64,000 bases of DNA, taken from the NCBI RefSeq assembly GCF_003086295.3, contig NC_092048.1, positions 89,818,626-89,882,625 of the forward strand. The letters are read 5' to 3'. The notes beneath the pieces are model-generated. The model was not told the origin of the DNA. It made no database searches and saw only the letters and a program-made list of their open reading frames with translations. This document shows positions 1 to 64,000 of this stretch, in pieces; positions within the stretch are counted from its first letter, which is position 1; every line of letters starts with the position of its first letter. The translations under genes and the position numbers were made by a program. This stretch comes from Arachis hypogaea (taxonomy: Eukaryota > Streptophyta > Magnoliopsida > Fabales > Fabaceae).

Positions 1-256
1 CGTAGATCTGCGAACCTTCATTCTGCTCATTCTCGGGGAACTCTCTCTCGAGCGCCCGATCAATCATGTTGGCGAAGCTATCCTCGCCGGATCTCGCAAG
101 CGAGGCATTGCCGGTGGCGGTTGCGTTGGCTCCCCGGAGGAGAAGCTCCGGCTCGGACTCCGACTCAGCAGCGACGAGAGAGAAGAATGAGGGGCAAAAG
201 AGAAGCAGGTCGCAGAGAAGGAGGATGTTAAGAATCGAATGCGATAACAACCTCAT
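1..256 (-). CDS. K+ efflux antiporter (KEA4/5/6-type), first coding exon, partial
   Basis: Reading the minus strand from an ATG at 254-256 gives a signal-peptide-like start (MRLLSHSILNILLLCDLLLF) ending near LVAAE. An N-terminal region follows with the motif SGEDSFANMIDRALEREFPE. I recognise this as the conserved N-terminus of plant KEA4/KEA5/KEA6 cation/proton antiporters, Golgi/endomembrane K+/H+ exchangers. The reading frame is open to the window edge. A possible splice donor (AAG|GTTCGC) at 15-14 would end the exon at base 16; the alternative is that the exon continues off the window. The antiporter domain and the RCK region are outside the window. The start is chosen because it gives the hydrophobic leader. 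A (GA)n tract lies just upstream in the 5' leader, and a copia element is inserted about 400 bp upstream of the ATG. The call rests on motif memory only. Confidence 0.72.
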   Translation of the reverse strand, partial: MRLLSHSILNILLLCDLLLFCPSFFSLVAAESESEPELLLRGANATATGNASLARSGEDSFANMIDRALEREFPENEQNEGSQIY

Positions 257-261
257 CTCCC

Positions 262-265
<4 letters not shown>

Positions 266-301
<36 letters not shown>
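266..301. repeat. (GA)n microsatellite in KEA 5' leader
   Basis: An uninterrupted GA dinucleotide run of about 36 bp reads as CT repeats on the sense (minus) strand of the KEA exon, immediately upstream of its start codon. CT-rich 5' leaders are common in plant genes. Its length is probably polymorphic. Confidence 0.95.
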
Positions 302-304
<3 letters not shown>

Positions 305-654
305 GGAGAGTTGGCTACACTGCCGGAGAATTAATAAGAGGAAGGTGGTTGGCGCGCGAAAATGGCTATGTTACGCAAAGGAAGATGCAGCAGAGGGAAA
401 ATGTGTGAAAGCAGTGAGAGCGAAAGGGGAAAGAAGCGTTGTGTTGTGGAGTGTAAGTGTGAAAGTACCAAATCATCCTCCAATCCTCCATGTTCTGCGA
501 CTGCAGTGAGGAGGGCAGAACTCAACTATGCTCATTCAGGCGCGTGTTACACAGTGCACCCCCCAAAAGAATAACATAATGGGAAGTGTTACCCACAAAG
601 TAAATTTTGTGATTTGTAATTATTAATTAATTATTATTAATATTTTTAATAGTA
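302..654. other. Upstream region of the KEA exon
   Basis: The segment between the GA tract and the copia insertion should hold the 5' UTR and proximal promoter of the minus-strand KEA gene. I see no convincing coding exon. The short ORFs in it are low-complexity shadows. Confidence 0.4.
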
Positions 655-659
655 TAAAA

Positions 660-1196
660 TGTTATAAAATAAAAGATATATATAAAATAAAATTGTATAA
701 ATAGAAGATTTTAGTATTAAAATAATTAGTTCAATAATAATTTATATATATATAATAAAATTATATGTTGTATTGTGTATATATATACAAAGATAGAAAG
801 AAGTATTAAAAATAAAGAGAGAGAATCGCATTTGTTTATTGTTACAATCTCAATATAATAAAGATGATTAATATTGCTATTAATATTATATGTAAAGAGT
901 AATAGAAAATAGAATTTAAAATACTTATAAAATAAAAGAAGAGAAAGAATTATAGTAAAAATATAAGGAGAAGAGTATTTGATTGCAGCATAAAAGAGGA
1001 TTGATTTATTATTATTTGCTTGTGTATGAAAAGAAAGGGAGAATGGTATTTTTTGTTCTGTTACATTCACAGAGGTTCACCTCCTATTTATAAGCTTATG
1101 GAAGGGATATTGTCAACCTTCATTTATTTCATTCTCTTTTGAGAATGTAAACTTTATATAGGAAATGGGCATCCACGTCCCATTCCTATCACAACA
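660..1196 (-). repeat. Copia 3' LTR
   Basis: It starts TGTTATAAAA and ends ATCACAACA on the plus strand, and is very AT-rich with TA microsatellites. It matches 6267-6811. An ATATAA-type TATA sequence lies in the U3-like part on the minus strand. Confidence 0.93.
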
Positions 1197-1206
1197 CTCC
1201 CCCTTA
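1197..1206 (-). other. Copia polypurine tract
   Basis: The minus strand reads TAAGGGGGAG directly before the 3' LTR. This is the expected position and composition of the plus-strand primer site. Confidence 0.8.
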
Positions 1207-1399
1207 GATGACCATTTAGGATTATTGCCTCATTAAAACCTTACTAAAGAAAACCCTGTGGGAAAAACCTTAGTGAAGGAAAAAGAGTACAATATCCTTT
1301 GTGATTGGGACTGCCTCATTAAAAACCTTGTCAAGAAAAACCCAATGGAAAAAAACCTGACCAAGGAAAAAAGAGTACAGTCTCCCCCTCTTGCCGACA

Positions 1400-4300
1400 T
1401 CATTTAACGTCTCGAAATCGGCGCATCCCAATCTCATGTACCAATCTTTCAAAGGAGGATTTTGGGAGTGACTTTGTAAATAAATCTGCCAGATTGTCAC
1501 TTGAACGGATCTGTTGGACATCAATTGTCCCTTGATTTTGAAGATCATAAGTGAAGAAGAATTTGGGAGAAATATGCTTTGTTCTATCACCTTTGATGTA
1601 TCCACCCTTAAGTTGAGCAATGCATGCTGTATTATCTTCAAACAGGACAGTTGGAGCTATCTTATGATCAATTAGTCCACATGATGACAGAATATATTGA
1701 ATTAGACTTCTCAGCCAAAAACACTCGCGACTAGCTTCATGAATCGCCAGTATTTCAGCATGATTAGAGGAGGTTGCTGCTATCGTCTGTTTCGTGGACC
1801 TCCATGATATAGCTGTTCCACCATATGTAAACAGATATCCTGTTTGAGATCTCCCTTTATGTGGATCAGACAAGTATCCAGCATCTGCATAGCCAACTAG
1901 TTGTGACTTGGATCCATAGGGATAAAACAATCCCATATCAACCGTTCCATGAAGATATCGAAAAATTTGTTTGATTCCACTCCAATGTCTTCTGGTTGGA
2001 GAGGAACTATACCTTGCTAGTAAATTCACCGCGAATGATATGTCAGGTCGCGTATTATTAGCAAGATACATTAGCGCTCCAATGGCACTAAGATATGGTA
2101 CTTCAGGACCAAGGATATCTTCATTTTCTTCTTTAGGGCGGAATTGATCCTTTTTCACATCCAAAGATCTTACGATCATTGGGGTATTTAATGGATGTGA
2201 CTTATCCATATAAAATCTTTTCAAGATCTTTTCTGTGTATGTTGTTTGATGAATAAAGATCCCACCTTTTATATGCTCGATCTGCAGGCCGAGACAAAAC
2301 TTAGTCTTTCCAAGATCTTTCATCTCAAACTCTTCTTTTAGAGTTTTTATAATTGTTGGAATCTCTTCAGGAGTCCTAATGATATTTAAATCATCAACGT
2401 ACACAGCAATTATAACGAATCCAGATGCAGATTTCTTTATAAAAACACATGGACAGATATCATCATTCTTGAATCCGTTTTTGGCCAGATACTCAGTAAG
2501 ACGATTATACCACATTCGTCCAGATTGCTTTAGACCATATAAAGATCTTTGCAATTTGACTGAGTATAACCCTTGCGAATATTCATTGGATGGTTTAGAT
2601 ATCTTTAGTCCTTCAGGGACTTTCATATAGATATCTCGATCTAATGAGCCGTATAAGTAGGCTGTTACCACATCCATTAAATGCATATGCAGTTTATGAT
2701 ATGCAGATAAACTGACCAAATAACGCAATGTTATCGCATCCACTACAGGGGAATACGTTTCTTCATAATCTATACCGGGCCTTTGTGAAAAACCTTGTGC
2801 TACAAGTCGGGCTTTATAGCGCACAACTTCATTTTTCTTATTTCGTTTTCTCACAAATACCCACTTATATCCAACAGGTTTTACATCTTCAGGTGTACGG
2901 ACTACAGGTCCAAAGACTTCACGTTTTGCAAGTGAGTCTAATTCAGCCTTCATGGCTGCTTCCCATTTTGGCCAATCATTTCTTTGTCGACATTCTTCAA
3001 CTGATCTTGGCTCAATATCCTTACTTTCATGCATGATATTTAATGCCACATTATATGCAAATATTTCATTGACAATTGTCTTATTTCGGTCCCATTTCTC
3101 TCCTATAAAGACATAATTTATCGAGATCTCGTCATTTTCACAATTTTCAGGTACCTGAGCGTCTTCTGGTGTTATATCAGAATTTTGGACAACTGTATGT
3201 GTCTTTACTATGTCTTTTTCAACAGGAATATTATTTACCTCTTTTCTCTTTCGAGGATTTTTGTCTTTGGAACCGACAGGCCTGCCACGCTTCTGGCGTG
3301 TATTTGCTTCCGTGGCTATTTGTCCTACTGGGACATCAATTCGAATTGGGACATTTTCCGCCCTGCCACGCTTCTGGCATGAATTTGCTTCAGTGGCTAC
3401 TTGTCCTACTGGGACGTCAATTCGAATTGAGGTATTTTTCGCTGGTATGTAAGATTTGGTTATCCTCTTTGTATCGGAAAATGCATCAGGCAGTTCATTT
3501 GCTATTCTTTGCAAATGTATAATCTTTTGAACTTCTAGTTCACCTTGCCCTGATCGAGGATCTAAATGCATCAATGATGATGCATTCCAATTAAGTTCCT
3601 TTTCAGGAAGCTTATTCTCTCCCCCTAATGTTGGAAATTTTGATTCATCAAAATGACAATCCGCAAACCGGGCTTTAAACACATCACCAGTTTGTATCTC
3701 AAGATACCTCACTATAGAGGGAGAATCATATCCAACATATATCCCCAATTTTCTTTGGGGTCCCATTTTGGTGCGATTAGGTGGTGCAATGGGAACATAT
3801 ATCGCACACCCAAATATTCTTAAATGGGAAACATTTGGCTGCTGGCCAAAAGCTAATTGTATAGGAGAGAATTGATGATAACTCGTTGGCCTCAAACGAA
3901 TAAGTGCTGCGGCATGTAAAATAGCATGCCCCCAAACCGAGGTTGGGAGATTTGTTCTCATAAGCAAGGGTCTAACAATTAATTGGAGGCACTTAATAAG
4001 TGATTCTGCTAACCCATTTTGTGTGTGAACATAAGCTACTGGATGTTCAACACTTATTCCATTAGCCATACAATAAGCATCAAAAGCTTGGGAAGTAAAT
4101 TCACCAGCATTATCAAGACGAATTGCTTTAATTGGATTTTCTGGAAATTGTGCTTTTAATCGAATAATTTGAGCTAGTAATCTCGCAAACGCCAGGTTGC
4201 GAGAAGATAATAAGCACACATGTGACCATCTCGAAGATGCGTCTATCAGGACCATAAAATATCTAAAAGATCCACATGGTGGATGAATAGGTCCACATAT

Positions 4301-4960
4301 ATCACCTTGAATCCTTTCTAGGAATTCAGGGGACTCAAATCCAATCTTTACCGGTGATGGCCTTAAAATTAACTTCCCTCGAGAACATGCAGCACAACAA
4401 AATTCACTAGTTTTAAGAATCTTCTGGTTCTTTAGTGAATATCCATGAGAGTTTTCAATAATTCTTCTCATCATGGTTGCTCCCGGATGACCCAAACGGT
4501 CGTGCCAAGTTATGAATTCATTTGGGCTAGTAAGCTTCTGGTTTACAGTGGCATGTGATTCAATTGCACTAATCTTAGTATAATACAACCCAGATGAAAG
4601 AGAGGGTAATTTTTCTAATATAACTTTCTTATTTTAATCATGAGTTGTGATATATAAATACTCATGATTTCCCTCATTCATAGTCTCAATATGATATCCA
4701 TTTCGTCGAATATCTTTAAAGCTCAACAAGTTTCTTCGAGACTTGGTAGACAACAGTGCATTATTTATTATAAATTTTGTTCCTCCAGGAAACAAAATTA
4801 TAGCTCTTCCGGAGCCTTCTATCACATTGCCTGAGCCAATAATAGTGTTAACATATTCCTCTTTTGGCACAAGATGGGTAAAATATATATCACTTTTGAG
4901 AATAGTGTGCAAACTTGCACTATCCGCAAGGCATACATCTTCATTACATATCCTTGCCAT
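1400..4960 (-). pseudogene. Copia pol (protease, integrase, RT, RNase H) with one in-frame stop
   Basis: One reading frame runs from MARICNEDVC at 4960 to 1400 and is interrupted once by TAA at 4634-4636; the frame reopens immediately after it. In order it shows a protease-like CLADSASLHTIL motif (DSA active site), a GAG-pre-integrase module (WHDRLGHPG), an integrase core with the expected acidic residues (GDICGP, IRLDNAGEF, QNGLAES), a reverse transcriptase with YVDDL, and RNase H (SSNHAEILAIHEA, FEDNTACIAQL). This module order (integrase before RT) defines Ty1/copia. A 27-residue in-frame tandem duplication lies between integrase and RT. Apart from the single stop the coding region looks well preserved. 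Gag is in a different frame, so gag and pol are not one continuous ORF here. Confidence 0.93.
3281..3442 (-). repeat. 81-bp in-frame tandem duplication in copia pol
   Basis: Two adjacent 81-bp units (3281-3361 and 3362-3442) encode RIDVPVGQxATEANxxQKRGR twice, 27 residues per unit. The first translated unit ends QKRGRAENVPI. The second ends QKRGRPVGSKD, which is AT-hook-like. The frame is kept. The units differ at several bases, so the duplication is not brand new. Confidence 0.9.
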
Positions 4961-5231
4961 TCTTCAAAAACAAATAATAATAAAATGAATAGTATGCACA
5001 GTTAAATTGAATACTTGATCAGAATTATTTTTCTAAGAAACACTGTACATAAAATAATGTCATATACTAAAATTTTATTTTAAAATTTGACACATTTAAT
5101 AATTTCAAAATTCATATTAATATTTCATTATTTATGTACATCACATTTGAAACTTAAATACATAGAAAATAAAACTTAACAATAAGTTCTTTACATTATT
5201 TATTTACATATATACTTCACAATCCCACATA

Positions 5232-6206
5232 TTAAACTATTCCATCATTGATCAAATAACCAATATTTCCTTCAGGGTCCTCAAAGAAATCAGATACATC
5301 ATAATGAGTGGTGGAGTTCTCAGCATCATTTGAAACAAAATTTGTTTCCTTTCCTTTGTCGTTCTTTTTCAAAGATGCCTGGTAAAGATCGACTAGGTGC
5401 CTTGGGGTACGACAGGTACGTGACCAATGGCCCTTTCCACCACAGCGGAAACACTTCTCCTCGGTTGATTTATTCTGCCCGATATTCCTTTCTTTGTCCC
5501 ACTTCTGGTGAGATCCTCTTTTTTGAACATAATTCTTTTTCCTTCCATAATTTTTCTTGTTATTAAAAGCTTGCCATTTACCTCTTCTGGGGTAATGATT
5601 TGTCACATTTACTTCAGGAAATGGGGCGGCGCCAGTTGGGCGCGCTTCATGATTTTTCAATAACAACTCATTGTTGCGTTCGGCAACAAGAAGGCAAGAA
5701 ATTAACTCAGAATATTTTTTAAACCCTTTCTCTCGATACTGCTGCTGCAGGAGCACATTCGAGGCATGGAAGGTTGAGAAAGTTTTCTCCAACATATCAT
5801 GATCAGTTATTTTTTCCCCACACAATTTCATTCGTGAGGTGATTCGAAACATTGCAGAATTATATTCATTTATAGATTTAAAATCTTGTAAACACAAATG
5901 CGTCCATTCATATCGGGCCTGAGGAAGTATTACCGTTTTCTGATGATTATGCCTTTCTTCAAGGTCTTTCCAAAGATCTGCAGGATCTTTTAATGTAAGA
6001 TATTCATTTTTCAATCTTTCGTCAAGATGACGACGGAGAAAAATCATGGCTTTAACTTTATCCTTCTGGGATGCATTATTTTCAGCTTTAATGGTATCTC
6101 CAAGATCCATTGAATCAAGATGGATTTCAACATCTAGTATCCATGATAAATAATTGTTTCCAGATATATCAAGAGCATTGAATTCAAGATGAGAGAGATT
6201 CGACAT
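5232..6206 (-). CDS. Copia Gag nucleocapsid polyprotein
   Basis: This 324-residue ORF opens MSNLSHLEFNALDISGNNYL and carries the UBN2-like retrotransposon gag region (W-x-DLEERHNHQKT, residues roughly 75-200). Near residue 250 there is a single CCHC zinc knuckle, CFRCGGKGHWSRTC, for RNA binding. It forms the virus-like particle in which reverse transcription occurs. The ORF is intact and lies just downstream of the right LTR and primer site, as expected. Its stop at 5232 and the frame change before pol mean the element has separate gag and pol frames. Confidence 0.93.
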   Translation of the reverse strand: MSNLSHLEFNALDISGNNYLSWILDVEIHLDSMDLGDTIKAENNASQKDKVKAMIFLRRHLDERLKNEYLTLKDPADLWKDLEERHNHQKTVILPQARYEWTHLCLQDFKSINEYNSAMFRITSRMKLCGEKITDHDMLEKTFSTFHASNVLLQQQYREKGFKKYSELISCLLVAERNNELLLKNHEARPTGAAPFPEVNVTNHYPRRGKWQAFNNKKNYGRKKNYVQKRGSHQKWDKERNIGQNKSTEEKCFRCGGKGHWSRTCRTPRHLVDLYQASLKKNDKGKETNFVSNDAENSTTHYDVSDFFEDPEGNIGYLINDGIV

Positions 6207-6245
6207 AATGAAAATTTGTTACCTGAGTCTTCCTAAAAATTTGAT

Positions 6246-6266
6246 CAGAGTCTCGTGCTGATAACG
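6246..6266 (-). other. Copia primer binding site region
   Basis: Immediately inside the 5' LTR the minus strand reads CGTTATCAGCACGAGACTCT. The TATCAG core fits initiator-methionine tRNA, the usual copia primer, but the match is partial. The call rests mainly on position. Confidence 0.55.
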
Positions 6267-6811
6267 TGTTGTAAAATAAAAGATATATATAAAATAAAGT
6301 TGTATAAATAGAAGACTCTAGTATTAAAATAATTAGCTCAATAATAATTTATATATATATAATAAAATTATATATTGTATTGTGTATATATATATATATA
6401 CAAATATAGAAAGAAGTATTAAAAATAAAGAGAGAGAGAATCGCATTTGTTTATTGTTACAATCTCAATATAATAAAGATGATTAATATTGCTATTAATA
6501 TTATATGTAAAGAGTAATAGAAAATAGAATTTAAAATACTTATAAAATAAAAGAAGAGAAAGAATTATAGTAGAAATATAAGGAGAAGAGTATTTGATTG
6601 CAACATAAAAGAGGATTGATTTATTATTATTTGCTTGTGTATGAAAAGAAAGGGAGAATGGTATTTTTTGTTCTGTTACATTCACGGAGGTTCACCTCCT
6701 ATTTATAAGCTTATGGAAGGGATATTGTCAACCTTCATTTATTTCGTTCTCTTTTGAGAATGTAAACTTTATATAGGAAATGAACATCCACGTCCCATTC
6801 TTATCATAACA
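6267..6811 (-). repeat. Copia 5' LTR
   Basis: Partner of 660-1196. It starts TGTTGTAAAA and ends ATCATAACA on the plus strand, and is followed by the target duplication TAAAA. It carries a longer TA run than the left LTR. Confidence 0.93.
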
Positions 6812-6816
6812 TAAAA

Positions 6817-7499
6817 TTATATTTTATGATGTGAGATTAGTTATTTTTTTATTTTTAGTTAAATGTTAACTAAATTTTAATAAAAATATTAATTTCTACA
6901 CTTTTTCTATCAAATGCCAATTACTATAAATTAAGGGCACGTTACACAATAAGTTTTTTTTTTTTTTTTTTTGGCATGACTTTCACAATAACGAGAGGTG
7001 TTTGTCAAAAGACAATAAGCAGTTATGGCCCAAAAAGGAAACAACAAACTAATAAGCCAGCATCAGTAACCCAAAATATTTGGGCTAGAGTAACAAAATA
7101 GAATGGTCATGTCAATGTTCAGTACAATTTTTTAATTAAATATTTACAACTTTTTGTCACCATAAAAAATAACAAAATTTTATTTGCTATATATTATTCG
7201 ACGGGATAAATATTGATAATCGATAAGCCAAAGCCGATTTCATGATAATAGGAGACTGGGGGAGGAGTTGTTGAAAGGAGAATTTGAAAAGAATTCAAAT
7301 TCAACATAGTTGCTTATAAATCGACGATTTGTAAAGGATTTGAGGTGGTCTCAGTAATATGGTATTGGAAAGAGATTTTCGATTTTTAATCTTTTTAACT
7401 AACAAAGAAATCAGCTTTTAAACTTGGTAAACGTGGAGTATGAGATTGATGGAAGATATCTTTAAATAAAATGGCAAGCGATGAATAAAGAGTTAATTT
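6817..7499. other. Intergenic, no gene seen
   Basis: AT-rich flank between the copia element and the Mutator-like element, with a poly-T run near 6955. No coding or structural signal could be supported. Confidence 0.5.
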
Positions 7500-7705
7500 T
7501 TTTTTTTTAAAAAAAGCAGTCAGACATACATTCAAACTCCAGCAATTTTTTAAGCAGGCTTGCTATACATACAAGTCTTTTTGGCTTACAAACTATACAA
7601 GTTAGCCCAAACTCAAAAAAAAATTATGCGCACTACCTCCTTAACAATCGAGGGTACACGCACGCGCCTTAATCAACTGTTGCGTTTTTCCAAAACACGC
7701 TCATT

Positions 7706-10700
7706 ATGACAGACTCTTCCTCTTCTTTCTCAATCAAAACCCAAACCGTCAAGATTCAAGCCACATTCGAAACAAACTACAATTCTGAAGAAACGTTTCA
7801 ACTCCTCGCGAAGAGTAGAAGAAATCAAGAAGAAAAGATACAAATCTCCATCAAAAATCACCAGAAAGAAGGAAGAAACATTATTCAAGGTACTGTTTTA
7901 ATGTTCTTCTAAGTTTTTCACATTTCTGTTATATGAAATCGAAGCACTATATCGTCAGTATTTCTCTCTCTATTTCACTGTTCTTGGTTTAGATCTCATA
8001 TTACTGTTCTGATGACATTGTTCTTCGTTTACGCTATTTCACGTACTTCTAGCGAATGCTTTAACGTGTGTTTTGATCTGTTTTGGTACACGTTTTGTGG
8101 ATGTTTACATGTTTTTTAAGTAGGTTTATGCATGCTTACATGAAAGACTCTTCCTCTTCTAAATGAATTTTGGGTGTACTTGGCAGATTTTTGGGTGTAT
8201 ATGTCGGACTTGGCATGCGACTATTGCTTCTAGTGGCATTTCGAACTTAAATATATTTTTGAACTCATATAATCCAAAAAATGTAGAGGTGTATGGGACT
8301 GATATATATATTAGGATTATCGAAGTCTAACTGGTACTGTTCTAATTGTGCTTGACCTTGTAGTGTCATTTTATACATGTTTGGTTGATTTGGATATGAT
8401 TTTGAACTCATTTAATTTCGTTTAATTGAAAAAACAAAATGTTTATGGGACTAGATTTGGGTGTATGTGGCTGATATTTGGGTCTATCTGACTGATATAT
8501 GGGTGTATGTCTCTGATTTTTTGTTGTATTTTTTATCTATTGACAGCATCTCTTTTTTATTGCAGTAAAAATGGCAAGCAAGAACCAAGGTGGAAAAAAT
8601 ACAACGTAAGCACAAATATATGTCTTAGAACAAGTCAATTTTTCCTAATACAAATATATCTTATTTTAATGACTCTAATTTTTCTTTGTTTACAGCAAAC
8701 CAAAGACTTGAAGTGTGCAACCAGATTGTTGAGTGAAAAATTTGAAAATATGAGCGAGGCAAAGAAAGCGATTGTTTGGGAATTAGGTTTTGGTGGACTG
8801 ATGCACATCTCGCCAATGAAGGTGCATCACAAACTATTAAAGGAGTTGGCTAACTCCTTTAAATTGGGGAAAAACACACTTGAAACAAGCTACGGTTCGT
8901 TTAGAGTTAAACCCAGCACATAGGGGCTGCGCTTGGCCTTAATGCATTAGGTAACTGATTACAGGAAATCTATATACTTCCATTCTTCGTAATATCTTAT
9001 TCTGCTATCATGTAATCAAGGAATAGAAATAGGTGTATATGAGTGATGTTTAGGTGTATTTCAAGTGATTTTCAATGTAACTTGTTTTCTTTTTTGTAGG
9101 AGATTTATTTCCTTAGAAAGTTAGTTATAAGAAACTTTCTGAAGAGAACAAACAGATTTTTAGAAGATTCCAGCGGAAGACTCTAAAAAATCTGACGGAT
9201 GAGATGATGAGTATTGGTGTTGAAAATGAACAGGATCGCCTGATGTTCAAGAGGATTTTCATCCTCTAGATACAGATGGCATTTCTGCTGCCAACAACAA
9301 TAAACAAAATCTCTCATGTTCACCTAGCTCCAATTTTTAAGATGGACAAAATAAAGGAGGGCAACTAGGAAGCCCATGTGCTTATTTTCATCATCAAGGG
9401 CATAACTAATTACAATCTAAAAAATAAAAAATCAATCAACGGCTGCCTCTTTGCCTTGATGATACTCTATTTCCATCTGTCAAAAAACAAAGATAAGAAA
9501 GGAGAAGAAAGACCTGCACGACCCTTGATTACCAATTTGAATAGAGAGCAGTTGGTTGAAAGGATGAGAGTAGAAATGGATGGACATATGGTAAGTGAAC
9601 AGAATACCTTGGGTATATTTTATTTACGTAGATGTTGTTAACTAACATTTCTATTGTTTCAGGGAATCGTAAAGATGGAAAAAACAAAAAAGAAATTGAA
9701 ACAAATGAAGGAAAAAGAAAAGAAAGAAAAAAACAAAAAAAAAGGCAAGTTCATCATCATCTGAGAGTGATGCATCTGAAAGTGAAGTTGATTCTTCCTC
9801 TGAGTTTGAGTATGAAGAAGACTCAGAGGAAGTAAAAAGGAAACAACCCACCCGAACGGCCAAAAGGTAAGTAATATATTTGGGTGTATTTTGTCACTTT
9901 TAGGGTATTTTTTACTAATGATTGTTTACCTTGCAGAATGGAATTCAAAAAAAGGAAGCAGATTCAGGAGGATTCCAATTCAGAAACTGAATCGAATGAT
10001 GAGTAAGATTCTAAAATTATCATTGCTTTCTTTTCTGTTTATTTTCAAAATTTGATGTATTAACACACTGTTTCCCATTAACTTTCAGAAGTGAAGAATC
10101 ATCACCAATAAAAAAACAAAAAATAAAGAAAAAAATTCAGACTACAACAAAAAAGTAAGCACTGCTTTGGATAGTATTTTATGATCAATTTTATTTTGTT
10201 TTTCTGATTCACTGTTTTTTTTTTCAGGACGCGATCCAAAAAGAGAAAGCTCATTGTTGAGGATTCGTCTCCTGAACAAACTCAATCTTATAATGGGTAA
10301 GATACTTTGTAAAGCTATATTACCATTTATCAAGAAAATTATATTTGTTAACATGTTCTTTTATGCATGTACTGTCAGATCTGAAATTGGAACTAAAGTA
10401 TTAGAAGAATTATTAAGGGAATCAAAAAAGAAGAAAAATAATGAAAAAGCTACTACACAGGGGTTTGTTATATTTGGGGTGTATATTACCGATTTTAAGG
10501 TGTTTTGGTTGCTGATAATTGTTTTTGGTTTTCCAGGAAGAAGGGAGCTGACCTGCGATCGACAGAAGGTCACTATGACTCATCCGAAACGTAAGAACCT
10601 TTATTTGATAAAATCTTGTTATCCTTATTTAACTGTATAGTATTTTTACTGAATGATGTTTATTCTATGCTTAGAATCTCCGATGTGAACTTAGGAAGTG

Positions 10701-13328
10701 AGAATGATCCTTTGTCTCAAGGACAAATAGATCAAAGCAGCATAAACAAACCGGCGGATAGCATATAATTTCTCTTTCTAATACCGGTTGTTTTTATCTT
10801 TTATTACCTTCTGCTTCTAATTTTGATATATTTTTTTATAAAAAAAAGTCCTTTAATATTTTATTCAAGAAAAAAAGGCAGGAAAAAAAAGCAAAAACTG
10901 CAACGGCGTAAGTTCTCAAAAAACAAAGCCTGTGTTTCTTTTGAATGCTTCAGGTGTATTTTGACTTTTTTGGGTGTATTTCAGGTTGAGCTTAGTAGAA
11001 GAATCAGCCAATGACCCAATTGAATAGAACATGATGGTTGTGCGGGTGGAGACACAGTCACAAACGGAAGCGCTTTCAATGTGAGTTGTACAAGTAAATT
11101 TCAACCTTATAATAATGAATTTTCACGGGCTTTCTTAACTTTTTATTTTTGTCTTGTTTAGAGTTTCGATTCAAGTTTATGTCCCTCTATCCCAGACAAC
11201 TCCTGTGCCAGAAATTGAACCATTTCCTGCAAAGTCTCCGAGTGAGAAAAATAATGAAGAAAGAACAAAAAGGTAAGGAATAATATTAGGGTGTATTTGG
11301 TTATTGTTTGGGTATATATTGTCCTTGTTGGGGTGTATATTTTACTTATTTGGGTGTATATCTTCACATAAGATCTGTAACTGGTTTTTTTATAATATGA
11401 TTCATTTTATCTAACCCTGCAGCACTCCAGAACCCCTAAAACCTGATGAAAGCACACCCACAGTTCCACCAGCTCCATCTAAAATGTAAGTTTAGCAGAG
11501 TAAAATTTGGTTTTCAATATCATTCATCTATTCTTATTCTTATAGTACGTTATATGTCATCACACAGTAATCCAGCCCCAGAAGACGCTGCTGCACTAAT
11601 GATGATGGCACAGACAGCATCCTACATTCCTAAAGAAGGTCTGATGCCATCATTCATCCTTGGCTTGACTTATTCAAGCCAAGAAGAAGCAGCGACGCAA
11701 GAGGGATAGAGGGCAAAAAGTCCTGAAACACCAAAACTAATCGAACAATTAGAGGAGTTGGTGAAAAAAATTACAAACAGTGGGGTGAAAACAGTATTGG
11801 ATTATGCAAAAAGTAAAAGTCCACAGATTGAAAAGCAGTGTGGCAAAGAAATTTTTGAAAAGTTTGAAACTCCTGTGAAGAACAATGAGATCTCGGCTGA
11901 AATAAAGGAGAAATGTTACGTCTGGGCCACACATGTAAAGACATATGGAGATGAAAACACTAATGAGTATGACCCAGTGTGCACCCTCAAAGCCCAAGAT
12001 CGATTCATTTTGTCAAAAATTCACTTTGCATCTCTGAAAGCTGATACACATATAGAAGCTGAGGTAATATTAGAATAACATTAATGATTTTATCATGAAA
12101 TGTAACTGCAATTCATGTAAATTGATTTGGGTTTTTTTTTTCTAGATTGTCATTGTCATGTGCCTTATCCTAAACTAACAACATTAAAAGATTTCAAGAA
12201 GAAATATACTGTCTCTCCCTTGATATTGTGGTAAGATGTACTTCAATTCAACCTTGGGTGTATTTTATGTATTCATTTGGGTGTATTAATTATTTCATTT
12301 GGTGTTTCACAAATGTTGCAGAACATGGCCATTGGAAATCATCCAGATAGCGAATTCTTACAGCCTAAAACCAAAAAGCCATTTAGGGTCGAAGACTACC
12401 CAATGTTTATACCCTTTTTGGACCTCAAAAAATTAGCATCACATCCATATGTAAGTTTTCGTTTCTAAAACTTCTTATCACAATTCTTGACTTATGTGCC
12501 AATTAAACTAAAACACTGTTCAATGTGGAAATGCTTCAGATTTTTGCACCTATTTGCTATTCAGAGCATTGGTGGCTATGGGTGGCTGATGTAAGAAAGA
12601 GAAAATTTTATATACTTGACCCGTATCACAAGACATGTCCATCTGAAGCCAGAATGAAGCTAAACAAATTTGTTGTAAGTTGTTTCTGTGTTTTGTATTT
12701 TAATATTTGGGTGTATTTCTGTTCAACATAAGGGGTAGTTTGTGATTTCTTGGGTGTATTTTTTTATTTAATTTATTTATATATTTTGATTTGTTTTGTG
12801 TTTTAAGAGATATATAATTTCAAGAACGAGGGTATATGCTGGGGGCACCTCTCAGGAAAAAAGGATCAGGAAATTGAACCACCATACATTAACATCTCAG
12901 GCCAAAAAACAAGGTATAAATCTTTCACTCTGAAAATTAATCTTTCCTATATGTAATTTGCTAATTTATTTTTTGTTTTTCAACTATGATTGTGCTATTT
13001 ATGTAATGAAGTGACTTTAAATAATTCAGCCCAAAAATGTTAAAAGGGGGAAGTATAAGTGGGATAATTGGACTCAAGTAATTGTGTTTAAAAATATCTA
13101 TTACTTTACTAAATTAACATGGTTGATTAAAAAGAATATTCTTTTAAACTGTAGGACGTGGTGGACCACTTTAAAGTAGAATATGTTTTCCGGATTCTAT
13201 TCCATGAAATGAATCAAGACAGAGTTGAAGCCATTAGGGGAAGTGATGCAATAAGATTGTCCAAGCCATCCTCACTATTGTTGAGTCCATATTGTCAGAT
13301 AGATTCTTATGATATTGACACTGATTAA
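7706..13328 (+). pseudogene. ULP1 (C48) cysteine-protease-like MULE gene, decayed multi-exon
   Basis: Exons start with MTDSSSSFSIKTQTVKIQ (7706) and continue with a conserved block (LLSEKFENMSEAKKAIVWEL, from about 8697) and a helical block (near 9110-9595). A Lys/Glu/Ser-rich nuclear-type stretch (9660-11280) and a mid-domain (11580-12063) follow. The C-terminal protease module has EHWWLWVADVRKRKFYILDP (catalytic His and Asp region, about 12556-12625) and YDCAIYVMK with the nucleophile Cys codon at 12991-12993. ULP1-like proteins remove SUMO-type modifiers; in MULEs their role is unknown. Breaks: TAG at 9267, TAG at 9366, TAG at 11707, TGA at 13012 directly after the Cys motif where Trp is expected, and TAA at 13018. 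The last exon ends DSYDIDTD with TAA at 13326. Exon edges are approximate. Confidence 0.8.
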
Positions 13329-13560
13329 TCTAACTGTTATGTAGTCTTGTAATAATTTGAACACATGGTGTAAAATTTTGCCAATGCAATCCAGTTTTAT
13401 TATAAAAACTTTTTTCATAATTAAATTGTCTCTGCTGTATTCAAAAGGTCTAAATTACAGGTTCTAAAAAATGAAGGAAAACATCAAACCATATATACAC
13501 CCAAAACATGAAATTTTACACCCAAGGCAAGTTCAACATACACCCAAACTTCTATCCCTT

Positions 13561-14215
13561 GATACTGGATCCCTAAAACCGTAAATACTAAAACCCTAAA
13601 ACCTAAACGCTAAAATCCTAAAATCCTAAAACCCTAAACCCCTAAACCATAAACCCTAAAATCCTAAACTCCTAAACCATAAACCCTAAAACCCTAAACC
13701 CATAAACCTTAAATCCTAAACCCTAAAATTCTAAACCCAAACATGAAATTTCTAGTGACTGTCTCTACTGTATTCAAAAGGTATAAATTACAAGTTCTAA
13801 AAAATGAAGGAAAATATCAAACTAAATATACACCCAAAACATGAAATTTTACACCCAAGGCAAGTTCAATATACACCCAAACTTCTATCCCCTGATGCTG
13901 GATCCCTAAAATCCTAAAACCCTAAAACCTTAAAACCCTAAAACCCTAAACCCTAAACAATAAAACCCTAAACCCTAAACCTTAAAACCCTAAACCCTAA
14001 TCACTAAACCCTAAAACCCTTAAACCCTAAACCCTAAACACTAACCCCTAAACCCTAAAATCCTAAACCCTAAATCCTAAAACCCTAAACCCTATACCCC
14101 TAAACCATAAACCCTAAAACCATAAACCATAAACCCTAAACCCCTAAACCCTAAAACCCTAAAACCCTAAACCCTAAAACCCTAAAAACCATAAACCTTA
14201 AACCATAAAAATTAA
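13561..14215. repeat. Degenerate telomere-like (CCCTAAA)n array
   Basis: Two blocks of CCCTAAA, CCCTAAAA and CCTAAAC-type units (about 13561-13740 and 13905-14215) resemble the plant telomere repeat with variable A-run length. A duplicated segment lies between them: the text around 13445-13560 recurs around 13755-13900. The array is between the 3' ends of the two convergent MULE genes. It is interstitial and too degenerate to be a chromosome end. Confidence 0.9.
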
Positions 14216-14378
14216 ACAAAACAATAATTTCTAACATAAAATAGCAGCATCTGAAAATATATAAATGTAAAATGTCAAACACAAGAAAATTCAGAAATAC
14301 ACCAAAAAAACTGAGAATTACACCAATATTCTATTACTATACACCCAAAAAACTATCCCCTGCTGCTGGTTTCTTGAA

Positions 14379-16441
14379 CTAATAATTCATAACATGTCCG
14401 TGATATTGGCCAGAATTTGGTTGCACCACTGATGCAGCATCAAAAAGGTTTAACTGGAAATAATAAACTCACATATTAGCAAAACTATTAACAAGAAAAT
14501 TAAACTCAATCACCACCTATTTAAAGAACATCACTTTTACCTCATTTAGAGCTTTTGTTTTCTTCTTCTTTGAGGCATTTGCAATCTGTTTTGTCCAACT
14601 TTGAACCTAGCCTATTTTTTGGATGTCCTCTTGTTCGAACCCTTGAAGGGCTTTGAAGCTTGTTAACGGATTCCATGTTGGCATCTTCATGAGATAACGA
14701 ACATGTCCCCTTCCTTTTGGCTTTCAATTCTTCCATTTCAACCATGAAGTTATCGTAGGCACAGTGCAGAATGGCACTCAGCTCCTTCGATTCTGATGCA
14801 AATTCGCAAATATTTTGCGAATGAAACACCAATTCGTCAAACTTCTTGCTTCTTGGCTCCAATAGTGGCTCATCATGACTGCTCTTGATGTGTGTGTGTG
14901 TCACCTCTTTACCTTCTTGCTCCATCGTTCCAATATATATCTCGATGACACTTCAGTTACTCGTTCAAAGCTTAACACACTTAGGGTATGACGGCACAAT
15001 ATGCCTCTTAACTCGAATAATAAGCATTGACATTTCACTTGGGCTGCTACTGAGTCATAAGTAACCACAAACTTGTTGAATATTGAGTTGAAAACTTGTT
15101 CTCCAACTTCATATACTGAATAGCCTAGAGCGGAGTTCATTAATCTTGTGATGCAATTTGCCTTTCCTTTGAATTGTGCTTGGACTTCCCTAAACTTTTG
15201 GTGAGTGTACACATGTTGAAACTGGGTTTTAATGGAGGATTTTGTTGCACACGGTATGACCGTATGAAAATCTGTAGCATCTGATTTTCTCTCTGTTTGC
15301 TCCCTGCTTCCGAGGCAATTATTGTATTGTTTGACAAATTGGATAAGTGAGCTGTTCCGTGTAATGAACTTGTTAAAAAATGAATGCATGCTCTTGCTCC
15401 TTTGTGTGCTTCTCATCCCTGCCCAAAAGTGCTGATCTAGATAAATTGGAACCCATATATGACGGTCTTCGTAAAGATCTGTAGAATACACCCAAATCAG
15501 ACTATATCACACCTAAAAATATGCAATTTACACCTCTGCTGCAGATTTTAAACAACATTATCTGAAAGTCACTTATTGTCCACAAGACTATACTTCAGCA
15601 GAAAATCATTCCAATTCCTATCAAATGAGTCTTTGCTATGAGAGTTCCAAACAACTTGACTCATTTCTTGTTCAATTTCTGCATGACCCTTGTACCCATT
15701 TAATTTTCTTGAAATCTTCTTGATGATGTGCCAAATACACCAACGGTGAATTGTTGTTAGCATACAAGCCTCTACAGCCCTTTTCATTGACGCGCATTGA
15801 TCGGTGAGAATCCCTTTTGGAGCATTTCCTTCCAAGCAACGAAGCCAACATTGAAATTACCATTTGAATGATGCAATTTCTTTGTTTTTCATCAAAGCAC
15901 ATCCAAGAAGTGTTGATTGACCGTGGTGATTCACACCGACAAAAGAACCACAAACCAAATTATACTTGAAACAAATTACGAGATTGCAGAATGAAAATCA
16001 TTATGTACACCCAAAAACATCCAATATACACCTCTGCAGCAGATTCATAAAACAATATTAATTTAGCATCATAAACAAGAACAACATAATACCTGTTTGT
16101 ATTGTAGGTGGTGTCAAATGAAATAACATCTCTGAAATACCCAAAGGCAGCTCTGCTCCTTGCATCGGCCCAAAAAGCTAGCTTAATCGACTGATCATCC
16201 TCGAGTTCGAGCTCGAAAAAGAAATTTTGATTCTTCTCTTTCATTCTTAATAAATATTTCCCGAATTCTTTTGCATCTTCTTGTTCCGAAACATTCCGCA
16301 CTTCTCTCGTGATGTAATTCCTCACGTCTTTTTTGATAAAATTTAACTCGCGGTGACTCCCGGCTGCCGCAACGAATGATTGGTAAGTTTTTCTTGGTCT
16401 AATACTGGCTTCCTTGTTATTCTCTATTGTACGACGAACGG
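14379..16441 (-). pseudogene. FAR1-type MULE transposase, C-terminal two thirds
   Basis: Minus-strand exons give, in order, a FAR1 linker (near 16325), the MULE transposase core (AFWADARSRAAFGYFRDVIS, FDTTYNTN, ILTDQCASMKRAVEACM, RWCIWHIIKK) and a SWIM zinc finger (VKCQCLLFELRGILCRH, CxC...CxH). A basic C-terminal tail (RVRTRGHPKNRLGSKLDK) and a last exon (NLFDAASVVQPNSGQYHGHV) end at TAG 14379-14381. FAR1/FHY3 proteins are domesticated relatives of this transposase. Decay: a frameshift around 15836-15953, and TQRSKSMHSF where relatives have TQRSES, so the likely catalytic Glu is replaced by Lys. The 5' part of the gene is beyond the nested LTR insertion, at 28012-28857; reading resumes cleanly across AACGG. 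Confidence 0.85.
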
Positions 16442-16616
16442 TGATAAGTCCATATTTTACGATATATTTTGGTTTGATTTAAGTGGATTTCATCACATAA
16501 ACTCACATTTACTCATCTAAATAGCATGCTTTTGAGATTTCTTCCTAAATTGTGCTTAAAAGTGAAAACATGCTCTTTTGTGCTTAATTCTAGTCAATTT
16601 TATTCACTTTAATCCC

Positions 16617-18116
16617 TGACGTTAGGATTTTTGCTAGTAAAGAATTTATAAAAATAGTCGCGTTGTAGATATAGTTTCTAAACCAACAGAAATCCCTTCG
16701 TACAAATGTTTTGGTTGTCACAAGTAACAAACCCCTAAATAAATTGATAACCGAAGTATTCAAACCTCGGGTCGTCTTCTCAAGGAACTGCAGGAAAGTA
16801 TGTTCTTATTATTGGTTATGAAGATTGTAAATTGGGGTTTTGAAGATGAGGAACAAGTAATTTAAATTGCAATTAAAGTAAGTAAAAGACTGTAATTTAA
16901 ATAAATAACTGTAAAACACACTTTTGGCAAGGTATGAGAAATTAGAAGTTCTATCCTAGTTATCCTTATCAATGATGATGAAAATTGAATCTTAATTCCA
17001 CTTAGTTAACCTTTGCTAGAGCAAGGGAAGGTCAAGTGACTAATTAGTTAGATCCTCAAATCCTAGTTAATCCCTAAGGAAAGATTGGGATTATTGAAGT
17101 TCAATTCAATTAGCAAAAATAACGATTATCAATCATGTTGAGTTTGATAACTCCTGAGTTACTGATTTCTTAACCAAGACCAAAAGGGGAAAAGTAAATC
17201 TACTGGAATAAAAATGTCTTCAGATTGGGGATAAAAGTAACATAATTAAAAGAAAGCAATTGTGAATTGAAATACCTCAAATAACATTAATTCAAAGAGT
17301 AATCTGTAACATAGAAAAATTCATAAATTAAATTGAGAAAATAATAAAAAGGAATATTGAACCTGGTAAAGAGATAATCCTGAAAGCGCATAAAATCCTA
17401 AATCTAAATCCTAATCCTAAAGAGAGAGGAGAGAACCTCCCTCAAAACTACATCTAATTCATCAATGCTGACTAATTGGAGAGTCTCCCTGAATGGATGC
17501 ATTTCCCCACTTTATAACCTCTGATCTGTGCCTTCTGGACTTGGATTTGGGCCAAAAAGGACTTCAGAAATCGTTGGGAGCGTTTTCTGTAATTTCTGGT
17601 GCGTGACCTCTGTCACGCGGCCGCGTGGGTCACGCGGCCGCGTGGGTCACGCGGTCGCGTCAATTGGAGTTTTCCTTGTCGCGCGGTCGCGTCAGTCATG
17701 CGTCCGCGTCATATGCGTTTCACTCAAGGCACACGATCGCGTCAATCACGCGGTCGCGTCGCTGTTAATTCGCGTTGGCATGCGGCCGCGTCGTCCATGC
17801 GATCGCGTCGTTGCCAGTTTCTTCAAAAACTCCGTTTTGTGCTTTCCTTCCACTTTTGTATGTTTCCTTTTCATCCTTTAAGTCATTCCTGCCTTAGAAG
17901 ATCTGAAACTACTCAACACACGAATCACGGCATCGAATGGTAATAAAAGGGTAATTGAAATTATTACTTTTAAAGCACAGGAAACATGTTTTTCACATAC
18001 ATCACATAATAAGGAAGGGAAAGTAAAACCATGCAATTAATATGAATAAATGAGTAAAGGGTTAAATAAATCACTTAAATTAGGCACAAAATGTATCATA
18101 AAATATGGGTTTATCA
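16617..18116 (-). repeat. Element A 3' LTR
   Basis: TG...CA bounded, 1500 bp. It contains nine or more CpG-rich 12-bp boxes between 17615 and 17808. It is nearly identical to 25203-26619 outside the box region and longer by 83 bp, all of which falls in the boxes. Confidence 0.93.
17615..17808. repeat. Paired CpG palindrome boxes in element A 3' LTR
   Basis: ACGCGGCCGCGT at 17615-17626, 17632-17643, and ACGCGGTCGCGT at 17649-17660, each separated by 5 nt (GGGTC). Further pairs with 5-nt spacers end at 17797-17808. The perfect boxes are their own reverse complement. Confidence 0.9.
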
Positions 18117-18131
18117 ACCTCCCCACACTTA
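18117..18131 (-). other. Element A polypurine tract
   Basis: The minus strand reads TTAAGTGTGGGGAGG immediately before the 3' LTR, where the plus-strand primer site is expected. The same string adjoins the LTR in element B. Confidence 0.8.
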
Positions 18132-19871
18132 AACAATAGCATGTCCTCATGCTAAATCCAAGATAAAGAGGAAGGTAAGGTTGAAGTGGTGGAATCTCAT
18201 GCAATGCAATCTATTCTAAATGCAACTACCTAAATGCATCATGCAATTCTTAATTGTTATTTACTTGTATATAAAGCTTACATGTAGTTGAATTAATTCA
18301 CATTCTCAAGGAATCACATATACATAGCCAAACCTTAAATAATGATAAAGCACTTTTACAATTGAGATGGGAGAGAAAAACATTTTATAAACTTGCAAGA
18401 CAATTAATAATTCAAGCAGAGATATATGTTAATGAGCTATTGAACTCTTACTGGATTTTGTGTTTACTCTCTAGTCACTCGGTGTTTATTGGGTTAATCA
18501 CTCTATTCCTCTTTTTATCCTTTCTTTCTACAACTTTGTTCTTCATCTAACCAATCAACAATTATAGAATATAGACATACCAAAAATCATGAGGTCTTTA
18601 ATTAAGGTTGTAATGGGGCCAAGGTAAAGGCAAGGGTATATGTATAAGGCTAAGTGGGCTAATTAAGCGAATCCTTGATTAGTCTAAGATCTCACCTAAC
18701 ATACATACTTTGTAAAGCAGAGCTTCTTTACTTATTTTCCTATATTTTTTCCACTTTTGATACATGCTCATATTTTAATTTTTATCTTGTCCCATGTGTA
18801 TTGCTTTATTTTGCATGTGGGGAATTCTTTTGTATCCCCTTTATTTAAATACTGAAAAATAAATATACCATTTTTTTTAAATGCACATGGTATTTCAATT
18901 ATTTTGATTTCACATGAGCATACTTCCCAAAAAATTTTATTTTGAATTATTTTATTCTTTTCAACTTTCTACCCTTTGTTTTTATCATCCATGTTCCCAA
19001 TAGGTTTTCCACACTTAAACAATTACACACTTTCTATCTTAAGCTAACCAAGGATTCAACTTGGGATTTTTATTTTATTTTTCTGCTTAAGACTAGTATT
19101 GTGGTTTATAGAATAAGAGGGGTTTTAAAGGCTCAAGGGGGTTGACAAGGGTGATGTAAAAGGTAGGCTAATTTGGGATGAGTGAGCTAAAATCAAACAA
19201 TGGCTTCAATCACTCTCTTGGTATGTATTTCTATTCTATAATCGGACATATAGATTTAGAACAAAGTAAAGAACACCAGAATAAATAAGAAGGGTGGAAC
19301 ACACAGGAATAAAAATTATGGTTTGAATGTAACCATACAATTAAGCTCAAAACTCACAGACTGTGTGTTCTCTAACTCAAAAATCATATATCAGTTATGT
19401 ATGTCATGCAAGTAAAATTAAAAGTTCCCATTATTCTCAATGTAAAACTTAAGGTGGCTTTAAAGTTCTAGTGTTTCTCCTTGATGAAATATTGTTAACT
19501 AACTAACATATAATGCTATATACACAAGGTGTGTGGATTGTTTCTATTATGTCCAAGTTTCTAGTTTACTTCCTTTTTATATTTTCAATATAAACTAAGC
19601 TATCTTATGCTAAAAAGGGTAAACTATACTAATTAATCCATAATTTCTATAACTAATAAGTTAGAATTGCAACTAAACTAAATGGCTAAAATATGAACCA
19701 AAAATGCAACATGCAGAAATAGAGTCAAAATACATGAAAATAGCAATGTATAAGTACTGGGAAAATAAAAAAAATAAATAAAAATAAAGAGGAAAATACA
19801 GAAAAATAGCAAAATAAAATGAAAGAGTCTGTAGTGGTTCACCAAAAAAATACGCCAGAGATGGCGACCGC
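18132..19871 (-). other. Element A 3' non-coding region
   Basis: About 1.7 kb between ORF2 and the 3' LTR, AT-rich, with no supported ORF. It is alignable in order with the same part of element B (44753-46250): shared phrases include the tract CTCATGCTAA-like near the LTR and the block around TCATCTAACCAATCAACA. Confidence 0.6.
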
Positions 19872-19890
19872 CCCACACTTAAAATGAAAC
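19872..19890 (-). other. Second polypurine-like tract after ORF2 (element A)
   Basis: The minus strand reads TTTTAAGTGTGGGGCGG just downstream of the ORF2 stop. It nearly repeats the polypurine tract at 18117. Element B has the equivalent at 46250-46266. Confidence 0.65.
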
Positions 19891-19908
19891 ATCGTCCCTG
19901 GTGCTCAC

Positions 19909-21358
19909 TCAAGCAAGGTGTGAAGGGGTGTCATCACTGGATGGGTGGGTAGCTGGAGTCTCTGTGGTGGTGGTCTGAGGGTCTGCCTGCTGCAGAGGAG
20001 GTGCTGACTGAATAGAAACCTCAGGGTCTGCAGCCTAAATCTGATGCGGGGCCTCCTGCTGTGATGCAGCCTGCTCTGTGCCTGCCTGCGCAGCCTCGCT
20101 CTGTGGATGGGTCTCTGCCTCGTGATCATCCGCCTCCTTCTCAGAAGGCTCTGATGGTGTGTCAGGCTCGGAGGGGATATCGCCAGATCGTATCATCAGC
20201 TTCAGGTGCTTATAGCATTGCTTGCTGCGACGCTTAGCTCTCTCATATCGGCGTCGGTTGCGGTGCTCCATCTGGTCTAGCTGTCGAAACAGGCGGTGCA
20301 CTAGGTGATAAACTGGCTTTGAGGCAGGTGGAGGTGCAGTGGTGGTAGCAGGGGTAGCTGTAGAGGAAGAGGGGCCGGCAGATGGTGTGGCTGTCTCATC
20401 AGTAGGAGTGAGGAATGGAGGTCTGTAGCCCAAAGCCAGAAAGTTCCTGCTGTGAGGGATAATCTTCTTGCATTCTGCGGCAGGTGGTTTCTCATCAGCA
20501 TCCTCCCAAGGCACGTCAGCTCGACGGCCTAGCTGTGTAATCAGATAAGGAAAGGGGAGAGTGCCTCAAATGTGGACCCTGGCCATATAGTACCGAATAA
20601 AGCGTGGCAGGTACAGGTCCTTACCCTCCATCACACACCATAGGAGGGTGATCATAGCGGCAGGTAGCTCCGTCTCGTGAGTACTCGGCATAATAAAGTT
20701 GCTAAGGATCTGATGCCATAGCCGAGTCTCATCGTTCAAGTATGCCCGCTTGATTCCCTTAGGCATGGTGGTGTTCTGACCCATGACCCATGGGACAGTC
20801 GGGTCAAGGGCTATCCTAGCCTTGACTGCATCCCAATCAAACTTCATGAAGCGCATATCCTCCTCAGCTTTTTGATAACCATCCAGCTGATCGGATTTAG
20901 GCAGAAGCTTCAGAACATCCTCTATGGCATCTTCAGTGACCAGAATCTGCTTCCCTCTAAGGTTTACTGCATCTAGGGAAGTTTTGAAGTAATTGCAGTA
21001 GAATTCCCTTACCCAAGATGCATTGACCTCAGTCAGGTTTCTCTCCAGGAAGAACCAGCCTCTTTGTTTGATCTGATCAGAGGTGTATTGCTGGAGTTCT
21101 TCTGGGATCTTCAGAGTCCTTTCCAGGTACAGGTTCCTGGAGTTTGCAAACACCGGATACTTCAGCTCGCAGTATCAGTTTGCAAATTTAATGGGATCAG
21201 TAGCAGGAAGTAGTTGGTCAGCCTTCTCCTGCGGGGTAAAGTGTTTCTCCCGCCAGGAGTCATCATGCATGAGGTCCAGGATGGACATGGAGGATTCTCC
21301 TCTTTTCTGTTTGCCAGTGGTAATTTTGAAGTTTTCCTTTTCTCTGGGTGTCTGACAT
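19909..21358 (-). pseudogene. Element A ORF2, putative plant transposon protein-like
   Basis: The start is ATG at 21356-21358, directly behind a splice-acceptor-like TTTTTTGTTTTCCAG. The conserved block includes LDLMHDDSWREKHFTPQEKA, LYLERTLKIPEELQQY, GWFFLERNLTEVNASWVREF, DPTVPWVMG and PAAMITLLWCVMEGKDLYLP. It resembles the family annotated as 'putative plant transposon protein' (function unknown). A Pro/Ala-rich linker and a basic helix (EHRNRRRYERAKRRSKQ) follow, then an acidic, Gln-rich tail. Defects compared with copy C: one frameshift near the N-terminus, a TGA after IKFAN, a TGA after MARVHI near 20566, and TAG at 20035. The ancestral stop is 19909-19911. About 480 codons in the restored register length; copy C is better preserved. 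Confidence 0.7.
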
Positions 21359-21362
21359 CCTG

Positions 21363-22329
21363 GAAAACAAAAAACCAGGATATAAAAAAAAATAGGAAAA
21401 CAAATAGGCAAAAAATCAAAAGAAACACAAAGTGGCAAAGTAGCAATAGAAGAGAAAATTGAGTTAAGTAAATTTGCATTAAGGATTGTATAAGAGTTAG
21501 AATACTAAGAAGAAAAATGTCACAATCCAAAATGTACTTCAATTCAAGTTAATTAGAAAAAGTATCATCATGCCTTGGTTAGAATGTTAAAAGAAAGTGA
21601 AAAACCAGAAGAGATGGTTTGAAATGTTAGGTTTGGTTAGAATTGAAAAAGAGTTGAGGAAGTTAAAATTAGTGAGTTAGTAAAAAGTGGGTTAAAGTAA
21701 GTGGCATAATGATCATATTCCAAGTAACAAGCATTCACAATTAGAAGCTATAGGTAATTCATATCCAAACAAGGAAATTAGGTTGATGATGATTCAAATA
21801 GATATAGATATAGCAAAAATTGGAATCTAAACATCAAAAATACAGATTAAGAACCAGAAAATCAAAAAGAATAAGAAAGCTTGCCCTGGTATTCATGAAT
21901 TGGTTTGGTAAAAGCAGGGGAAAGCAGAGTTAAAAATGCCAAAACCAAAACATGAATGAAAATCAAAATAGTTTACAGAAATTTGGGCAGCATTCCGGCT
22001 AAAACTAGTTTTTTCCAGAAAATAAATAGCAATTAGAATAGTTCATATGAATGAAAATATAGCTGCAATTACATATAAGGAATAAGAACATGTAAAGTAG
22101 TGTAAAGAGCAGCATGAAATAAGAAATTACAGCATATGAACAGTAACAACATCACAGCAGCAGCAGAATTGCGAATTGAATAAAACAGGTAGCAAGAACA
22201 GCGCAATTAATCAGGCCTAAATCCACTAACCACATCCTAGGCTACCTAACAACCTAGAAAGTACTACAACATGCATATCTAACTAGCCTAATGATGAACA
22301 TAAACAGAAAAATAGAAAGTTAACGATGA
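21363..22329 (-). other. Non-coding segment upstream of ORF2 (element A)
   Basis: AT-rich, no ORF. It ends at the T-rich acceptor-like tract before ORF2, which fits intron sequence. Copy C has a homologous stretch at 62346-63362. Confidence 0.55.
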
Positions 22330-22800
22330 ATGGAAAGAAGGGTGACGATTAGCGGAACCTGGAAGGCGAAGGAAAGAAAGTGGGGCAGAGAGGTGGCTGG
22401 GGGATGGCGGTGGTGGCGGCAGACGCGGCGGTTGAGGGTGGCACGGCGGCGGTGGTGGCTGTTCGGAGGTAGGGTTTCGGGTAGGGAATGGGGGGGGGAA
22501 ATGGGAAGGAAGGGAAGGGGGCGTGGGTGGCGGATGGGTGGCGCGGCTGGGACGGAGCGGCGGCAGTGGATGGTGGTCGTGGAGGGGGCAGTGGCGGTGG
22601 AGGGAGGAAGAGGAAGAAAGAAGAAGAAAGAGGGGGAGAATGAGGGAGGGGGTGGTGGTACGGTGAGATCTGGGGGTGGTTGGCAGTGCGGCGGCAGCGT
22701 AGGGTGGCTGGGTGGTGGTTGGAAGTTGTGGGTGGTGGTTGTGGAGAGAAGAGAGGAAGGAGAGGGGGCTGGGGGGCGCGAATGGGTAGGGTTTCGCGTG
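22330..22800 (-). repeat. C-rich (G-rich on plus strand) low-complexity tract, element A
   Basis: About 470 bp of CCxCC-type sequence on the element sense strand. The plus strand is dense in GG and GGG runs. Apparent long Pro/His-rich or Gly/Arg-rich ORFs are composition artefacts. Copy C carries an equivalent at 61860-62330, and copy B a CT-rich tract at 46855-47030. Confidence 0.8.
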
Positions 22801-22824
22801 GCTGGGGGTTATTAATTTGAATCC

Positions 22825-23305
22825 ACGCGATCGCGTGGGGGACGCGGTCGCGTGGCTGGGGTGAAATGGGGGTCGACGTGATCGCATGGGTGGCGCGATC
22901 GCATAGAATGGCTAAAAGAGTGAATGACGCGATCGCCTGGGGCATGCGATCGCGTCGCTGGAAATTGTGCTAAACGCACGATTCCAGCATCGTTTCAGCG
23001 CAACTCTCTGTCTCCTTTTGGGGTGTTGTGTAATCCATGCGACGCGATCGCGTCGCTCACGCTGTCGCGTGGGCTTGATGTTGTGTAAGTGACGCGATCG
23101 CGTTAGGGACGCGATCGCGTTAGGGACGCGATCGCGTGGGCGTTTTGTGCAAAACGCACAATGGCCGCACGATTCCAGCCTAACTTTCTGGACGTTGGAT
23201 GTTTACGCCGATCTCCAGATCACGCGGCCGCGTGAATGACGCAGACGCGTGGGGAGTGTTTTCGCAACTTGACACGATCGCATGAATGATGCGGTCGCGT
23301 CGCGC
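22825..23305. repeat. Array of paired CpG palindrome boxes, element A internal
   Basis: Seven groups of 12-bp boxes of the ACGCGATCGCGT type. Inside each group the spacer is always 5 nt, for example 22825-22836 with 22842-22853, and the triple at 23092, 23109 and 23126. Centres are mostly AT, with GC, GT and variants. Decayed members show C-to-T or G-to-A changes at CpG. About 20-60 bp of conserved text such as GCGCAACTCTCTG separates groups. Confidence 0.92.
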
Positions 23306-23440
23306 ACCCTCTTTTTTTTTTGATGCAGTATGCAGAATGCAATGCTTAATATGAATGCTATGCAAAACTCCAAGTTCAATATAATAAAATAAAATAAAAC
23401 TTGAAAACAAGTAAAACTAAATAAAAAATATAAAAAAAAA

Positions 23441-23516
23441 GAATGATCATACCATGGTGGGTTGTCTCCCACCTAGCACTTTTAGTTAAAGTCCTTAAGT
23501 TGGACATTGGATGAGC
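23441..23516 (-). other. Conserved non-coding block after ORF1 (element A)
   Basis: About 75 bp just past the ancestral ORF1 stop, nearly identical in B (47671-47750) and C (61219-61294). It contains CTAAAAGTGCTAGGTGGG and a potential hairpin GGTGGG, 6-nt loop, CCCACC. It is non-coding in all three copies. Confidence 0.8.
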
Positions 23517-23522
23517 TTCCTG

Positions 23523-25086
23523 TTATGGTGGCTTATGCTTAAATTCATCCAGAAATCTCCACCAATGCTTGGAATGCCAATAGCCTCCGGGGTCCCAAAC
23601 TAGGCATGTAAAGCTTCTGAGCAGCTTCAAATAGATTCTCAGGCTCCCGGGGTGACGAATGTCAGAATATTCCAGGATCCCAAACTTGGCTTTTAAATCC
23701 GCCTTCGTCTTGATCTATATTTTTCCATCCGGGCGGTTTAGAAAGTAGATTTTCACCAAGGTGACCAAAAGTTTTCCGAGATCCATTCGATAGATCATGA
23801 TTCCAATCCGCACACTTTAAGTTGAAGCGTGGAACCTTATTGAACCTTGTGCACCAGCTCTGAGCACGAGCCATTTCCCTCTTACTCTTAAAGCCGCAGA
23901 GAGCTCTAAGCTGGCCATCTGTTTCAAGCAAACCATATTCAAGTGGAAAAATAAAGCTAAAGGTTAAGGATTGTACCCACTTGAAGCTTGTATTGGGTCG
24001 TAATGGCCTTGGGATAGGTGTTTCCAGTGGTTCTGTGAGCTCTACTCCCTTGTGCTCTTCTGTGAATTTCTCCACTTCTTTGCAGAATTCTTCAAATGCA
24101 ACTTCTTCTCGATCAAAGTCTTCTATGTCTTCCTCATCACTCAAGTCATAAGCGGGAGGTTGGGAGAAATCTACCTCCGCATCATCTTCGTATTCACTTG
24201 GGAAAGATTCTTCGATCTCAGAGAACTCACTTGCGGATGCAAGTTCATTACTAGGAGAACTTGACTTGTGACTATCATCATCAAGAAAACTTGCTTCTTG
24301 GATTATTCCGTCTAGTTCTTCATAAAAGACTTGCTCTGGGGGTTGTGTACTATCCTCCTTAGCATCAGTTGTAACGTCCTTGACAGAATTCTCCACAACT
24401 CTGGATTTCCATGAAAGTTCAGCGTCTCCTAAGTCTTCAACCAACTCTTCTTCTTGTATAATGACAGCTTCCTCTACTTGTTCTAATACGAAGTCATGCT
24501 CTGTCTTGTCTACTGGAGTTTCTAATATCTCCTTCATGCTACGCCCTTCATTAGATTTTCCACATGGGGCTCTGGGAGGTCCTTGAATGTTCGAACGTCT
24601 AGAAGATAATTGACTTATTGCTTGCTCCAGTTGATGAAGGGTTGTTTGAAGTTGATCTACTGTTTCCTTGAGGCGAACTTCTGATTCTCGGGGTGATGGA
24701 TTTGGACGTGGTACATTGGGAAGTGGTGGTGTTTGGGAGTAATTGGATTGGAATCGGGGTAAATGAGGATCATATAGTGGCGAATGGTGAAAAGGAGCTT
24801 GTGAGTGTGGTGGTTCAAAGTTGTGTTGAGAGGATGGCCTATAAGCATAGGGTGGGGCTTGCTGGTAACTACAAGGTTGTCTACTATGTCTATTGTCTTG
24901 GTATACATTGTAGAATGGTCTTTGTCCATGATATCTTGGAGGGTGTTGTTGCCTAAAGGGTTGATCAGATCCTCTTGGCTCCATCCATCTTTGATTGCTC
25001 TGACCTTGATGCATGTTCCTGTTATAACTTTCACTCCTTTCAACAATATTCGAACCAAACTCGAAGCGAGAGGGGTGAGAATTCAT
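23523..25086 (-). CDS. Element A ORF1, low-complexity protein with conserved C-terminal module
   Basis: I chose the start MNSHPSRFEFGSN (25086), homologous to MNSHPSGF in B and MTSHPRRF in C; an upstream in-frame ATG at 25131 is not shared. The frame is open for about 474 codons to 23662. The N-terminal 130 residues are rich in Gln, Pro, Tyr and Asn. A short coiled coil follows (RLKETVDQLQTTLHQLEQ), then a long acidic region. The C-terminal module has LLETDGQLRALCGFKSK and WDPGI. I recognise no known domain: no gag major-homology region, CCHC knuckle or enzyme motif. A small frameshift near 23662 cuts off the last 45 residues (SFTCLVWDPGGYW... in register, ancestral stop 23523-23525). It could be a replacement structural protein of the particle. 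That is inference. Confidence 0.75.
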
Positions 25087-25181
25087 AGTAGCTAATGGAA
25101 ATAAAAAGGGAGAATAAAGACAAATAAACAAGTAAAAGAAAAATATTTACAATAACCAATAATAAGGCACACAATTGCAGT

Positions 25182-25199
25182 TCCCCGGCAACGGCGCCA
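25182..25199 (-). other. Primer binding site, tRNA-Asp type (element A)
   Basis: The minus strand reads TGGCGCCGTTGCCGGGGA three bases inside the 5' LTR. This 18-mer is the well-known Asp-tRNA 3'-end complement used by Athila-like elements. Confidence 0.92.
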
Positions 25200-25202
25200 T
25201 TT

Positions 25203-26619
25203 TGACGTTAGGATTTTTGCTAGTAAAGAATTTATAAAAATAGTCGCGTTGTAGATATAGTTTCTAAACTAACAGAAATCCCTTTGTACAAACGTTTTGG
25301 TTGTCACAAGTAACAAACCCCTAAATAAATTGATAACCGAAGTATTCAAACCTCGGGTCATCTTCTCAAGAAACCGCAGGGAAGTATGTTCTTATTATTG
25401 GTTATGAAGATTGTAAATTAGGGTTTTGAAGATGAGGAACAAGTAATTTAAATTGCAATTAAAGTAAGTAAAAGACTGTAATTTAAATAAATAACTGTAA
25501 AACACACTTTTGGCAAGGTATAAGAAATTAGAAGTCCTATCCTAGTTATCCTTATCAATGATGATGAAAATTGAATCTTAATTCCACTTAGTTAACCTTT
25601 GCTAGAGAAAGGGAAGGTCAAGTGACTAATTAGTTAGATCCTCAAATCCTAGTTAATCCCTAAGGAAAGATTGGGATTATTGAAGTTCAATTCAATTAGC
25701 AAAGATAACGATTATCAATCATGTTGAGTTTGATAACTCCTGAGTTACTGATTTCTTAACCAAGACCAAAAGGGAAAAAGTAAATCTACTGGAATAAAAA
25801 TATCTTCAGATTGGGGATAAAAGTAACATAATTAAAAGAAAGCAATTGTGAACTGAAATACCTCAAATAACATTAATTCAAAGAGTAATATGTAACATAG
25901 AAGAATTCATAAATTAAATTGAGAAAATAATAAAAAGGAATATTGAACCTGGTAAAGAGATAATCCTGAAAGCGCATAAAATCCTAAATCTAAATCCTAA
26001 TCCTAAAGAGAGAGGAGAGAACCTCCCTCAAAACTACATCTAATTCATCAATGCTGACTAATTGGAGAGTCTCCCTGAATGGATGCATTCTCCCACTTCA
26101 TAACCTCTGATCTGTGCCTTCTGGACTTGGATTTAGGCCAAAAAGGGCTTCAGAAATCGCTGGGAGCATTTTCTGTAATTTCTGGTGCGTGGTCTCTGTC
26201 ACGCGGTCGCATCAATTGGAGTTTTCCTTGTCGCGCGGTCGTGTCAGTCATGCGTCCGCGTCATATGCGTTTCGCTCAAGGCGCGCGATCTCGTCGTCTA
26301 TGCGATCACGTCGTTGCCAGTTTCTTCAAAAACTCCGTTTTGTGCTTTCCTTCCATTTTTGTATGTTTCTTTTTTATCCTTTAAGTCATTCATGCCTTAG
26401 AAGATCTGAAACTACTCAACACACGAATCACGGCATCGAATGGTAATAAAAGGGTAATTGAAATTATTACTTTTAAAGCACAGGAAACATGTTTTTCACA
26501 TACATCACATAATAAGGGAGGGAAAGTAAAACCATGCAACTAATATGAATAAGTGAGTGAAGGGTTAAATAAATCACTTAAATTAGGCACATAATGTATC
26601 ATAAAATATGGGTTTATCA
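25203..26619 (-). repeat. Element A 5' LTR
   Basis: 1417 bp, TG...CA bounded, partner of 16617-18116. Only about five boxes remain at 26201-26311. Flanked by ATCCC on its right. Confidence 0.93.
26201..26311. repeat. CpG palindrome boxes in element A 5' LTR
   Basis: Shorter counterpart of 17615-17808, with boxes such as ACGCGGTCGCAT and ATGCGATCACGT. It lacks two full 17-bp units and a 49-bp box-to-box segment present in the other LTR. Confidence 0.88.
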
Positions 26620-26804
26620 ATCCCATTTGGTGCCTTGATGTATTTGTTAAGTGATTTCAGGTTTCCAAGGCAAGCATGGGTTGAAGAAGTGAGAAAAAGA
26701 GCATGCAGAAAGGGAGAAACCTTGAAGAAATGGAGTTTGGAAATTCCAGCATGTGTGCGCACGCACAACTATGCGTGTGTACGCACAAGGAAGATTTGCG
26801 AGCG

Positions 26805-26850
26805 ACGCGTACCCGTGACCCACGCGTACGCGTGACCCACGCGTATGCAT
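26805..26850. repeat. CpG palindrome boxes in the solo LTR
   Basis: Three 12-bp boxes, ACGCGTACCCGT, ACGCGTACGCGT and ACGCGTATGCAT, at 26805, 26822 and 26839, each separated by GACCC (5 nt). More degenerate related text flanks them (26745-26790, 26874-26900). Confidence 0.88.
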
Positions 26851-28011
26851 GGGAGTGAATTGCACCAAACGACGCGTACGCGTGACTCGAGTCACGTGAG
26901 CTCATTAATGCAAATCGCTGGGGGCGAATTCTGGGCCTCCAGAACCCAGTCCAACTCATTTCTGGAGCTATATCAAGCCAAAGTGAAGAGGAATGAAGAG
27001 GGGGCAATTAGGTTTAGCTTTTATCATGTTTTAGTGTAGTTCTCTAGAGAGAGAAGCTCCCCCCTCTCTCTAGAGTTAGAGTTCTTTAGTTTAATTTCTT
27101 GTAATTTCTACTTTTAATTCTTGTTTTTATTTACTTTTCCTTGTCATTTATTGTTATTGTATCTTTGTTCTTCTTTATTTCTCTTGTTATTTCCTTTATT
27201 TTGTCACTTTTATGTTATGAGCACTCTTTGTTAATTTTAATTTTCGTTTAATACAATTTATGTTTTATGTTCATTTAATGCTTCTTTTAGTTGTTGTTAT
27301 GATTTTCTTACTTTTGGTAGTTAGATTTTATTTTTAATGCATTTTAATATTGTTTTATTCTCATGCACACTAAGTGTTTGATAAAATGCTTGGCTTAGTT
27401 TTCACTTAGTTTTTCTCCACTCTTGGCTTAGAATTGACGACTTTGGTGACCCTTGAGTCATTGATGTCCATTCTTGTTTGATATATTAGAGTAGTTAGTT
27501 GATTTGGTTTCCCTTGAATCTAAGTGACCTCATAGTGTTGACTTAGGACTTAGGGATTGAAATCAACTATGCCTATTTTACTTATCCTCGTTGTAGGGTT
27601 GACTAAGTAGGATTAACTCTTCATAATCATCATGTGTTTGTGGTCAATGGCTAGGATAGGTAACCTTAGTTCTCAATTACTTGCCAAGAGGTTTCTTGCA
27701 TTTGAAGTTTTATTGCTTTGACTTTTATTGCTTTGACTTTAATTTCTTGCATGAACATTTAATTCCTTGCTATTTATATTTCTTGCTCTCTTGCTTCCCC
27801 AATTTCCATGCTCCCTCATAGCCAATAATTGTACATTTCATTGCAACTCCTAGGGAGAACGACCTGAGGTTGAATTACTCTTGATCTTGGTTACTTTAAT
27901 TTGAATTAACATTTGATCGTGAGAATTCATTGTTGGTTTGGACTATGCTACCAACGAATTGATGCTTGTTTTGATTGATTCCAAACCGTACAAGGATCCT
28001 CGTGTCTATCA

Positions 28012-28857
28012 AACGGACATGCTTAGTTCCCTGTGCTGTTTGAACATCTCTGCTTGAGTTGGACAGCAAGGATGTGAATGATGCAACACGACCTTCGAAA
28101 TGATCCAAGCACCAACATCCTTCAATGTGTGTATATAAATTCTTGCAGGACAATTTAAACCAGCTGTGGGATTATTTGTCTTCTCGGTCAGAGATATTTT
28201 AGATTTCCATTTTCCCTTTCTGCTACATGTAATCAATTGATTCTTAATTTCGTTTCTCTTCTTATTTGTGCTCCGAACTCTTGTAGAAAAACCTGCAGCC
28301 TTCGCATAGTCCTTGTAAAATTTTGCAGTATCTTCAAGGGTGTTAAAAATCATTCCAACCTTAGGAACAAACTAGTCATCAACAACACAGAGGGGCTGTA
28401 AAATATACCATGTTAAAAACAAGGATATACTATAGAGTTTCTGCACGTCATAAAAAAAATTAACAATTCAACTAAAATATACCCAAGTATTCCTGATCTA
28501 CACCCAAACGACAACAACTCAACTTAAATAACAAGAAAAGCCATAAACTGTAAATATACCCAAACTTTCATAATATACACCCAAATAATTCTGATCTACA
28601 CCCGAACGTCTGGTATAAAATGCACAAAACTAATCAAAACTAGTACATTAGATTCAATTCATAGTCAATGTTCACGCATTAATTTCACAATCAATGTTCA
28701 CGCATTATTCAGCTAGACAATCATAAACGACTAACTGCATCAAATTCATATTCAATAATTAACTGAAACTAAATCACACCTCAGGAACTTCGTTCAATTC
28801 AAATTCAAAATCCACTTTGCCCTGGTTCAGCTGACAATCTGAAGTTGAATCATCCAT
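28012..28857 (-). pseudogene. FAR1-type MULE transposase, N-terminal part
   Basis: The start is MDDSTSDCQLNQGKVDFEFE at 28857, with a probable donor after CCTGAG near 28779 and the next exon running from about 28400 to 28017. It holds the FAR1 DNA-binding domain: FNTLEDTAKFYKDYAKAAGF, STRVRSTNKKRN, CPARIYI, HSHPCCPTQ (a WRKY-GCM1-like zinc fold). It joins in register to the part at 16436 downward once the nested LTRs and one AACGG copy are ignored. An in-frame TAG precedes FVPKVGMIF, where Gln is expected, so this copy cannot make a full protein from the natural start. Confidence 0.82.
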
Positions 28858-29240
28858 TATCTTCAAAATGATTTCAAAGCTTGATTTCAAAAACCATGAA
28901 AATAAAAAAAAAAAACGAAGCAAGAATACAAAGAGAAACGCACGTAAATGATGAAGAAGAAACCAGTGATAAATGCACGTAAAACAACGAATGAAAAGGA
29001 AAAGAGAAACGCACGAAGGAGATCGAACAAATTTGGCAAGAAATTCGAAAAAGGAAACGAAATCTTTTGAAAAATGAAAATTATATATTCGCGCGTTAAT
29101 TGATTTGGATTGATTTAAAAGTCTGTTAAATAGGCGCGTGAAACACAGACACCACAATAGGCGCGTTTGAGGGTAAAGGACTTGTAAGACTTGTAAGTGT
29201 TAATTGCTTGTGTACAGAGATTAATCCTTTTTTAAGTCTA

Positions 29241-31360
29241 TCTCAAATCGACTTTTGTAGAATTTTTTCTATTCTTATTTTCCTTATTATTTATGATTTT
29301 GTAATTTATCTTTCTCTCGCATAGTTCATTTTTTTCATGTCACTTTATTTTGTTAATTTCATCAACTATTTATTTTATTTTGAGATCTTTAGAATTTTCT
29401 ACGAGGGTTATTTTTTGTATTTTCAAACACTTTGAATTTTTATAAACTGCTCTTTATTTTAAAATTTATCAAGTAAAATTAGTTTCTTTATTTTGTCTTA
29501 TTTTAATTCTGAAAAGTTTTTGTCTTCTTCTTCATCATTAATAAAGTAAAGATTTTGATACATGTAAAACTGGTATCTACAAAGAAAAATATGTTTCATT
29601 TTCAAAAATTAGATTTTGAATCATTTAGATTAATTATGATTGATCATTACTTTTAATTATAAAAAATCTGTAAAACATTATATATAAATACAATTCCACT
29701 AAAAAACCAACAAAAGGTGTAATCAACTTTAACCAACTAGTAATTAATTTTTTTTAAGAAGAAACATGAATTCAAATTATAATAAAAAACATCCAAAAAA
29801 TTCAAAATCTAAAAAAATAATCTAACCCCAATAATAACAAAATCCAAAATCATTTATAAAATTTCAAAATTTATTTTAAACATTTAAAATTATTTTTGAA
29901 TTTCCAAAATTTATTTTAAAAATATCCAAAATTATTTCTAAAATCATCTTAAAAATTCTAAATTTATTTTAAAAAGTCAAAATCATTATAAAAATTTCAA
30001 AATTTATTTTAAAAATTCTGAAATTATTTTAAAAATTTTTAATAAAAAATCCAAAACATAAGAAAAACCATCTGAAACTTAGAAAAAAGAAACATCCAAA
30101 ACCAATAAAATAATAATCTGAAACCAAACAGAAAAAAACAAATCCGAAATGTAATAAGATCTAGCAAAAAAGGAGATATCCAAAAATTTTTTAAAATTTC
30201 TTTGAAGGGACATCAATTCGAATTATCACGATAAACATCTAAAACCTAATAAAAAATATACAAAATCTTAAAAAAAATCTACAACTATTTCAGTAATTCA
30301 AAAAATTATTTAGTTTTGAAAATTCTAAAATTTATTTAAAAAATTCAAAACTTAACAAAAAGAAATATCCAAAAACTAGAAAAAAAACATCTAAAACTAT
30401 AAAAAAAAATCTAAAATCTAAGAGAAAAAAAATTCCAAAACCAAGAAAAAGAAGGCGTCACGACAAAGACAAAGTGGAAAGAAAAAGAAGAAGCGACAAC
30501 AAACGCAAGACAAAGAAGAAGAGAGAAGAAGAAGAAGAAGAAAAATGTTATTGCCAACGACTTGCAACTCGCGTGGATGGATGGGGAGAGGCGGGGAGGC
30601 GGTGCGCGATCAATGCGAAGCAAAGGAGAGGGAACGACAGCGACGGAACTGCTTCTGATTCGAAACGCGACGTCGTGGCAGGATGAAAGGAATGCACAGA
30701 CGATGAGCGATACGGTACGAGGAGGATGAAGCGAAGGCGCGACGGTGGCTGTCTTTCTTGTATGAATAGCGGATGAGACGGCAGCGAAAAATGTAAGGAC
30801 GGCTAACGATAGTGCTCGAGGATGGTGTGGGACGTTGAGGAGAGGGATGCGCGGCGTTAATTTTTGGGAGAGAGAAATTAGGGTTTGTGGTGTTTTTTTT
30901 AATGTGAATGGAAGTGAAAATGGAATTAAAAATCTATTGAGTAGTAATTATTTTTTATTTTAAAAAAATTTAAATTAAAAGAGAGTTGATTTATGTTAGT
31001 TTATGAAATATTAAATTTTTTATACTTTTTCATATAAGTAAGATTCTTTTTTTTAGTGTCCAAAAAATTTTTACTAAATTAATTTTAAGTCTAAATTTTT
31101 CTATCAAGTTAATAAGTGAACTTTTTGGGACCCTATTTTTACTTATTTAACAAAGAAAAATAATGTAAGAAAAACATTCATTACTGGATAAATAAGGATG
31201 CATAATGCATAACTCAATTTTAAACTTTTAATCTAACACATGTATAGGTTGAGAAGAATGAAATGGAAGCAATTTAGCTTCATTTAGAAGGTGAAGCACC
31301 TTATGGAGGACTTCTACAGTTTCCACCAGTGCCTTCTTGGGCCCATTGCACAGTCCTACT
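29241..31360. other. AT-rich intergenic stretch
   Basis: From 29760 to 30420 there is a loose array of AAATTTATTTTAAAA-type units separated by AAAATTC-type text, a degenerate AT-rich satellite-like tract. From 30430 to 30900 composition shifts to purine-rich with more CpG, but no ORF is convincing. No gene seen. Confidence 0.5.
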
Positions 31361-31376
31361 TAGGGATGATAACGGG

Positions 31377-31923
31377 GACTAAATTTTTAATTTGGACCTT
31401 GAGATTCATACAATTATTTATTTTGGTCCTTGAAATTTAAAATTATCTATACTGGTCCTCCATATTTAAGTTTGGACACCAATGTGATCCTTCGACTCTT
31501 TCCGGCAATGACTAGACAAATGGAATGTTGAGATAGTATCCTTCCTGCCACGCTGGATGATGAGTAAACGACGTCGTTTACCCTTGGCACCCAAATAAGT
31601 CAAAAACGTCGTCACTTTGTATATGAAAGGAGAAAAAACGATGAATATCCAAAATAAAGTATTCTTCTTCTTCTCTACCTCCACTATTCTTCATTTCTGA
31701 CTTGTTTGGGCACTAAGGGTAAACGACACCGTTTACTCATCATTTAGCGTGGTAGAAAAGGTGCCATTTCAGCACTCCGTTTGCTTAATCATTGCCGGAA
31801 AGAGTCGAGGGACTATATTGATGCCCGGACTTGAATCTTGAAGACTAATATAGGTAATTTTAAATTTCGAAGACCAAATTGAGTAATCGCGTGAATCTCA
31901 GGGACCAAAATGGGGATTTAGTC
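31377..31923. mobile_element. MULE-type MITE with long inverted repeats
   Basis: A 547-bp element starting GACTAAAT and ending ATTTAGTC, with inverted repeats of roughly 210-230 bp on each side (31377-31605 and 31710-31923). They meet around a central non-repeated stretch. The 9-bp duplication GATAACGGG is perfect (31368-31376, 31924-31932). No coding capacity. Long TIRs plus a 9-bp duplication indicate Mutator superfamily. Confidence 0.93.
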
Positions 31924-32308
31924 GATAACGGGATAAGGTGGGGAGGAGGATGTCTCTCTATCTCCATTTTTAGATTTGTTTTCCGTCTCTGCTCTCAATT
32001 CTTGTTGTGAGAGAATATTATCCTCCATCCCCATTTTTTGCAGGACTTTATTTCCTATCTTTCAGTATTGATAATTTATATGAAAATTCTAATGAAAAAT
32101 AAAAAAAATAAAAAAAATTATAAAATATTATTACAACATATAATTAGAATATTATTTAAGATTATAAGTTTAAAAATTATAAAATAACACACCATAATCA
32201 TAGATAGAAGAAATTAGAGAGTGGAACGACTCATTATTAATGTTATGAAAAGAAAAAAAAGATACTTTTTAAATTAGAGTTAGGATTTTCAATATATATA
32301 TTATGTAA

Positions 32309-32450
32309 GGTGAAAATTTAGGTGCAGTCAACTTTACGTGAATTTGATAGTTGAGAGTCGTTAGATGAAAATTTAGTCAAATCAGTCAAATCATCTAACG
32401 ACTCTATGTTATCAACTTCACGTGAAGTCGACTGCACTTGAGTTTCTACC
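32309..32450. mobile_element. Small MITE (AhMITE1-like)
   Basis: 142 bp. Inverted repeats pair GGTGAAAATTTAGGTGCAG with the complement of the right end (GGTAGAAACTCAAGTGCAG), continuing through TTCACGTGAA and CGTTAGATGA. Flanks are ATTATGTAA (32300-32308) and ATTACGTAA (32451-32459), a 9-bp duplication with one difference. It resembles the peanut AhMITE1 group from memory. Confidence 0.82.
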
Positions 32451-32698
32451 ATTACGTAAAATGATTAAAAAATTATATTAAAAATAAATTATTAAAAATA
32501 TTTAAATAAATTTAATAATTCAGAGAATTAATGAAAAAAGGATAGAGATTCCCACGCCTGTTTTAGAGAAATTTTGCCTCTATCTCTATTTTCGTAAAAA
32601 AAAAAAAAAATTCCGTCTTCAGATTTCTGTTGGAGACCGTCACTCTCACATCTCTGACGAGCTTAGGCAGGTTAACCGAAAAAAATTTGTTCTTCCAT

Positions 32699-33009
32699 AT
32701 ATAGATTTAATTACTCTTTTGATCCCTATAGTTTTGCAAAATTTTTAATTAGGTTCCTCTATTTTTTTTTCTTTTAATTGAGTCACCGAATTTTTTTTTT
32801 TAATTGAGTCTCTACACTTTTTTTTCTTTTATTTGAGTCCCTGCACTAATTTTTTTTAGTTGAGTTCCTATACAATTAAGCCAATTACTACCAAGAGGGA
32901 CCTAATTGAAAAAAAAATTTAGTACAGGAACCCAATTAAAATAAAAGTATAAAGACCTAATTAAAAATTTTGCGTAACTATAAAACTAATAGAATAATTA
33001 AATCATATA
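32699..33009. mobile_element. MITE with long terminal inverted repeats
   Basis: The left arm (TATAGATTTAATTACTCTTT then AGTTTTGCAAAATTTTTAAT) is mirrored by the right arm from about 32880 to 33009. The middle is T-rich GAGTCCCTGCAC-type repeats. The ends are approximate because they run into a TA microsatellite. No ORF. Confidence 0.7.
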
Positions 33010-33626
33010 TATATATATATATGAAATTCTTCCACGTGTCACGTGTGATGCCTTGAAGCTAATTCCTAACATTAAGGTTTGGTGCGGAGGCCTGATGACA
33101 TTATTGCCCTTATCCACGTCGGGTCCTATTTCACATTTCACATACACTCGACAAGGAAGGAACGGGAAAAGAAAAGAAAAAGCGAAAAACCATAGAAAAT
33201 AGGAAAATAACCTAAAACCGAGAAGGCATTATTAAAATAAAAATTTGATTCATGATTTGACGCCTAAAAAGGCCACATGCATGATGCATTTGTCTGTTTT
33301 TCATCATGATTTTGAGTTGTAATCGTAGCATTTATTGAATTTATCTTTGTGCTACATGAATATTCATGAATGGACTCAATAATGTATAAAATCGATTATT
33401 GTTTGACATGTCAATTTGGCACCGAATTACTAAAATGTGTGAGGATGCTGCTGCTCAATCCATCTCTACTTCCATTGATGAATATATATAGTCTTACCTT
33501 GTCCCTACTATATTGAATAGTGGTCCACATGTCAATGTTTGTTTCACTAACCCCCTGTCAACTTTACTAACGTTACCACATTATTGAATCCAAAAGTCAC
33601 CGCCTAATCTGGTATTACCATACCGC
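33010..33626. other. Intergenic, distal upstream of the tetraspanin gene
   Basis: Single-copy-looking sequence with a CACGTG motif (33041-33046). No gene seen. It may hold distal promoter elements now displaced by the hAT insertion. Confidence 0.4.
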
Positions 33627-34465
33627 TAGGGATGTCAATGGGGCAGGGCGGGGGCGGGGGATGCCTCCCTGCTCCCCATCCCCGCCCTCAGATTTGCTCT
33701 CCATCCTCGCCCCATTCCCCGTCGTGGGGGAATATTGCTCCCCATCCCCATTCCCCACAGGGCCCCATTCTCTGCGGGGACCCCATTCCCCATCTACATA
33801 ATAGTTCTAACTAATTATTAATTTCCATATGAATAGAGTTACAAGTATCTATCTTATACAAAAACTGCAAGATTTTATACAAAAAGTCTAAATGATACGA
33901 TGGTGACTTCTTTCGAAATAATACAATGGAGGGACGCAACGACGGGTCAAAGGAAAAAACAGTAAACGAGGTGGGAGATGCGGCAATAGAGAGGAGAATA
34001 GACACGACGGTAGAGTTACGAAAAGGAATGCCGCAAATAGAAATTACGACGCGGTAAGGATGATGGCATGGTGAGGTGTGACGATGCGGTGAGAGGGTGA
34101 CGAGGGGGTGGCTGCAGAGAGGTTGGATGGAGTATAGACAGCCTTAGGGATCTCTGAATTGAAGAAGAATTATGCAAATAAAGATTAGGAGTTTTGGGTT
34201 TCTGTATATATATATATGTATGTATGTGTGAGAAATGACTAGAAAACATATATGAGAATAAACTATTAAAGATAATTTAAGGAATTAATAAATTTCGGGG
34301 AATAGTGGGGACGGGGCGGGATCCCCGCTCGGGGTCCCCGCGCCTGCTTCGGGGGAATTTTGTCCCCCATCCCCATCCCCACAGAAAAAATTCTCCACAA
34401 TCGGATCCCTATTCGGGGCAGTCCCCGCAGGGATTCCCGCGTCTCGGAAAATTTTGCCATCCCTA
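33627..34465. mobile_element. Non-autonomous hAT element
   Basis: 839 bp with terminal inverted repeats TAGGGATGtCAA and, at the other end, TAGGGATGGCAA on the complement. Perfect 8-bp duplication CATACCGC (33619-33626, 34466-34473). Both ends are rich in CCCCG/CGGGG runs typical of this plant hAT family. No transposase ORF. Confidence 0.93.
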
Positions 34466-34509
34466 CATACCGCGTTGGTGTGAATAGTATGACACGCAAA
34501 ACTTTGTAT

Positions 34510-34517
34510 TATAAATA
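34510..34517 (+). promoter_or_regulatory. TATA box of the tetraspanin gene
   Basis: TATAAATA lies 112 bp upstream of the start codon, a normal plant distance allowing a leader of about 80 nt. The hAT element ends 44 bp upstream of it. Confidence 0.65.
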
Positions 34518-34628
34518 AAGAAATAAATTAGTGTGAACTGTGAAGCTAAAAGGTGTAAAGTCAATACTCTCTCACATTCACAGAGTGAGTGAGCAAAATC
34601 CCAATCTCGCAATATTCCAATTGGAACA

Positions 34629-36730
34629 ATGAGTGGTGTAAGCAACAACCTAACAGCAATACTGAACTTCATAGCAATATTGGCGTCGATTCCAATAATA
34701 GCCTCGGGGATATGGCTGGCATCAAAGCCGGACAACGAGTGCATCCACAATTTCCGGTGGCCAATAGTATTAATCGGGTTCCTGATCCTTGTGGTGGCAC
34801 TGGCAGGCTTCGTGGGTGCCTACTGGAACAAGCAGGGTTTGTTGGCCGTTTACCTCTTCTTCATGGCGCTCCTCATCGCTGCACTCCTTGTTGTGCTTGT
34901 GTTTGCTTTTGTGGTTACAAGACCCGATGGAAGCTATGACGTTCCCGGAAGAGCCTACAAGGAGTACAGCCTTCAAGGCTACTCTTCTTGGTTGAGGAAT
35001 CATCTCACCACTTCCGGGAGTTGGCAGAACATAAGGACCTGTTTGGCTGATTCTGATGTATGCATTAAGCTTGCACAGAACTACATTACTGCTGACCAGT
35101 TCTTCGCCTCTCACATCTCTCCTTTACAGGTAACTGCTAAAAATTGGATAAATTCATATTCAATTTGGTGTGTCTTTATCTTCGTTTCGCTTTTCATCAC
35201 TGGTACTTTCCGTTTCTGCTCTTGTACTTGCACTGAGAAATATTCACTTACAAGGTCCATATCTGTCAGTGGTTTTCTTACTCCTGTTTCTTCTTCTCTT
35301 GGAAACAAATAATATGTGAATTATTGGTAATTAACAATAACATAAAGGTTTTGCGTATTTTTAAAGGAATTTATTTCTCGTATCTTGTACTAGCTTAGTC
35401 CCACTTCACATGATGCCGTGTTACTTGTTTAGGGACACTTCTAGTTTCTGAATCTAAGGATTAATTTAATTTAATTTTAAAAAGGGGATTCTAGGTTATT
35501 GAATTGGAAGTAAAGGACACTGTATTAAGTGGATCTAAAAAGTTATGATCTCATGGATTTTAGTTGAATCTTTCATATATGGCTCTGTTAAGATTAGGAT
35601 ACCTTAATTCAGAATCGGATAGTTACTGACATATATATAAGAGGCTGTGAAGAACGATATGGTTCCCTTGTCAAAGGGGGTAGTTAGTTAAGAAGTTATT
35701 CTATTGTGGGCTTATGGTGGTGGTTGGGGAAGAGTGTTCCCGTGATGCTTTTGGTGGGATTGGGACCACATTCTTGATGTATAAACAATTAAACATACCA
35801 ATCAGAAGATCAATAACTACGTGGACTTGAATTTTAAGAAAAATTATTATATGGTTTGATTTAATCAATCCGTAACAAACTTCTAGTCATGTCATGTAAT
35901 GTAAAATTTTCCAATATAGTTCCCATCTCATTCTTAACTTGACCCACCACCTAAGTCATAGGTTCAACTTCATGTTTGAAATTTGTGGTTAACTGGCTCT
36001 CCACGCCATAGTGTGACTGTGACCTGCTCTAGCAGATAACTATGGTCCATTGAAATCTAATCGTCAGCGAGTCCATTATAAGAAGGAAAAAAAAAATTCA
36101 AATGAAGTCTTAAATTTAGAATAATTTAGAACCTGACATTAGGCACATCCCTTGTTCTCAGTGCTTGTGTGGGACATTTCTCATATTCTATAGGATGAAT
36201 GATTGAGCCACAGCAGCTGAAATAGCCACCTATGGATTCACATGTACAGAAATCATACAAACGTATACCTTGTTAAATTAGTCAACCTACTAGAATAATT
36301 AACCTTATTGTTTTGTCTTTTACTGAACAATGAAGATAAAAAAGTCTGGCGCACTATTAATATTAAATTATTAAATGGTGCCAAATGGTTGATGGATTGG
36401 GTGGTTTGATTATTACAGTCAGGGTGTTGCAAACCTCCGACATCATGCGGGTTCAACTATGTGAGCCCCATCATGTGGACAAACCCTGTGAATCAGATGG
36501 CTGATCCTGATTGCTACGCTTGGAACAATGATCTGAGCCAACTCTGCTACAATTGCAACGCCTGTAAGGCTGGTCTGCTTGGGAACCTTAGACAAGAATG
36601 GAGGAAAGCAAACATAATATTGATTGTCGCTGTGGTGGTTCTCATTTGGGTCTATGTCATTGCCTGCAGTGCCTTCAAGAATGCTCAGACTGAAGACCTC
36701 TTCAACCGTTACAAACAGGGCTGGGTTTGA
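34629..36730 (+). CDS. TET2: Tetraspanin, TET2-like, two exons
   Basis: Exon 1 34629-35129, intron 35130-36418 (GT...AG, 1289 bp), exon 2 36419-36730; 270 residues, usual plant tetraspanin length. Membrane segments lie at about 8-28, 44-66, 71-95 and 231-253. The large extracellular loop carries the plant signature GCCKPP at 169-174, CGFNY, and further Cys residues (CYNCNACKAG). The single intron just before GCCK is the conserved plant position. The ending AQTEDLFNRYKQGWV and the segment FAFVVTRPDGSYDVPGR match the TET1/TET2 clade as I remember it. Tetraspanins organise plasma-membrane microdomains; TET1 (TORNADO2) acts in leaf and root patterning, while TET2 is less studied. The gene appears intact. 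Its promoter is interrupted by a hAT element. TET2 rather than TET1 is a judgement by similarity. Confidence 0.92.
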
Positions 36731-37898
36731 TTAATTTCATTCTCTCCTATAATATAATGTTTCTTTAGTGTATATATATTATTATTCTCTTTTCCGTCTT
36801 GTTCTTTTTGGCGCATGGAGTTATGAAATGGTATTATTATTATTAGCAGCAAGAGTTCATCACGTAAGTTTATGTGCTTGTCTCATCGGTCGTTAAAAAC
36901 TGTGAATGAAAGTAGATCCTAATAGTTGCCGTTTCTTAGAGCATATCATTTCTCTTAAACTTGTTATCTCAGCAAATTTTGCATGTAAAGAAATGATAGT
37001 TAATATGCAATGTAAATCCAGCTTTAATATAAGCATCATCGAGAACTTGTATCGGAAAAAGAAAAAAGAAACCCATCTTTTCAAGCATATAGTTAGAAAA
37101 AGAGCTTGATTATTGGGTAACTAATTAATAAATTGGAAGGTCACCGACTCGACCGACTGAAAGAAACGAAAGCTTTTGAAAGTTTTTTATGCTACAAGAT
37201 CTTCAAAGTCCAAGACAAGCATAAGCGATGATAAATTGTTGGGGAGTCCAAATGCGAACGCTTATAGCAGGTGAATAAATTCTAATAGAAATATATGTTG
37301 GAAAATCCCACTTCTTTGTCTTTCTTTAATTACACGCAAGAATATACACACAGAATCAGGTGGTAATAGGCTAATAGCCTAATAGGGATTTCGGAGATTG
37401 ACTTGTGTGTTTAAACTTTTGCGAATAAATAGTAGGATTACAATTTAATTTATAATCATAGGAAAAATCTAACGGCTAGCAATTTTATTAAATTTTGGTC
37501 GGCATGTAATCTGAAAAAAAAAAAAAGTGAGTAATCTCACATCATTGAATTAAATCTCATACCATTAAAAATATCATTGATAACTACTTGATAACTACAA
37601 ATCACAAAATTTGTTGGCCTCCTAACACTCTTCATAATCATATTATGTATGCATTAAAAATAAGTTATTAATATAAAATATATATTAAAAATAAGATAAA
37701 TAATACATATATTTATATAAAAATATATAATAATTAGTTCAGTAGTTAATTAAAATTTTAATTTAAAATAAAATAAGATTTAAATTTAAATTTATATTAA
37801 AATTTGAAATCAGCAATAACCTCATACTATATATTTGTATAAAAATAATAAAGAAAATACACAATTTTATTTTTTTTATCACTACATATGTAAATATT
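36731..37898. other. Tetraspanin 3' region and intergenic DNA
   Basis: The first 150 bp is likely 3' UTR. The remainder is AT-rich with no supported gene. Confidence 0.45.
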
Positions 37899-38109
37899 TT
37901 TTTTTTTGAACAAAGAACAAAGAAAGTTCAACACACTAAAGTGGAGTGACAAAAAGAAACATGATACATACAATAAAGCAAAAGGAACACAAAAACAATA
38001 AATCCATTGTTATCTCCGACATTGCCATCAACAATCAAATGGATCAGCATCACACCACTCTTTATAGTTTAACAACAACCTCAATTTAATATTTTGAACG
38101 CTACCTTCT

Positions 38110-39603
38110 TCATTCTTGAATATTCTCACATTTCGTTCTAGCTAGATATTCCAAATTATTGTAAAAAAATCTAATCAGCCACTTTTCTTGCTCATCTTTT
38201 CTGTCAGGCTCTCCTATCCAACTCTCAAACAGTTCTTTGATCGTACCTAGAATAGCCCAAGCTCCATCAAAGTATGTCAACCAAGTGCACCACACCTGCC
38301 AAGTAAACTCACAGCAAAGAAATAAATGATGAATAAATTCTATATCTTTTTTTTACATAGAACACATGTATTATCACTTTGATGAATAACTCCTAATCTA
38401 CTCAATCTCTCTTTGGTATTCACCCTTTCCACTAATACAACCATGCAAAGAGCTTAATTTTTGGTGAACCAAGCCTCTCCAAATTGAACTAGTGAAGCTA
38501 TAACTTGTGACTTTCTCCAAAATCGTCTCTATCTGTAACATATGCACAAAGGAGTTAGCAGAGAAAATACCTTTTTTTATCAAATTTTTACACCACTCTA
38601 TCCTTTCTGTTAGTTGAATGCACTATAACCGTGATCTGCGATGAGGGTTGTAAACAATATTTGTTTAAATATAGTGAATTTATTTATATTGAATAGATTA
38701 GCAAAGACTACCACATCGTTGTCTACCATAGCAATACCGGGGAGGGAGATACTGATTCCTGGGATCCACCAAAAAACTCTGCAGTCCCAGTATCCTAGTA
38801 ATTAAAGGTAGCCCCCTGAAGGCCAACTCCTTTCTGCTTCACCTCCCTTGGTACTATATGGGCCTTAACTTGACATTAGCCAAGTCGGCCAATACAGTAT
38901 TCACCAGGGTATGGAGCGAGCGTCAGTCACAGGCGGGCTGAACAAGGTCATTACTCCTCATTCAGCGGAAAGGCATCAGCAGCATGGAGTTGGTTGACAA
39001 GTGCCAACTCCCATTGGAATAACTCTATCCTCTAATGGAAATTCCATATCCACTCTAACCCATCCTAAAACCCACAATCCCTTATAACAGATCCTTGGTG
39101 GTTTGAAACAGAAAAAAGCCTCGAAAAAATCCCTTTCAAGGGCCCATCTTCTAACCAATTATCTTTCCAAAATTGAGTTCTTCTCCCATCCCCTGTTTTC
39201 TTAGATATCCCACTAATCATCTTGTCTTTTACCTATTGCTCCTTGAAATTTAATTGACAGATATCTTTTCACGGAACACCTCTTGAAGGTAGTAACTGAT
39301 TTGATAACATTATATTGGGATTTAAATAATTACAAGAATATACAATCTTCTTCCACAAAGGGTAATCCTCCTTTGAAAAATGTCACCAGCACTTAAACAG
39401 AAGAGATGTAATCCTAATCACTGCATCCCCTACTTCCAAACCCCCAAGCTTTTTCGATGCTTGCACCATTTCCCATTTTACAAGAGGTATACAATTGTTT
39501 CCACCCTCTTTACTCCATAAAAATCTCCTTTGCAATGCAATCAACTTTTCTGCCACCCCCTTTAGCATCTTATATAAGCTAAGATAGTAGACTGGCAAGA
39601 TAT
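38110..39603 (-). pseudogene. LINE C-terminal region (post-RT and zf-RVT)
   Basis: Readable stretches are LPVYYLSLYKMLKGVAEKLI, LQRRFLWSKEGG, then RTQFWKDNWLEDGPLKGIF and SYSFTSSIWRGLVHQKL, ending in the WCTWLTYFDGAWAILGTI-type terminal domain. Frames shift several times. A foreign segment of about 330 bp lies near 38625-38955. Confidence 0.8.
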
Positions 39604-41139
39604 TGATAAGTGGATATCTTATACCCTTTTTCATAGCATTTTCATAGTGTTTTTAGTAATATTTTATTAAGTTTTAGTATGTTTTAGTGAAAAATTCATC
39701 CTTTGGATGCTACTTTGAGTTTTGTGGTTTTCTATGATTTTAAGAGATTTTTGGGCAAATTTGGCAAGATCCTGTTCAAAGACGAAGAAAGGATAGCGGA
39801 TGCTGTCAAATCCTGATCTCCGTGCATTCCAACAAGCATATCTTGAGCTACAGAGGTCCAATTGATACGGTCTCAATGGCTTTGGAAAGATAACTTCCAG
39901 AGCTTTCCAACAATATATAATATTCTATACTTCTCTTCTAGATCACTGCCCAAAATTGGTGTTGAACGTCCACATCTGGAGTTTAACGCCTAAGAAGGAC
40001 CAGCCTCCAACGTTGAATGCCCAAGACTGGCGTTCAACGCCATCCAGGGAGCAAAAGGAAGCAAGTCACCTCCTAATGGGTGTTCAACGCCCATTCTCCA
40101 AGTTGAACGCCAGGCTTGGACGAAGCACTCAACCAAAGTGGGCCCAAAGCGTATTTTAGCACTCCTTAGCTCATGCAGTCTTATCTTTGTACTTTTTAAT
40201 TTAAAATTAACATTTCTTAGGGTTAGTATTTCCTATTTAAAGGGGATATCACTTAGGATTAAGTATCAAAGAATTCACGAATTGATAGAGATATCTTCTC
40301 TATTTTCTTTGTACATTATGAACAACTAAACCTCCTAGGTTAAGGTGAGGAGCTCTGCTTGTCCTATGGATTAATATTATTACTTCTCTATTTTAATATA
40401 TGTTTGATTCCATTCTATGATGTATTGTCGTTCTTCATCTAAACGAATCTGGGGTGGAACAAAAGTATGACCCCTTATTCTACATGAGTTCTTGCGAGTC
40501 CTGACCCGGATAATATTGAGCTATAGCTTGAAAATACATCTCCTAAACCAACAAGTTATCTGGGCTAATTGAGATATGTGACATATAATCTCGTTAGTTA
40601 TGAGTAATTGAGGTTTCTGTGGTGCTGAGGCTAGAATATTGAGCTTCATTCTCCGATCCGAAAGATCTGACCTTGTCTGTGGCATTTTAAGTAGGATCAA
40701 GGGAGAGTAAATTGTGTGAGCTTCATCCTCGTTCATATTAAATGACCATTGACAACGGCGTTTGATGTGGATTAGAGGAGATTAATTGATCATGATCAAT
40801 GGCGTTAATCACTTACAGCTTTGCCATAGAATGAATCATTCATTGTTAAAGTAGTCAGTAAGAAGTATTAATCCGGAAAGATAAAGCATCTCCATAGCCT
40901 TAACCAAATTTGCATTATTGTTTCTACATCAATTCCTTACTGCTTTCTTTAATATTTTGTTTTATGCGCCTACAACAACAACTACTATCTTTCTATTCGC
41001 CTGACTAAGATCTGCAGGATAACCATTGCTTGCTCAATCTAACAATCCTCTTGGGATCGACCCTCACTCACCTGAGGTATTACTTGGACGACCCGGTGCA
41101 CTTGCTGGTGAAGTTGTGCGAGTTCAATTTTGCGTACCA
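39604..41139. mobile_element. Solo LTR inside the LINE
   Basis: 1536 bp, starts TGATAAGTGG and ends GCGTACCA. It is flanked by GATAT (39599-39603) and GCTAT (41140-41144), a 5-bp duplication with one mutation. The LINE protein reads VLNS then LPVYY across the site, confirming insertion. It has no internal domain. Paired 13-bp palindromes lie at 39958-40111. Confidence 0.88.
39958..40111. repeat. Paired GGCGTTNAACGCC palindromes with 7-nt spacer
   Basis: Three pairs: 39958-39970 with 39978-39990, 40009-40021 with 40029-40041, and 40079-40091 with 40099-40111. Each box is 13 bp and each spacer is 7 nt. The best copy, GGCGTTCAACGCC, is a perfect palindrome around its central base. Confidence 0.9.
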
Positions 41140-41144
41140 GCTAT

Positions 41145-42492
41145 TAAGCACATACTTGATAAGAACTAACTTTTCAACTTTGTTGAGTACTTTTGCTTTC
41201 CAAAGATTGAGCTTCTCTTCCACCTTATCTATAATTGGTTTCCAGGTCTTCGCCAGCCAAGGATTTGCTCCTAAGGAGATCCCCAAGTATCTTACAGGTA
41301 GAATAGCTTCCGTACATCCTAGTAACCCACACATATTTCTCACCCACTCTGGCTCTCAATTGACCAAGATCAAATTTGATTTGTCAAAGTTAATACTCAG
41401 GCTAGACATGAGTTCATAACATCGTAGGAGCCTTTCATAATTCAAAATTGTCTCAGTCTTTGGTGGGCAAAACAAAATAGTGTCATCTACAAATTGGAGA
41501 TGTAAGAGTTTTATGTTATCTCTCCTAAATATACACCCATTCCTGACTATCTCTCCCACCATCCTATGCAATACATCAACAACAAGAACAAACAGGAATG
41601 GAGATAGATGATCTCCTTGTCTTAGACTTCTCTCCATTTTGAATGGCTTAGATGGTGACCCATTAATCAGAACTGATATAGAGACTATACTTACACATTT
41701 CTTCACCCATGCCTTCCATTTATGACCAAAGCCCATCTGTTGTAACACAATATCCACAAAACTCCACCTGACCTTGTCATATGCCTTTTGAAAATCTAGC
41801 TTTATAATCGCCGCCTTCTTCTTATGCATCCTCAACAACTGAACCGTTTCACATGCAATGAGAGTACGGTCGTGTATTTTCCAACTCTTCACAAAAGCAC
41901 TATGTGTCTCTCCCACTAATCTTGGCATCATTGAACTCATCCTTCTCACCAATACCTTCGATATCACCTTGTACATACATCCAACTATACTAATTGGCCT
42001 AAGGTCTTTGATCTCCTTGGCACCTACAAACATTGGAGCTAACGTCACCCAAGTTACATTCACATCCGTTGATAAGTTGGTACTTTGGAAAAATCCTAAT
42101 ATAGATGTAGTGAATTCATGACCAATCTCATCCTAACACTTCTTGATAAAGTTTATGTTATACCCGTCATTGCCTAGAGCTTTAGTCGACTCATAATCCC
42201 AAATAGCCTTTTTCATTTCCTCAGCAGAGGGCATTACTTCCAATGCTGTAGCCTCTTCTCCATTTATCTTCATCACTAGCCCTTCCCGAAAACCAATCAT
42301 TGGGGCATATTCCTGCCAATACAAAGCTTTATAGAACCCTCTAATTGCGACCTTTATTCTAGCCTGATTCCGTACCAACCTCCCATGAGGTAAAAGTGCA
42401 TTGATTCTATTGTTCCTCCTTCTAGCCGAGACTACTTGATGAAAGTATCTAGTATTCTTATCCACATCCCTTGTATACCGAGATCGAGACAT
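41145..42492 (-). pseudogene. LINE reverse transcriptase region
   Basis: Contains DLRPISIVGCMYKVISKVL, THSAFVKSWKIHDRTLIA, KLDFQKAYDKVRW, LRQGDHLSPFLFVLVVDVL and LQFVDDTILF, where FVDD is the catalytic box (plant LINEs usually have FADD). VEEKLNLWKAKVLNKVEKLVLIKYVLNS then leads to the solo LTR. Upstream, DKNTRYFHQVVSARRRNN is the region between endonuclease and RT. Separate frames show decay. Confidence 0.9.
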
Positions 42493-42785
42493 TTGCTTCC
42501 AATGATTTTCCTTCCGAATATACCATTACTCACAGCATCTCACCAAGGCCTTGCGTCTAGCCTACATCGTACCATCATATGCGCCATCACTTACTATATC
42601 ATTAATCTTTTTTATCTCATCCTCAAATCTCTTTATTCTATTATCTATGTCACCAAAGTTGTCTCTATGCCATCTTCTCAAAGGTACTGTCAGCACCTTC
42701 AACTTGCTAGTGAATTGAGCATCCCCCAAGTTTTTCCATTCTTCTTTTACCATCCTCAAAAAACCATCGTGTGTGAACCAAGCAT

Positions 42786-43221
42786 CTAAACTTCTAACTG
42801 GTCTTGGCCTCCCCTCACCCTTGTATCTTCAACAATCAACGGGCAGTGATCTGATAGCACTTGAGGTCCACCTCCTAGGCGAGTATCCAAAAATGCTTCA
42901 ATCCAGTCTACACTGACCAGAACCCTATCAATGAGGCTACACTGTTGACCCCTGAACCACATGAACTTACGATCATTAAGGGGTAGGTCCATCAGATGCA
43001 TATCCTGTACCCAAAACTTAAACTCTTTCGCAGACACCGGTAACCTACTCGCTCCTTTCCTTTCCTCCACTTGCATTATTTCACTGAAATCCCCCATGAA
43101 GTAAAAAGGCACCTGACACAATCCCACAATATAACTCAACTCCTCCCACGTCACAAGTTTGTCTGCTCACACATGCGTTTCGTACACCAAGCAAAACACA
43201 CAATTAAAATTATTATTAGTC
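42786..43221 (-). pseudogene. LINE endonuclease, C-terminal part
   Basis: TWEELSYIVGLCQVPFYFMG, DFSEIMQVEERKGASRLP, LIDRVLVSVDW and VLSDHCPLIVE are the conserved APE-type endonuclease motifs (GDFNE and SDH equivalents). It continues in meaning from the piece right of element B at 51748. Confidence 0.87.
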
Positions 43222-43226
43222 ATCAC

Positions 43227-44737
43227 TGACGATTAGATTCTTGCTAGTAAAGAAATTCACAAATAAGTTCTCGTTGCTAGTATAGTTTCTAAACCAACGA
43301 AAAATTCTTTCGTGCAAAAGTTTTGGTTATCACTTAAGCAAATCCAATAAAATTAATAACCGAAGTATTTAAACCTCGGGTCGTCTTCTCAAGGAATTGT
43401 AGGGAGGTGTATTTATTATTGGTTATGGGTTTTTGTTTTCCGAGAAATTTTAAGAGTTGAATAACAGAAATAAATAATTGTAAATTAACGCAATAAAAAT
43501 TAAAAGAGATTTATATATTCTAATTAAAAAGCCTTGAATGGAAGAATGATTAATTGGAAGTTCTATCCTTGTTGTAATTCTCTCAGGTGTAGTATAAAGA
43601 GGTTGTTGTTTTCACTTAGTTAACCCATACTAAATAAAGGAAAGTCAAGTGATTGAGCTAACTCTTATTCGCAAATCCTAGTCCTCTCCCTTGGGAAGGT
43701 CTAGCGTTAGTAAATAGAGAATTAGCCAACAACTTCTAATTTAACTATCCACTTGAGCATTCCAACTCAAGTGTCTCCTCTTAATCAATTCATCAATTAA
43801 AGCTAAGAATGTGAAAAGCTAAATTAAAATCATAAATCTGGAATACCTCAAATTGCATTTAAACATAAATTCAAATCTAACATGAAGAGTTCATAAGCCA
43901 AATTGGCTAAATAAGTAATTACCAAGTGAAATAGCGCAACTAAAGTAATAGAGTAAATAAAAGTAGATGAGAGAAACTAAATTTAAAAGAACATAGAACC
44001 TGAAATGCAGAAGAAGTAAACCTAACCTTTAAGAGAAATTCTAATCCTAAATCCTAAGAGAGAGGAGAGAGCCTCTCTCTCTCTAAAGCTACATCTAAAA
44101 CCTAAAATTGTAAATTATGAATGTTGTGTTGATGAATGAATGGATTCTCCCACTTTATAGCCTCTACTATGTGTTTTCTGGGCCAAAAACTGGGTCAAAA
44201 ACAGCCCAGAAATCACCGGGGGCGAATTCTGATCCGTACAGGTTGCTGATTTTTCTGCAGAACAATGCGTGCGCATGATTCACGCATACATGTCATTTTA
44301 TTTTACGGCCACTATAACAAATTATATATCATTTCAAAGTCCCGAATGTTATCTTTCCAAAGCAACTGAAACCACCTCATTTGGACCTCTGTAGCTCAAG
44401 TTATGACCGTTTGAGTGCGAAGATGTCAGACTGGACAGCTTAGTAATTTCTTCAACTTCTTGTATTTCTTCCACTTTTGCATGCTTTCTTTCCATTCTAT
44501 AAGCCAATCCTGCCTTATAAATCCTGAAATCACTTAACACACATATCAAGACATCGAATGGTATAAAGGGAGAATTAATATTTGGTAATTTAAAGGCCCA
44601 GGAAACATGTTTTCAATCATAGCACAAGATTAGGAAGGAAAATGTAAAACCATGCAATTTATATAAATAAGTGAGTAAAGAGTTGATAAAAATCACTCAA
44701 ATTAGTACAAGATAAACTATAAAATAGTGGTTTATCA
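43227..44737 (-). repeat. Element B 3' LTR
   Basis: 1511 bp, TG...CA. Box pair at 44265-44276 and 44282-44293 with GATTC spacer, already CpG-decayed. Polypurine tract ATTTAAGTGTGGGGAGA-like adjoins at 44738-44752. Confidence 0.92.
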
Positions 44738-44752
44738 ATCTCCCCACACTTA

Positions 44753-46249
44753 AACATTAGCATGTCCTCATGCTTAGCTCAAGGAGATTAAAAGACTAAA
44801 TAGGGGAAAGTAAGACTCATGCAATGCAATGCAACCTATGTATGTGAATGCAACTATATGATAAAATGATTTTGCCTACTTGGTTAAAAGTAAATAAGTT
44901 CTTCAAGAAAAATATAAATCAAATATCACTAATTAAAACTCATGCAGTAAAAACAAGTAAACTTGTAAGAAGACAACTCATGAAAGCAGGGAACACAGGA
45001 TCAAGTATCCCTCACTGATAGTATATGTGCACTCTAATCACTCAAGTGTATAGGGTAATCACTCTATTCTTCTCTAATCATGCTTTGTAAACCTTTGTTC
45101 TTCATCTAACCAATCAACAAATATTTAGTATACCAATGCAAACATCATGAGGTCTTTTCAAGGTTGTAATGAGGCTAAGGCAAAGGTGAGGGTATATATA
45201 TGGCCAAGTAAGCTATAAATTGAATCTTTGATTAGTCTAAGATCTCATCTAACATATACATACTCTATACAACTCTAAAATTATGCTTAGCTACCCAAAA
45301 TTCCCACTTTTTCATCTCATACTCATGCATCAACCTTTCTTTTAATTTTTATCACATATGCATTGATCTTTTCCTTAACTTTAACTTAGCATTGGGGCAA
45401 TTTTGTCCCCTTATTTATTTACTTATTTATTGAATATTTTTTTGGATTTTTTTCTCTTTTTTTTTATTTTTTTATTTTTTATTTTTTATTTATTTTTTAT
45501 TTTTTAAATAGAAAAATAAACATAACTTATCAATGCATATGAATTTTTAATTTTTCTGGTCTCACATGAGTAGGTACCCAAATTCCCAATATTTTGTCAA
45601 TGAAACATTATACACTTTCTTCAACCCAAGTTCTCACAGTTCTCCACACTTAATTGACACACAATCTCTATCTTAAACTAACCAAAGATTCAATTTGGGG
45701 TAATTAATTTATTTTTCTGCTTAAGGCTAGTGATGTGGTAAAATATAGAACAAATGGGGATTAAAATGCTCAAAGTAGCTAACAAAGGTAAATGAAAGGG
45801 TATGCTATTTGGGATAAGTGAGCAAAAACAAATGATGGCCTCAATCATATGCAAGCATGTAAATACACTAAATAATGGACATATAAAATGGAACAAAATA
45901 AAGATCACAATTATAGAGAAGTAAACACACAAGAATTAAAATATTATGGTTAAATAATATAACTATATAAATAAGCTCAAAATCTCACAGGTTGTGTGTT
46001 CTTAGCTATAATTCATGTTCCAATTTACAATCTTCAAACAAGTTTAACACAAAAGTTTTGATTTAAATTAGTAAAATTTTTCAAAAACAGGGTCTTAAAA
46101 AAGAAAATATTACTTCAACCAAGTAGTAACTAAATATATAAAATCAAACAAACATGCAATTAAACATGCAAATGCAACAATGAACTAACAAATAAAATAA
46201 AATATTGGTATTGAGAAGAAAATAACTAACCCATGGAGATTGGTATCGA
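44753..46249 (-). other. Element B 3' non-coding region
   Basis: AT-rich and ORF-free, with a T-rich low-complexity run at 45430-45510. Homologous in order to 18132-19871 of element A. Confidence 0.6.
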
Positions 46250-46261
46250 CCTCCCCACACT

Positions 46262-46403
46262 TAAAGATTGCACCGTCCTCGGTGCATGCTAAGATGTGCA
46301 AGTGGACGGGTTGCTATACTGATGCTTTTCTCCAAAGATTGTGCAGATGGAACTTGTTTGTTGTCCATGTAAAGGTTTTCCGTTTCCCTTCCTCAGTGGC
46401 CAT
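46262..46403 (-). pseudogene. Element B ORF2 relic
   Basis: ATG at 46401-46403 follows an acceptor-like CTTCTTTCAG, exactly as in A and C. It reads MATEEGKRKTFTWTTNKFHL and stops after about 30 codons. The frame beyond resembles coding again up to the GTGGGGAGG tract. The large ORF2 of A and C is missing, presumably deleted. Confidence 0.5.
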
Positions 46404-46854
46404 CCTGAAAGAAGAGGAAAAAGAAGAAAAGTAACCCAGGAATAAAGAGAAGAAAATAAATAAAGTATGGGTGGGTTAATGCCAAATAATGGGGGTCTCA
46501 ATTACATGGTAGCTACAACATGCAAGTGACAAAATAATAGAAGCACATGGCATACCAGTGGTGCAAAATTTGCAACAAAGGGGAGGAGTGTGGGTAATGA
46601 AAGACATTATAAGTTCATATCAATATAAGAGGAGTACAAGTATCATAAAAAATTAGCATTGATTTAAATAATACTGCCCAATCAGAATAAAACAAGTCAT
46701 GAAGCACCAGGATAATTCAAGAGAAGATGCAACAGTTAAATAAGAAAATTTAACACCAACGGAATAATAATAAATTTAGAAAAGAAAATAAAAATATGCA
46801 CAAAATTAAAATGTAATGAATGAAAGTATGCAAATGCAATAGGAAAAATAGAAT

Positions 46855-47030
46855 GAAAGAGAATAATGATGAGAAGGTAAATAAACGAAGAAAAAGAAAG
46901 TAAGAAAGGAGGAAGAAAGAAAGAGAAAAGAGAGAAGAAAGGAGAAAAAGAATGGATAATAAAGAAGAAAGAAGAGAAAGAAAGAAGAAAGAAATAAGGA
47001 TTAGAAAAGAAAAGATAAGAAAAGTGGCGG
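46855..47030 (-). repeat. Homopurine (plus) / homopyrimidine (sense) tract, element B
   Basis: About 175 bp of almost pure A/G on the plus strand, in the same relative place as the C-rich tracts of A and C. Confidence 0.8.
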
Positions 47031-47059
47031 CGCAGGGATTTGGTGGTGTTGCGCTAGTG

Positions 47060-47462
47060 ACGCACACGCGTACTCCACGTGTACGCGTGGGTCGCAAAAA
47101 ATGGAAGGTAACGCGTGGGCATTGGTCACACGTACACGTGACCGTGTTTGTGCTACTCGCACGAAGGCATCCTTGCACGCGCACAACTCTCTGTTTGTCT
47201 TGGGGTGTGTGCCAAAATAACATGTGATGCGTGCACGTCATTGACGCGTACGCGTGAGTGGTCAGAATTTGAAAATGGCGCACACGCGTACGCGTGGGTG
47301 AATTTGTGCCTTGGGCACAGTGGCCGCACCAGGCCAGCACAACTTTCGGCCTGACACCTCTTTACACCGATTTTCCTAGGTCACGCATGCGTGTCATTGA
47401 CGCGTACGCGTGAAGCGCCAAATGTTCAAAATGACGCGCACGCGTGAGGGACGCGTGCGCAT
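47060..47462. repeat. Array of paired CpG palindrome boxes, element B internal
   Basis: Pairs include ACGCACACGCGT with ACGTGTACGCGT (47060, 47077) and ACGCGCACGCGT with ACGCGTGCGCAT (47434, 47451), always with 5-nt spacers. The prevailing centre is TA (ACGCGTACGCGT), unlike AT in element A. Confidence 0.9.
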
Positions 47463-47670
47463 GGTGATGCTTTTGCGATTGGCACACTTTTTGCATTGCT
47501 CCCACGCAACTCTCTGCCACTTTTTTTCACTTCTCTCTTTCTTTTTTTTATATGCAGTATGCAGAATGCAAAATGCAGATGCTGATGGAGACATTATGAA
47601 TGAACACTAAGAAAATTAAAATAAAATAAAACTGAGAATAAAACAAAATAAAATAAAACTAAGACTGAAA

Positions 47671-47750
47671 AAGAACGATCATACCATGGTGGGTTGTCTC
47701 CCACCTAGCACTTTTAGTTAAAGTCCTTAAGTTGGACATTTGATGAGCTC
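47671..47750 (-). other. Conserved non-coding block after ORF1 (element B)
   Basis: Counterpart of 23441-23516, nearly base for base, including the GGTGGG / CCCACC hairpin arms. Confidence 0.8.
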
Positions 47751-47754
47751 CCTG

Positions 47755-49379
47755 TTATGGTGGCTTGTGCTTGAACTCATCCATGAATCCCCACCAATGT
47801 TTGTAATTCCAATGGCCACCGGGATCCCACACTAGTTGCATAAAGCCTTCAAGCAAGTTAAAGCAAGTGACAAGGCCGCAAGAGTGCTGATTGCCAGAAT
47901 GAATTCTGGGGTCCCAAATCTTGCTTTTGCACCCGTCTTCTTGTTGATTATCATTTTTTCACTTGGGTGGTGAACAATTGGAATTCTCACTGAGGCATCC
48001 AAACAATTTTCTAGACCCATTCAATTGAGAATTATACCAACCTTTGTACTTCAATTTGGAGCATGCAACCATATTGAACCTTGCATGGTAATTCCTACCA
48101 CTAACCATTTCCCTCTTACTCTTAAAGCCACAAAGAGCTCTAAGTTGCCTATCCGTCTCAAGCAAAGCATATTCAAGTGGGCTACTTAAGCTTAGAGATG
48201 AAAGATTTACCCACTTGAATGAAGGAATCGACGGTGATGGCTTTGGGGGAGAGGTCTCCAACAATTTTGGCAAGGTGATTTCCAGCTCCATTCCCTTGAG
48301 CTCTTCCTTGACAACTTCCACCTCCTTGCAAGCTTCTTCAATTTCAACCTCTTCCTCTTGGTAGCATTCTTCCAATTCGATATCTTCTTCATTGTTCACC
48401 AAAGGCATGGGAGGTTGTGCTTCTTCTTCTTTAATCTCCATGTCAAGTCCAATGGGAGAGGATTCAAATGTAGATAAGAATTCATTAATGATTAAATCCA
48501 TCTCTTGATCATCCCCTTCAAAGTCTTCAACCACGATATGCCTTGGAGGTTGTACACCCTCCTCAACATCAAATTCAAACTCCTTAGAAGGGGGCTCTAT
48601 GACTGGGCTTTCCCATGGACGTTCCGCATCTTCTAAGTCTTTGACCATTTCTTCCTCTTTAACGATTATGGCTTCCTCCAATTGTTCCAATACAAAGTCA
48701 TGCTGCTCACTGTCCACCAGAGTTTCTAGCTTCTCCTTTATGCTGTGTTCTTCAGTAGATTCTCCACATGAAGCCATGTGGGTTCCTTGAGTGTCCGAAC
48801 GTCGGGAAGCTAATTGATTTATCGCTTGTTCCAGTTGATGAAGGGTTGCATGAAATTGATCTACTGTTTTCTTGAGAAGAGACTATGATTCTTGGGTCGA
48901 TGGATATGGACATGGTGCATATGGAAGTGGTGGTTCTTGGGAGTAATTGGGCTGGAATTAGGGTGGATAAGGGTTAGGTTCATATGGAGGTGAATGGTGG
49001 AAGGGGGCTTGTGAGTTTGGTGGTTTAGAGTTATGTTGAGGAGGTGGTTCATAAGCATATGGTGGGGATTGTTGGTATCCACAAGGGGTCCACCATATTC
49101 ATCATCTTGGTACGCTCCCTGGAATGGCTCTTGACCATAGTAATTTGGTGGAGGTGGTTTGTCATGAAAAGGTCCACCATAACTATTGTCTTGGTATGTA
49201 TCATAGAATGGTTGTTGGTTATAGTGCATTGGAGGGGGTTGTTGCCAAGAGGGTTGATCAAATCCTTGTGGCTCCTCCCATCTTTGATTCTTCCAACCTT
49301 GATGCCTATTTTTATTATAGTTTCCATTTCTTACAACAACATTGGAACCAAACTTAAAGCCAGAGGGGTGAGAATTCAT
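47755..49379 (-). pseudogene. Element B ORF1
   Basis: Starts MNSHPSGFKFGSNVVVRNGN and carries Tyr/Gly/Pro repeats (FYDTYQDNSYGGPF, FQGAYQDDEYGGPL). A frameshift lies near 49080. A second open stretch of 272 codons (48777-47959) has the acidic region and the module LLETDRQLRALCGFKSK. Another frame change near 47960 precedes the WDPGG tail; the ancestral stop is 47755-47757. Function unknown; homologous to ORF1 of A and C. Confidence 0.75.
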
Positions 49380-49505
49380 AGTAGCAATTAAAGATAAAAA
49401 TTAATAAATATTAATAAAAATAAACTCCTAAAACTAGAAACCCTAAAAAAAGAAATGAAAAAGAAAATATTTACAATAACCAATAATAAGGCACACATTT
49501 GCAAT

Positions 49506-49523
49506 TCCCCGGCAACGGCGCCA
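49506..49523 (-). other. Primer binding site, tRNA-Asp type (element B)
   Basis: The same 18-mer as in element A, four bases inside the 5' LTR. Confidence 0.92.
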
Positions 49524-49527
49524 TTTT

Positions 49528-51742
49528 TGACGATTAGATTCTTGCTAGTAAAGAAATTCACAAATAAGTTCTTGTTTCTAGTATAGTTTCTAAACCAACA
49601 GAAAATCCTTTCGTGCAAAAGTTTTGGTTGTCACTTAAGCAAACCCAATAAAATTAATAAACGAAGTATTTAAACCTCGGGTCATCTTCTCAAGGATTTG
49701 CAGGGAGGTGTATTTATTATTGGTTATGGGTTTTTGTTTTCTGAGAAATTTTAAGAGTTGAATAACAGAAATAAATAATTGTAAATTAACGCAATGACAA
49801 TTAAAAGAGATTTATATATTCTAATTAAAAAGCCTTGAATGGAAGAATGATTAATTGGAAGTTCTATCCTTGTTGGAATTCTCTCAAGTGTAGTACAAAG
49901 AGGTTGTTGTTTTCACTTAGTTAACCCTTACTAAATAAAGGAAAGTCAAGTGATTGAGCTAACTCTTATTCGTAAATCCTAGTCCTCTCCCTTGGGAAGG
50001 TCTAGCGTTAGTAAATAGAGAATTAGCCAACAATTTCCAATTTAACTATCCACTTGAGCATTCCAACTCAAATGTCTCCTCTTAATCAATTCATCAATTA
50101 AAGCTAAGAATGTAAAAAGCTAAATTAAAATCATAAATCTGGAATACCTCAAATTGCATTTAAACATAAATTCAAATCTAACATGAAGAGTTCATAAGCC
50201 AAATTGGCTAAATAAGTAATTACCAAGTGAAATAGAGCAACTAAAGTAATAGAGTAAATAAAAGTAGATAAGAAAAACTAAATTTAAAAGAACATAGAAC
50301 CTGGAATACAGAAGAAGTAAACCTAACCTTTAAGAGAAATCCTAATCCTAAATCCTAAGAGAGAGAGGAGAGAGCCTCTCTCTCTCTAAAACTACATCTA
50401 AAACCTAAAATTATGAATAATGAATATTGTGTGTTGAATGAATGGATTTTCCCACTTTATAGCCTCTAATATGTGTTTTCTGGGCCGAGAATTGGGCCAA
50501 AAACATCCCAGAAATTGCCGGGGGCAAATTTTGCCATGTGCAGGTCGCTGATTTTTCTGTAGAATGACGCGTTCGCATGATTCATGCATTCGTGTCGTTT
50601 TGATTTACGGCCACTATAGAAAATTATATATCATTTCGAAGCCCCGGATGTTATCTTTCCAACGCAACTAGAACCACATCATTTGGATCTCTGTAGCTCA
50701 AGTTATGACCGTTTGTGTGCAAAGAGGTCAGGCTAGACAGCTTAGCAATTTCTTCAACTTCTTGTATTTCTTCCACTTTTACATGCTTCCTTTCCATCCT
50801 CTGAGCCATTCCTGCCCTGAAAACCCTAAAATCACTTAACACACTTATCACGGTATCGAATAGTAATAAGAGAGGATTAATATTAGCAAATATAAAGCCC
50901 AAAGAAGCATGTATTCAATCATAGCACAAAATCCGGAAGAAAAAAGTAAAACCATGCAAATAGTATGAATAAGTGGGTAAAGAGTTGATAAAAACCACTC
51001 AATTGAGTACAAGATAAACCATAGAATAGTGGTTTAAGAGAAATCTTAATCCTAAATCCTACGAGAGAGGAGAGAACCTCTCTCTCTCTAAAGCTACATC
51101 TAAAACCTAAAATTGTGAATTATGAATGTTGTGTTGATGAATGAATAGATTCCCCCACTTTATAGCCTCTAATATGTGTTTTTTGGGCCGAGAACTGGGC
51201 CAAAAATAGCCCAGAAATCGCTGGGGGCAAATTTTGCCACATGTAGGTCGCTGATTTTTCTGCAGAACGACGCGTGAGCATGATTCATGCGTGCGCATCA
51301 TTTTTCTGTACGGCCACTATAGCTAATTATATATCATTTTGAAGTCTTGGATGTTGTCTTTCCAATGCAACTAGAAGCGCCTTATTTGGACCTCTGTAGC
51401 TCAAGTTATGACCGTTTGAGTGCGAAGAGGTCAGGCTGGACAACTTAGTAATTTCTTCAACTTCTTGTATTTCTTCCACTTTTGCATGCTTCCTTTCCAT
51501 TCTGTAAGCCATTATTGCCTTATAAATCCTGAAATCACTTAACACACATATCAAGGCATCGAATGGTATAAAGGGAGAATTAATATTTGGTAATTTAAAG
51601 GCCCAGGAAACATGTTTTCAATCATAGCACAAGATTAGGAAGGAAAATGTAAAACCATGCAATTTATATGAATAAGTGAGTAAAGAGTTGATAAAAACCA
51701 CTCAAATTAGCACAAGATAAACCATAAAATAGTGGTTTATCA
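49528..51742 (-). repeat. Element B 5' LTR with internal duplication
   Basis: 2215 bp instead of about 1.5 kb. The first unit (49528-51034) stops at GTGGTTTA; the sequence then restarts at AGAGAAATCTTAATCC, repeating the last 0.7 kb of the LTR to 51742. The second unit resembles the left LTR more than the first unit does. Box pairs lie near 50566-50596 and 51269-51300. Confidence 0.88.
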
Positions 51743-51747
51743 ATCAC

Positions 51748-53080
51748 TCCCTCCATACACAACCATCACTCTCCTTTATAGCAATTACTTACTTTAAATA
51801 GCATACCATCCCATATTAATAGTAAACTTCCAGAAGCACCTACAGATTCCATATATTCCCAACCCACCATGTCATTTCTCAAAATACGTACTATATCAAA
51901 TTTAGTCAACACTTCTCTCTTATTTTCAATCAACTCTAACATGTTCAATCTACAATTCTTTTTCGGATCTTTTACCATAATCAACTTTCCATCACCTCCT
52001 AACCCCAAATATTCTAACAACTATAAATCATTTAAAAATATTTTTATACACCTTATTACGGTTCTTAGGTATGCTTCTTCTCACTTTTTCTTTCTATTTT
52101 GCCAACCTCCTTCTGTTTACAATTTTCTCATTCTGAGCTTGAAGGATTGCCATGATATCTTCTTCTTCATTATGTAAAACTGCACCAGATTCCACTGCTA
52201 GCTCCTAAGTCTTCCTATTTTCCTTCATTTGTTTCTCCCACTTTAGGCTTTCATCATTCATCACGTTTTCATGCTCTTGGTTAGTTCTGGATCTAGCCTA
52301 CTCGTTATCACAACCTTCACCATTTGCATACTGTGCCAAGCAAGCTGTCACTGTCTCTGGTATTACATCTTCTTCTTCGCCTCCTGCCTTTACTAGATTG
52401 GAACTCCTCTTCTTAGTGTGATTAAATGGCACATTAGTGGTTGTATCGATTCTATATCATGTGTTTGTAAAACACCTAGCATTGCCATATTAGCCCAGAG
52501 AGATGTTGGTACAGACCCTAAATATGAAGGATAAGCCATTAAATGATTATAAGCACTGTGGTTAAACATGGGATTGTAACTACCCTGTGTACCTGACGAA
52601 GGTATCCAGGAGGAGACAATGGATTATATAAAGGGTTGTTTCTTATGGCGGCTCCTCCTCCACAACCTACAATACTTGGATTTTCATAAGATGGTGAACA
52701 GTTAGATGGTAACTCATATAGATGCCAAGGAGAGGGGGAAGTGAATGGGATTCCTTCTGAAACTCTTATTGGATTAGTTCTTCGACTTATACTGGCCATT
52801 GGAGATGTTGACTCGACCTCTGGCCTTCTTATAACATCTTCTGCGGGTTGTCCAGAGTCATTATTCTACGTATCCGTTGAGGTGGAAGCTCTATCAAACA
52901 TTCTTACTAGCTTTCCACTACGCAATTGCATACAACAAGTGACACTAAATTTGCCCAAGGTCCCACTAGGCATGCTAATTTGCTTTGCTCCATTTTTGTT
53001 TGACCATCGATTGCAGGTGTCAATCAAGTTTGTATCAAAATCTCAATTCGAAGAGCAAATACGACTCCTCTAAAGAAGTG
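51748..53080 (-). pseudogene. LINE ORF1-like region and endonuclease N-terminus
   Basis: LNMLELIENKREVLTKFDIV and VGWEYMESVGASGSLLLIWD are the N-terminal endonuclease motifs, followed by SNCYKGE up to the element B insertion. Upstream AVLHNEEEDIMAILQAQNEK is typical of legume LINE text before the endonuclease. The part from 52540 to 53080 (MASISRRTNPIRVSEGIPFT) is probably ORF1 but I do not recognise a domain. Several stops. Confidence 0.7.
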
Positions 53081-53376
53081 AGCTCGACCCGAGACTTACT
53101 AACTTAGTGTCCTTAGTGTTGAAGTTGGCTTGCAACAATAAATTTCACATGTGATACTTGAGCATTCTTATAATAAAAATAATCTAATAGAATATAACTT
53201 GAAAAAGAATAATTATACTGAATAAACTTAATAATTTAAAAGGGTATGATTAAAATAACAAAATAAAATAATAAACAGTTCAAAATTTAAGTAGATAAAT
53301 ATACTAAAAAACAAGTAATAAAATAAAATAAAATGAGTTGACTTTAAACACTCACATATACTTGCACTCTATGACT

Positions 53377-53860
53377 CACTACCAAAAACATCGTTAAAAT
53401 TGACGGCTAAGCTGTTGATAATATTAAAAATCGACGGTGAAAGTGGTTGCTATTAAGCTTGTCGATTTTTTAAAATTCTAATAAAATCGACAATATTTCC
53501 GTCTATAATATGAGTTTGAGAATTTTACGTTTTTACTAAAATTGACAACGTTGTGTCGATATTATTATATAAAATCGACAACATTTCTATCGATATTTGA
53601 TTCAATAAAATTGATAATATTTCCGTCTATAATATGAGTTTGAGAATTTTACATGCTTAATAAAATCGGCAACCTTGCCGTCGATATTATTGCATAAAAT
53701 CGACAACATTTCTGTCAATATTTGATTCAATAAAATTGACACAATGGCCGTCGATTTAATTATTTAGATACCGACAAATTCTTTGTCAATATTTTGTTTT
53801 TTTATCTATTTTAAATTTAAAAAGCGACAACGCTACCGTTGATTTTAATAGCTATATTTT
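53377..53860. mobile_element. CACTA (En/Spm) terminus with subterminal repeats
   Basis: CACTACCAAAAACATCG at 53377 is a typical CACTA terminal sequence. It is followed by many forward and inverted copies of a TCGACGGCAANNTTGTCGATTTT-like motif, expected as transposase-binding subterminal repeats. A unit of about 145 bp is tandemly repeated (near 53471 and 53616). The other terminus was not found, so the extent is unknown; DNA to the right is presumably inside the element. Confidence 0.8.
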
Positions 53861-53989
53861 TTAATTATTTTTTTATTTGAAAATAGTAAACAATTAATGT
53901 AAATAAACTTTTAAATATAGAAATAAAATTTATACAAAATATTAGATAACAAGACAAATAAAATTTTAAATATAAAAATAAAATTAGGG

Positions 53990-55110
53990 TAATATGAAAA
54001 GTTACACCTAGTATCCAATCATTCTTAGAGTAAGGGTTCACAAACCTTCTAGCTACCATCTGCATGTGGGTTGGATCACTGAATACTTAATAAAAAGTGA
54101 ATAAAGAGAGATTTAAAAATAGGTTGTAGGGGTGTTATAGCTAGGTACCTTTCTAGCTACCTCCCAATTTTCATCTTTAATCAAGATGGGTGCTCCAAGT
54201 ATAACAACTCTTTCCACTAGTCCGGCTGTATAAGTTAGCACAGTATAAAGGTTTCATAAACCAAAAACTAATCTAATTTTCTAATACATATGAAAACCAA
54301 GAGACGATGATATTCTAGATTACCGTTGTTCCCAATGAAAAACCTATTAGTGTCACAGGCCTGGACCATAAATAAAAAGCTACAAAATTTATCGGATTAT
54401 ATAGTGAGGCAATAGTATAATCAATCTTTTTGTTGTGACATTAGCTGGTGTTACCTGTTTCCCTACAAGCCTTTCAGCAAGACATCAGCAAGCACCTTAC
54501 CTACCTTGTCTGATCTGTTCCAACAAAGAGGATTACCAGGCTAAATATGATTAAAAATTTTAAAAAATCAATAAAACTTGATTCACAATTCACAAGATCG
54601 GATCACTAGGGGAAAGTAATTACACCAAGATATTAAGGAGATTTTTTTTAACCTAAATAAAAGAAATAATTTCCTCAGGCGAAGAAAAATTTATCAAAGA
54701 AGATGATTGGACCAGAATATATCAGTAGATATAGATATAATGAAACCATAATATTGAATCGTTAAGATGATGAGTATCGCTAGAAGCCTATAACTGAAGA
54801 TTCAAAGCAACTGAGCCTCTATCCTTGTAAGAAATTTCTAGGCTAACTGTGTGTGCTGTTTTTGAACAGCCATCGTGCTATATGCATGAATATATTTTAT
54901 CTATTGACAGAAGTGTTACAACCAAGAAACATAACCAACCTATCCACTGCAATCGCCCATCTGCTGTCTATAAACTCAAATGCAGTAACTAAAGTTGTAG
55001 GCCACGCTAATGCTGACACAAGAGTACTTAGTACTGTCAGTATGGCACCATCTTTCATTAACTCGAGCATAATTTCTACAATATTGACCAGTAAATACTT
55101 TTAATTAGAA
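53990..55110 (-). pseudogene. DUF726 / TMCO4-like gene fragment
   Basis: Four minus-strand exon-like pieces match, in order, this alpha/beta-hydrolase-like membrane protein family: VSALAWPTTLVTAFEFIDSRWAIAVDR (about 55090-54940), NPLCWNRSDKVGKVLADVLL (about 54545-54465, ending in a stop where Gln is expected), YTAGLVERVVILGAPILIKD (about 54240-54150), and MQMVARRFVNPYSKNDWILG (about 54065-54005). The pieces are separated by intron-like AT-rich DNA. The first and last parts of the gene are absent. It lies next to a CACTA terminus, so transposon capture is plausible. Confidence 0.68.
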
Positions 55111-55511
55111 TATATCAAATATATTTAACTCTTAAGTAAAAAATAAAATAAAATAAAATATAGGGTTCAACAAAGCTACTTGATCTGATTCAGTTTTGGA
55201 TGACAGTGCTTAGTGCAATCAAAATTCGCGACTCATATTGAAGCACATACCTACACAGACAGGATAATAAATACAGCAACTGAAATATTGAAAATGAAAC
55301 TTTTAACTTAAAGCACATGGGATTTTAAATTCCTCTAAAATATTAAATTAGGCATGCTATTGATATAAAAAAATAAGGATCACAAACTTGGGTTGTTTTG
55401 ACAAGTTACACGCATTATTCATTTATAGAATAATAATACACTACATAAATGCCACTAAATAATTTTTCATTTCTGTGTAAGAGTAGAGAATGCCTTAGTA
55501 GATGAACCATT
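55111..55511. other. AT-rich spacer, no gene seen
   Basis: Contains an AAAAT pentanucleotide run at 55140-55160. No coding signal between the two captured gene fragments. Confidence 0.45.
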
Positions 55512-55832
55512 TTAAGTGAGTGCAGTAGTAGCAGCATCACTCAATTGTTTGATTCTCTTTCTCATTTCCAAACCTTCTTCATTCTCCTCCATCATTCTCT
55601 TTATTACTCTTGTAATTTCCTCTCTTTTCACTATCCGATCTTCATCATTATCAACCTTCTCTGGTTTCACTGCCACTTTAAGCACATCTTTGAGCAACAC
55701 TGCATTCATTCTCTGCTCAACAAACAATGGCCATACAATCATGGGAACACCATGGACAATACTCTCTAGAATTGAGTTCCAACCGCAATGACTCAAGAAA
55801 GCATTGATCACATTTAATTTTGACATCGTTAA
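55512..55832 (-). pseudogene. UDP-glycosyltransferase C-terminal fragment (UGT72-like)
   Basis: The 104-codon frame contains the PSPG-box core [33 protein letters not shown], the acceptor helix [14 protein letters not shown] and the terminal region [20 protein letters not shown]. UGTs move sugar from UDP-sugar to small molecules. The PSPG box lacks its first half (WAPQ...), and the acceptor-binding N-terminal domain is missing. The text to the right shows stops, so it is a truncated fragment. Resemblance to group E/UGT72 is by memory. Confidence 0.85.
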
Positions 55833-56109
55833 ATTAACCGGTTAAATAAACGTGACTAGTGGCGGGTTTTAGTAAGGGAAGATTAATGGATCTATATGCT
55901 ACGAGGCTTAAAGGTAAGTTTATGTTCAAGGATATGTTCTAAGCTAGTATTTGGTCTTGGTAACATGAATTGAAGTAGCAAAGTCGCGCTTTCGGTTACA
56001 TAAATATCTTGGTATATGATAATGATATGTAAATGAGAAGATATATATGTGTGACATGCTTTATTTGTGTATGAAGAAAATCTTATGCCCTAAGCTGTTC
56101 AAGCTGTGA
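55833..56109. other. Spacer between UGT fragment and copia LTR
   Basis: No coding or repeat signal identified. Confidence 0.4.
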
Positions 56110-56311
56110 TGTTAATGGTTTGATGAACCAGAAGGGATTAAGAGAGGGGGAGAAATAAGTTCTTCTCATTGTTGAAGAGAATGAAAAATTCTCTTAGAAA
56201 ATATTTGTTGAGTTATTACACCTTATATACTATGTACTCTTTATGTACTCTCACTAAAAAAATAATTACAATGGTAAGCCTATTATTGATAAAGAGATAA
56301 TCTAGGTAACA
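56110..56311 (-). repeat. Probable LTR of second copia element
   Basis: Bounded by TGTTAATGG and GGTAACA, with inverted TGTTA/TAACA ends. Directly right of it the minus strand has a polypurine-like CGGGAGGG before the LTR start. A TATATAAGG promoter-like sequence lies inside. The partner LTR is outside the window, so the left edge is tentative. Confidence 0.55.
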
Positions 56312-58105
56312 CCCTCCCGCAAGCGAAAATTGTGTAAATCTAACAATCCTAGCTTGGAAACATTAGCAAGAAAAGGACCCGGTGGCAGAGCTTTGGTAAG
56401 AAAATCAGCAAGTTGATCCTTAAAATGAACTGTCATAAGATGAATGAGACCAGACAAATGCTTTTCACGAACAATGTGGCAGTCCACTTCAATGTGTTTG
56501 GTTCTTTCATGAAAGATGGGATTATTGGTAATGTAAATGGCTGACTGGTTGTCACAGAATAGAGTGATAGACTTTTGAAGCGGCAAACCAATGAAATCCA
56601 TTAAGAAAGATAACCAACTAGCTTCACAAGTGGCAACAGCAAGAGACCTATATTCAGCTTCTGCAGAGGACTTGGCAACTGTGGTTTGCTTTTTACTCTT
56701 CCAGCTAATGAGAGAGTTTCCAAGCATGAAGCAATAACCAGAAACGGAGCAACGAGTATCAGCATAGGTAGCCTAGTCAGCATCAGCAAATCTAGTAAGA
56801 TACAGATTAGAAGTAGTGGAGAAGAAGAGACCAGTTGTAGGTCGGCCTTTTAAATATCAGAGTACGCGAAAATCAGCCTGTAGGTGAGAAATGGTTGCAC
56901 AGTCCAAAAATTGGCTCAAACGTCCCACAACATAAGAGATACCGAGTCTAGTGTTTGTGAAGTAAAGGAGTCGGCCGATGAGCTGTCTGTAAACAGTATT
57001 GTTTGTTAAAATGGTACCTAATTCCTTTGAGAGTTTCTGACTATAATCAAATGGGGTAGAGAGAGTCTTGCAATCTAGATAACCAAAATCCCTGAGAAGG
57101 TCCATGGTGTAATTCCGTTGATAAATGTGAATTCTAGAGTTAGAGCGTACTACTTCCATTCCCAAGAAGTATTTGAGATCACCAAGATCCTTTATTTTGA
57201 ATTTTTCATCCAAATTTTGCTTGATGGAATTAATTTCACCAATGTCATTCCCGGTTATAACCAAGTCATCAACATATACTAGAATGGCAGTGAAGCTTTC
57301 AGATTGTTTCTTGATAAAGAGTGAATGATCATAAAAAAACTGCTTATAACCAGCATCCACAAGAGCCTGAGTAAGCTTAATGTTCCATTGCCTGCTTGCT
57401 TTCTTAAGCTCATATAGAGATTTTTGCAATTTACAAACCAAACCTGGTTGTGACACAGCCAAATCGGGTGGTATCTTCATATAAACTTCCTTGTCCAAAT
57501 CTCCATGAAGGAAGGCAGTGTTGACGTCCAGCTGTTTCAAATGCCATTTCTTTGCCGTTGCTAATGCTAACATTACTCGTAGGGTAGTTATTTTGACAAA
57601 TGGACCAAAAGTATCACCATAATCTACTCCTTGCACTTGAGTGAATCCTTTTGCAACTAGCCTCTCTTTGTGCCTCTCTATGGTGCCATCGAAATTGAAT
57701 TTTACCCAAAAAATCCATTTGCAACCCACATCCGTCTTGTCTTTTGGGAGTTCAGTGAGACACCGAGTTTTATTCTGATCTAGAGCTGTTAATTCATATT
57801 GTATTGCCTTTCTCCAACATTCATGTGCAGCCGCTTCCTCATAAGTGCTAGGTTCTTGATTTGAGGTGATGGCTAGAGAAAGTGACTTATATTTTGGGGT
57901 TAGTTTATCATATGACAAGTGTTGTGAGATAGGATATAAAGAGTTAGAGTTGGCAAAGTTGCTAGAGTGAGCTGTGTGGGTTGTCATACAATGATAGTCC
58001 TTCAAATAAGCAGGCGGTTTCTTGACTCTTTCTGACTTTCTAGTAATGCAGTCATGTGTGATGTCAGAGTGTTGTGATGCAGGTGCATTATTAGTGTGTG
58101 GTGTG
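56302..58105 (-). pseudogene. Second copia element, RT and RNase H region, interrupted by element C
   Basis: One frame holds RT (YEEAAAHECWRKAIQYEL, GCKWIFWVKFNFDG, LDVNTAFLHGDLDKEVYM, AILVYVDDLVITG, DLGDLKYFLGMEV) and RNase H (KKQTTVAKSSAEAEYRSLA, FCDNQSAIYITNN, HFKDQLADFLTKALPP). In-frame stops at 56857 and near 56772 break it. Integrase and gag would lie right of 58106, where element C is inserted; the first residues of the 424-codon frame (MNHKIRVY) come from that LTR. Different from the first copia in sequence. Confidence 0.88.
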
Positions 58106-59505
58106 TGATACACCCTTATTTTATGATTCATCTTGTGCTCAATTAAGTGTTTTTGTCAATTCTTCACCCACTTATTCATAAGATTTGCATGGTTTTATAA
58201 TTCCTTCCTTATTTTATGATATATGTGAAAACATGTTTCCTATGCTTTAAAAAATATTTATTTTAATTGTCCTTTATTACCATTCGATGCCGTGATCTGC
58301 GTGTTAAGTAATTTCAGGCTTCATAGGGTAGGAATGGCTTAAAAGACAGAAAGGAAACAAGCAAAAATGGAAGGAACGCATAAAATGGAATTTTGAGGAA
58401 AATGGCAGCGACGCGCACGTATGGACGACGCGGACGCGTGCCTAGCGCAAAATGCAAGCGACGCGAATGCATGGACGACACGGACGCGTGCCTAGTGTAA
58501 AACGCAAGCGACGCGTACGCGTGACAAGGAAAATCTCCAACTGACGCGCACGTGTGACAGACGCAACGTGCAGAAAATTGCAGAAGTCGCCCCCAGCGAT
58601 TTTTGGACCCTTTTTCGGCCCAAATCCAAGCCCAGAAACACAGAATAGAAGCATTCATAATACACAATTTTAGGTTTTAGATGTAGTTCTTTACAGAGAG
58701 AGGCTCTCTCCTCTCTCTTAGGTTTTAGAATTAGGATTCATCTTAGTTTATGGTTATTTCTTCATTCCAGGTTCAATGTTCCTATACTTTATGTTCTCTT
58801 CTACTTTATTCATTCTATTACTTTAGTTGATTACTTGATGTTGCCAATTTGGTTTATGACCTATGTTTAATTTTATTTTCTATTTAATATAAATTGAGGT
58901 ATTTCAGATTTATGATTGTTTCCTTCTGTTTATGATATAATTAATTTAGATTTTTCCCCTTTTGGCTTTGGTTGAGTAATTGGTGACACTTGAGTTGTCA
59001 AACTCCTTTGTGATTGATAATTAGAATTTGCTGATTGGTTTGGATCCCTCTAAAGCTAGTCTTTCCTTAGGAGTTGACTAGGACTTGAGGAATCAAATTG
59101 ATTAGTCCACTTGACTTTTCTTTATTTAGTAAGGGTTAACTAAGTGGGAGCAGTGAACAATTCTCATCACTAGTGATAAGGATAACTAGGACAGGATTTC
59201 CAGTTCTCAAACCTTGCCAAGAGCTTTATTAGTTATTAATTTAATTTCTTGCAATTTATTTTCCTTGTTCCTTATTTCAAAAACCCTAAAAAGATACAAT
59301 CTCATAACCAATAATAAATCATACTTCCCTGCAATTCCTTGAGAAGACGACCCGAGGTTTAAATACTTCGGTTATAAATTTTATTGGGTTTTGTTACTTG
59401 TGATAACCAAATTTTTGTACGAAAGGATTCTTTGTTGGTTTAGAAACTATACTTTCAACGCGATTATTTTTATAAAATTCTTTACTAGCAAGAATCCGTT
59501 TGTCA
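58106..59505 (+). repeat. Element C 5' LTR
   Basis: 1400 bp, starts TGATACACCC and ends GTTTGTCA. Box pairs at 58411-58566, including ACGCGCACGTAT and ACGCGGACGCGT with a GGACG spacer. Confidence 0.9.
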
Positions 59506-59508
59506 AAA

Positions 59509-59526
59509 TGGCGCCGTTGCTGGGGA
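59509..59526 (+). other. Primer binding site, tRNA-Asp type (element C)
   Basis: TGGCGCCGTTGCTGGGGA, one base different from the sites of A and B. Confidence 0.9.
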
Positions 59527-59619
59527 ATTACAATTGTGTGCCTTATTATTGGTTACTGTAAATATTTTATTTTGCTTATTTATTTATTTTTTTTTTGTTT
59601 TTAATTTTTATTAGCTACT

Positions 59620-61214
59620 ATGACTTCTCACCCCCGTCGCTTTGAGTTTGGTTCTAATGTTGTTATAAGGAATGGGAGCTATAACAGGAACATGCATCAA
59701 GGCCAAAACAATCACAGATAGAAGGAGCCACGAGGATCTGATCAACCCTTTCGGCAACAACACTTTCCAAAGTACCAGGGACAACGACCATTCAACGATG
59801 CATACCCAGACAATAGTTATGGTGGACCCCTTCGTGACAAACCACCTCCACCAAATTACTATGGTTAAGAAACATTCCGAGGTGCGTACCAAGATGATAG
59901 ATATGGTGGACCCCTTGTAGTTACCAACAAGCCCCATCATATGCCAATGAACTACCTCCTCAACATAGCTTCGAACCACCATACTCACAAGCCAATCACA
60001 ACCATTCACCTCCATATGCCCCTAACCTCTACCCACCCTAATTCCAATCCTGTTACTCCCGAGAACCACCACTTCCATATGCATCATGTCCATATATGTC
60101 GACCCAAGAATCACAGGAACGTCTCAAGGACACAGTGAACCAATTTCATACAACCCTTCATCAATTGGAGCAAGTGATAAATCGATTAGCCCCCAGTACG
60201 AAGGAGACACTAGAAGCTCCAGTGGACAGTAAATAGCATGACTTTGTACTAGAACAAGTAGAGGAAGCTGTAATTATCAAAGAAGAAGAATTAGATGAAG
60301 ACTTAGGAGACGCTGAACCTCCATGGGAATCAAGAGTTGTAGAGAATTCCGCCCAGAAATTTGCATTTGATGCTAAGGAGGATAGTGCACAACCCCCAAG
60401 GCATGTATCTCATGAAGATCTGGACGGAACAGATCAAGAAACGATTTTCCTTGGTAATGATGATCATGAATCAAGCTCTCCTAGTGATGAACTTGCATCC
60501 GTAATTGAATCCTTTGAGACTGAAAAATCTGCCCCGAGTGAATATGAAGATGATGTAGAGGTAGACTTTTCTCAACCTCCAACTTATGACTTAAGTGATG
60601 AGGAAGAAATTGAAGAATTTGATCAAGACGAGGTTCCAATTGAAGAGGTTTGTTAGGAAATAGAAGAATTTACAAAGGAGTACAAGGAAGTGGAGCTTGC
60701 AGAACCACCGGAAACACCTCTCCCATGGCCATTACCACCTAATACAAACCTCAAGTGGGTAAAATCCTTAGCCTTTATCTTTACCTTTCCACTTGAATAT
60801 GGTTTGCTTGAAACCGATGGCCAGCTTAGAGCTCTTTGTGGCTTTAAGAGTAAGTGGAAGATGGTTAGCAATAGGAGCTGGCATCCAAAGTTCAACACGG
60901 TTCCATGCTCCAAATGGAAGTGCAAGGATTGGTATAGAGCTCGATTGAATGAATTTCGGAAGAAGTTTGGGTATCTCAGTGGAAATTCAGGTTGTTTACT
61001 GCCCGGTTGGAATATTGAAGATAACAGCGAAGACGGGTATAGAAGCAAAGTTTGGGATCCTGGAATTTATCTTGACAATCAATACTCCTGGAGCCTGAAA
61101 ACCTGCTTTAACTTGCTCAAAGGCTTTACGTGCCTAGTATGGGACCCCGGAGGATATTGGAATTACAAACGTTGGTGGAGATTTCTGGATGAGTTCAAAC
61201 GCAAGCCACCATGA
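59620..61214 (+). pseudogene. Element C ORF1
   Basis: Starts MTSHPRRFEFGSNVVIRNGS, breaks at a TAG (Trp in A) near 59718, at a TAA near 59868 and by a frameshift near 59920, with a further TAG near 60655. The last open stretch (60690-61214, 174 codons) is the best view of the family C-terminal module: LLETDGQLRALCGFKSKWKM, WHPKFNTVPCSKWKCKDWY, SKVWDPGIYLDNQY, FTCLVWDPGGYWNYKRWW. Function unknown. Confidence 0.78.
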
Positions 61215-61218
61215 CAAT

Positions 61219-61294
61219 GAGCTCATCAAACGTCCAACTTAAGGACTTTAACTAAAAGTGCTAGGTGGGAGACAACGCACCACGGTATGATCGT
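61219..61294 (+). other. Conserved non-coding block after ORF1 (element C)
   Basis: Sense-strand version: CTTTAACTAAAAGTGCTAGG then TGGGAGACAACGCACC. One hairpin-arm base differs from A and B. Confidence 0.8.
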
Positions 61295-61416
61295 TCCTTT
61301 TTCAATTTTAATTTTATTTCGTTTTGTTCATTTTTAGTTTTATTTTATTTTATTTCATATTCCCTAGAATCATTCATGACATCTGCATCTTGCATACTGC
61401 ATAAAAAAACCAACCC

Positions 61417-61839
61417 ACGCGGGCGCATGGGCCACGCGTGGGCGTCGACTCCAAATCGACGTCACAATCCAACGCCCAGAAAGTTGGGCTGGAATCGTGC
61501 GGCTGGTATGCGTTAGGCATAATTTGGGCCACGCGTGTGCGTCAATGACGCGTACACGTCATTTTCATTAACACTCACCACGCGTAAGCGTGGGCGACGC
61601 ATACGCGTCGCGTGAAAATATTGCCCCCTCAATTGAAACAGAGAGTTGCGCCAAAACGACGCTGGATTTGTGCGTTTAGCACAATTCTAGTTGACGCGTA
61701 CGCGTGCTTCACGCGTATACGTCACTTTCATTATCCCTCACTCACGCGTTCGCATTAATGACGCGATTGCGTCGCTGCGTCTCCGCCTCAACCACGCATT
61801 CGCATGATCCACGCGTTCGCGTGATCCACGCATTCGCGT
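61417..61839. repeat. Array of paired CpG palindrome boxes, element C internal
   Basis: Includes ACGCGGGCGCAT with ACGCGTGGGCGT (61417, 61434), ACGCGTACGCGT with ACGCGTATACGT, and a triple ending at 61828-61839. The 5-nt spacer is kept throughout. Confidence 0.9.
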
Positions 61840-61859
61840 GGATTTCAATCCACTTAACC

Positions 61860-62330
61860 CCCGACGCGGAAGCCCTAATTCCAGCGTCGCCCCTTTTCCC
61901 CCAACCCCACAGCCTTCCCTCTCCACTCTTTCTTCCTCTCTGCAACTACCACCGCCGCGCCGCGCCCCCGTCCAGCCCGCCGCAGCGCGGCCGTCGCCAC
62001 CCCCTCACCGCACCGCCCTCACCCCCCTCTTTCCCTCGTCTTCTTCCTCTTCTTCACCCTACTCCCTCATCCTTCCCCTGCCCCCACCGAACCGAACCAA
62101 CCCCGCCGACACCACCCAGACCGCGGTCACCACCACCCCCCACAACCCTCACCCTCCTCACCCCCTTCTTCTTTTCTCCCCTCCATATCCCTCTTTCTTT
62201 CCCCCGCCCCACCCGAACCACTGCCCGCATTCCCATCGCCACCGTGCTGCCACCAGAACTACCACACCACCACTCCCTCTGCGTTCAAATTGTTACTGCG
62301 CCCACCAGGTTCCGCCGCACACCGATTTCT
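61860..62330 (+). repeat. C-rich low-complexity tract, element C
   Basis: CCxCC-rich on the sense strand. Pro/Ser-rich translations in two frames are artefacts of composition. Equivalent to 22330-22800 in A. Confidence 0.8.
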
Positions 62331-62345
62331 TTCCCAGTTAGTTAG

Positions 62346-63362
62346 TTAGTTGCATATTTTTCAAATTCTGTTCAAATTAGGATAGTTAGAGATGCATGAT
62401 CGTAGTGGATTTTAGGTGGTTAGGTAGCTAGGATGTGGTTAGTGGATTTAGGTATGATAATTGTGCCGTTCTTGCTGCTTGCTTTATCTGTTTTGCAATT
62501 CTAAAATTGCTGTGCTATTGTTGCTGCTAATATGCTGTTCATTATTGTTTAATGTTGTTTTGATTTAAATTGCAATTCTTGCTGAAGCTTAAGTTTGTTT
62601 ATTCTGAATTCATGTGACTTGCTATTTGTTACTCATTTGTGCACTACTTTAATGTCATATCAACTGATTTCTGTTGCTGTTTATTACCCGGGAACGTCCA
62701 ATTTTTAGCCGGAATGCTGCCCGATTTTTTTTGAAAGTTGTTTCACTCCACTCCCATTCATGAATTGGTTTTGGCAATTTCAAGTTTTGCACTAATTGGT
62801 TTCACCGAAGCCAATTCATGGAAGGATGGGCTAGCATTCTTACTCTTTCTGGTTCCTTTCTTAGTTGAATAGCAGTATTGATGATTTCAATTTCATTTTG
62901 CACTTCTTTTATTTATATGATTTATCATCAATAAAACTGCAATCTCTGCTTGAATGTGATTTGCTTGTTCTTCAAGTTTGTGCAATTTTTGTTAACTAGG
63001 AACCACATTACCATGCCACTTACTTTAACTTCACTTTTTAACTCTTAACTGCTTTAACTTTCTAACTTCTCTTTTGGTTTTTACCTAACTACTTTCAACC
63101 CATTTCAAGGCATGATTATTATTGTTCCTACTACACAAATATTCCGTATATCATAGATCTTGGATTGTGGATTTTATTTCAATTATTTGACTTTTCGCTT
63201 GCATACAGTCCAAAATCCTACATCTACCTTACTCACTTCATGCTTCTATTGCTATTTTATTCCTCTTTTGCCCCTCTATGCTTATATTGTTCAACTATTA
63301 TTTGCTTCCCTATTTTTCTGCTTTAGTTTAATAAACTGTATCTTGGAACCTCTGCTTTTCAG
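62346..63362 (+). other. Intron-like segment ending at a splice acceptor
   Basis: T-rich, ORF-free, ending CCTCTGCTTTTCAG at 63362, one base before the ORF2 ATG. Confidence 0.6.
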
Positions 63363-63363
63363 G

Positions 63364-64000
63364 ATGTCAGACCCTAAAGGGAAAGGAAAAACTAAAATAG
63401 GCACAGGCAAAAGAAAGAGAGGAGAATCCTCTATCACTATTTTGGATATCCTCCATGATGATTCCTGGCGGGAGAAGAATTTTATCCCGCAGGAAAAGGC
63501 TGATCAGCTTTTGCCTGCCACAGACCCAGTCAAGTTTGCCAACCGATACTGTGAACTCAAGTATCCGGTCTTCGCAACTTCAAGGAACCTATACCTGGAA
63601 AAGACCCTCAAAATTCCAGAAGAACTACAACAATACACTACAGAACAGATAAAACAGAGAGGCTGGTTCTTTCTGGAGAGGAACTTGACTGAGGTCAATG
63701 CATCTTGGGTCCGAGAATTTTACTGCAACTACTTTAAAACGACCCTGGATGCAGTACAGCTCAGAGGGAAGCAGATTCTGGTTACTGAGGAAGCAATTAA
63801 AGACATCCTCCAACTCCAGCCTAAGTCAGATGAACCAGATGGTTACCAAAAGGCTGAAGAGGATATGAGATTTAAGAGGTTTGACTGGGATGCCGTAAAG
63901 CGCACTATAGCTCTTGATCCTACTGTCCCATGGGTCATGGGTAAGTCAACAGTGGCCCCAAAGGGAATAAAGATTATCTATTTGAATGATGAGGCTCGGC
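63364..64000 (+). CDS. Element C ORF2, putative plant transposon protein-like, partial
   Basis: Open from ATG 63364 to the window edge (212 codons), with no stop or frameshift. It starts MSDPKGKGKTKIGTGKRKRG, a Lys-rich, possibly nuclear-targeting tail. It then shows ILDILHDDSWREKNFIPQEK, YLEKTLKIPEELQQYTTEQI, GWFFLERNLTEVNASWVREF, QILVTEEAI and DPTVPWVMG. The family has no established biochemical role. In A the homologous frame continues into a Pro-rich linker and a basic helix. The ATG is preferred because the acceptor-like TTTTCAG|G directly precedes it in three copies. Confidence 0.72.
   Translation, partial: MSDPKGKGKTKIGTGKRKRGESSITILDILHDDSWREKNFIPQEKADQLLPATDPVKFANRYCELKYPVFATSRNLYLEKTLKIPEELQQYTTEQIKQRGWFFLERNLTEVNASWVREFYCNYFKTTLDAVQLRGKQILVTEEAIKDILQLQPKSDEPDGYQKAEEDMRFKRFDWDAVKRTIALDPTVPWVMGKSTVAPKGIKIIYLNDEAR

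Follow-up and report, generated by a model that had tools for sequence, protein, structure and literature searches.

Short activator motifs, repeated in the U3 part of the LTR upstream of the TATA box, are carried by the tobacco retrotransposons Tnt1 and Tto1, and the legume Ogre elements have variable tandem arrays of long, satellite-like units in their untranslated regions. In Arabidopsis, the VANC21/VANDAL21 system is based on a short motif found many times over in several non-coding regions of a single transposable element (TE) family; this 9-mer (YAGTATTAY) always runs in the same direction within its arrays, its binder is known, its variants are of a C type and a T type, and motifs within tandem arrays evolve together (PMC5735166). 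Host CAMTA proteins, which bind DNA through a CG-1 domain, have the published consensus (A/C)CGCG(C/G/T) (PMC10417383). Here, we describe arrays of a CG-rich 12-bp box in a 64-kb stretch of Arachis hypogaea DNA (the window) and in the genome from which it was taken.

The box, ACGCGNNCGCGT, contains four CpGs and consists of two inverted ACGCG half-sites on either side of two free bases. Exact sites number 21 in the window and sites with up to 2 mismatches number 75, compared with means of 0 and 1.7 in 50 dinucleotide shuffles; between 22800 and 23320, there are 7 exact boxes, whereas 500 shuffles of the local sequence average 0.01. The inner spacing is rigid: counts of ACGCG-Nk-CGCGT gave 131 pairs at k=2, and no other k from 0 to 6 had more than 1. 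Two larger spacings, k=7 (15 pairs) and k=13 (60 pairs), also occurred, which we read as the product of TA-centred boxes at a 5-nt gap. Among 71 non-overlapping boxes in the window, neighbors with starts no more than 130 nt apart were separated by 5 nt in 32 cases, by 20 to 22 nt in 18, by 28 nt in 1, and by 84 to 87 nt in 6. The preliminary description had boxes separated by exactly 5 nt; this is indeed the dominant gap, but gaps of 20 to 22 nt are also preferred. It had also placed the boxes in an AT-rich region, whereas positions 22001 to 24000 have a GC content of 49% and the whole window one of 36.6%.

The array at which the boxes were originally noticed belongs to element A, an LTR retrotransposon (16617 to 26619, minus strand, as are all of its features given here) that sits within an LTR (X) of another element. 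It was delimited by a BLAST search for its LTR pair and by the target site duplication ATCCC (16612 to 16616 and 26620 to 26624). The 5′ LTR (25203 to 26619) and the 3′ LTR (16617 to 18116), likewise placed by BLAST, are direct repeats with TG..CA ends and are 96.97% identical in an alignment of 1418 bases (K2P distance, 0.031). Directly after the 5′ LTR comes TGGCGCCGTTGCCGGGGAAC (25180 to 25199), which we take to be the primer binding site (PBS), and directly before the 3′ LTR comes the polypurine-tract-like GTGTGGGGAGG (18118 to 18128). The U3 array of the 3′ LTR (17615 to 17808) has 9 boxes, arranged as one triplet and three doublets, while that of the 5′ LTR, which is about 83 bp shorter here, has 5 (26201 to 26311). 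These boxes lie roughly 100 bp upstream of a TATA box read from the sequence (TTATAAAG, 17510 to 17517); in the 3′ LTR, TATAA starts 98 bp past the last U3 box in the sense direction, and the counterpart in the 5′ LTR is TTATGAAG. The internal array (22825 to 23300) occupies a non-coding stretch and holds 15 boxes, grouped as doublets apart from one triplet. Here, the sites first reported (22825/22842 and 23092/23109/23126) were recovered along with 23042/23059, 23222/23239, and 23272/23289, and there are further gaps of 21 to 22 nt and of 84 and 86 nt.

The 84-nt gap of this array harbors a second dyad, TTGTGC-N5-GCACAA (23145 to 23161, minus strand). When GTGC-Nk-GCAC was counted in internal arrays, there were 23 occurrences at k=5 and 0 to 6 at each other k between 0 and 15. 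The same dyad or a near form of it was seen at loci L002, L009, L021, L030, L031, L038, and L044, and a GAGAGTTGTGC motif accompanies it in array gaps of about 85 nt. Directly following the internal array, positions 22288 to 22820 are strongly strand biased, being C rich on the minus strand, with long proline-rich open frames; this stretch may represent the 5′ end of a captured gene or the leader of an internal promoter. Element C has open frames resembling these after its own array.

With regard to coding capacity, element A has a 494-aa ORF1, read from stop to stop (23662 to 25146), without a Pfam match, and a piece of ORF2 (20566 to 21174) that matches PF20167 (Transposase_32; E value, 1e-26). 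The ORF2 frame is open past the stops on both sides (20035 to 20565 and 21175 to 21504), which suggests that this copy may be broken. A Pfam scan of 10 minus-strand and 2 plus-strand ORFs, all of at least 70 aa, returned only PF20167 above the cutoff; neither reverse transcriptase nor integrase, both of which an autonomous element has of its own, was detected among them. The structure prediction for ORF2 was unusable (mean pLDDT, 36).

Three further elements in the window also contain boxes. LTR X has 4 boxes with TA centers (26805 to 26883, plus strand) about 85 bp before a TATATC box. Like element A, elements B and C carry boxes in both places, U3 and internal. Element B, whose LTRs (43227 to 44734 and 49528 to 51036) are 91.8% identical, has a doublet in the U3 of its 3′ LTR (44265 to 44293, minus strand), an internal array (47060 to 47462, minus strand), and further doublets at 50567 to 50595 and 51270 to 51298. 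Beside its 5′ LTR there is an extra partial LTR (49528 to 51745 together), such that 44028 to 44740 also matches 51033 to 51745, at 91%. Element C has 6 boxes in U3 (58411 to 58555, plus strand) and 13 in its internal array (61417 to 61839, plus strand). Elsewhere in the window, a second LTR element at 654 to 6811 has long minus-strand open frames for gag and pol, presumably Copia-like; the ORF at 14901 to 15506 contains a SWIM zinc finger (PF04434; E value, 1.7e-5) and is, we assume, MULE- or FAR1-like; and a plus-strand ORF of 239 aa (34593 to 35312) reads to us like a tetraspanin-type membrane protein and may be a host gene.

The phenomenon far exceeds the window, and tens of thousands of CG-rich boxes are present in rigid pairs. 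On the plus strand of the 2,557,474,382-base genome, pattern counts, all of which are lower bounds, gave at least 35,972 exact box pairs with a gap of 5 nt, 172 with gaps of 0 to 4 nt, 669 with gaps of 6 to 19 nt, and 18,409 with gaps of 20 to 22 nt; reversed-pattern controls gave 5, 4, 1, and 2, respectively. Per single gap length, this amounts to about 34 (0 to 4 nt), 35,972 (5 nt), about 48 (6 to 19 nt), and about 6,136 (20 to 22 nt). Tabulated over genome copies, the spacers thus form the sharp 5-nt peak expected from the preliminary description and not a broad distribution. When 20 arbitrary 10-kb stretches were scanned, 64 sites had no more than 2 mismatches to the motif, and their spacing included 20 gaps of 5 nt and 12 of 20 to 22 nt; single sites of the reversed motif were nearly as common (46), so only the gap histogram is informative in these stretches, and for the reversed motif it showed one gap of 5 nt and no peak at that length. 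No exact doublets were found in the viral contigs searched. Loci for the comparisons below came from the initial 16 Mb of a single contig and from the 20 stretches, all in this one genome. At L021 (939 to 1110, 5161 to 5666, and 9028 to 9056), the arms are often GCGCG..CGCGC instead of ACGCG..CGCGT, with the 12+5 geometry unchanged.

The U3 layout of element A is kept by related LTR families. In several of these, the U3 arrays are followed by a common promoter block, GCGATTTCTGGG..GGCCCA, and then by a GA/CT leader; TATAAAG occurs within the block in only part of the arrays. A regular expression for the block matched after 14 of 60 arrays with at least two boxes, and the distance from the last box was 38 to 41 bp in 12 of the 14 (48 and 53 bp in the other two). 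A TATA box lies downstream of the U3 array in the 3′ LTR of A, in B and X, and at L015 and L043, and it is degenerate or absent in the 5′ LTR of A, in C, and at L001, L018, and others. The similarity of U3 between families is partly due to shared ancestry. Moreover, the pattern used for the TATA box had no match within 300 nt downstream of the internal arrays of A, B, and C, and a promoter role therefore leaves the internal array unexplained.

Pairwise alignment of 55 arrays with at least four boxes, labeled from one sequence only, revealed which parts of the arrays are retained. Since array pairs are not independent, the contrasts are given without P values. Once arrays are at least 10% diverged, change is smallest in the ACGCG half-sites and greatest in the two center bases. 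At 20 to 30% non-box divergence, half-sites differed at 12.8% of positions, the 5-nt spacer at 32.4%, the 20- to 22-nt gap at 31.1%, and the center at 54.9%, and CpG loss was 16.5% (381/2305) in boxes versus 49.4% (477/965) outside. At 10 to 20% divergence, the values were 10.4% for half-sites, 16.5% for spacers, 19.4% for gaps, 25.2% for centers, and 12.1% outside, with a CpG loss of 11.9% in boxes versus 31.9% outside. Boxes may, however, anchor an alignment, and they were therefore masked before realignment. Half-sites then differed by 27.9% in the 20 to 30% class, no less than the flanks (20 to 35%), owing to slippage of 151 of the 1400 boxes relative to their partners; CpG loss was still 33.5% in boxes versus 53.4% outside. 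With the 151 slipped boxes dropped and 65 lost boxes kept, half-sites differed by 17.2%, non-box positions by 25.6%, and centers by 61.3%, and CpG loss was 20.5% (138/674) versus 50.0% (163/326). In all three variants of the alignment, center positions differed by 55 to 65% where non-box positions differed by 20 to 30%.

In near-identical copies, half-sites decay faster than their surroundings. Below 5% divergence, half-sites differed by 5.8%, centers by 5.1%, gaps and positions outside by 2.0 to 4.0% (2.0% and 3.3%, respectively), and spacers by 1.0%, although CpG loss was 7.1% in boxes versus 11.3% outside; at 5 to 10%, half-sites differed by 6.4% versus 1.9% for spacers. In the LTR pair of element A, 6 of 50 half-site positions differ. 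This fits CpG decay, as 59 of 73 mismatches in window boxes are C>T or G>A. In single copies, half-sites appear to decay like methylatable CpGs and to be kept only across families, so we infer selection behind their retention at the family level only. Neither is it the full palindrome that is kept. The boxes had been described as their own reverse complements when intact, but the center is self-complementary in only 34 of 70 window boxes (up to 3 mismatches), and most are inverted half-site pairs without a full palindrome. In the pooled set, self-complementary centers (119 of 330) were no more frequent than under within-array permutation (126), and the palindrome as such was discarded as a conserved feature; the conserved property is the ACGCG half-sites together with their 2-bp spacing.

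Could the arrays simply be functionless minisatellites that arose by descent and slippage? Tandem Repeats Finder does report 17-bp units, and spacers are more alike within than between arrays (Fst-like value of 0.23, and 0.35 for centers, in 17 nonredundant arrays). LTR and internal arrays of the same element also resemble each other in their centers (likeness of 0.405 versus 0.300; p = 0.036; 6 elements) and in their spacers (p = 0.006), and the decay of half-sites in close copies is as slippage and descent would have it. We nevertheless consider this explanation improbable, given that, in diverged arrays, both the half-sites and the CpGs within them persist longer than spacers, gaps, and outside CpGs, as the initial verdict of "not a simple minisatellite" would have them do. 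In addition, there are two gap lengths (5 and 20 to 22 nt) and no single period, the distance to the promoter block is nearly fixed, and the head-to-tail arrangement with one period and unit-wide similarity that defines a minisatellite was not found. Recognition by host CAMTA proteins, by which the elements would respond to calcium or stress signaling, is in our estimation about as improbable. The boxes do contain the CGCG core, the sixth base is preferentially T (474 of 958 halves), and at least one half matches the consensus in 347 of 479 boxes. By the same measure, 132 of the 479 have no matching half, and the commonest center of element A, AT (14 of 29 boxes), yields ACGCGA in both halves; nor does CAMTA itself account for the 2-bp and 5-bp rules. 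Arrays of dimer-binding sites fit better than either a simple minisatellite or plain CAMTA sites.

A different reading, raised in the preliminary description as hairpin or cruciform units, treats each doublet as one 29-nt inverted repeat that would form a hairpin with a 12-bp stem and a 5-nt loop in DNA or RNA, the boxes mattering for their structure. Partner centers covary as this predicts in our samples but little genome-wide, and we regard it as unlikely. When folded as DNA, two intact doublets form the complete hairpin (−16.5 and −19.9 kcal/mol; z of about −6), whereas two others fold poorly (−7.8 and −9.7). Complementary partner centers were found in 28 of 132 doublets versus 18.6 under within-array permutation, and in 41 of 175 versus 29.3 in a larger set; across the 19- to 23-nt gap there was no such excess (6 of 120 versus 7.8), and the second dyad shows the same 5-nt gap. 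In 128 oriented doublets (strand set for the six window arrays; 21 of 58 arrays of unclear strand dropped), Watson-Crick center pairs numbered 118 of 256 versus 98.8 expected, and the pair formed by position 6 of box 1 and position 7 of box 2 topped all 1176 position pairs in covariation, although unrelated pairs also reach z scores above 3 owing to relatedness. The excess depends on which loci are counted and on how they are collapsed: at up to 3 mismatches, 19 of 88 doublets were complementary versus 16.6 (p = 0.13), and at up to 5 mismatches, 9 of 41 versus 7.8; the earlier loci alone, collapsed at 3, gave 19 of 81 versus 12.8 (p = 0.005), but those fetched last gave 15 of 50 versus 12.0 (p = 0.06). 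Genome-wide, the complementary purine/pyrimidine classes (RR-YY, 1436; YY-RR, 1194) exceeded the noncomplementary ones (RR-RR, 1125; YY-YY, 1129) by only 2,630 to 2,254, or 54:46; fully complementary centers numbered 8 among the first 50 genome-wide matches listed. Moreover, G·T center pairs (31 versus 42.5) are as depleted as A·C pairs (34 versus 40.6), which argues against RNA-like wobble tolerance and led us to reject the RNA form of the hairpin. There were no Rfam matches at the gathering threshold in 16500 to 27500. Triplets, too, are at odds with a hairpin, and stem arms need no palindromicity of their own. Partner pairing may shape the centers in some families but is not a genome-wide rule, and we conclude that dimer half-sites explain more.

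The reading that we prefer, and to which we give somewhat better than even chances, is that the arrays are dimer-binding sites in TE promoters that serve to activate or de-silence the elements. Conserved half-sites around a free center are the usual signature of a dimer site. One protein dimer would bind the two facing ACGCG half-sites across the two free bases; repetition of the unit after exactly 5 nt would set two dimers side by side, 17 bp from center to center, and such pairs would recur about every 50 bp. With one array in U3, at a nearly constant distance upstream of the core promoter, and a second in the internal non-coding stretch, the arrays would most probably attract a DNA-binding protein, encoded by the host or by the element, that reads palindromes and binds cooperatively; this protein would then activate or de-silence the retrotransposon. 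The set of U3 boxes just upstream of the element's start site looks like a putative docking platform for such a switch-on protein. Of the original proposal of two dimer sites on a fixed helical phase, dimer sites appear to be the best reading of the sequence; the phasing is not, since 17 bp is about 1.6 helical turns, which puts adjacent boxes on different sides of the helix. An alignment of the boxes along one helical face was accordingly rejected.

One tentative extension, which we would not ourselves bet on, is that the center bases are a fast-changing specificity code while the half-sites anchor a shared dimer, each retrotransposon lineage thereby tuning to, or escaping from, a coevolving binder. 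CpGs in plant DNA of this kind are normally methylated, and with four per box, the binder could be a methyl-CpG-reading activator, in which case silencing marks would aid its recruitment. Should the boxes bind a protein at all, one short probe would isolate a regulator of very numerous elements (at least 35,972 exact doublets) and reveal how a promoter that can be methylated stays usable in a TE lineage. The combination of a conserved half-site with a hypervariable center would also make coevolution of binder and TE directly testable beyond Arabidopsis.

How does this design compare with known systems? As in Tnt1 and Tto1, repeated U3 motifs precede the TATA box, although the sequence is another one, and we know of neither a 12+5 rule nor a second internal array in those elements. 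Like Ogre, the elements have tandem arrays in non-coding parts, but here a 12-bp motif is kept and the rest varies. The CAMTA CGCG box shares the CGCG core and is a single site without the fixed inverted pairing of our boxes. As in the VANC arrays, the motif occupies several non-coding parts, here U3 and internal; unlike them, it is the symmetric ACGCGNNCGCGT and not YAGTATTAY in one orientation, an inverted half-site pair with fixed distances of 2 and 5 nt, and it resides in LTR retrotransposons. A binder encoded by the TE itself, as with VANC, would be attractive, because the motif occurs in several non-coding parts and the type of center differs between families. The concordance of centers between LTR and internal arrays was set aside as proof of such a trans-acting reader, as spacers agree too and the effect is nonspecific. 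No paper describing the paired-box design was found in our search of open-license literature. Tandem motif arrays in the non-coding DNA of TEs are already known, as in VANDAL and VANC; what sets the present arrays apart is the paired-box geometry.
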